This document shows, one piece after another, positions 1 through 29,831 of a stretch of DNA of 29,831 nt; the stretch's first letter is position 1, and the number at the start of each line of letters is the position of its first letter. This DNA is from a virus. Under the pieces are notes generated by a model that ran no database searches, was not told the origin of the DNA, and was given only the letters and a program-made list of their open reading frames with translations. Position numbers and translations under genes: made by a program. The stretch lies in the IMG/VR virus record IMGVR_UViG_3300025684_000051, positions 1 through 29,831 of that record; one strand, given 5' to 3'.

Positions 1-3000
1 TCTATTCTGTATAGCATATCTTCCAAGGCATTTCTGAAATCTGTCCCGTAATGAGACTCTATCTTATTCATATTGTCGCTAGAGAAAATGGCATCGGCAT
101 TCTTCTTCCACTCTGAAATATACTCAGCCCTCTTTACGTCGTCAATAATTCTCTCGACATCTTCAAAAATCGAACCAAAAGTCCATTTTGATTTTGGTCC
201 AACCCATGAATCTGTAGTGCCGGTTAATTCTTGAAGATATGTTGCGTATTCTAGCATTCTTGGATTGGATAATACAATATCGTTTAGTGCTTTAGCGTCG
301 GCCTCGCTTATCCCTAACAATGAATTTGTATTTCCAGATTTTAAGTATAAGTAAGCCCTTAATGCCTGGTCATTTGTATATTTAAGATATCCAGAGCTTT
401 TTGGCATAGAAACTTTTACATCCTCATATTCCCTGTTTAAGTCTTTGAAGTCTCTAGTTATTTTTTGTCTAGCATGGGTCATAGCTACATAAGCCCTATT
501 CAATGGCTCTGTGAGATATTTCTCAAAGAAAGCTTTTTGAGCATCACCTTCTTTTCCTTTTCCTAAGAAAGAATACCAAAAACCAGTAAAATCTTCAGCT
601 GAAGGAGACATAAACCTGAACTTCTTCTTTCTTCTATCAGAGTTAAGTCTAGCTGTAGATTCTGATATTTGCTCATCTATACTTATTCCAGTTGCTTTTT
701 TAAGTATATTCGCAGTTACATACTCAAGATTAGCTCTATCGGTCTTTGACTCTGGATTACTTCCTAAACCATTTTCTTGAGTAAATGCCTTAGACGCGCT
801 AAATATCCTAGCGCCATCTTTTTCAGCTACAGTTCTAAGTTCCTTGTACCTTCTACCGGTTAAATGTGTCTTATAATCAACGTCTATATTCTTGACTCCA
901 TTCATTATAAGCCTAACACCTCTCGAATCTATGTCTCTTGCGTAATACGAATCTACAATACCTCCTCTATACCTATAATTGCTTGATGGCATCTTGCCTG
1001 TAATCGCAGACATTGCCGCTTGAACGTCATAACTCGATGTTGTTACGGCATGTTCTATTTGAACGTAAGCCCGATGCCTTGCATTTGGATCTTGTTTTTT
1101 CTTTTCATTAATAGAGATAGTTGACTTATCGCCACGAATCAAAGTGTTTTCACTTATCATACTGTGATTTTTACTTATCTCAACTAAATTTTTAGTGCCA
1201 GCTCCTGTATTGATTAATGAGTATGTTGTATATGCTACTGCTTCTGAATATTGCTCTTTAGTAAGGCTTGGGTCGGACAACATGTCATTGAGTCCAGATA
1301 TGATAGTGTTTCTGATATTTAACTTTAAGCTATTATACTTTTTAGACTTTTCGATAATCCCCTCGACGAATTTAAGTCTAGTTTCGTAATCTTGCCCTAC
1401 TGTTCTCCTGAGATATGCATTTATCTCTGAACTAAGTAGATTTGAGAAGAAAAGCTTATTATCTACGCTTTCCAGTTTATCAAACTCACTCCTTGTATTA
1501 TTTGCATATCTTTTAGTTCTGTCTGAAATATTAAATTTTCCTGGGCTAACTTTTGATCTGTTATCTGCATCGTAGTGAAACACATACTTAGCTATATCTT
1601 TGGTTAGATTATCATTGTTAATCAGGTTTGATATTGCATCATAAGCTTTTTGAGAGTACTCCGATAATATTCTAGAGTCCTTCTTGTTTTTGTATATTTC
1701 AGCTAGTCCCTTTAAAACGGATTTAGCGTCAACTCCTTTTTTATTAAAAACACCTTTTATTCCCGGGTGCATCATTAACAACGTACTAGCCTTTGATCTA
1801 GTCGCCCTAAGCTCGTACAGTTTTAATACCATCTTAAAGAATGTATCAGACAACTCTTCGTCATTCATTATCTGAGACATCATGTAGTTTCCATACCTAT
1901 ACAAATCCTCATCGCTATCCAATGACTCTATTGTTTCTTTGATGTTTTCTTCAGTTATATTTAATTCAGAGTCTATAACGTTAAACTTAGGCCTTGTAAA
2001 TGTCTTCCCAGTAGAAAGCATGTTTTTACTTCTTCCAGCTCCAAAATCAACTATCATTTGAGCTGGGATACCCATCTCCTCCATTATTTTTCTTCCCTCG
2101 GTATTAGTTATCAGCTTTCCAATTTGTCTTAACGTTGCAAGTCTTAAATTAGCCTCGTCACTCTTACCTCTTAAAGAATTATTAGTGCCATCTTCGTTGA
2201 TACCAAGCATCGACAGAAATTCAGATTTGTTAAATTCCTTTTTAAATTTAACAATTCCAGAACTTGCTCCAGTAACTTTCTTTCCTGTCTTAGCTACACC
2301 TTCTTCAAACTCCCTTTTTAAGCGTCCTGTACTTGGGTTTACTTCTGGTCTAGTTAAATCAACTTCATAAAACTTATCCATAAGTAAGCGCTTCATATTC
2401 ACACTTATTCCTCTTCCCTCGGCCGACGCAGGGTCTAGCACATAGTTTGCATCTGGCAATATGTTGTAAATATCTTCAGCGGCATCAAATATTATCTTAG
2501 CAGACGAGTTTAATTCATCTGCATTTAATTGCCCAGTCTCTTTGAGGAATCTTTCTTCTCGTATCTGAAACTTTTCAGATAATGACTCAGTAACTAAATT
2601 ACTTGTGTCTCCGAAGAACATTTTAGCCTTTTCACTAGTGTTAAACTTAGACCTTACTTCTGCAGATGCTTTTGATTCGAACTTCTTGTCTTTGAATATA
2701 GATATTGGATCTATCAAAACATCTCCCTCATCAAACAACACATGATCAAATGCTTCGTCAAAATTATCTTGATAAGCTATGTCATATCCAGCTTCATAGT
2801 CGTCAGTTCTAACATTATATTGCTCCTTCTTGTATTTAGTACTGTTTGCCAGGTTAAGAGCCTCCTGCCTAACCTTGTCAGTCAAGTAACCGTTCAGTTT
2901 TTTCAGCGAAGGGTCGTAAGTTTTTAGTCTATGAGCAAGACCTGTTTTCCCTCCCCATCCATCTATAACATCATCAATGAATGATTCTTTTTCATATTCA

Positions 3001-6000
3001 GAAATTTTAGCAGCACCCATTACGTCTTTAGCGTTGTACTCTATGAGCTGTTTTAATGCTTTTCTAACTTTTGGTCTGTTAAGTATCTCTGGCTTATTCT
3101 CTAAATCCATTGTTTCTTGAGCCTCGCTGAAGACAGATTTCCAAGAGCTCGGGCTTTTTTCTTGCTCATCCGCAAGATTCATTATAGCCTCTGTATATTG
3201 ATCCATGTCCAGCTCTCCATTTCGAAACATTCTGTCGTACATAGACCTCTTTTCAGAGATGCTAAGCAAATTCCCATTTCCTCTTGACAGCCCACCACTA
3301 AGTTTGTTTTTGCTCTTCCAAAAGCGCTCAAATGACCTAAGATGGTTAATCGTAGATTTGTTAATATCTGAATTCTCGGATGCATTGTTTAATTCTCCAA
3401 ATAATTCTTTTTGACCTATCCTAAACAAGTCCTTAAATCTGAAAGAAGAGTCTATGTCTGAATCATTAATATATCCTATTGAGTTTAAATCGGTATACAG
3501 ATTCATCAACTCTTCGAACCTCAACCTTTTATCGCCTCTAGTTATTTCGTCGTATTGCTTTAACCTTTCCTGAATTTCAGTATTTAATCTTTCGTTATTT
3601 ACCCTCGTATCTTTTCTGTTAAATATCTTATACTCTATTCTAGCCTTCAATTCGTTATAAGCCGCATCTACAATAGCTTCATCCATGTTTTCGATGTTTT
3701 TCATCGTCATCCAATGGTGTCCGATTTCGTGTTTCGGAGATGTAGCAGCTAAAGACTTATCTAGATCACTCATGTTTTCATCCTTCAGAACGGACCTTAT
3801 CTTATAGTCATTAACAAATGTGAGCCCATAGTTAGCGTTTGCGTTAGCTGTTAGTATTTCAAGAGCTGTATTAGGGTCTTTTCTTATGCTTTCTATGAAT
3901 TCAATCCTTGATTTTTCAGGGAGATTATTAAATGACTCGTCATTCTGTAATTGAAATATAAACTTATCAGCAAGTTTATTTAAGGTTTCGGCATCTACAC
4001 TGTCATTATTCTCAATTTTTTTAGCAATATCATTAGCTGCGTTTACAAGACCCATATAATTATCTCCCATCTTGAAGAAAGACCTTCCGGATTTTGCTTT
4101 TGAAACGCCTAAAGCCGCCTTATAGTTGGCCATAAGAAGAAAATCCTTTGCGTTCAAATCAGCATCTTCTTGACTGGTTAATTTAGCTATTCTATCATTA
4201 TATGAGTTGTACTCTTTATTCAGATCAGTAAGTATAGATTGTACATTTTTGTTTTGTACTTTATCTCCTTGCGTTATCTGCTTTCTTGTTAACTCAGTAA
4301 CTTTATTTTTTACCTGAGCTTTCTTGTATGTCAAGTCATATACCTCTTGAAATTCCTCACTGCTCAATGACAGCATTTTAGCCCATGCGTTCTGTTCGTT
4401 TATAGATATTTCGCTAAGCAATTTCTTATACTCCTTATCAGCTTCCATCCTTTGGCCGTAGTCTAAACTCCTATCATTTAAGATGTTTTTATAGTTCATT
4501 AACTTGCCAAATTGCTCTTTTCTTCTAGCGTTCTCTATAGCGTTGTTCACCAATGGAGACATTGCGGATATGGAACCAAAAGCGAGACCGCTTCCCCCTG
4601 AATTTATCAAGATATTGGCAGTCATATCCCATGTTGTTATATCCGATATGTCTTGCAGTATTTTGTCAAAACTTCTTCCTTGACCAAGCCACAAGTTATC
4701 TACTAGAGTTTTATCCATGTATGCTATTGGGTATTCCTCAGAAAGTTCTCCAAGCGTCATACCACCTCCCTTTTTAAGTAGTTTCAACTTGCTTGGGTCG
4801 TAAAATGCTTTCCCTATTTTAGTTCCTTCGAATAGTTTGCCTACTCCTGGCACTTTCAACTGCCCAGTACCCAATGCTCCAGCCAATCTAGTTATTCCGC
4901 CTTCAATTACACCACTCATTACAGCAGAATAAAATATGTCGCTATCGGTGTGTTTTAACATCTCTAGCTTTTCTATTTCCGATATTATCTGATCTTTATT
5001 GTCTGCGTTTTCTGGGTTTTCTAATGATTTAGTAAGGTGCTCTATTTGAGCTCCTATCATCCTATTATAATATTTTAAGTCTGATTTCTTTTGCCCTACT
5101 TGTGATAAGCCAAATATCGTAGGAGCTATAACTTGACCTCCAGGCAACGCATACATCATGACGCTGCCTACTGTAGATGCTGCGTTAGAGGCAAGAACCT
5201 CTCCGATATAATCGCCAAATGAAGCTTTCCCAGATTTAAAATCATCTAAATTCAATGGTTGAGCTACATTTTTCCATCTTTCATCAAATGCAGATGTTAT
5301 TTCTTCCTCTAAAGCATCTTCTCTCTCTATGCTTGCAGACGGAGTGATTACAGATAAACCAATCACAGTTTTACCTAGAAACCTATCGACGTCTCTAAGC
5401 GCCATTGATGATTTCCGGTAATCAGTAGCTGCTGCTTTCTTAATATTTTCATCAAGATTAACGTCATCAGTCATAGACATTAACTCTGTACTATCTTTTA
5501 TTAACTCATCTCTTAACCTACCTATCGCGTTAAGCTTGTTATATATATTGTTGTAAGAAGGAGAATTATATATATCCATAAATTCGTCAAGCAGAACCAT
5601 AGCTTCAGACTCACTTGTCGCTGACTTTATTTTTTGCTCTATATTAAGTAGCTGGCTATTAAAACTTTTAACTTGATTAACAAGTAGTTCTACATTATTA
5701 TTATCCCTAAAGTCACTTATCGTTTTTCTTTTTAGGTCTAATTTAGCTTTTAATGCAAGAGCTTTGTCGATGTTAGAACTGGAATCGTATTGGAGAAGAT
5801 TTCCAACTACCTCTTGTTCGGCCTCGTCGTACTTCCTCATGAAGTATCCAAGCTCTTTATCTCTTTTCTGGTTTAATGATTCCTTCTCGACATATAATTC
5901 ATCTACTCTTTCTGATATTTTTTTTGACTCAGATTCACTTTCAGATTCATAAGTCTCATTTAATAAAGCGTTTATTTCGTCCTGCTTGCGTATTATTTCG

Positions 6001-6890
6001 TTATCAATAGGACCTAACACATCGGACTTATATTTATCAACCTCGTCGTTTATAGATATAGTCTTAGTTCTTTCCACAGGTATCGTTCCTCTACCAGTAT
6101 CTACATATTCTGTATAGGTTTCTGTTCTGGTTAGCTCTGGGGCTTTACTGCTTACAGTCACCTCTGGAACCTCTAACCCTCCGGTTTGACCTCCTTGTTT
6201 AACGCTAACTCCATACTTTGGGTTGTTAATGAAGCTTTGTAAGTAAGATGATGGAGATACGTTGTACTGGTTTGCAGCTTCTATGATTTCCTTTTTGTTA
6301 TACATGACCCCTTCGTCGCCTAGTCCAGGTCCTTTTATTATATATGAATCTCCAAGTGTTTTATCAAAATCTTTGTCAATGAAGGTAATATCCTTATACT
6401 CTTCTATTGTTAACGGAATCTTTTTGCCGTCCTTTATGTAAAAATCAGCTATAGCAGTATCAGATTCAATGTATTCTTCTTGAGAGCCCAAAGAACCATC
6501 TTCCAATTTGGATTCCGTAACGGGTGCTTGAACTTCTTCCGCAGTCGCACCCGTATCCTGCGGTGTTGTCTTTGATTGCTTCGGAACAGCTCCTTGCATT
6601 AAAGCCTCAGACATAGCCGCATACTGATCCTCTTGACTTGGTGTCTTTGCTGTAGGAGTTGTTTCTTCTACTTCTGGTTTTTGTTGAGTAGATGTCATAC
6701 CTTCACCTACACCCAAAAGTACTTTAAAGTCATCTATACTCTTTGTGTATCCTTTTGATTTGAAAAGATTATAAGAGTCGTTAAGAGCCTTTTCGTTTGA
6801 ATTTATCAGTTTTACGTAGTCATCTATACTCTTTGTGTATCCTTTTGATTTAAAAAGAGTATAAGAGTCGTTAAGAGCCTTTTTGTTCAT
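1..6890 (-). CDS. giant virion/ejection protein with HEIGH motif (C-terminus cut by window edge)
   Basis: An open frame starts at the ATG at 6890 and runs off the left edge, giving 2296 complete codons with no stop that I could find by reading it. The N-terminus holds two 30-residue repeats (LFKSKGYTKSIDD core). A Pro/Thr/Gln-rich linker follows, then long charged helical stretches. Three small-residue-rich, membrane-like segments lie near residues 560-590, 650-675 and 755-785. A zinc-metallopeptidase signature HEIGHH is at residues 1054-1059. The last visible part (about 2095-2290) resembles the large polyvalent-protein-associated domains of marine phages. It is the third and largest of three consecutive genes of increasing size, like T7 gp14-gp15-gp16. 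I infer that it is packaged in the capsid and ejected with the DNA, perhaps degrading peptide or protein barriers. A tape-measure role is less likely because no tail tube gene is seen. The start overlaps the upstream stop by 20 bases. Confidence 0.8.
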   Translation of the reverse strand, partial: MNKKALNDSYTLFKSKGYTKSIDDYVKLINSNEKALNDSYNLFKSKGYTKSIDDFKVLLGVGEGMTSTQQKPEVEETTPTAKTPSQEDQYAAMSEALMQGAVPKQSKTTPQDTGATAEEVQAPVTESKLEDGSLGSQEEYIESDTAIADFYIKDGKKIPLTIEEYKDITFIDKDFDKTLGDSYIIKGPGLGDEGVMYNKKEIIEAANQYNVSPSSYLQSFINNPKYGVSVKQGGQTGGLEVPEVTVSSKAPELTRTETYTEYVDTGRGTIPVERTKTISINDEVDKYKSDVLGPIDNEIIRKQDEINALLNETYESESESESKKISERVDELYVEKESLNQKRDKELGYFMRKYDEAEQEVVGNLLQYDSSSNIDKALALKAKLDLKRKTISDFRDNNNVELLVNQVKSFNSQLLNIEQKIKSATSESEAMVLLDEFMDIYNSPSYNNIYNKLNAIGRLRDELIKDSTELMSMTDDVNLDENIKKAAATDYRKSSMALRDVDRFLGKTVIGLSVITPSASIEREDALEEEITSAFDERWKNVAQPLNLDDFKSGKASFGDYIGEVLASNAASTVGSVMMYALPGGQVIAPTIFGLSQVGQKKSDLKYYNRMIGAQIEHLTKSLENPENADNKDQIISEIEKLEMLKHTDSDIFYSAVMSGVIEGGITRLAGALGTGQLKVPGVGKLFEGTKIGKAFYDPSKLKLLKKGGGMTLGELSEEYPIAYMDKTLVDNLWLGQGRSFDKILQDISDITTWDMTANILINSGGSGLAFGSISAMSPLVNNAIENARRKEQFGKLMNYKNILNDRSLDYGQRMEADKEYKKLLSEISINEQNAWAKMLSLSSEEFQEVYDLTYKKAQVKNKVTELTRKQITQGDKVQNKNVQSILTDLNKEYNSYNDRIAKLTSQEDADLNAKDFLLMANYKAALGVSKAKSGRSFFKMGDNYMGLVNAANDIAKKIENNDSVDAETLNKLADKFIFQLQNDESFNNLPEKSRIEFIESIRKDPNTALEILTANANANYGLTFVNDYKIRSVLKDENMSDLDKSLAATSPKHEIGHHWMTMKNIENMDEAIVDAAYNELKARIEYKIFNRKDTRVNNERLNTEIQERLKQYDEITRGDKRLRFEELMNLYTDLNSIGYINDSDIDSSFRFKDLFRIGQKELFGELNNASENSDINKSTINHLRSFERFWKSKNKLSGGLSRGNGNLLSISEKRSMYDRMFRNGELDMDQYTEAIMNLADEQEKSPSSWKSVFSEAQETMDLENKPEILNRPKVRKALKQLIEYNAKDVMGAAKISEYEKESFIDDVIDGWGGKTGLAHRLKTYDPSLKKLNGYLTDKVRQEALNLANSTKYKKEQYNVRTDDYEAGYDIAYQDNFDEAFDHVLFDEGDVLIDPISIFKDKKFESKASAEVRSKFNTSEKAKMFFGDTSNLVTESLSEKFQIREERFLKETGQLNADELNSSAKIIFDAAEDIYNILPDANYVLDPASAEGRGISVNMKRLLMDKFYEVDLTRPEVNPSTGRLKREFEEGVAKTGKKVTGASSGIVKFKKEFNKSEFLSMLGINEDGTNNSLRGKSDEANLRLATLRQIGKLITNTEGRKIMEEMGIPAQMIVDFGAGRSKNMLSTGKTFTRPKFNVIDSELNITEENIKETIESLDSDEDLYRYGNYMMSQIMNDEELSDTFFKMVLKLYELRATRSKASTLLMMHPGIKGVFNKKGVDAKSVLKGLAEIYKNKKDSRILSEYSQKAYDAISNLINNDNLTKDIAKYVFHYDADNRSKVSPGKFNISDRTKRYANNTRSEFDKLESVDNKLFFSNLLSSEINAYLRRTVGQDYETRLKFVEGIIEKSKKYNSLKLNIRNTIISGLNDMLSDPSLTKEQYSEAVAYTTYSLINTGAGTKNLVEISKNHSMISENTLIRGDKSTISINEKKKQDPNARHRAYVQIEHAVTTSSYDVQAAMSAITGKMPSSNYRYRGGIVDSYYARDIDSRGVRLIMNGVKNIDVDYKTHLTGRRYKELRTVAEKDGARIFSASKAFTQENGLGSNPESKTDRANLEYVTANILKKATGISIDEQISESTARLNSDRRKKKFRFMSPSAEDFTGFWYSFLGKGKEGDAQKAFFEKYLTEPLNRAYVAMTHARQKITRDFKDLNREYEDVKVSMPKSSGYLKYTNDQALRAYLYLKSGNTNSLLGISEADAKALNDIVLSNPRMLEYATYLQELTGTTDSWVGPKSKWTFGSIFEDVERIIDDVKRAEYISEWKKNADAIFSSDNMNKIESHYGTDFRNALEDMLYRI
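6728..6887 (-). repeat. in-frame tandem duplication, 90-base period
   Basis: Two copies of about 70 bases (6728-6797 and 6818-6887) are almost identical, with about three or four mismatches, and start exactly 90 bases apart. They encode two copies of a 30-residue unit with core LFKSKGYTKSIDD at the N-terminus of the giant protein. The copy nearest the start codon also overlaps the last 20 bases of the upstream 492-residue gene. The near identity suggests a recent duplication or gene conversion. Confidence 0.9.
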
Positions 6891-8349
6891 TCGTTGTAAG
6901 TGCTTGTGTTTGTGAGGGTTCGGTTTCGTCGTAAATGCTTGTGTCTATTTGATTTACACTTTCTGAAGCAGTTGTTGTTGTCTGTTTTGATTCGCCCATC
7001 ATTTCACGAACAACATTACGCATTCCTTCTAGCTTTGTTTTTTGGTTATTTAGTATATTCGATATTACATTTCTAACATTGGCTTCATTCATGTCCCTAA
7101 CCATTATTTGATTACTCATGGTATGGTTGCCTACTTTATTCTCTATATTATACCCAGTTATTTCGCCACTACTTTCGTCTATTACAGGGCCTGTAACACT
7201 GAATCCCATGCCATTTAAGTTATTGACCAACAAGGCATCGACAACCTGCTTAAACTTAGGACCATTTTTCACCATTCCAGATAGATTAGATAACCATGCT
7301 GTGTCTTCTAGTGTGGTTAAACTTTGCATAAGCGCGTTATACTGACCGTTAATTATTTTATCCAAATCAGTTGGTTTATATCCTGATCCTGTTGTTTGAG
7401 ATGCTCTTATTTTAGCGTACTCCAAAGCTCTTTCTTGTTCAGCTTGCATCTTATAAGCCGCTGCAAAATCAGAGTAGTTATATACGGAACCAATTGCCTT
7501 TTGGCCCAACTCATTCGCCATTAATGTGAATTGCTTGTCAGAGAAAGCATCTTTCTCCTCTATAGATTTAAATCCGCTAACTACATCTGGGTCATTATAA
7601 TACATGGAACCTCCTTCTCTTTGAGTAGCTGAAGATATTTCATTACTATATAGATAACTCCATAACTCTGGGCTATCTTCGTTCTTCAACATGAACGTAA
7701 ATTGTTCGGAAAGTTTTTTCTCTATTTCTTCAACTGACAATCCAAGTTTTGCAGCTTCCTTAAATATCAAATCTGCCTTTGTTCTAAAGGCTGAGTTAAG
7801 AGCTTTGTAATCTTCTTCATAATCGCTTCTCTTCATAAATTTTGCCGATGATAATTCATCTAAAGAAACTTCCCCAAAATCTCCAGTTATTTTTAAATCT
7901 AATCCTTTGCCTTCTATTTTTATGCTTTTATCTCCTCTAGTCATGGCCGCTTTTAAAGCCCCAAGTTTTGAAGAGTTTCTCATATCCCAATCCTTATCGT
8001 CTATCTGAGCCAATTCTCCTAATCTACCAATAGTTCCTTTTATAGATGAAACCTTTCTAAGCATTTTAGCTTGTTCGGATGCGCTTGCAGTAGCGAAGCT
8101 TCCTTCTGTTATAATAGCATCAATAGACGATTGTAGTCCGTCCATCATCCTTGCGTCAAGTCCAGCTATAGCGCTTAGGTCCGAAGATTTATACGCTCCA
8201 GCCAATGCCTCGTCTTGCTCTTTAGCTATCCTTTCTTTCTCTAGACGCTCTTCTTCAAACTTTTGTTGAAACTTACCAAAAGACTCTTCAAACCCTTTTG
8301 AAAAAGCCTGAGTATCTGCAAAGTATACTTGTGGATTCCTATAACTCAT
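6871..8349 (-). CDS. putative internal virion (ejection) protein, 492 aa
   Basis: The protein is soluble-looking and mostly helical. It begins with a SYRNPQ segment and a highly charged coiled-coil stretch (about residues 15-48, rich in E, K and Q). It ends in a polar Thr/Ser/Gln tail from about residue 455. No catalytic motif, signal peptide or membrane segment is visible. It sits between a 311-residue protein with an N-terminal hydrophobic segment and the giant protein, with a 2-base gap upstream and a 20-base overlap downstream. By position and composition it matches the middle member of a T7-like internal-core trio (gp15 position). I remember similar proteins in marine Bacteroidota phages next to the same neighbours. 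The ejection role is inferred, and a plain capsid cargo protein is the main alternative. Confidence 0.7.
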   Translation of the reverse strand: MSYRNPQVYFADTQAFSKGFEESFGKFQQKFEEERLEKERIAKEQDEALAGAYKSSDLSAIAGLDARMMDGLQSSIDAIITEGSFATASASEQAKMLRKVSSIKGTIGRLGELAQIDDKDWDMRNSSKLGALKAAMTRGDKSIKIEGKGLDLKITGDFGEVSLDELSSAKFMKRSDYEEDYKALNSAFRTKADLIFKEAAKLGLSVEEIEKKLSEQFTFMLKNEDSPELWSYLYSNEISSATQREGGSMYYNDPDVVSGFKSIEEKDAFSDKQFTLMANELGQKAIGSVYNYSDFAAAYKMQAEQERALEYAKIRASQTTGSGYKPTDLDKIINGQYNALMQSLTTLEDTAWLSNLSGMVKNGPKFKQVVDALLVNNLNGMGFSVTGPVIDESSGEITGYNIENKVGNHTMSNQIMVRDMNEANVRNVISNILNNQKTKLEGMRNVVREMMGESKQTTTTASESVNQIDTSIYDETEPSQTQALTTNEQKGS

Positions 8350-8351
8350 AA

Positions 8352-9287
8352 TTAATCTCTAAATTGAATATTTGGAACAAATCTTTGAGATCCATATTTA
8401 GCCCCAAATGCAGATATGTCACTCCCTAAAAGCGTTGATTGAAATTGATTTGCATAGCCACCTCCTATTGGGAGAAATTGATTAGGATTGCTAAATGGGT
8501 CTGAATAAGATGACGAATATCCTAAACCAGCTGATCCACTGCCAGAACTAGAAGACTCTTGACTTCCTCCACCACCTCCGCCACCTAAAGCTTGAGCTCC
8601 AAAACTAGCAGCAGTACCTATAAGTTGTCCTAAGGCTTGGTTTTGTTGAGATTTTGCTTGAGCCTCTTGAGCCCTATATTGTTGAGCTAAACTCGAAACC
8701 CTATCTAATTGAGAGATCTCCCTTTCTTCTTGCATCGACATTCTTTCAAGCTCACCAGATCCCATTAATTCTTGCCGTCTCATTTCTGATTGCAATTGCA
8801 TTTGCTCCATAGACTGTTGTCCTCTAGCTCTTAATTCAGCATTTCTAGCTTCTTGAGACTCAATACTTGCGGATATACCTTGTTTGCTTGCTGCAGCTTC
8901 CCTAGCTAGTGCAGTAGCCCCTCCAGCTCCAGCTCCAGTAGCTCTCAACGTATCTAATGCCGATGCCAATCCAATATCAGTTTGTTCTGCTTGCATTTGA
9001 GCTGCTTGAGTAGCTACCTGAAGATTTGCAAATGGATTAGACACCATACTTGTTAAATCCTGAAGGTTAGCATAAGGATTTGTTATGTCTTGTCTATTAG
9101 CTTCCAATCTCTTTAAATCAGCTTCATATTGCCTTGCAGCTCTCCTTGATTCCCTCTTTTGCTTTCCGGCCCCAATCATTCCTATTAGGCTTCCGACACC
9201 TTGCGCTATACCCGCAATTGCCATTGGAGCGATGGCCTGTTGATACTCTACAGAGCCAAATAAAAACTCTATTATTGCCTCGTTCAT
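8352..9287 (-). CDS. putative small ejection protein with N-terminal hydrophobic helix, 311 aa
   Basis: An Ala/Gly/Ile-rich hydrophobic segment at about residues 19-41 could insert in a membrane. It is followed by a basic stretch (KQKRESRRAARQ) and then long Gln/Ala/Glu-rich amphipathic sequence, with ATGAGAGGATALA near residues 115-127. A poly-Gly run and Ser/Gly-rich linker follow (about 233-258), then an aromatic and Asn-rich C-terminus. A short membrane-active helix plus a coiled coil is the usual make-up of T7 gp14-type internal proteins, which are ejected first and form a pore in the outer membrane. It is the first and smallest gene of the ejection trio. The gaps to its neighbours are 1-2 bases, so translation is probably coupled. 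The family assignment is by pattern and context. Confidence 0.7.
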   Translation of the reverse strand: MNEAIIEFLFGSVEYQQAIAPMAIAGIAQGVGSLIGMIGAGKQKRESRRAARQYEADLKRLEANRQDITNPYANLQDLTSMVSNPFANLQVATQAAQMQAEQTDIGLASALDTLRATGAGAGGATALAREAAASKQGISASIESQEARNAELRARGQQSMEQMQLQSEMRRQELMGSGELERMSMQEEREISQLDRVSSLAQQYRAQEAQAKSQQNQALGQLIGTAASFGAQALGGGGGGGSQESSSSGSGSAGLGYSSSYSDPFSNPNQFLPIGGGYANQFQSTLLGSDISAFGAKYGSQRFVPNIQFRD

Positions 9288-9288
9288 A

Positions 9289-10536
9289 TTAGTAACTATT
9301 TATATTGTAATTCGTTGATACAGAGAACAACTCTTTATATGTTGTCTCTGACGTTTGTATTCTCATTTTAGCATAAAAACCTTTTACTCCAGATATATCC
9401 GCACCAAACACAACCTCATTTTCAGAAGGTGAAGTAGCGTTCATGATGTTTGAGTAATATTTGTTATGTGTTTTCTGGAATGCGGATATAATCAAATCCT
9501 GGTTATTTATGTCGTATGCAAGTATGTTTTCAGCTTGGTCAGAGTCGGTTTCTATATTAGATATATTCCACGAATCTGAACCTTCATAATTGATTGTGAC
9601 TAAGTTTTTGTTCGCTGATGGTTCCGCATTAAATATAAAATCTACATATGAATCGTATGATGTCCCGTAGAATGAGCTATATGATGAAGAAGAATTATGC
9701 TTATATATGTTGTTGTTTTTAAAAGTATAATAATCACCATCTAAGCTTCCAGAGAATCCTTCTGGTATATAACTAAAGAAAGATGTCCATCCATTAGAAT
9801 ACTCGTCAAAAACTACAGTGTAGCTATCGCCATCGCTAACAAGTCCAGGTTCCGAAAGAGAGAGCATGTTCAACACAAGATCCTTATTATATATATCCCA
9901 AGAAAGATGTATTTGCTCCCCAAATCCAAGCCTACCAGATAAATTGTCTCTAAAGAAGGCGCGCATTCCATAATTAGATATTTCAGTTATCCCATCAGAA
10001 GATAGTCTAAGTACAGCTCCTTTAGGTTTATCTACAAAGTATTTCCTTCCTGCGTAGTGACAAAAACTCTCTGGATTTTTACCTATGCCGTAGTTAGTTC
10101 CGTAAGAAACGACGTCGCCAAGAAAAACTCTTGATGTCGTTGAAAGGGGAACTCCTTCTGCGGTATATATAATATCCTTGTCTATAGGCACGTATCTTAC
10201 TTTTTCTTCTTGGAATATGTTCAGTTTTTGGTCCTCAGCAAAAAGCTTTTGAATAGACCCCTGTTGAATATCGACGGATAAAGTTATCGGCTTGTCGATT
10301 GGAAATTGATTTGTGTTGTTTACTCCTGTTCTATCGTTGTATATTCCTGAGTATATCAATGAATTTGACCTTCTCTGAGACCTATAATCTTCATTGGTTA
10401 TATGAGCCCTTACGCCATAATCCATGGCCTTAGAATTGAATCCTCCTTTTATTCTAGATTCTTCTATATGCCAATTTTTTGTTTCTGATTTTACAATAAT
10501 CGTATTGTAGTACTCAACTTGAATTATCTTAGCCAT
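9289..10536 (-). CDS. C-terminal half of a stabilisation/muzzle-type tail protein, 415 aa
   Basis: The protein is beta-rich. After a short leader it has the segment WHIEESRIKGGFNSKAMDYG (residues 22-41), then NSLIYSGIYNDRTGVN and a run reading SIQKLFAEDQKLNIFQEEK. Further on are PESF, GRKYFVDKPKGAVLRLS and GITEISNYGMRAFFRD. I remember this series from the C-terminal part of the large structural proteins annotated as stabilisation or muzzle proteins in crAss-like and marine phages, where it follows the sequence seen here in the 938-residue neighbour. Here it is a separate gene, starting 7 bases after the upstream stop and in a different frame. It probably assembles with that neighbour at the tail end or nozzle. 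The last 200 residues are Ser/Tyr/Asn-rich and look faster evolving. Confidence 0.7.
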   Translation of the reverse strand: MAKIIQVEYYNTIIVKSETKNWHIEESRIKGGFNSKAMDYGVRAHITNEDYRSQRRSNSLIYSGIYNDRTGVNNTNQFPIDKPITLSVDIQQGSIQKLFAEDQKLNIFQEEKVRYVPIDKDIIYTAEGVPLSTTSRVFLGDVVSYGTNYGIGKNPESFCHYAGRKYFVDKPKGAVLRLSSDGITEISNYGMRAFFRDNLSGRLGFGEQIHLSWDIYNKDLVLNMLSLSEPGLVSDGDSYTVVFDEYSNGWTSFFSYIPEGFSGSLDGDYYTFKNNNIYKHNSSSSYSSFYGTSYDSYVDFIFNAEPSANKNLVTINYEGSDSWNISNIETDSDQAENILAYDINNQDLIISAFQKTHNKYYSNIMNATSPSENEVVFGADISGVKGFYAKMRIQTSETTYKELFSVSTNYNINSY

Positions 10537-10543
10537 ATATTAA

Positions 10544-13360
10544 TTATGTTGTGCATGCAGCAGGAACAACCTCCCAATAACCAACGCTTCCGCTAGACGT
10601 TTGCAAAACAGTCCATTTACCAGTCCATCCTCCTAAAGGATCTGCATACCATCCTGAAGAGGCTAATTTATTTCCTGTTGGAGTTCCGTATATTTGAGGA
10701 GCATCAACCAAAATACCTCCTGAGTCAGGCACATCTGTATAGACTTCAAGTGTAAATGGAAACGAGTTTATATTTACGCAAGCGTTCGCTGTGTTTCCGT
10801 AATTTATGTATGAATCATATTTTAATGTTACAGCTTGTAGACCACCTGACTCTACGCTAACATACGCCGTGAGCTGTTTCTCAACATTAAAACTACCATC
10901 TGTAAGCGTTACATCAACAATTATAGACTCGCCATGATGACCATTTAAACTCGATAAAACAGTGAATATTATCTCATTGCCAGATATATTTGAATCAAGT
11001 ATGTTTTGTTGCGATCCATGGTCATGGGTTTCCGTGTGTGATACGGTGAGCCCTGCGGTGCTAGCGTTTTCATCTGCAGATCCAGTCGTTATGCTTAACC
11101 TAAACGCCTCTTCTCCGACTGCGAGTGTATTATCTATAACAACATAAGACAACCCTGAAATTGTTGGTGCTGCGTTTGTTATTGTTATGTCTTTCCCTAA
11201 AGTTGTAAAATTTAATCCAGTAACATCTACTCCGTATAGATTGTTTGCTGGTGTAGTTGAATAAACAAAATCTTGTCTTGTCTTTAATTTATAATAACCA
11301 TCATTAGCATCTCTCTCTATTTCAAATTGAGATGTTGATTCATTTAAAGTAAAGGTAACATAAGGCATATCAAGACCACTAGACGAGTCTATAGCTCTTA
11401 TTCTTGCTACGTAGCTGCCAGATGGAGTTGCCTCAGAGACTGTAACGCTACCTTCTGATCCAGTTCCGAAATTGCTCGGCTCTATGAGTATTGTTTGTAT
11501 TTGAGCATTCGCAGCTTGATTAAGCTCTTGTATTATCCCGGATGTCGATGTTTCATAATAAATATCTAATGTAGATCTAAATGGCTCTGTTTCGAAAACT
11601 GATAAAGTTCCAGTGAAAGGAGTGTTGACGTTGTTTCCAATAATACCTTCTTCTAATTTTCCTAAAAGATGCATTTTTGATTGTTGGTAAAATCCATAAG
11701 AAGTATTTGTTCCAGCATCAAAAATACCATGAGCCTCAGCTGTACCTATGCTTTCTATGTTATACAACCCTTCATTTGAAATTTTTTGATAAATAGCTTG
11801 ACCATATTCCCCTATTCTGTAGTTTATTAATTTGGGGTATAATCTAGACTTTGTAGGGTATAAATCATCAGCGTCAATAGAATCGTCAGTGTTTCTTGGT
11901 ACTTTATTAATATTATCGTTATGTATTGTTATATATCCTCTTGTTATTCCTGGATTATAAACATTGTAGTATTCTTGCTGAGTTTGTTTAACAACAACCC
12001 TATAGCTGTACCACCCTAAATCATTTGGCAAATTAGAATCTGCGTTTTCGTCTCCGAGTACATGTTCACCAGTTATATCTTGATTGAAAACAATTTTTAT
12101 ACTATCTCCTATCCAATTCAAGGAATCAAATTCCTCTGGTTTAGCAGAAACAGTAACTCTGGATGTGTCTGACAATATCACTGGAGAAGTCCTACCATAT
12201 TTATCAGCAAGTATAATGCCAACCTCGTAATCCCTACGTTGTTTTACAGAGTGATGCGGATAATCTAAGCCATGCTTTTCCGTGCAGTAAACATCGTAAT
12301 CAACAGTTGGCAAGCTATAGTTTTCTGTAAAATTACCATATATTATTCTATTACCAGCTAATTCCTGAGCTAACGCATTTATTGGCACGTTATCAAATAC
12401 CCTTGTTATCTGATCTTCCGGAAGAGTTGATTTTGGTGGTGTTGATTTGTATATGTATTCGTATGTTTGAGAAGATATTTGATTATCAACAAGCCTTATT
12501 GTGTCTACAATTCTTACAGCATTTGAGTCAGACTCTTTATACAGAACATCTATAGATACAATTCCGTAGTCAGCTACTGGATTTGTAGAAGGTAGGTTTA
12601 TTCCTAAAGTAGCCGTATTAGCTCTATTTATTGCCTTAAAGTTTTCTGTCGACTCAAGTATTTTTGATTCATCTTCTATACTTATTGAGTTGCTAGAAGT
12701 GGCTCCGCTGCCAAGCTCGAAGACAATTTGAGAAAACGGAGAAATTATAGAGTACTCATTGTCTATAAACTTATACCTATAAGCAAAGCGCACAAACTCC
12801 TCCTCCATTAACTTAGATTCTATTTCTGAGTCATACCCAGCTTGAGCTGTAGGAGCTAAATGTGGAGCGTATTTTGCAACAGATATTTTGACTTCAGAAT
12901 CATAATAACCACTATCATCTAAAGCCTTTGATACACTTATTCTTCTTGGTTGATTCCGATTGTCTGTCCAAAATAATAAATCCTCTAAAAGGTTAATCCC
13001 AGTTATTTTATCATACAAGTTGAAATTTAAAAATAAACCAGAAACAAGAACATCAACGTTAGGAACACCATCCCTCTTTAGGAATATGTAATTTCCGGTA
13101 GACCCATTAGTTACAAACCAAAATATCCTATTGTTTTTGTCATCAAAAAAACTACCTATTACTTTATGATTGTTTTCTCCTGAAAGAACTTCGATATGTA
13201 AATCGTTTCCTTTTGAATTATGAACAACACCAACATTACTCCCGTCAGATTTTGTTATCTGAACATTTAAAGCATCAATATATTCTCCTTGAGGAATAAG
13301 CCTATCGTCAAGGTCTTTATTCATCTTGCCAGCAAGGAAAGTATTTTTAATTTCAGGCAT
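10544..13360 (-). CDS. stabilisation/muzzle-type tail protein, N-terminal part, with cadherin/Ig-like C-terminus, 938 aa
   Basis: The N-terminus reads NTFLAGKMNKDLDDRLIPQG followed by EYIDALNV. This is the opening pattern of large tail structural proteins of crAss-like and many uncultured marine phages, variously called stabilisation or muzzle proteins. The first 600 residues look like a beta-propeller-type virion component (repeated blocks such as NRIFWFVTNGS and DLLFWTDNRNQPRRIS). From about residue 635 to 720 there is a cadherin-like stretch (VSEATPSGSYVARIRAID, then FEIERD). An Ig-like segment (about 728-838) and a Gly/Ser/Trp-rich end closing in VPAACTT follow. I infer a ring or nozzle at the tail tip with exposed adhesive domains. 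The C-terminal domains seem to be inserted where relatives continue into the sequence now found in the next gene. Confidence 0.75.
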   Translation of the reverse strand: MPEIKNTFLAGKMNKDLDDRLIPQGEYIDALNVQITKSDGSNVGVVHNSKGNDLHIEVLSGENNHKVIGSFFDDKNNRIFWFVTNGSTGNYIFLKRDGVPNVDVLVSGLFLNFNLYDKITGINLLEDLLFWTDNRNQPRRISVSKALDDSGYYDSEVKISVAKYAPHLAPTAQAGYDSEIESKLMEEEFVRFAYRYKFIDNEYSIISPFSQIVFELGSGATSSNSISIEDESKILESTENFKAINRANTATLGINLPSTNPVADYGIVSIDVLYKESDSNAVRIVDTIRLVDNQISSQTYEYIYKSTPPKSTLPEDQITRVFDNVPINALAQELAGNRIIYGNFTENYSLPTVDYDVYCTEKHGLDYPHHSVKQRRDYEVGIILADKYGRTSPVILSDTSRVTVSAKPEEFDSLNWIGDSIKIVFNQDITGEHVLGDENADSNLPNDLGWYSYRVVVKQTQQEYYNVYNPGITRGYITIHNDNINKVPRNTDDSIDADDLYPTKSRLYPKLINYRIGEYGQAIYQKISNEGLYNIESIGTAEAHGIFDAGTNTSYGFYQQSKMHLLGKLEEGIIGNNVNTPFTGTLSVFETEPFRSTLDIYYETSTSGIIQELNQAANAQIQTILIEPSNFGTGSEGSVTVSEATPSGSYVARIRAIDSSSGLDMPYVTFTLNESTSQFEIERDANDGYYKLKTRQDFVYSTTPANNLYGVDVTGLNFTTLGKDITITNAAPTISGLSYVVIDNTLAVGEEAFRLSITTGSADENASTAGLTVSHTETHDHGSQQNILDSNISGNEIIFTVLSSLNGHHGESIIVDVTLTDGSFNVEKQLTAYVSVESGGLQAVTLKYDSYINYGNTANACVNINSFPFTLEVYTDVPDSGGILVDAPQIYGTPTGNKLASSGWYADPLGGWTGKWTVLQTSSGSVGYWEVVPAACTT

Positions 13361-13364
13361 TTAA

Positions 13365-14264
13365 TTAATGTTTAATTATCTTAGACTTACCCCTCATTAC
13401 ATTTGTCATATCGGAAAGTTTAAGGTCATATAACCTTAATTTAGCTTGCCTCATAGACGCTCTACGCTCCCTTCTAAAGCGATTTACAACGTACTCTGGT
13501 ATATTTGACATTGACGATAAAATGGAGTAAGCTACGCTCTTGTAAATAGCTTCCTCAGCGAACTTATGCACCCTCATCTCGTCATCAGAACCAAGGCTAT
13601 CAGATATGTATTTTATTGTTATTGTTTTATTAATAAGATTGCTACTAAAGTTTATCTTACCATTAGCTTCATCTATAACAAATAGCCCGTTCCTATTAGC
13701 GAGCTCTGGTTCAGCCCCATATCTACCTCCTAGCCCAGATAATTTCTCAGCTAAGAACTCTGAATTATTAAAGTAATCATCATTCATTTGAGAGTTGGCT
13801 AATGAGTTTGCATCTAATGAATTAAACCTAGTGACTGTCTCAGAAACTCCAGTGACTAAATTACCACTTTCGTCGAATAAATAATTTCCTTGGTCATCTT
13901 GAGTTATTGATTCTGAAGGAGAAGATGTAACTCTCCCTCTTGGGATCGGATGCTCTATTCCTGAAGAATCCACATAACATATTGAAACATAACTTACATA
14001 ATCCTGAGGCATTGCTATAGATAATGTAGATGGGACATCAACCTCCTGAATCTTCTCTACTTTAGACACGTCATAAGAAAACTCCTGCATTGCTCTTTTA
14101 GCATGGAAGAGAACATCTCTGCGATTTGATCTACTAATTATCTTTCCTTCACCAACATAGGAGAACATGAAGTTATTTACAATATCATTCAATGTAATAT
14201 ATCTATACCCTCCATATTCACTACCAGTGTAATATGTTTCGTTGTTGTCAGTTATCAATCCCAT
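13365..14264 (-). CDS. neck/ring (head-tail connector) protein, 299 aa
   Basis: The N-terminal part contains YRYITLNDIVNNFMFSYVGE (residues 20-39) and GKIISRSNRRDVLFHAKRAM, followed by a strand-rich core with IAMPQDYVSYVSICYVDSSG and IEHPIPRGR. The C-terminus is basic and helical (RFRRERRASMRQAKLRLYDL). I remember this series from conserved neck or ring proteins encoded just before the stabilisation protein in crAss-like and marine podovirus-like genomes. It probably forms a ring below the portal that the tail hub docks on. The gene shares one base with the preceding 232-residue gene and is 4 bases from the next, so all three are probably translated together. Tail tubular protein A is the closest functional analogue. 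Confidence 0.75.
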   Translation of the reverse strand: MGLITDNNETYYTGSEYGGYRYITLNDIVNNFMFSYVGEGKIISRSNRRDVLFHAKRAMQEFSYDVSKVEKIQEVDVPSTLSIAMPQDYVSYVSICYVDSSGIEHPIPRGRVTSSPSESITQDDQGNYLFDESGNLVTGVSETVTRFNSLDANSLANSQMNDDYFNNSEFLAEKLSGLGGRYGAEPELANRNGLFVIDEANGKINFSSNLINKTITIKYISDSLGSDDEMRVHKFAEEAIYKSVAYSILSSMSNIPEYVVNRFRRERRASMRQAKLRLYDLKLSDMTNVMRGKSKIIKH

Positions 14265-14962
14265 TATATGTTATCTTGATTAAAGTCATTAGCTTCTTTT
14301 TGAGCAGCTGTCTGTATCACTGTTGGGTCTTTTATAATTACTCCTGAATACGCCAATATCTTAGATACTAAATCAACTTCGTCAGACTCGTGTATTTCAA
14401 AGTCTGTTGAAGCTCCTGCACTATAAATGTAAGCACCTGCCCCACCACCGGTATATCCCCATATAGGGTCAGATGGCGTGGTAACGTAATCAAGCAAAAC
14501 TTGACCACTATAATCGATTGGTAGTATTTTCACTAAATTACCTTCACTGTAATATATAGGGTAGCTTTGTGTTGGCTCATTCAAACTGGAGTTTATAAGA
14601 TATGGTATCTCTTCTTTTTTTACTTCCTCAAACTCTTTAAGCCTGTCTGAAGAATAAACCCCAGTTATCATGTAAACGCCATTAGGAATTGTTACGGTTC
14701 CCGATGTGTGGGTAAGAGTTGTCGATGTGTAAAATATATCAATCTTCTCTTTTATCTTCCCAGATATGTCCGCAAACTCCCTAAAATCACCAATAGCTTG
14801 CTTTCGCACAGCCCTATTATAATCATAAAACGCCTTGTCAAACAAGTCTAATTGAGCTTGCCTGGCAATGCGGTTAAATTGATCTGGAGTAAGATACCCT
14901 CTTTGTTCTTTGTTTAGGATAGCTAATACAACCCGATAAACATTGTTTACATTAATGGCCAT
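14264..14962 (-). CDS. neck/ring adaptor protein, 232 aa
   Basis: The protein starts with a helical segment VNNVYRVVLAILNKEQRGYL followed by TPDQFNRIARQAQLDLFDKA. This matches the first ring protein under the portal in crAss-like phages as I remember it. A beta-rich middle (GTVTIPNGVYMITGVYS, PIYYSEGNLVKILPI) and a C-terminal helix with an Asn/Gln-rich end follow. An adaptor or head-completion role fits the place between capsid and tail genes and the size. It is the first gene after the UUCG-loop terminator, so its transcription depends on readthrough or on a promoter I cannot see. The family is recognised by pattern only. Confidence 0.7.
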   Translation of the reverse strand: MAINVNNVYRVVLAILNKEQRGYLTPDQFNRIARQAQLDLFDKAFYDYNRAVRKQAIGDFREFADISGKIKEKIDIFYTSTTLTHTSGTVTIPNGVYMITGVYSSDRLKEFEEVKKEEIPYLINSSLNEPTQSYPIYYSEGNLVKILPIDYSGQVLLDYVTTPSDPIWGYTGGGAGAYIYSAGASTDFEIHESDEVDLVSKILAYSGVIIKDPTVIQTAAQKEANDFNQDNI

Positions 14963-14969
14963 ACTTTAT

Positions 14970-14994
14970 AAATAAAATGGGGCCGAAGCCCCAT
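14970..14994 (-). terminator. Rho-independent terminator with UUCG tetraloop
   Basis: On the minus strand a perfect 7-bp stem (ATGGGGC with GCCCCAT, 14977-14994) is closed by the loop TTCG and followed directly by TTTTATT. The C(UUCG)G loop is exceptionally stable. It lies 3 bases after the stop of the 245-residue gene and before the start of the 232-residue gene. The T-rich side appears only on the minus strand, so it acts in the direction of the genes. Confidence 0.85.
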
Positions 14995-14997
14995 CGG

Positions 14998-15735
14998 TTA
15001 TTTCAATTTTTTCTCTATCGTAGAGTAGACCTCAACCCCTTCATCTGTTTTGAACCATGCAGCTAATGCAGAGTATGGGTTTTCGTCAAACGGAACAGTC
15101 ATTAGTTTTCTTCCGTTAGAAGCCCACTTGAAAGTTCTTTGGTCTTCTGATAATTTAATGATATTTTGCTCAACAGCTTTAAGACCCATATTCCGTATTG
15201 CGACGTTTTCATCATTAGCAAGTTCCAGGAATAATACCGGGTCGTTTTTGGCGAATATAAGTAAATCTCTTTTTACTTCTTGAGAGGTCATTTTATTTAT
15301 AACAGAGCCAACATTCACTCGCACAATGGCCTCTGCATTTGTAATATCCATGTTTTTAGCAGCGTTAAGAGCGTCAATTTCAAATTCTATCATTGATAGT
15401 TCGTCAACAGCTTCTGCTTCTGCGTCAAATTCATAATATACTTTATTTCTATCAGGATGATATAGCGACAATAATTTTTGAAGTGTTTGTTTTTCTTTTG
15501 GAACAGATAAAACTCCATCCTCAAACACTATATGTGCTAATCTTGCGTCCCCTTTAAATTCATCTACAAATGGGGTTTTTTGATTTGTAGTATATTTTAA
15601 TTCTCTTTCATACCCAAGTTCTTCGTCGAAATAAAAAATATCTCTAGCCTTGATAGTATATGTCAATGGGGATTTCCCATTTTTTAAAAGATACACTCTA
15701 TCTTTCACAATCCAAGATCCTTCTTTTTTAGCCAT
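14998..15735 (-). CDS. conserved capsid-neighbour protein of unknown function, 245 aa
   Basis: I recognise the overall pattern from marine phages, where a protein of this size is encoded right after the major capsid protein. Its function is not known to me. An N-terminal beta part (IVKDRVYLLKNGKSPLTYTI) leads into a helical middle with AEAEAVDELSMIEFEIDAL. A conserved-looking C-terminal block contains RDLLIFAKNDPVLFLELAND, then RNMGLKAVEQNII, and finally MTVPFDENPYSALAAWFKTD. There is no enzyme motif. The tripeptide HPD at residues 93-95 recalls a J-domain, but the rest does not fit. It stands alone between two terminator-like hairpins, so it may be expressed at a level of its own. Capsid decoration or head completion would fit the position, without direct evidence. 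Confidence 0.75.
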   Translation of the reverse strand: MAKKEGSWIVKDRVYLLKNGKSPLTYTIKARDIFYFDEELGYERELKYTTNQKTPFVDEFKGDARLAHIVFEDGVLSVPKEKQTLQKLLSLYHPDRNKVYYEFDAEAEAVDELSMIEFEIDALNAAKNMDITNAEAIVRVNVGSVINKMTSQEVKRDLLIFAKNDPVLFLELANDENVAIRNMGLKAVEQNIIKLSEDQRTFKWASNGRKLMTVPFDENPYSALAAWFKTDEGVEVYSTIEKKLK

Positions 15736-15757
15736 AATAATATAAAATTAAATAAGT

Positions 15758-15802
15758 TAATAAAAGGGATAAACCCCCACCGATTAAGATGGGGGCATTC
15801 CC
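15758..15802 (-). terminator. terminator-like hairpin after the major capsid gene
   Basis: On the minus strand a 6-bp stem (CCCCCA with TGGGGG, 15774-15779 and 15790-15795) has a 10-base loop. An outer GGGA/TCCC pairing (15766-15769 with 15799-15802) extends it. The sequence TTTTATTAA follows. It begins 13 bases beyond the capsid stop codon. The gap of 80 bases is the longest non-coding stretch in the window. Termination may be partial because the T tract is interrupted. Confidence 0.6.
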
Positions 15803-15815
15803 TAGTTTTTTGTTA

Positions 15816-17204
15816 TTAGTTCAATAACATGAAGTTGTTAGCTCCCTGAACGATTAAACATCTTTCAGAAAGGTAGTGAACCTCCATTGCATCTAAGCTA
15901 GATGTAGAAGCGCCACCCACAGAACCAGTAATCCAGCTCTTCATTCTACGGTCGTCAGCCTCAGAAGCGCGATAACGAACATGAAGGAAAGGACGCTTAA
16001 TGTTCTTGCCAAGGATTTGGTCGTAAACAGTTGAAGTTCCAGCCGGAACAAGAACGCCACGAACACCTCCTACAAGGCCACGAGTGGTAGCATCATTTAG
16101 GTATTTCCAGTCAGTCTTATAGAAGTCGTAAGAGCCTCTGCGGAAACCAGAGAATCCAAGATTCAAAGCCATATCCTCAGAGTTATTAAATACCCCATAA
16201 GAAGTACCTCCAGCGCCATAAGAATTTTGAGCGGCAAGCATATCGTCAATACCCAAAGAAACATCGCGATTAGCAAAAATCATATTTTCTTCAATAGATC
16301 CTTGTTTATCTAATTTCTTTAAGATTTCGTCAAAAGAACCAAGGTCATCAGCGGCAGATGAGCCAACAACACCAGTTGTAATGTGGCCACGATCTTCAAT
16401 TGCAGCAAACAATCCCTCAGTACCAGAAACTTCGGTTAAATTTACGTTTGTAGCAGACTCAGCTTCAACCATAGCCATTTCCATGTAGTCTTCAAAGCGA
16501 GAGCGAACATCACCCTCGGCTTTGATGTACCATAAATATCCAGTTTGACCAGACTCTCCAGTTACTTCAACCCATCCAATTTGAGATGCATCAGATCCAG
16601 AGATTTCATATTTATCTTTAAGGATAATTGGCTTGTTTGTTAATGACGTGTGCTGAGGAGTTATAGCTTGAGACATTCCACTAGTTCCTTTTCCAAACTC
16701 AGAACCATAAACAAATAAAGATGCGTTTGCAGCACTAGCAGCAATAGCAGATGTGTATGATTTAACAGAGATTGCATTTCCATCGCTATCTGGGTCAGAA
16801 TTAACCACATAAGCCTTGAAAATGCTTCCAGCAGTGTCTTTAATAACTACAGTCTGACCATCTCTAATAGCGTGAGATGTTAGACCTGTAATTTTTTGAG
16901 CCCCTCCAGAAACAGCGGCTACAGTTGCCCCATCATAAGAGATGTGCAAACGGCCTTGTTCCGTCCAAATGACTTGATCAGATGTCATAGGAGCCTCTGA
17001 GCCAGTTGCGCGTAAAAATCCGGATACGGTACGATCGCCGTAACGCTCTACCTCAGCCTCATAAAGGTCGGGTAAGTATTGTTGTGCCCATCCAGCTGTT
17101 CCAGCAGCTGTAAAGTCGATATAATTGCTTTCTAGTGTTTGTTTTACAGGTGAAGCGTTTGCTAATATAATATTTCCACCTGCAGTTGGAGTAATTGCAG
17201 CCAT
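15816..17204 (-). CDS. major capsid protein, 462 aa
   Basis: The protein has the make-up of HK97-fold capsid proteins of crAss-like and marine phages. Its N-terminal arm is followed by WAQQYLPDLYEAEVERYGDR (residues about 39-58), then SGFLRATGSEAPMTSDQVIW. An insertion rich in Ala/Gly/Ser (about 90-180) precedes a core with YLWYIKAEGDVRSRFEDYME and a later segment with ENMIFANRDVSLGIDDMLAA. The C-terminus has FLHVRYRASEADDRRMKSWI. It lies between the scaffold gene and the connector genes, the usual place. The leader upstream is a run of A and T with no Shine-Dalgarno, typical of strongly translated Bacteroidota genes. A terminator-like hairpin follows the stop. It is the most likely client of the phage chaperonin, by analogy with T4 gp23 and gp31. 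Confidence 0.88.
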   Translation of the reverse strand: MAAITPTAGGNIILANASPVKQTLESNYIDFTAAGTAGWAQQYLPDLYEAEVERYGDRTVSGFLRATGSEAPMTSDQVIWTEQGRLHISYDGATVAAVSGGAQKITGLTSHAIRDGQTVVIKDTAGSIFKAYVVNSDPDSDGNAISVKSYTSAIAASAANASLFVYGSEFGKGTSGMSQAITPQHTSLTNKPIILKDKYEISGSDASQIGWVEVTGESGQTGYLWYIKAEGDVRSRFEDYMEMAMVEAESATNVNLTEVSGTEGLFAAIEDRGHITTGVVGSSAADDLGSFDEILKKLDKQGSIEENMIFANRDVSLGIDDMLAAQNSYGAGGTSYGVFNNSEDMALNLGFSGFRRGSYDFYKTDWKYLNDATTRGLVGGVRGVLVPAGTSTVYDQILGKNIKRPFLHVRYRASEADDRRMKSWITGSVGGASTSSLDAMEVHYLSERCLIVQGANNFMLLN

Positions 17205-17225
17205 TTTTTCTTATTTTTAAATTTT
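17205..17225 (-). promoter_or_regulatory. A-rich translation leader of the capsid gene
   Basis: On the minus strand the 21 bases before the capsid ATG are almost entirely A and T, with A runs immediately before the start and no purine-rich Shine-Dalgarno core. A-rich leaders of this type favour initiation in Bacteroidota. No convincing promoter is visible here, so this is only a translation signal. Confidence 0.5.
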
Positions 17226-18416
17226 TTATTTTCTAATTTTTATCCGTAATTTCGAACTATCTTCCCCTGATACAGCCCTCACTTTAACACCAGATGTTTC
17301 AATAACACCATTTGATGTTCTCCTAGGGTCCATATTGATGTTTTTAGATTCAGCTTCTAGCTGCCTAATTGCATCGGCTTTCCCCTGCTCGTAAAAGTGA
17401 CTTGCTAAAGTATCAGCGTTTCTAGCAGCAAATAAAGCCTTGTGATAACCTTGCGCGTCCTTTAACATGTTATTCTCATCCAAGAACGTCTTAAATGATT
17501 CTACAATGTTACTTTGAACTTGCTTAGTTTGTTGAACATCGTTTACTCTAAATCGGTACTTACTATCTCCTACCTTGAAATCAAAACCTTTGAAATCCTC
17601 GCTGAAAACTTGTTCCGTTAATTTAGTAAACTGTTCTGACTGTTTTTGCTGCGCAGCAGTTAGTTCGTCCTGCTGTTTTGTATATGAGTTATAAAATTCA
17701 ATAGCTTGTTTTTGTTCAGGACCTAACTTTGAGTTCATCTTGACCTCATCGTAATACTTGTCCTTTAAATTGTTGAGAAACTTCCTAGCTTCGGTTATTT
17801 CTTCCTTGTAAGCTAGTTTCTTTCTTTTAATATCTTTGTTATCATCTAGGTCGTCGTCATAAGAGAATTTATCTTCTATTAAGAAATCTATCTCTTCGTT
17901 ATCTAGATGTGGTTTTGTTTGCTTATAGAATTCCCTTAAAAGAGCATTCTCATCTATCTTTGAATAGTCAGCGTTTAAACGGACGTAATCTTCAAGACTA
18001 CCGCCCGTTTCTTTCATGAACTCTACTACCTTCTGTATATTCTCTGGTAATATTACTTCTTCTTGCGGCTTTTCAATCCTTTGCCCGACATCGGTTTGCT
18101 TTTCGATGTTTTCTTGCACCCGCAACTCTTGCCCTTCTTGTACATCATCTTGTATTAGTTCTAGCGTTTGCGTTTCTTGCTCGGCAGGGATTTCGGGCTT
18201 TTGGTCTCCTTCGACCACTTTTTGCAGTTCCACTTTGGGTTCTTCTGCGCGTAACACGCCTTCATCTGTGCTTTGCTCTTGAACGGCATTCTCTCTTAAA
18301 TCTATTTTGTAAGTATTATCTTCAAACTTAACTCCAGCCTTCTCGAGAACTTTCTCTTCTTTTTGCTGAATAGAGCCTTCTTGCTCTTGTTGTAATTTTT
18401 CTTGTACTTCTGACAT
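17226..18416 (-). CDS. putative capsid scaffolding protein, 396 aa
   Basis: The first 120 residues are low-complexity and very rich in Glu, Gln and Val. A helical charged core follows, with VRLNADYSKIDENALLREFY, then LDNEEIDFLIEDKFSYDDDL and KKLAYKEEITEARKFLNNLK. The C-terminus is basic (KLRIKIRK at the end). A disordered acidic front, a coiled-coil middle and a basic tail, encoded between portal and capsid genes, are the usual signs of a scaffolding protein, which binds capsid subunits through its basic C-terminus. No protease triad is visible, so a fused head protease is unlikely. The acidic N-terminal part looks slightly less AT-rich than its surroundings, which may only reflect its Glu/Gln codons. 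Confidence 0.7.
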   Translation of the reverse strand: MSEVQEKLQQEQEGSIQQKEEKVLEKAGVKFEDNTYKIDLRENAVQEQSTDEGVLRAEEPKVELQKVVEGDQKPEIPAEQETQTLELIQDDVQEGQELRVQENIEKQTDVGQRIEKPQEEVILPENIQKVVEFMKETGGSLEDYVRLNADYSKIDENALLREFYKQTKPHLDNEEIDFLIEDKFSYDDDLDDNKDIKRKKLAYKEEITEARKFLNNLKDKYYDEVKMNSKLGPEQKQAIEFYNSYTKQQDELTAAQQKQSEQFTKLTEQVFSEDFKGFDFKVGDSKYRFRVNDVQQTKQVQSNIVESFKTFLDENNMLKDAQGYHKALFAARNADTLASHFYEQGKADAIRQLEAESKNINMDPRRTSNGVIETSGVKVRAVSGEDSSKLRIKIRK

Positions 18417-18430
18417 AATATTATATAATT

Positions 18431-20848
18431 TTACCTTGGTTCAAATTGCTCAAGACCAAAACCACCCATAGTATCAAAACCTGCTGATTCAAAGTCTTTT
18501 GGTGGTTTACTAGTCTTTCTTTGGTCTATCAATTCTGATTGTTGAGACGCTTGAATCTTAGTTCTTTTATCTTTTCTATCTTCCTTGTAGCTATCTCTTT
18601 CATTAATTACCTGCATTTCCATCTGTTTAAGCTTCATGTTAAGCTCAAACTCATGCATCATAAGCTCTTTCTTTAGCTGAGCTTCCCTTTCCAGCTTCTG
18701 CATCTCTAATTGAGACTTAATTTGCTCTAGCTGAGCGTCCGCCTGTGCAAGCGCCTGTTTCTTTTGCATATCAGCTTCAGCTGCTGCCTGACTAGACTGT
18801 ATGTTAGATTGTGTTTGAGCTTGCATCATCTGCATTTTCTCGATTCTATCATCTTCAGCCTTTTTGCGTCTTCTAAGTTTTAATAATTGATTAGCTAATT
18901 TAACGTTCTTAACATTTCTAACGTCTATCGCATCCTCTAAAGTGATCTGATCCCTCTGTAACGCTACTTGAATATTGCTCTCTAAGAATTGTTTTTCTTC
19001 CTCATCTGGAGATACATCTAAGAATATTCCGAAGTCATGTAAGTGCAGCTTTTGAACCTCCGCCAATGTGCCTACGTTCATTTTACCTATCCCGGATATA
19101 AAAGATGCTGTTGTATTTCCAAACTCTAGTACATCTGATATTCTTAGGCAAGATGCCTCTGCTGCTTTTAACGCTAAATACAATACAGACTGGACGATGT
19201 GTCTTGTAGCTGTATTTGAATTAGCTACCGCAAGCTTCTGTATTCCGACCAACGCATCTTTATCAGGGGTAGATCCATCTCTAGCCTCATTAAGACCCGT
19301 AACGTCTCTTATCATATTTAGATAATAGTTGTACGAATTTATAAGGCTTGTTATTTTAGCTCCTGCGTTAGATGTTTGTAATTCTTGTATTGGCACTCTA
19401 GAATGATTAAATTCACCATCTTGAGTCATAGACCTACCAATTACAGAACCCGTCTGGAAGTACATGTTTAATGCTTCTTGTGGGCTGTAGTTTGTTCCAT
19501 TTCCTAGATCTATTTCAGCAATACCATCAGCATCAAGGTAAACCCCATCTGGAACCATTCTAGATAAGACCTGCTGTAATTTTAAATGTGTAAGCTGAAT
19601 CATGTCAGCAAATGTAGTCATTCGGCTAACAAGGGATTCAACCTGTCCTTTGTATATACGAGGAGCTACTACATTGTAAGACATCTGAACTTTAGTGGTG
19701 TCAGACTTAGGGCGAACCATATTCTCAGCCATCTTCCACTCAAGAAGCGTATCAAGACCAATTACTTTTGCACCTGTGTATAGCACTTCTATAGACCTCT
19801 GAACCTTTTCAAATCTAGCTCTCTGGTCTTTTGGAGGGTTAAACGTATCGTCCTTCTTTATAATCTTATCAGCTCCAGTAGCCGTTTCTTTTAACTTATA
19901 TACTTGGTTCTTGAATGTTTTATATTCAAAGAACATAACGTACACGTTGTTAGTGTCTTCCGCATCGGAATAAGAATATGACCTACTAAAATTAAGGGCG
20001 GTATTTCCAGTTCCTTCTATTTTTTCTATATCCTCTGGGGTTAGGCTTGGGTATTGCTTTTTTAACTCAGCTATACTCATCCTGCGTACCTCTCCAACAT
20101 AATATAAATCATCAAAGTATGGAGATTCAGTGTATGAATAAACTAAATCTGACGGGTCCACATACTGTAATGTAATCCCTTCCGCTGTGTTAAATGAGTT
20201 TTTATGACATCCTATACCTAGAGTTACAATGTCGTAAGCTATCCTGTTTTGTAGTAATTCATATTTGTTATGGTCAAATATGTTAGATATAGCTTCTTCC
20301 GCTGCAATCTCAATAGATTGCTTGTAATCCAATTGCATGTGTAACTGAAGCTCTTCTGTTGACTCTGGAAGTTCTTCTTGATTAGTTTTAAACATGTTTA
20401 TTCCAAACTCCTGCTGAACAGCCTCTAAGAGCTGTCTATTCTGCATGTCGGAAAGTATATTGTTTAGATAATCTGTTTTCTGCTTTATAGACGCTGGATC
20501 TTGAGAGTATGCTTTAACCTCATAAGGTCTTTCACTTATCCCGTTAACAACGATGTCAACAAATTTAGGAATAATTGGGACTGGCTTCCAGTCTAAATTT
20601 AAATAAGATAAATCTCCATTTATAGATAATTCATCTTTGTATTTTTGTATTGACTGCTCTCCCCTAGCGTAAAGTCTTAACCTGTGAAAGTTGTCTCTAT
20701 TAGTAAGGTACCTCGTCGCGCCACCTTCTTTCTTAAACCACTCCCCTTCAATAGCCCTAGCTACATCAAGCCCATACTGTGTACTTGCTTTCTCTGCGTC
20801 ACTTACTGCTTGTGAAGGAAATATACCCTTTGGTAATGTCTTTTGCAT
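18431..20848 (-). CDS. portal protein, 805 aa
   Basis: This large portal-type protein follows the terminase directly (shared boundary 20848/20849) and precedes the scaffold gene. The N-terminal third contains NRDNFHRLRLYARGEQSIQK and then LNLDWKPVPIIPKFVDIVVN, a segment I associate with portals of crAss-like and marine phages, where about 800 residues is normal. The middle has IRDVTGLNEARDGSTPDKDA followed by LVGIQKLAVANSN, the usual portal stem region. From about residue 665 to 765 a long Gln/Met/Glu/Lys-rich coiled coil begins at RRRKKAEDDRIEK. It suits the barrel or crown that projects into the capsid and contacts internal proteins. The protein forms the dodecameric DNA channel and packaging-motor docking site. 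The C-terminal tail is Pro/Gly/Phe-rich. Confidence 0.88.
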   Translation of the reverse strand: MQKTLPKGIFPSQAVSDAEKASTQYGLDVARAIEGEWFKKEGGATRYLTNRDNFHRLRLYARGEQSIQKYKDELSINGDLSYLNLDWKPVPIIPKFVDIVVNGISERPYEVKAYSQDPASIKQKTDYLNNILSDMQNRQLLEAVQQEFGINMFKTNQEELPESTEELQLHMQLDYKQSIEIAAEEAISNIFDHNKYELLQNRIAYDIVTLGIGCHKNSFNTAEGITLQYVDPSDLVYSYTESPYFDDLYYVGEVRRMSIAELKKQYPSLTPEDIEKIEGTGNTALNFSRSYSYSDAEDTNNVYVMFFEYKTFKNQVYKLKETATGADKIIKKDDTFNPPKDQRARFEKVQRSIEVLYTGAKVIGLDTLLEWKMAENMVRPKSDTTKVQMSYNVVAPRIYKGQVESLVSRMTTFADMIQLTHLKLQQVLSRMVPDGVYLDADGIAEIDLGNGTNYSPQEALNMYFQTGSVIGRSMTQDGEFNHSRVPIQELQTSNAGAKITSLINSYNYYLNMIRDVTGLNEARDGSTPDKDALVGIQKLAVANSNTATRHIVQSVLYLALKAAEASCLRISDVLEFGNTTASFISGIGKMNVGTLAEVQKLHLHDFGIFLDVSPDEEEKQFLESNIQVALQRDQITLEDAIDVRNVKNVKLANQLLKLRRRKKAEDDRIEKMQMMQAQTQSNIQSSQAAAEADMQKKQALAQADAQLEQIKSQLEMQKLEREAQLKKELMMHEFELNMKLKQMEMQVINERDSYKEDRKDKRTKIQASQQSELIDQRKTSKPPKDFESAGFDTMGGFGLEQFEPR

Positions 20849-23062
20849 CTATTCTAGTATTTTTGAAATAGCTCCTGAGTTGTTGAATTTCTTAAACCCA
20901 AAATCAAGCTTTTTAACTTTCTTGTCTTCAGTAGGCTTGTATAAATGTCTATTGCAAGCCATAATTGCTAACCCAGAGCTAATAGCGGCATCATACCTTG
21001 TCCTATTGTTGATGTCGAAACCAGACCAGTCTTGAAGTGTTCTATCAAAATACATTGTCCCATAATTTCCATCTCCGATGTGTCCAACATATTTATCAAT
21101 ATAACTTTCAATAGCTGCGGCATGAGCCTGTTTTATATCTTCTCCAGAGTTAGGTATGCCACCTATTTCTTTTTCAGCATGAGATAATTTTGTGAAAGTT
21201 TTGTCTGGTCTATTCATTGAAAACCCTCTGTATCCCCTACGCTTAATATAATATAAAAGTCTTGGTTTGTTATTCTCCGCCAGTATAGGCATCCCATAAA
21301 ATATAAGTGCCATTAACACGTCTTCAAAGAATATCTCCGCTGTCTGCGGTCTAGCTATGTATTCTAAGAAGAATGTGTTACTTGGTGCTTCCTCCATGTT
21401 AAACTTTGTTAACCCATGCAAAGCACCTTTGGAGCCTCTCTTATCAACAGTTCCGGATATATCGTAACTATCGCAACCGAATGCTCCGATATGTTCGTTA
21501 CCTGGATATTTAACTCCATTTTTTTCTATTACACGATTTTGTAAATTTATACTTGGTATCCAGGACACCTTAAACCTACCATTTGATTCAGGGACAAACA
21601 TTACTCGTGTATCTTTTATGCCGTTCTCCCATTGAAAATTACCTTTTGTCACAACATTAGAATAACCTATTCCTTCATTGTAATCTATCTGTTCGTATAT
21701 CTTGACGAGGTTAAATATACTATTTTTAGTTTCATCTCTAAACGCGTGCTGCTCTGTTCTTGGGAACTGCCTGTAAAATTCGTTAAGACCATCTTGATCG
21801 TCCCTAAGCCCATCCGCTTCATTTTCCCAATGCTCTACAACACCTATTTCAATCTTTTCTCCAAGCGGGCCTTCAACTGGATTGGCTGGTGTATCGAATA
21901 CAGGTAATCCAAAAGTATCAATGTATCCTTCGTAGTTCCATTCCATAGGGATGAACAGACTATATAATCCACTGCGAGTCTGTCCATTCTTGTTTCGCTT
22001 TGTAACGTCTGAGTCATAATAAAGTTTTTTGAAGTTTTCCCCTCCTTTATCCAAGGCATTTGAGGTTGACCCCATCATACACTTCCCAGTTATTCGACTA
22101 CCAAGACGAAGTGTTGTTTTTGTAACCCTCCAGTTATTTAATATATTATCAGGTTTTAGCCATTTGCCAGCCTCATCATGGACTAATAAACTTAGTTTTT
22201 CACCATCATAAGAGTTGTCACCTGTATTTTTCCAGTCAATTGTAGTGTCAAGGCCCTCCATTATCTTAGCATCTTGAACATTGACTATATTCTTCTTTGT
22301 TAGTTTCGATGCTGGAACACGATAGGCTAACTCTGTTTTAGGCCTATCCATACCGTCTTGTATCGGCTTAAAGAAGAAAGGATAGTTTATTGATATTGGG
22401 ACAACCTTATCCGTAAACATCTTCTTGGCATCCCCACCAGACTTTGATAATATACCAAATCTAGAGTCAGAGCTTATTGTTGCTAGATTAACTGTTTCGG
22501 CAGAAGACATAAAAGAGAACCCAGAACGTCTATTCTTCAAATAACACATTCCGTAACATCTACTATCTACCTTACAAGCCTCCCAGAATATGAAAAACAA
22601 TCTGTTTGCTTCCCTAAAATCTGGCTTACCAACATCTATCTTAGTCCACTGCAAATACATATAATGAGATCCTGTAATATATGTAGGAGTTCCATTGTTG
22701 TAAAACCAATGACCGTCTTCACGTTTGGTAAATTCTGAATCAATATAACTATACCACTTTTCTTTAAACTCTTTTGGATATCCGTCCCACTCAAATATGC
22801 TTTTTATTTGCTTCAATTCCTTTGGATACTCAGACGCAATCCATTTGTTAGCTCCCTTTGGTAAGTTAGATGGTTCTTTTGGTAAGGCTATTTTTAGATT
22901 CTGTATCTCATATATATCACCAATCTGTCCAGTCTTGCTTATAACAACAATATCGTGTTCCTTGTTATATCCATATTCCCAGGCTTTTTTCTTATTAAGC
23001 CTTATAAGTGTGTTTGTCCTGATTGGTTCTACTATCCTGAATAAAGCATGATCTTTAGTCAT
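20849..23062 (-). CDS. terL: terminase large subunit, 737 aa
   Basis: This is the ATPase and nuclease that packages DNA into the prohead. The ATPase has a deviant Walker A (CYLKNRRSGFSFMSS, about residues 173-187), a Walker B (LLVHDE, 292-297) and a coupling-type motif GSTSNA (331-336). The linker has the terminase segment FYRQFPRTEQHAFRD (429-443). The RNase H-like nuclease begins with GAFGCDSYD, with Asp531 and Asp534 as likely metal ligands, and ends with an Asp-containing helix (NRTRYDAAISSGLA). The Walker A lacks the classic GxxxxGK[ST], as in other large phage terminases of this type. The start overlaps the preceding stop as TAATG. A chance-placed AAGGAG lies 9 bases upstream inside the previous gene and may help initiation. 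Confidence 0.93.
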   Translation of the reverse strand: MTKDHALFRIVEPIRTNTLIRLNKKKAWEYGYNKEHDIVVISKTGQIGDIYEIQNLKIALPKEPSNLPKGANKWIASEYPKELKQIKSIFEWDGYPKEFKEKWYSYIDSEFTKREDGHWFYNNGTPTYITGSHYMYLQWTKIDVGKPDFREANRLFFIFWEACKVDSRCYGMCYLKNRRSGFSFMSSAETVNLATISSDSRFGILSKSGGDAKKMFTDKVVPISINYPFFFKPIQDGMDRPKTELAYRVPASKLTKKNIVNVQDAKIMEGLDTTIDWKNTGDNSYDGEKLSLLVHDEAGKWLKPDNILNNWRVTKTTLRLGSRITGKCMMGSTSNALDKGGENFKKLYYDSDVTKRNKNGQTRSGLYSLFIPMEWNYEGYIDTFGLPVFDTPANPVEGPLGEKIEIGVVEHWENEADGLRDDQDGLNEFYRQFPRTEQHAFRDETKNSIFNLVKIYEQIDYNEGIGYSNVVTKGNFQWENGIKDTRVMFVPESNGRFKVSWIPSINLQNRVIEKNGVKYPGNEHIGAFGCDSYDISGTVDKRGSKGALHGLTKFNMEEAPSNTFFLEYIARPQTAEIFFEDVLMALIFYGMPILAENNKPRLLYYIKRRGYRGFSMNRPDKTFTKLSHAEKEIGGIPNSGEDIKQAHAAAIESYIDKYVGHIGDGNYGTMYFDRTLQDWSGFDINNRTRYDAAISSGLAIMACNRHLYKPTEDKKVKKLDFGFKKFNNSGAISKILE

Positions 23063-23349
23063 TATTTAGATCTCCTTTCTGCAAATCCTTTAAATACTTT
23101 ACTCTCGTCTTGCTCCTTAGGCTTATTCTCCAGCCTATCTTTCTCCTCTTCAACACGATTTAATATTTCAAAAGCATCAAAGATTGCGAGCTTTTTGGTA
23201 GCGGCAGCATTTTTTAATCTGTCACTACTTACATCGTCTTCAGTATTTGTTATTATCTTTTCCTCAGCAACCTTTATTAGCTCCTCAACTGCTCGATAAC
23301 CAGCCTGTATGATACTCCTCTTCGTCTCCTTGATATTCATATTGTACAC
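23062..23349 (-). CDS. possible terminase small subunit, 95 aa
   Basis: This small helical protein lies immediately upstream of the large terminase and overlaps it by one base. Its core reads RSIIQAGYRAVEELIKVAEE, then RLKNAAATKKLAIFDAFEIL and NRVEEEKDRLE. I remember this pattern from proteins that precede terminase genes in marine Bacteroidota phages. It is shorter than most small terminases and shows no clear DNA-binding helix-turn-helix, so the role rests on position. It overlaps the previous gene by an unusual 65 bases. The second Met at residue 4 would shorten the overlap to 56 bases without touching the conserved part. Confidence 0.6.
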   Translation of the reverse strand: MYNMNIKETKRSIIQAGYRAVEELIKVAEEKIITNTEDDVSSDRLKNAAATKKLAIFDAFEILNRVEEEKDRLENKPKEQDESKVFKGFAERRSK

Positions 23350-23890
23350 AAATAGAACTTGTTGGCACTCTGTAAAGCAATTCTCCGTCTATTACAAACT
23401 CGTATTCACTTTCTGGAGTAAAGCCAACTAAATCATTAAATTTAACACCATTTCTTTTTAGATCATTATCAACATATTTGATAATTCCTTTTAATTCAGC
23501 CTTAGAATCAACATTGAATTCATCCCTGTTCATCAACGGCTTAACGAAGCAGTAACCCTCAAGAGGCTTCCATTCTCCGTTTCTTTTATACATGTAGATC
23601 TGTTCTGAATCTACAAAATACTCATCTTCTTTATAATAGCTTTTAGAGTTCTTTTCATTTCCTCTAATATCATAGAACCTTCTAAAAACATTATGATGAA
23701 GCACAACTTCATCACCTCTTTTAATTCCTGTTTTTTCATTGACTGGAGTCTCAATAACAATACCTATCCTACTAACATATTGATGATTCTGCATTTCTGT
23801 ATTCAGTATTAACTCTGAATCCCCTATCTTTTTAGTATTTTCGTATCTTTGATTTTTTGGTTTTATGATAAAGCTATATAAACTCCTCAT
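23285..23890 (-). CDS. possible tandem GroES-like (double co-chaperonin barrel) protein, 201 aa
   Basis: Read as a whole the protein repeats the GroES strand order twice. First half: FIIKPKN (7-13), SELILN after a flexible stretch (25-30), RIGIVIETP (41-49), GIKRGDEVVLH (55-65) and YFVDSEQIYMY (91-101). Second half: YCFVKPL (113-119), LKGIIKYV (133-140), GVKFNDLVGF (148-157) and LLYRVPTSSICV (171-182). GroES shows the same order: a VIVK strand, a mobile loop ending in IVL, a GxVxxxG turn, VKxGDxVxF and a final S-x-DI strand. The tail after residue 187 is acidic and polar. The gene is in the run between the holin candidate and terminase, about 1.5 kb from groES. I infer a co-chaperonin or another barrel-fold structural protein. 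This is unproven and needs a structure prediction. Confidence 0.65.
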   Translation of the reverse strand: MRSLYSFIIKPKNQRYENTKKIGDSELILNTEMQNHQYVSRIGIVIETPVNEKTGIKRGDEVVLHHNVFRRFYDIRGNEKNSKSYYKEDEYFVDSEQIYMYKRNGEWKPLEGYCFVKPLMNRDEFNVDSKAELKGIIKYVDNDLKRNGVKFNDLVGFTPESEYEFVIDGELLYRVPTSSICVQYEYQGDEEEYHTGWLSSS

Positions 23891-24108
23891 TAATATTCTA
23901 AATTAAATTCAACACTAATGCCCATGTTTTTGTTAAATTCTTTCCATGGAAGAACGTCATTGTCTTTTGTTATATATACGACATATTTATCGTCCATTTC
24001 AATTATATCACAAATCTTATGCCCTCCATAAACCTCCTGGCCCATAGAGTAATGCATCGCTGAATCTTTATAGTCTCTCCCTATTGATATTTTTCTTATT
24101 AAATTCAT
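23890..24108 (-). CDS. small conserved phage protein of unknown function, 72 aa
   Basis: The sequence begins MNLIRKISIGRDYKDSAMHY and continues SMGQEVYGGHKICDI, then alternates strands (DKYVVYITKDNDVLPWKEF). It resembles a small SH3-like or beta-barrel protein. There is no membrane segment or catalytic motif. The start overlaps the holin-candidate stop by 4 bases (ATGA) and the stop shares a base with the next start, so it is part of a tightly coupled run. Similar short proteins are familiar beside packaging genes in marine phages, but I know of no function. Confidence 0.65.
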   Translation of the reverse strand: MNLIRKISIGRDYKDSAMHYSMGQEVYGGHKICDIIEMDDKYVVYITKDNDVLPWKEFNKNMGISVEFNLEY

Positions 24109-24563
24109 TTCTCTGATTTTGACTTTATTTTAGTGTATTTCTCAATTCCTCTTGATCCAAAATATGCGACGTAAACTGTAACTAACAGGGTCTCCATTAA
24201 CTCTATCCAGTTTCTATCCATTGTGAATATTCCTATTGAATCGAATATAATGTACACTGTAACAATTACCGTAAGATAAAGAACTATAATTGGCCTTGCT
24301 ATTTTAGCTATTTTATTATCAGATGAAGCATCAGCCTCCCAACGCTTTGTAACATCGTCCATCTCTTTCTCGTCGAGCTCTAACAAATTTAAAGCTATGC
24401 CTTTATCGCTTTCGTGCATAGTCTTATCCTCTGTAATGAGATTTTTAGCCAAACCCAATAATCCTTTGTCGGGTATAGAGTCTCCAATAGCTCTGACGAT
24501 GTATGAGCCATTTTTAGTTAAAAACGCTCCGACCTTAGTGTCTTTAAATTTTTTCTTCGGCAT
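24105..24563 (-). CDS. holin candidate of the GTA_holin_3TM type, 152 aa
   Basis: The N-terminal half is soluble, with a charged helix ending in EMDDVTKRWEADASSDNKIA. A first hydrophobic segment RPIIVLYLTVIVTVYIIFDS (residues 90-109) and a second, ELMETLLVTVYVAYFGSRGI (121-140), follow, and the tail is Lys-rich. The order of a WEAD segment, an RPI-start membrane helix, a W-x-E-L-M-E-T-L-L segment and VYVAYFGSRGIEK closely matches the Pfam family for gene-transfer-agent holins. Such proteins make the inner-membrane hole that lets the endolysin out. No endolysin is seen nearby, so it may be outside the window or contained in a virion protein. The start shares one base with the previous stop. 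Confidence 0.75.
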   Translation of the reverse strand: MPKKKFKDTKVGAFLTKNGSYIVRAIGDSIPDKGLLGLAKNLITEDKTMHESDKGIALNLLELDEKEMDDVTKRWEADASSDNKIAKIARPIIVLYLTVIVTVYIIFDSIGIFTMDRNWIELMETLLVTVYVAYFGSRGIEKYTKIKSKSEK

Positions 24564-24862
24564 CAGTATTTCCCTTTCTTGTTTTTAGGACTTGACTTGG
24601 TAGATCCTCCTTTCCCAGCCCATAAGTTTTTACAAGCCCAATATCTTGCGGTTAGTTTACTAGAAGCGGAAGAACATTTGTGTCTAGCTTTAAAAGACTT
24701 TCTAGCTGCGTCTGAATAATTATGACCATATCCCTTGGCTCCGAAGTGAATTATCTTTTCAGTCCCACCTTGACAAGCCTTAACCATCTTCTTTTTCCCT
24801 GGCCTTGTACTCGCTCTTGGCTTATTGCAAGGCATACTTTCTTTATTAACTTTCTTAGCCAT
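24563..24862 (-). CDS. basic Cys-containing protein, DUF6321-like, 99 aa
   Basis: The protein is strongly basic. It has a pattern I know from many marine phages: PCNKPR near the N-terminus, MVKACQGGTEKIIHFGAKGY (residues 26-45), KSFKARHKC and TARYWACKNLWAGK. Four Cys (12, 30, 63, 77) and three His (39, 47, 61) could bind zinc. A Lys/Ser-rich tail ends KNKKGKY. The family (DUF6321, by memory) has no agreed function. The charge suggests binding to nucleic acid, perhaps as a packaged protein. Its start overlaps the stop of the 32-residue Cys/His protein as TAATG, so the two are probably made together. Confidence 0.75.
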   Translation of the reverse strand: MAKKVNKESMPCNKPRASTRPGKKKMVKACQGGTEKIIHFGAKGYGHNYSDAARKSFKARHKCSSASSKLTARYWACKNLWAGKGGSTKSSPKNKKGKY

Positions 24863-24960
24863 TACTTACCGCATTTATGACCTTTTGTAATTGACTTTCC
24901 ACACTTACTGCATTTCTTCATTGCAGTCTTAGAACCTGAGGCTTTCTTTTTGTACATCAT
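24862..24960 (-). CDS. 32-residue zinc-ribbon-like microprotein
   Basis: The only gap between two genes here (24863-24962) is filled by a short frame with two consecutive Met codons, ending in TAATG that overlaps the next start. The protein is basic, with MKKCSKCGKSITKGHKCGK at the end. Cys17, Cys20, His28 and Cys30 form a compact C-x2-C-x7-H-x-C set that could hold one zinc ion. Upstream is a 2-base gap. The tight spacing, the overlap and the perfect metal-ligand arrangement argue that it is real. It could bind nucleic acid or assist its basic Cys-containing neighbour. The function is unknown. Confidence 0.65.
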   Translation of the reverse strand: MMYKKKASGSKTAMKKCSKCGKSITKGHKCGK

Positions 24961-24962
24961 AA

Positions 24963-25403
24963 TTATCTATCTTTATCTTTTAACATATCATCCATAGCTT
25001 TATTCATGACTTTGTCTGTATATGTTTTGTTTTCATAGAATACATTAACTCTTGATGTTGGCAAATCTTCTTTACCTAAGAGTATCCTGTACATCCTTGT
25101 TATAAGCATTTTTGTTTTTAGTGAGACGGCATATATATTATGCTTTCCAGATTTTCTGTCAGCAGATCTCCACACAACAACCCATCCATTCTTCTTAAAC
25201 CTAGACCAACGATGCTTGTCCCATGTATATATGTAGGTCCCTTCCTTAAAGTCATTTATAGTAAATCGCTCTAAAGCGTCAAGGTATATTAATAGTTCAA
25301 GATCGCTTTCAGTTATGCCATTTGTTTTAGCAGCCCATTTTCGAACTAATCTATAATATTTTAAAAACTTAATGTCCCTAAGATCCTCAACACTAATGTT
25401 CAT
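24963..25403 (-). CDS. winged-helix-like protein, 146 aa
   Basis: The helical first part (residues 13-45, KYYRLVRKWAAKTNGITESD then LELLIYLDALERF) is followed by a probable recognition-helix and wing arrangement. TINDFKEG, HRWSRFKKNGWVVVWRSAD and KHNIYAVSLKTKMLITRMYR (88-107) follow it. That layout fits a MarR-like winged helix, and I remember similar proteins from marine phages. The basic residues around 64-104 could contact DNA. It follows groES with a 4-base overlap. A late regulator or a DNA-binding packaging factor would both fit. No operator is visible nearby. The fold is inferred by eye. Confidence 0.6.
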   Translation of the reverse strand: MNISVEDLRDIKFLKYYRLVRKWAAKTNGITESDLELLIYLDALERFTINDFKEGTYIYTWDKHRWSRFKKNGWVVVWRSADRKSGKHNIYAVSLKTKMLITRMYRILLGKEDLPTSRVNVFYENKTYTDKVMNKAMDDMLKDKDR

Positions 25404-25660
25404 TCCACAAGAACTATATCTCTCTGCTTAATAACAGAATATTGATTATTATCAAAAAGAATATTGTGCCCTGAGTGCTTATCGTAATATATATTATCCG
25501 ATTCCTTTATTCCTTGTGTTAGATTCCCACAACTTATAATAACACCTTTCAAATACCGTATATCATCTGTTGTGTTATCTGTAAGAATAAAGCCTCCAAC
25601 CTGTTTTGGCTCCTCCTTAATAGGCTTGATAATTACATAATCATTTATTGCTTGCATCAC
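25400..25660 (-). CDS. groES: phage GroES co-chaperonin, 86 aa
   Basis: This caps the GroEL chamber. It has the GroES order: strand YVIIKPIKEEP (8-18), mobile loop ending GGFILTD (22-28, matching GGIVLTG of bacterial GroES, which docks on the apical domains), LKGVIISCG (38-45), a shortened middle with no clear roof loop, and QYSVIKQRDIVLVE at the C-terminus (compare VLIMSESDILAIVE). At 86 residues it is about 10 shorter than E. coli GroES, mostly in the roof region. The start lies inside the end of groEL with a 20-base overlap, which suggests coupled translation. The gene order groEL then groES is the reverse of the common bacterial groES-groEL order. Two adjacent Met codons make the exact start uncertain by one residue. 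Confidence 0.85.
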   Translation of the reverse strand: MMQAINDYVIIKPIKEEPKQVGGFILTDNTTDDIRYLKGVIISCGNLTQGIKESDNIYYDKHSGHNILFDNNQYSVIKQRDIVLVE

Positions 25661-27212
25661 CTATTCTTTTATTTGATATAATACAATCTGCTGACACAAT
25701 TGTTAAAGCAACACTAACCGCATTTTTTAAAGCTGTCTTGGTCACCAATGCAGGATCGATAATCCCTTTCCTAACCATGTTAACCATATTTCCAGTAGTA
25801 ACATCAACGCCTCTTCCGGACTGTTTATTCACTAATGGGAAATCAGATGATATTCCAGCGTTTTGTAATATTGTATGAAACGGAGCTTGAATTGCTCCTA
25901 ATAAAATCTTTTCAGCATCTGAAGACGGTTTTATTTTTAACGATGCATCCAACAAAGCTACCCCTCCTCCAGGAACAATACCTTCTTGTAGCGCAGCTTT
26001 AACCGCATATATTGCATCTTCAACCCTGTCTTTCTTCTCCTTTAATTCTACCTGACTCTGAGCCCCTACCTTTATAATTGCAAGAGAGCCATTTAACATA
26101 GCTAATCTTTGCTCTAGTTTCTTTTTAATATAAGGATTCTCTTCACTCTCTATTTTTTCAACAACAGTTTTGACCCTATCATCAAGACCATCTATCTCAT
26201 CAGCGACCTTTAGAACTGTGTTTTTATCAGTTGTAACAGCTTTTAACACTTCCCCTAATACAGAAGCATCCATTAACTCTAAATCATCCCCTAGAGACTC
26301 GTCAATGAGTTTTGCGCCAGTCAATAAAGCTAAGTCTTGTAGTGTGTCCAGCTTTGTTGGCCCGAACCCAGGCAAGTCCACTATATTAACTTTTATATTT
26401 CCTTTTACCTTGTTCATTAGTAACGCAGACATCGGCTGTTGCGATACCTCCCCGACAATTAAAAGGCTTCTCTTTTCTTTTATAATATACTCTAATATAT
26501 TCTGTATCTTTCTGACACTCTCTATTGGTGTTTTACTTATCAATATTAACGGATTATCAAGCTCGCATTTGTCTTTCTCTACATTTGTTGATAAATGCTG
26601 TGACTTTAATCCTGAATCAAAGCTAACTCCTTTTTGAAGGTCAATATATGTTTTATCAGTTTCTGACTCCTCCATTAAGACAATTCCATTTTTGCCTACA
26701 AACCTATATCCCTGAGCTATAATACGACCTAAGTCTTCATCGTTATTTGTAGATATAGAGGCTACATCTTCTAAGTTTTCCTCAGTAACATCTTTCTTTA
26801 TAGAGTCAATGTACTTAATAACTTTTTCTAGTGCAGTTTTAGTTCCGTTTTTCAACTCCCTAAAATCAAAATGACTTTGCCTTAACCGAAACAGAAGAGC
26901 ATCCGCTAATACTGTTGCGGTTGTTGTTCCGTCCCCGGCTTGTTTAACTGTGTTCCTTGCAGCTTCTTTTATCAGTGTAGCCCCCATATTTTCTACAGGA
27001 TCTATCAATATAACACTTTCAGCTACAGTAACCCCATCTTTTGTTATTATTGGTTTTCCAAGTGCATCTTCATAGATAACGCACTTTCCGGAAGCGCCAA
27101 GAGTGGAGCTGACCGCTTGGGCCAGCTTCTTCACTCCTCGACTTATTGCATCACTTGCATCCTTACCGAATGTCAAGTCTTTAACGATCTCACTAGGATT
27201 ATTGTATTCCAT
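25641..27212 (-). CDS. groEL: phage-encoded chaperonin GroEL (Hsp60), 523 aa
   Basis: A full-length group I chaperonin subunit, which folds protein in a closed chamber using ATP. Equatorial motifs: ITKDGVTVAE with Asp59 (E. coli Asp52), AGDGTTTATVLA with Asp94 (Asp87), KDRVEDA with catalytic Asp399 (Asp398), and EGIVPGGGVALL. Intermediate and apical parts include ENMGATLIKEAA and VDLPGFGPTKLDTLQDLALL. Differences from bacterial GroEL: the nucleotide-binding TLGPKG becomes TLGASG (37-42), the apical substrate and GroES-binding segment GYLSPYF becomes GLKSQHL (201-207), and the C-terminal Gly-Gly-Met tail is absent. All ATP-hydrolysis residues I checked are present, so it should be active. No CIRCE inverted repeat is seen upstream. 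Phage chaperonins are known from Pseudomonas phage EL and from marine viromes. Confidence 0.95.
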   Translation of the reverse strand: MEYNNPSEIVKDLTFGKDASDAISRGVKKLAQAVSSTLGASGKCVIYEDALGKPIITKDGVTVAESVILIDPVENMGATLIKEAARNTVKQAGDGTTTATVLADALLFRLRQSHFDFRELKNGTKTALEKVIKYIDSIKKDVTEENLEDVASISTNNDEDLGRIIAQGYRFVGKNGIVLMEESETDKTYIDLQKGVSFDSGLKSQHLSTNVEKDKCELDNPLILISKTPIESVRKIQNILEYIIKEKRSLLIVGEVSQQPMSALLMNKVKGNIKVNIVDLPGFGPTKLDTLQDLALLTGAKLIDESLGDDLELMDASVLGEVLKAVTTDKNTVLKVADEIDGLDDRVKTVVEKIESEENPYIKKKLEQRLAMLNGSLAIIKVGAQSQVELKEKKDRVEDAIYAVKAALQEGIVPGGGVALLDASLKIKPSSDAEKILLGAIQAPFHTILQNAGISSDFPLVNKQSGRGVDVTTGNMVNMVRKGIIDPALVTKTALKNAVSVALTIVSADCIISNKRIGDASNK

Positions 27213-27234
27213 TAAATTAAATTTAGGTTAGTGG

Positions 27235-27519
27235 TTATTCAAAAGTTTTAACAACGACAGGCCCTTTCATGAGCTCTAATCGTTTTTGGTAATAAGAGAT
27301 GGAGCTATCTATTGCTCTCTCACAGGCTTCAATGGTTTCTCTTCTAGTTACATCGCTCCATTCATCGTTCCAAAAGTACTCTGACTGGAAATAGCCGTTT
27401 GGTAATTCTACAATTCTCCAGTTTTTCTTTTGCACAACGTGCTCCCAAAGATTTCTGGTTTCTTCGGATACACCACTACCACCTTGTGGTCTGGTGAAGG
27501 TTGAATAAAAATAGGTCAT
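27235..27519 (-). CDS. small protein of unknown function, 94 aa
   Basis: The sequence begins MTYFYSTFTRPQGGSGVSEE and has aromatic-rich segments (NWRIVELPNGYFQSEYFWND), then a helix (RRETIEACERAIDSSISYYQ). There is no membrane segment, signal peptide or known motif. It lies 22 bases before groEL in the same direction and 16 bases after its upstream neighbour, so it may share the chaperonin transcript. I recognise no family with a function. Coding potential is supported by tight spacing and clear start and stop. Confidence 0.6.
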   Translation of the reverse strand: MTYFYSTFTRPQGGSGVSEETRNLWEHVVQKKNWRIVELPNGYFQSEYFWNDEWSDVTRRETIEACERAIDSSISYYQKRLELMKGPVVVKTFE

Positions 27520-27535
27520 AATGGTTAATTAAAAG

Positions 27536-27766
27536 TTACTCTTCTGGTTTGACGAAAGTACCATCATCGATATTAACCGAGATGTTTCCGTACTCCTTTT
27601 GAAGTTCGTTCTGGTAATCTTGTAGCCTTTCTTTAGCTAAAACAGCATCATGTAATAACTCATGTTTGCGAGCGTCTAACATTCCAATTTCAGCGTGAAT
27701 CCTGGTTAAGGTTTCTAGTTTTGACTTCAGAATACGAAGTTGTTCGTCTGTTAATTTACTTTCCAT
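27536..27766 (-). CDS. coiled-coil small protein, 76 aa
   Basis: Nearly all of the protein is a charged coiled coil (KLTDEQLRILKSKLETLTRI, HELLHDAVLAKERLQDYQNE), ending in a short strand-like tail KEYGNISVNIDDGTF. That plan recurs in small structural or accessory proteins of marine phages, but I cannot name a function. The leader is A/T-rich without a Shine-Dalgarno sequence. Gaps are 46 bases upstream and 16 bases downstream. Confidence 0.65.
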   Translation of the reverse strand: MESKLTDEQLRILKSKLETLTRIHAEIGMLDARKHELLHDAVLAKERLQDYQNELQKEYGNISVNIDDGTFVKPEE

Positions 27767-27812
27767 TTAATTAAATATTTAAGTTGTTATTTTGTAATTA
27801 CATATTCTTTAA

Positions 27813-28178
27813 TTAAGAAAAGGACCACCCAGCAAATGTGTGATATCCGTTTCTAGATTGCCAAGATTCATCATATTGAATTTCCGCATCTTCCCATCCT
27901 TCAGGGTAGATTACACTACCTTCTTCATCTATTAATGAACTACCGTCCCACAGAATATCGACAGAGTATTTGTCCGATAAAACACCTTCTGTTACTACGT
28001 TTCCTTCTTCATCGAATGTTGGCTGGGTAACCCATAAATAACCAAGTCTAACGATCGAATGGCGATGAGTCGGATAGACATTACCTTCTTCGTCTGTTGC
28101 ACTTGGTAAAGCATCTATTAAAGCATCAGCAGCTTCTTTAGATGAAAATTCATATTTTTTAAATAATTCGTTTGCCAT
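27813..28178 (-). CDS. unknown protein with DEEG-turn repeats, 121 aa
   Basis: An N-terminal helix (SSKEAADALIDALPSA) is followed by a beta-rich region. Three similar turns occur: DEEGNVYP, DEEGNVVTEG and DEEGSVIYPEG. The C-terminus is aromatic (SWQSRNGYHTFAGWSFS). The pattern suggests a small virion or fibre-associated protein with repeated strand-turn units. It is next to the putative fibre gene and may be part of its assembly. No enzyme motif or membrane segment is seen. Confidence 0.6.
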   Translation of the reverse strand: MANELFKKYEFSSKEAADALIDALPSATDEEGNVYPTHRHSIVRLGYLWVTQPTFDEEGNVVTEGVLSDKYSVDILWDGSSLIDEEGSVIYPEGWEDAEIQYDESWQSRNGYHTFAGWSFS

Positions 28179-28189
28179 TTTAACTCATT

Positions 28190-28390
28190 TTAAACTATTT
28201 CTTCCTCAAACGTAATTCCTGCTTCTGCAAGCTTGTCCAACCACTCTTGCTCAACCACATAGGTGTCAACAATAGGATGTGGTGTAATCATTTCTTGTGT
28301 GGTTTCTATCTTGCCGTATGCTTTAACATCAAAGACTTCATCATCTCGGCAGATGAAGTATGTAACTTGTTCAGGTTTAGTGATTTTCAT
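28190..28390 (-). CDS. small protein of unknown function, 66 aa
   Basis: This short acidic protein (MKITKPEQVTYFICRDDEVF at the start; EWLDKLAEAGITFEEEIV at the end) has no recognisable domain. It lies 17 bases after the fibre gene and 11 bases before the 121-residue gene on the same strand. A small chaperone or fibre-tip partner is possible by position only. Confidence 0.55.
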   Translation of the reverse strand: MKITKPEQVTYFICRDDEVFDVKAYGKIETTQEMITPHPIVDTYVVEQEWLDKLAEAGITFEEEIV

Positions 28391-28407
28391 ATTTTATTTT
28401 TTTAAGA

Positions 28408-29831
28408 TTAAGCAGGACCACCATCAACGATAGTCCATCCGTATGTTACTTGTAGAGATGTTCTTGCTGCTTCTGCTGCTCCACCTGCGGTGTATTTAGA
28501 ATTTCCAAAGCTTATTGATAACCCGCTTGTTGGTGCTTGTGCCTCCCACGCTATTAATGTAGCATCGTATGTAGCGGTAGGTATGGTAACGCCTACTGCG
28601 AAGTTTGTAAAGTTAGTGACTTGGTCGATGTCCCACGCACTAATATCTAAATTGGTTAATGATGTGCAGCCGTAGAATGTAGATACCATATTCGTAACAC
28701 TACTTGTATCCCATAAACTTACATCTAAGGTTGTTAAAGATGAGCAGCTAAAGAATGTATTAAGCACACTCGTAACACTACTTGTATCCCATCCACTCAC
28801 ATCTAATGTTGTTAATGATGAGCAGAAGGTGAATGTAGATTGCATACTAGTAACACTACTTGTATCCCATAAACTAACATCTAAGGTTGTTAAAGATGAG
28901 CAATTTAAGAATGTCTGATACATAGTAGTAACACTACTTGTATCCCAAGAGCTTACGTTTAATGCGGTTAAAGATGAGCAATCTCGGAATGTCGCATTCA
29001 TATTAGTAACACTACTTGTATTCCAATAACTGACATCTAAATCGGTTAATGATGAGCATCCATAGAATGCAATACTCATATTCGTAACGCTACTTAAATC
29101 AGGCGCATCAGAAGCGGTTACGTTAGTCAAATTATCGCAGCCGTAAAAAGCATATAACATTGAAGTCCAACCTACATTACCCCAATTACGAATATCAATT
29201 AACTTAGACCTGTCTCCTGTGTTATTGAAACGTATCTGACCTGTTGCGGCAGTAACCTTAACGTCATACGTTCCAACAGAAGGATATGTATGCGTTTGAG
29301 TGCCTGACAAACCAGCATCCGAACTACCATCTCCCCAATCAACATCATAAGTACCTACCCAAGGCAATGTAAATTGGTCTGAACTACTGGTACCTGCATT
29401 ATCTGTTTTAACAGTAATTATGAATTCAGCAGTATCTGTTTGTCCACTATCTGTTATACTCCAGCCAAAACCTCCTAACGCTTTATCTGTTGTTAGTTTA
29501 CGTTTAGCAGCATAGCTTAAATAGCTATTCTGACTACTTCCGAAGTTAATGCTTATAGTAGGGGTGTATCCAACGCCATCAGGGTAAGCTGTTTGTAATT
29601 GAGATTCCCAATTGTTTAGGATGTCATCGTATGTAGCAGTAGGTATAGTAACGACGTCTGCGAAACTTGTAAAGCTAGTGACTTGGTCAATATCCCATAA
29701 ACTAACGTCTAAATCAGTTAAGGATGAGCAATTTTGGAATGTCTGATACATCTGCGTAACACTACTTGTGTCCCAAGAACTTACATCTAATGTTGTTAAG
29801 GATGTGCAGTTACGGAATGCATAACCCATAT
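28408..29831 (-). CDS. BspA-type (DUF285) repeat and PKD-like surface/fibre protein, N-terminus beyond window edge
   Basis: At least 474 codons are visible. The first in-window ATG (29829) lies within a repeat, so the real start is outside. Order of visible domains: two DUF285 repeats (DTSSVTQM type, residues 1-50), a cap ending in WSITDSG (about 44-134), a PKD-like domain with YDVDWGDGSS (161-170) and HTYPSVGTYDVKV (180-192), seven DUF285 repeats (231-408), and a second cap ending in WTIVDGG. DUF285 repeats (PF03382) are common in bacterial surface proteins and some phage fibres. I infer a receptor-binding or tail fibre protein exposed on the virion. The repeat number could change by recombination. 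A moron-encoded host surface protein is an alternative. Confidence 0.75.
   Translation of the reverse strand, partial: MGYAFRNCTSLTTLDVSSWDTSSVTQMYQTFQNCSSLTDLDVSLWDIDQVTSFTSFADVVTIPTATYDDILNNWESQLQTAYPDGVGYTPTISINFGSSQNSYLSYAAKRKLTTDKALGGFGWSITDSGQTDTAEFIITVKTDNAGTSSSDQFTLPWVGTYDVDWGDGSSDAGLSGTQTHTYPSVGTYDVKVTAATGQIRFNNTGDRSKLIDIRNWGNVGWTSMLYAFYGCDNLTNVTASDAPDLSSVTNMSIAFYGCSSLTDLDVSYWNTSSVTNMNATFRDCSSLTALNVSSWDTSSVTTMYQTFLNCSSLTTLDVSLWDTSSVTSMQSTFTFCSSLTTLDVSGWDTSSVTSVLNTFFSCSSLTTLDVSLWDTSSVTNMVSTFYGCTSLTNLDISAWDIDQVTNFTNFAVGVTIPTATYDATLIAWEAQAPTSGLSISFGNSKYTAGGAAEAARTSLQVTYGWTIVDGGPA
28605..29139 (-). repeat. coding tandem repeats, 78-base (26-residue) unit
   Basis: Seven consecutive repeats encode units of the form CSSLTTLDVSxWDTSSVTxM (x varies), one cysteine each. 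The first unit has 27 residues and the following five have 26. The DNA is also repetitive, with the same phrases for DTSSVT reused in nearly every unit, which points to recent amplification. A further two units lie near 29680-29831. Confidence 0.9.

Follow-up and report, generated by a model that had tools for sequence, protein, structure and literature searches.

The window, that is, the whole 29,831-base stretch of DNA that we analysed, is a fragment that forms a virus record of its own. The minus strand carries all its main genes: those for chaperonins, terminase, portal, capsid and ring proteins, a muzzle split over two genes, a pair of smaller genes and a giant open reading frame (ORF), with the capsid and ring protein labels resting on gene position. 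Its terminase shares 66% identity with that of the environmental podovirus MW202828 and 32-47% with those of cultured Flavobacterium, Cellulophaga and Tenacibaculum phages, and the presence of the muzzle domain PF25729 ties the window to the crAss-like phages. Upstream of the terminase gene are genes for GroEL (25641-27212) and GroES (25400-25660); a methylated GroEL peptide has been reported from free virions of phi38:1, a relative (PMC13288928). A gene at 28408-29829 encodes a protein with numerous repeats of the form LDVSxWDTSSVTxMxxTFxxCSSLT, which by eye look DUF285/BspA-like; in Flavobacterium phage elemoA a DUF285 gene lies close to the terminase gene. The features that concern us here are as follows.

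10544..13360, minus strand: N-terminal part of the muzzle protein (best stretch of phrog_14478 at positions 1-343)
9289..10536, minus strand: C-terminal part of the muzzle protein, a separate gene (PF25729, crAss_MUZ_C, E=1.2e-9; phrog_14478 positions 904-1275)
8352..9287, minus strand: 311-aa gene, putative ejection partner with a hydrophobic Gly/Ala-rich N-terminus (position and sequence; same order in L095)
6871..8349, minus strand: 492-aa gene, putative ejection partner (position only; same order in L095)
3..6890, minus strand: putative giant cargo/ejection protein (ORF with 2296 visible codons, open at the contig edge)
6717..6881, minus strand: N-terminal tandem module of the giant, two copies of ~28 aa (ALNDSYxLFKSKGYTKSIDDFxxLI), residues 4-58 (translation; related modules in relatives)
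6477..6590, minus strand: conserved low-complexity linker KTTPQDTGATAEEVQAPVTESKLEDGSLGSQE, residues 101-138 (BLASTP match to L096)
3216..4103, minus strand: predicted zincin-type metallopeptidase region, residues 930-1225, with its core (residues 996-1210) at 3261-3905 (alignment A4, model, leave-out profile)
3714..3731, minus strand: HEIGHH, residues 1054-1059, with H1054 and H1058 as proposed His ligands and E1055 as proposed general base (conservation; predicted helix)
3510..3512, minus strand: Glu1127 in FEELMNLYTD, proposed third zinc ligand (conservation)
3..722, minus strand: start of a conserved helical C-terminal domain, residues 2057-2296, continuing past the contig (conservation in relatives)

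The giant ORF comes after the muzzle genes and the two smaller genes. L095 has the identical order, and the succession of muzzle, smaller genes and giant recurs with variations in cultured relatives. The sequence-only reading, which had placed the giant among ejection genes, thus drew a fair inference. The muzzle is a single gene in MW202828 and other relatives and two genes in the window (9289-13360) and L095 (10449-13998); because the split is common to both, we regard it as a feature of the clade and not as a sequencing error. Searches of Pfam and PHROG gave no family match for the 492-aa gene, and a search for a cultured relative of the 311-aa gene found none.

Relatives suggest that about 440 aa of the giant are missing beyond the contig end: the closest one, L114 (81% identity), is complete at 2739 aa, which is also our estimate of the full length. 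Pfam and PHROG searches with the window giant returned nothing useful. Across the giants (window; L094-L102, L113-L192) we observed small N-terminal modules that are seemingly interchangeable between phages, followed by the conserved linker, which ends at about EDxSLxSQ and beyond which the proteins align poorly. Typing these modules by regular expression gives undercounts. Module and linker are perhaps a docking or ejection leader. The giant of MW202828 (L094 744-12320, 3859 aa) has an N-terminal module in common with the window giant and carries two HEFGH motifs whose surroundings look unlike the window zincin family.

Two further proposals of the sequence-only reading concerned the body of the protein. 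The domain that it took to be of polyvalent type near the visible C-terminus is real and strongly conserved, but none of the proteins in an 11-protein alignment gave a match to a polyvalent-associated Pfam family at E<=0.01. Its membrane-like segments are weak, the best 19-residue Kyte-Doolittle mean being 1.33 (residues 577-595). A reading as RNA polymerase was also considered and rejected: by pattern search only, a DxDxD-type motif is absent from the visible window protein, and none is conserved in the giants.

The central observation of the sequence-only reading was HEIGHH, the HExxH pattern with an additional His, and this motif is real and far above chance. With 16 His and 188 Glu among its 2296 residues, the giant is expected to contain 0.009 HExxH, and the pattern appears in 0.9% of its shuffles. 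We then asked how the motif fares in relatives. The whole giant found no close relatives when used as query against viral contigs, and conservation of the zincin alignment was too low for it to serve as a contig query. A portal search yielded 40 longer contigs, and the giant had matches in 8 of these; searching with a profile for the conserved C-terminal domain then gave 80 loci. The 66 homologous giant ORFs of 2000 aa and above include 64 with HExxH, where 0.55 would be expected over the whole set, although some of these are near copies (L157/L166, L138/L139), so that the independent cases are fewer than 66. Nearly every giant has exactly one copy of the domain. In the closest homologue, L114, the motif is kept as HEVGHH, together with FEELMNLYSD, contrary to the lack of conservation in close homologues that the sequence-only reading had named as a refutation. 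A chance HExxH might be suspected in a helical, highly charged protein lacking a Pfam match; with HExxH and a third Glu kept across dozens of distant relatives, a chance origin is refuted, and we assign it a negligible probability.

A candidate third ligand came from an alignment (A4) of 44 sequences. Since these were picked by and centred on HExxH, the invariance of HExxH in A4 is by construction; the only other invariant column, which was not selected for, is the Glu corresponding to E1127 of the window, and one Gly and one Tyr column exceed 90%. In a held-out test, the profile matched 23 of the 29 giants left out of it, and the matches kept the Glu without exception (23/23) and HExxH in the expected columns in 21 cases, the exceptions being L125 and L128. 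The other six gave no profile match despite having HExxH, and may carry domains of other types.

The membership of the window itself is supported by a BLASTP match to L096 (3e-16), inside which both motifs are aligned. When the window and L114 were left out of the profile, it scored window residues 996-1210 at 24.6 bits, compared with 16.9 bits for the best of 999 shuffles that kept HEIGHH, the cut having been chosen under guidance of the motif. The uncut protein was not listed by this profile, an absence that we ascribe to correcting for composition across all 2296 residues. Alignment of two sequences against the zincin family by hhalign aligned one column and was uninformative. In Pfam, the region gave weak recurring matches to Peptidase_M78 and DUF6782, both metallopeptidases; the family found here is absent from Pfam as a model.

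Structure prediction gave the secondary-structure order of a zincin, with the proposed third-ligand Glu on a later helix, and did not return the plain coiled coil without a zinc site that the sequence-only reading had named as the contrary outcome. In the window model, which is of medium quality (pLDDT 70), a hairpin is accompanied by two helices, one bearing HExxH and the other the Glu; the L157 model (pLDDT 87.5) has three strands ahead of the HExxH helix and the Glu on a separate helix. Foldseek found no significant match for the window model in PDB and BFVD, nor for the L157 model in PDB (none at E<=0.001). The nearest candidate, Certhrax (4fxq, E=0.69, TM 0.40), is at most a hint; selecase (4qhj, E=0.15) was seen with the first small alignment, disappeared with larger ones and was dropped. 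With no significant match to a solved structure, the fit to a zincin is one of topology, not of superposition. Together with the conserved site and the candidate third ligand, this order gives good support to the earlier suggestion that a probable ejected protein contains a metallopeptidase domain of zincin type.

A few giants depart from this pattern. The closely related L125 and L128 retain the domain but have lost the first His, the HExxH position reading EELFH, and judging from these residues their copies are probably inactive. Distinct from these, L097 and L098 lack the whole zincin domain. The loss of the first His in one pair and of the domain in the other indicates that the peptidase activity is not indispensable.

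What, then, might the domain do? Our preferred reading, which we hold with moderate confidence, is that the giant is a virion cargo/ejection protein with a gluzincin-type domain whose peptidase processes the giant itself or its cargo partners. The giant would be packed in the capsid of a crAss-like marine phage with the two smaller cargo proteins, and at infection the cargo would exit through the tail of portal, ring and muzzle, as gene order and crAss001 suggest. Zinc would be bound by H1054, H1058 and E1127, with E1055 activating the water; the conservation of these residues is observed and the chemistry is predicted from it. The helical C-terminal domain may be a structural or translocating part. 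The most likely task of the peptidase would be processing of the giant or its partners, either inside the head prior to release or following delivery. The near-universal presence of the domain favours a core task of this kind, and published work on related proteins makes self-processing an equal or better option than host attack. The N4 virion RNA polymerase, packaged uncut despite its zincin domain, counts against processing. As a first guess, we would rank self-processing first and host proteins second as substrates.

The sequence-only reading had proposed an attack on host proteins. That the cell receives an active zincin which cuts defence, envelope or regulatory proteins of the host is possible, though on present evidence rather unlikely. 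It draws on the same domain evidence as processing (HExxH in 64/66, the invariant Glu, the held-out test), and host targets are among the options of Iyer et al. (PMC5512222). Between the window and L114, the zincin region evolves about twice as fast as the rest (dN 0.24-0.29 vs 0.12) while its catalytic residues are unchanged; dS is saturated, however, and rapid change is seen in other linker regions too. A dispensable effector would be compatible with the loss in a few relatives, but one copy in nearly every giant is more in keeping with a core task than with an optional effector. A little less probable still, in our estimate, is a distinct, unmodelled family of virion-borne metallopeptidases, near-universal in the giants of a large marine group of crAss-like phages, that would cut host proteins at entry or time its own activation inside the cell. 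We think it improbable that the fold is kept mainly for structure or assembly, such as encapsidation, with little or no protease activity. Encapsidation of the N4 protein, which is uncut when packaged, depends on its zincin-containing region, and L125 and L128 retain the domain without its first His; yet almost all members retain both HExxH and the Glu, whereas the other columns are for the most part variable. Least plausible among these functional readings, and very improbable, is an HExxH metalloenzyme other than a peptidase, for example a hydroxylase of the alpha-ketoglutarate type. Such enzymes also have HExxH, as noted in the N4 paper (PMC12633501), but the placing of the Glu, on a later helix, is that of gluzincins, and the weak Pfam matches point to metallopeptidases.

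The principle of a zincin domain inside a giant ejected phage protein is known, with precedent in a few other phages. What our comparison would add is that such a domain appears close to universal in the giants of a large, mostly uncultured crAss-like group; a literature search, which was not exhaustive, found no zincin described in crAss-like phages or flavophages. Little is understood about the giant cargo proteins that crAss-like phages have besides the RNA polymerases, and a conserved protease site gives them a testable enzymatic activity. It also offers a test of the 2017 proposal that injected phage proteins are processed by their own zincin domains.

Related proteins are encoded by two cultured phages, the likeness being limited in each case to part of the protein. 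Tenacibaculum phage Gundel_1 gp074 has a C-terminal domain related to the window family (tblastn 6e-6) and HEFGH with a downstream Glu, and its annotation label is 'structural protein'. Flavobacterium phage elemoA gp21, also labelled structural protein, matches the zincin profile at 1.4e-12 though it stood outside the profile.

In crAss001, whose giants are related to RNA polymerase, the cargo genes gp45-gp50 stand after the muzzle gene, the location that the giant gene has in the window. The cargo proteins gp45-gp50 leave through the tail (PMC10172136). The crAss001 paper makes no mention of a protease or peptidase (PMC10172136). The N4 virion RNA polymerase is also a giant that is ejected, and in it a large helical C-terminus comes after an HExxH domain (PMC12633501). 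In layout, its C1-C2 region resembles the window giant, with a zincin and a helical C-terminus, and N4 has two further ejection proteins, as the window putatively does; a pattern search found no polymerase motif in the visible window giant. From the gene order after the muzzle, the crAss001 cargo and the ejected giant of N4, we infer that the window giant is packaged and ejected.

The catalogued polyvalent proteins, whose MPTase domains make up 12 clades, combine an MPTase with further catalogued domains (PMC5512222); the window giant has an MPTase-like domain and, at the threshold given above, no polyvalent-associated Pfam domain beside it in its visible part. Three options are put forward for the polyvalent MPTase domains: cleavage ahead of packaging (P1 DdrB), processing within the head or the cell, and attack on host proteins (PMC5512222). 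Like the window domain, the polyvalent MPTase has an HExxH helix, a Glu on a later helix, and strands and a helix before these (Iyer et al. 2017, PMC5512222), and the phage proteins that carry it are likewise of very large size, have multiple domains and are presumed to enter the cell during infection.

Follow-up and report, generated by a model that had tools for sequence, protein, structure and literature searches.

Phage GroEL/GroES pairs are already known. Phage T4 encodes gp31, a co-chaperonin without roof loops in the cited account (PMC6318259); it is single-domain and uses host GroEL. The giant phages EL, OBP and AR9 possess GroEL-like rings for which the cited sections report single-ring states (PMC7185714, PMC5934643, PMC9598537). 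They are also described there as needing no co-chaperonin (PMC7185714, PMC9598537). In chloroplasts, Cpn20, with two tandem GroES barrels per chain, occurs alongside a group I ring and the single-domain Cpn10, and the plastid Cpn20 tetramer is said to offer 8 loops that might interact. In the sections consulted (PMC5780408, PMC3542282), chloroplasts, algae and the apicoplast are the only places given for tandem co-chaperonins. Among Bacteroidota podoviruses, Callevirus (phi38:1, Calle_1), Elemovirus, Maribacter phage Panino and MW202828 carry a GroEL, a small GroES-like gene and, directly before the terminase gene (one gene intervening in MW202828), a further gene annotated as 'co-chaperonin GroES', 'chaperonin cpn10' or hypothetical. 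According to the cited section, GroEL of phi38:1 (gp054) is among the methylated proteins of infected cells and free virions (PMC13288928).

We analyzed IMGVR_UViG_3300025684_000051, a virus record of 29,831 bases (the window, analyzed at full length) from a phage of marine bacteria. Like the podoviruses, it encodes GroEL, a small GroES and a longer protein preceding the terminase, a predicted tandem GroES-like co-chaperonin designated here TES. Unlike T4, this phage has its own GroEL in addition to a predicted tandem co-chaperonin. Its GroEL is 38–39% identical to the podovirus GroELs (four compared) and about 21–28% identical to the giant-phage GroELs compared.

The viral chaperonin locus

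The chaperonin pair lies in a one-strand phage neighborhood that includes the terminase large subunit, portal and virion structural proteins (Table 1), whereas in the Bacteroidota podoviruses GroEL is apart from the packaging module. In Calle_1, the gene at the position matching 15816..17204 is annotated with a major-capsid note. MW202828 has a gene of the 95-aa type between TES and terminase; the idea that the 95-aa ORF split off from the extended N terminus found in other terminases was unsupported (hhalign 5%).

Table 1. Features of the chaperonin and packaging region of the window
Feature	Position	Strand	Evidence or remark
GroEL, group I chaperonin, 523 aa	25641..27212	-	PF00118 176.8 bits; PDB group I chaperonins, E to 9e-104
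TLGASG for TLGPKG (E. coli 30-35)	27087..27104	-	P33A and K34S in 81/81 family rows
Apical segment GLKSQHL (E. coli 198-204 GYLSPYF)	26592..26612	-	Y199L, Y203H, F204L
GroES, single domain, 85 aa	25400..25657	-	PF00166; 17-nt overlap with groEL end
GroES mobile-loop tripeptide FIL	25583..25591	-	
TES, predicted tandem (two-domain) GroES-like co-chaperonin, 201 aa	23285..23890	-	PHROG 13932, E 6e-23; AF2 model
TES domain 1, residues 1-106, with mobile-loop-like stretch	23573..23890	-	pLDDT 85.9
TES domain 1 loop motif LIL, residues 27-29	23804..23812	-	
TES domain 1 HHN motif, residues 65-67	23690..23698	-	
TES domain 2, residues 107-201, predicted GroES fold without mobile loop	23288..23572	-	
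95-aa ORF, candidate terminase accessory gene, overlaps TES 3' end	23062..23349	-	Context
Terminase large subunit	20849..23062	-	PHROG 6681, E 9e-164; constant TES neighbor
Portal protein	18431..20848	-	PHROG 6547
Virion structural protein, major-capsid position, possible client	15816..17204	-	PHROG 13704

GroEL belongs to an old viral family

GroEL covered positions 1–489/490 of the PF00118 profile (cut-off 34.3 bits), matched PHROG 5725 ('chaperonin groEL') with 441 bits and passed NCBIfam PRK00013 (442.6 bits, cut-off 397); its score of 434 was under the cut-off of 582.1 of the stricter TIGR02348 GroEL model. Pfam, PHROG and the neighboring genes thereby bear out an earlier reading of this DNA from sequence only, which had placed a group I GroEL and GroES among phage late genes. 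The Asp59, Asp94 and Asp399 residues that it considered kept were invariant in a 17-row alignment, and D52, D87, T89–T91, D398, G414 and D495 (E. coli numbering), which we take to serve in ATP binding and hydrolysis, were kept in 81/81 family rows. GroEL may form a seven-fold ring or rings with ATPase and folding activity.

Relatives on viral contigs numbered 80, with 61–81% GroEL identity, and gene order was shared across these contigs; the family set comprised 81 rows (75 distinct sequences). The 80 cellular GroELs among the matches listed were 37–42% identical to the phage protein. In a GroEL tree built by a quick search from 57 rows (16/81 family members, 10/12 phages, with JM-2012 and pTD1 left out, 30/80 bacteria, and E. 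coli), a starred branch (98) split the family from all 31 bacterial rows. Long branches make the exact placement of several phage rows uncertain. The separation in the tree and the identity of at most 42% to the cellular GroELs listed mark the family, at the level of sequence comparison, as a viral lineage of long standing rather than one copied recently from a host, which agrees with the sequence-only reading. Neither a near-identical bacterial groEL (among the matches listed) nor a sign that the segment is a contaminating fragment was found. A recent acquisition of bacterial groESL or contamination with bacterial DNA is extremely improbable: no support for either was found, and the low identity to the cellular loci listed, the viral-contig relatives, their shared gene order and the separate bacterial rows all argue against it.

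The TLGPKG to TLGASG change reported earlier is real. The GGM-type tail is indeed missing, being present in 0/81 family members and 0/12 other phage GroELs, versus 76/80 bacterial proteins with the tail. These features had been taken as signs of divergence; they are present but not peculiar to this phage, and their occurrence in 81/81 rows shows that they mark the whole GroEL family. The apical segment was likewise said to have lost its aromatic residues. All three substitutions are found in this GroEL, but the loss is partial and family-wide, and it was rejected as a sign peculiar to this phage: position 199 was L, I, M or V in 81/81 family rows, position 203 was H in 73/81, and position 204 was F in 52/81 and L in 28/81. 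Hydrophobic residues occupied groove positions 199, 204, 237 and 263 in 81/81 rows and 264 in 75/81; they were less frequent at 259 (39/81), 203 (8/81) and 234 (0/81), where L234 is replaced by Q. Residues 237, 262, 263 and 265 were conserved in kind, and the loop at 434–435 was gone in 81/81 rows, unlike in bacterial rows. Judged from this alignment, the substrate/GroES groove is altered, not lost, with 5/8 binding positions hydrophobic. From such features the sequence-only reading had suggested that the chamber may differ in volume and in choice of client and may be specialized for a phage protein. Loops at inter-ring contact positions were reduced or lost in the family alignment. This loop loss and the tandem co-chaperonin described below, both absent from the sequence-only reading, are the more unusual features of the system.

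A small GroES with a short roof

The GroES ORF (25400–25660, minus strand) would encode 86 aa from a GTG at 25660; relatives start at the next codon, ATG at 25657, so that the 85-aa form is likelier. The protein matched PF00166 with 49 bits (cut-off 21.1), and its gene overlapped the 3' end of groEL in 85/87 loci. As had been proposed, the mobile loop is kept, with the hydrophobic tripeptide FIL in place of IVL, and the roof region is short, spanning 9 residues versus 18 in E. coli and 13 in two flavobacterial rows; the full-length roof hairpin of the dome is absent. A span of 9 was also found in 3/66 bacterial GroES proteins, and the short roof was discarded as a unique trait. These bacterial cases, together with T4 gp31, which is roof-short like this GroES, indicate that roof length does not define the family.

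TES, a predicted tandem GroES next to the terminase gene

TES matched PHROG 13932, which is labeled 'co-chaperonin GroES'. Plain sequence searches of Pfam and the PDB were nearly empty: Pfam Cpn10 matched 1/51 TES members (E 0.017), and PDB sequence searches with TES and its profile found no Cpn20 match and no related chain. We therefore used fold comparison. The AF2 model of TES has two domains (pLDDT 81.6), and its best PDB fold match over both was plastid Cpn20 (7ekq_R; Foldseek E 4.5e-6, Z 10.0), which superposed on 157 residues at 3.6 A. When domain 1 alone was searched, the first 16 rows were all of GroES/Cpn10 type (Z 5.7–7.9), although no match had a Foldseek E <0.001 or a Z reaching 8; the top GroES Z of 7.9 was slightly over that of the related alcohol-dehydrogenase fold (5.5). 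For domain 2, matches ranked 2–6 had Z 8.7–9.2 and 2.0–2.4 A on 74–78 residues. TES is thus predicted to contain two GroES-fold domains in one chain. Profile comparison is clear for domain 2 and weak for domain 1. Domain 2 gave hhalign values of 63–94% depending on the GroES set, with 94.4% and a score of 45.3 against the merged GroES profile (maximum of 20 shuffles, 18.6), and domain 2 of phi38:1 TES scored 24.1 bits against Pfam Cpn10, above the cut-off of 21.1. Domain 1 gave 15% against bacterial, 25% against merged and 73.8% against phage GroES. An internal duplication was not supported, as the two domains lacked detectable sequence similarity (hhalign 0.8%).

Multiple alignments showed that L27 and I28 of the domain 1 loop are present in at least 90% of 111 rows, and a hydrophobic tripeptide-like stretch occurred there in 109/118 non-redundant TES proteins. 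The LIL loop is closer to GGLILT of the phage's own GroES than to GGIIIPD, the commonest bacterial GroES loop form (25/66). Domain 1 also has a nearly invariant HHN..RR segment that is absent from the small GroES (HHN in 117/118). No mobile loop was found in domain 2, where the corresponding region is well ordered in the model and gapped in the profile alignment. TES thus resembles Cpn20 of plastids and the apicoplast by fold, in having two predicted tandem barrels, but it is viral and terminase-linked, its domain 2 is loop-free, and the PDB searches detected no sequence relation; we do not claim a common origin.

We further checked the occurrence of TES. It lay directly before the large terminase gene in 53/53 GroEL-found loci showing the terminase (broken in L002), and the two genes co-occurred in exactly the same 19/30 records. 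TES adjoins the terminase even in genomes with a distant GroEL. GroEL was lacking in 11/20 TES-bearing records, all of them fragments of 19–42 kb, and GroEL and a small GroES-like gene were also present in 5/5 annotated TES-bearing genomes examined: phi38:1, Calle_1, one elemo, Panino and MW202828. These represent four lineages, and MW202828 is uncultivated and metagenome-assembled. TES was absent from 8/8 other GroEL phages examined, and a search of the crAss-like phages phi14:2 and cr111 did not reveal it. After removal of distant outgroups and near-copies (21/25 loci), and with the portal as control, co-variation beyond that with the terminase was 0.48 for GroEL-TES, 0.26 for GroEL-portal and 0.40 for TES-portal. 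Co-variation had looked strong in an initial set of 42 loci, with partial correlations of 0.56 and 0.64, but this did not persist after filtering and portal control; as the remaining signal is only modest, we give it little weight.

Possible functions of the chaperonin genes

We favor, at somewhat better than even confidence, a complete viral chaperonin machine consisting of a GroEL ring and two lids, a GroES with a short roof and the tandem TES. GroEL would be the ATP-driven ring, its double ring probably weak or absent, and the small GroES, whose translation start overlaps groEL, would be the everyday lid, roof-short like T4 gp31. TES would act as a second co-chaperonin with two GroES barrels per chain, as in plastid Cpn20, in which domain 1 bears the GroEL-contacting mobile loop and domain 2 is a loop-free structural segment of an oligomeric lid ring. 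Since TES is encoded just before the terminase, it should be abundant during production of the capsid, portal and terminase, and it may cap the phage GroEL, by itself or together with GroES, around one of these three as client. A more speculative and rather improbable version has GroES and TES forming a mixed seven-barrel lid on a largely single-ring GroEL, the plastid arrangement reinvented; a TES share rising with the packaging genes would alter loop number and dome and turn a general folding chamber into one for a client from the capsid or the packaging apparatus.

It is possible, although we think it unlikely, that TES serves in packaging or head assembly, its GroES fold being reused there independently of the chaperonin, so that the folding machine consists of the GroEL/GroES pair only. 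The constant position of TES before the terminase and its occurrence in the same records point in this direction, as do the loop-free domain 2 and the HHN..RR segment missing from the small GroES, and the persistence of the terminase linkage where GroEL is elsewhere fits this explanation equally well. However, the hydrophobic loop tripeptide of domain 1 and the presence of GroEL in all five annotated genomes speak for a chaperonin role, and the phi38:1 GenBank record names portal and capsid products as structural but not TES.

Two further explanations concern GroEL. One, which we regard as unlikely, makes the pair a general stand-in for host GroEL/GroES that serves many host and phage proteins with no special phage client. 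It is consistent with the full ATP site, the mostly kept groove and the making of GroES in tandem with GroEL, and in Calle_1 and immuto GroEL adjoins DNA-replication genes, which hints at use before the late phase; yet in the family described here the pair lies upstream of the packaging genes and shares their strand, and the family-wide L234 to Q change and 434–435 loop loss distinguish it from bacterial rows. Very unlikely is a GroEL working without any co-chaperonin, as described for EL, OBP and AR9 in the sections cited above, with the GroES-like genes doing something else. The inter-ring loops are reduced in this GroEL too, but GroES overlaps groEL almost invariably and keeps its mobile-loop tripeptide, and the groove residues at 237, 262, 263 and 265 are conserved in kind.

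Implications

In the parts of the literature searched, we found no account of a phage whose chaperonin is accompanied by two distinct co-chaperonins, of which one is a tandem GroES adjoining the terminase. The same gene set is present in the cultured flavobacterial phages phi38:1, Calle, elemo and Panino, which brings genetics within reach, and the cited section reports that GroEL of phi38:1 has already been detected by mass spectrometry (PMC13288928). If TES does cap GroEL, this family would provide an independent case of an even number of lid domains on a seven-fold ring, in a small viral system whose client would be among a few phage proteins.

Gene organization of the chaperonin locus

Phage genes follow one another along the minus strand of the window. 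On this strand, groEL/groES is followed by small genes, an ORF for a predicted tandem (two-domain) GroES-like co-chaperonin (designated TES), a 95-residue ORF, and genes for the large terminase subunit, the portal and virion structural proteins. GroEL was the only Cpn60 match in this 29,831-base virus record. The GroES start in relatives corresponds to the ATG at 25657, from which an overlap of 17 nt with groEL is counted. An overlap of groES with the groEL 3' end is seen in 85 of 87 loci; in the other two (L071, 5654-6096; L077, 2796-3213), ~0.4 kb separates the genes. Elsewhere in the window, one ORF contains many LDVSxWDTSSVT-form repeats, which we take to resemble DUF285/BspA-type repeats; a DUF285-annotated gene is present in an elemo phage.

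Features of the chaperonin region and two further ORFs
Feature	Position	Strand	Description
GroEL	25641-27212	-	523 aa
GroES	25400-25660	-	86 aa from GTG; 85 aa from ATG at 25657
TES	23285-23890	-	201 aa; PHROG 13932 'co-chaperonin GroES'
95-aa ORF	23062-23349	-	overlaps TES 3' end
Repeat-containing ORF	28408-29829	-	many LDVSxWDTSSVT-form repeats
Very long ORF	3-6890	-	at least 2296 aa; open at window's end

A predicted tandem GroES-like protein

The phage GroEL/GroES pair is of an already known kind, and the title of a 2017 paper by Marine et al. claims that chaperonins are prevalent in virioplankton. The novelty here is the tandem co-chaperonin beside this pair; in the part of the literature covered by our searches, on tandem or doubled phage GroES and on flavobacterial-phage chaperonins, we found no description of such a protein.

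The PHROG match covers TES residues 1-178. The AF2 model of the full protein (51 sequences) had two beta domains (pLDDT 81.6) and, besides the C-terminal end, its lowest-confidence blocks were in residues 21-40 (62 and 57), the expected place of a mobile loop. Its top PDB match was Cpn20 in 7ekq (Foldseek E 4.5e-6, TM 0.56), which superimposed with Z 10.0 over 157 residues at 3.6 Å, spanning TES residues 1-185; after Cpn20, domain 2 (residues 107-201) matched single GroES chains at Z 7-9. Similar full-length proteins occurred among predicted viral structures, including 'Chaperonin cpn10' of Cellulophaga phage phi18:3. When domain 1 (residues 1-106) was modelled alone (111 sequences, pLDDT 85.9), its first 16 structural rows were GroES/Cpn10-type (Z 5.7-7.9, none with Foldseek E < 0.001), and alcohol-dehydrogenase-type enzymes, which have a related fold, came just below (Z 5.5 and less).

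Domain 2 matched a merged GroES profile at 94.4% (score 45.3; 20 shuffles ≤18.6, reversed 15.1); against the bacterial and phage GroES sets the figures were 83.6% and 63.1%. The corresponding values for domain 1 were 25.0% (score 26.1; shuffles ≤16.4), 15.1% and 73.8%. Domain 2 of the TES homolog in phage phi38:1 cleared the Pfam Cpn10 cut-off (24.1 bits vs 21.1, profile 32-93). Among 118 non-redundant TES sequences, an HHN motif was present in domain 1 of 117, and a hydrophobic tripeptide in the KKxGDxxLILNTE-like loop of this domain in 109. Domain 2 shows no such loop, and its part of the AF2 model is well ordered.

Linkage of TES to terminase and GroEL

Loci found through GroEL (the window and 80 others) provide the fair test of linkage. 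Terminase is seen in 53 of them, all of which have TES (broken in L002), and three further loci contain TES and end before terminase. Together with 80 loci found through TES, 136 had TES (contigs not de-duplicated). An overlapping 95-aa-type ORF and terminase within 400 nt were present in 127; five of the other nine have wider spacing or longer overlap, three end early and one is L002. At its C-terminal end, TES runs into the 95-aa-type gene in 132 of the 136 loci. Of 30 whole records (25 without TES in the fetched stretch, L002 and four annotated phages), 19 have TES, and precisely these 19 have terminase. In L002, a 5.9-kb contig, TES lies in two overlapping frames (3611-4209; model positions 2-106 and 100-195), reflecting a frameshift or assembly error. 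The terminase large subunit was split over two matches in G027 (L197) and G044 (L193) and single in the other 18 of 20 records.

Terminase directly follows TES in the flavobacterial phages elemo, Panino, Calle_1 and phi38:1, and one gene lies between them in the metagenome-assembled MW202828; in all four of these five genomes where its place was determined, GroEL is elsewhere. All five (four lineages; MW202828 is uncultivated) have GroEL and a small GroES-like gene, that of Panino found by profile. The phi38:1 GroEL is known from the part of PMC13288928 covered here, a 2026 study that places it (gp054) among methylated phage proteins in samples of infected cells and free virions. In the phi38:1 record, 'GroES' is the label of the TES gene; portal and capsid products are called structural and TES is not, which is weak evidence because the structural naming was based on resemblance to a different phage. 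GroEL occurs in 9 of 20 TES-bearing records, the remaining 11 being fragments of 19-42 kb, and TES was found in none of eight other GroEL phages. The terminases of elemo, Panino, Calle_1 and phi38:1 have ~140 extra N-terminal residues, and the window type has the 95-aa ORF instead; correspondence between the two was unsupported (hhalign 5%). In crAss-like phage cr111 (L172, 5822-7473), a 'putative 10kDa chaperonin' gene is located three genes before terminase, and neither TES nor Pfam Cpn10 was matched in that record. GroES-like genes near terminase may be more widespread.

Features and origin of GroES and GroEL

The sequence-only reading had described a GroES with a mobile loop and a short roof. 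The loop is kept (tripeptide FIL in the window), with a GGLILT-like form in the phage family vs GGIIIPD, the commonest bacterial form (25/66). Of 25 phage GroES, 23 indeed have a roof span of 9 residues, but 3 of 66 bacterial proteins are equally short (18 residues in 33, 13 in 22). T4 gp31 is likewise without roof loops, according to the part of PMC6318259 covered.

We aligned 81 GroEL family rows (the window and the best 80 of at least 599 relatives; 75 distinct; E. coli numbering). All residues named earlier proved correct. Every row (81/81) has a complete ATP site, and TLGASG does replace TLGPKG, but as a family trait (81/81). The GGM-type tail reported missing is absent from all 81 and from 12 other phage GroELs vs 76 of 80 bacterial GroELs with one. 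The proposed loss of apical aromatic residues held in part: Y199 is replaced by L/I/M/V throughout the family and Y203 by H in 73/81, but position 204 is still F in 52 (L in 28). Of eight apical positions that we take to be binding positions (199, 203, 204, 234, 237, 259, 263 and 264), five stay hydrophobic (199, 204, 237 and 263 in 81/81, 264 in 75/81); 259 is hydrophobic in 39/81, 203 in 8/81 and 234, a Q, in none. The groove has thus changed but has not been lost.

The alignment also shows deletion of the loop around E434-D435 in all 81 rows, and gaps at positions 463, 467 and A109 in 65, 73 and 45 rows, respectively; inter-ring contacts of E. coli GroEL map to this region. R197 is replaced by S/C in 79/81, E386 by K in 75/81, D83 by K/R in 80/81 and K327 by D in 53/81. 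D83-K327 is a known salt bridge, and its changes amount to a charge swap. The loop loss and these residue changes suggest a weakened or absent double ring, and the D83-K327 swap and family-wide loss of the R197-E386 pair indicate that allostery may be rewired.

The view that this GroEL is not a recent host copy was borne out: cellular GroELs were 37-42% identical to it (80 among the matches listed in a species-genome collection scan), and for the nearest annotated phages the figure was about 38-39%. A tree of 57 rows (31 bacterial) has one branch (SH-aLRT 98) that sets the family apart from the rest, and a further branch (98) that separates the family together with seven phage rows from the 31 bacterial rows. 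The rows of Bacteroides phage DAC23 and two Vibrio phages fall among the bacterial ones; elemo, Panino, Calle_1 and MW202828 are close to the family, on long branches of unsure placement. The family GroEL is an old viral gene.

Proposed function of TES

In the parts of PMC3542282 and PMC5780408 covered, plastid Cpn10 can combine with Cpn20 in mixed lids of seven domains. These offer a model for GroES and TES together in one seven-barrel lid on a largely single-ring phage GroEL, an arrangement that we consider unlikely. More generally, we propose a lid role for TES that includes GroEL binding. GroEL would take up unfolded chains and ATP, and GroES would serve as its cap; TES, encoded with packaging genes, would bind through the domain 1 loop and set its loop-less barrel beside its loop-bearing one, yielding an altered lid.
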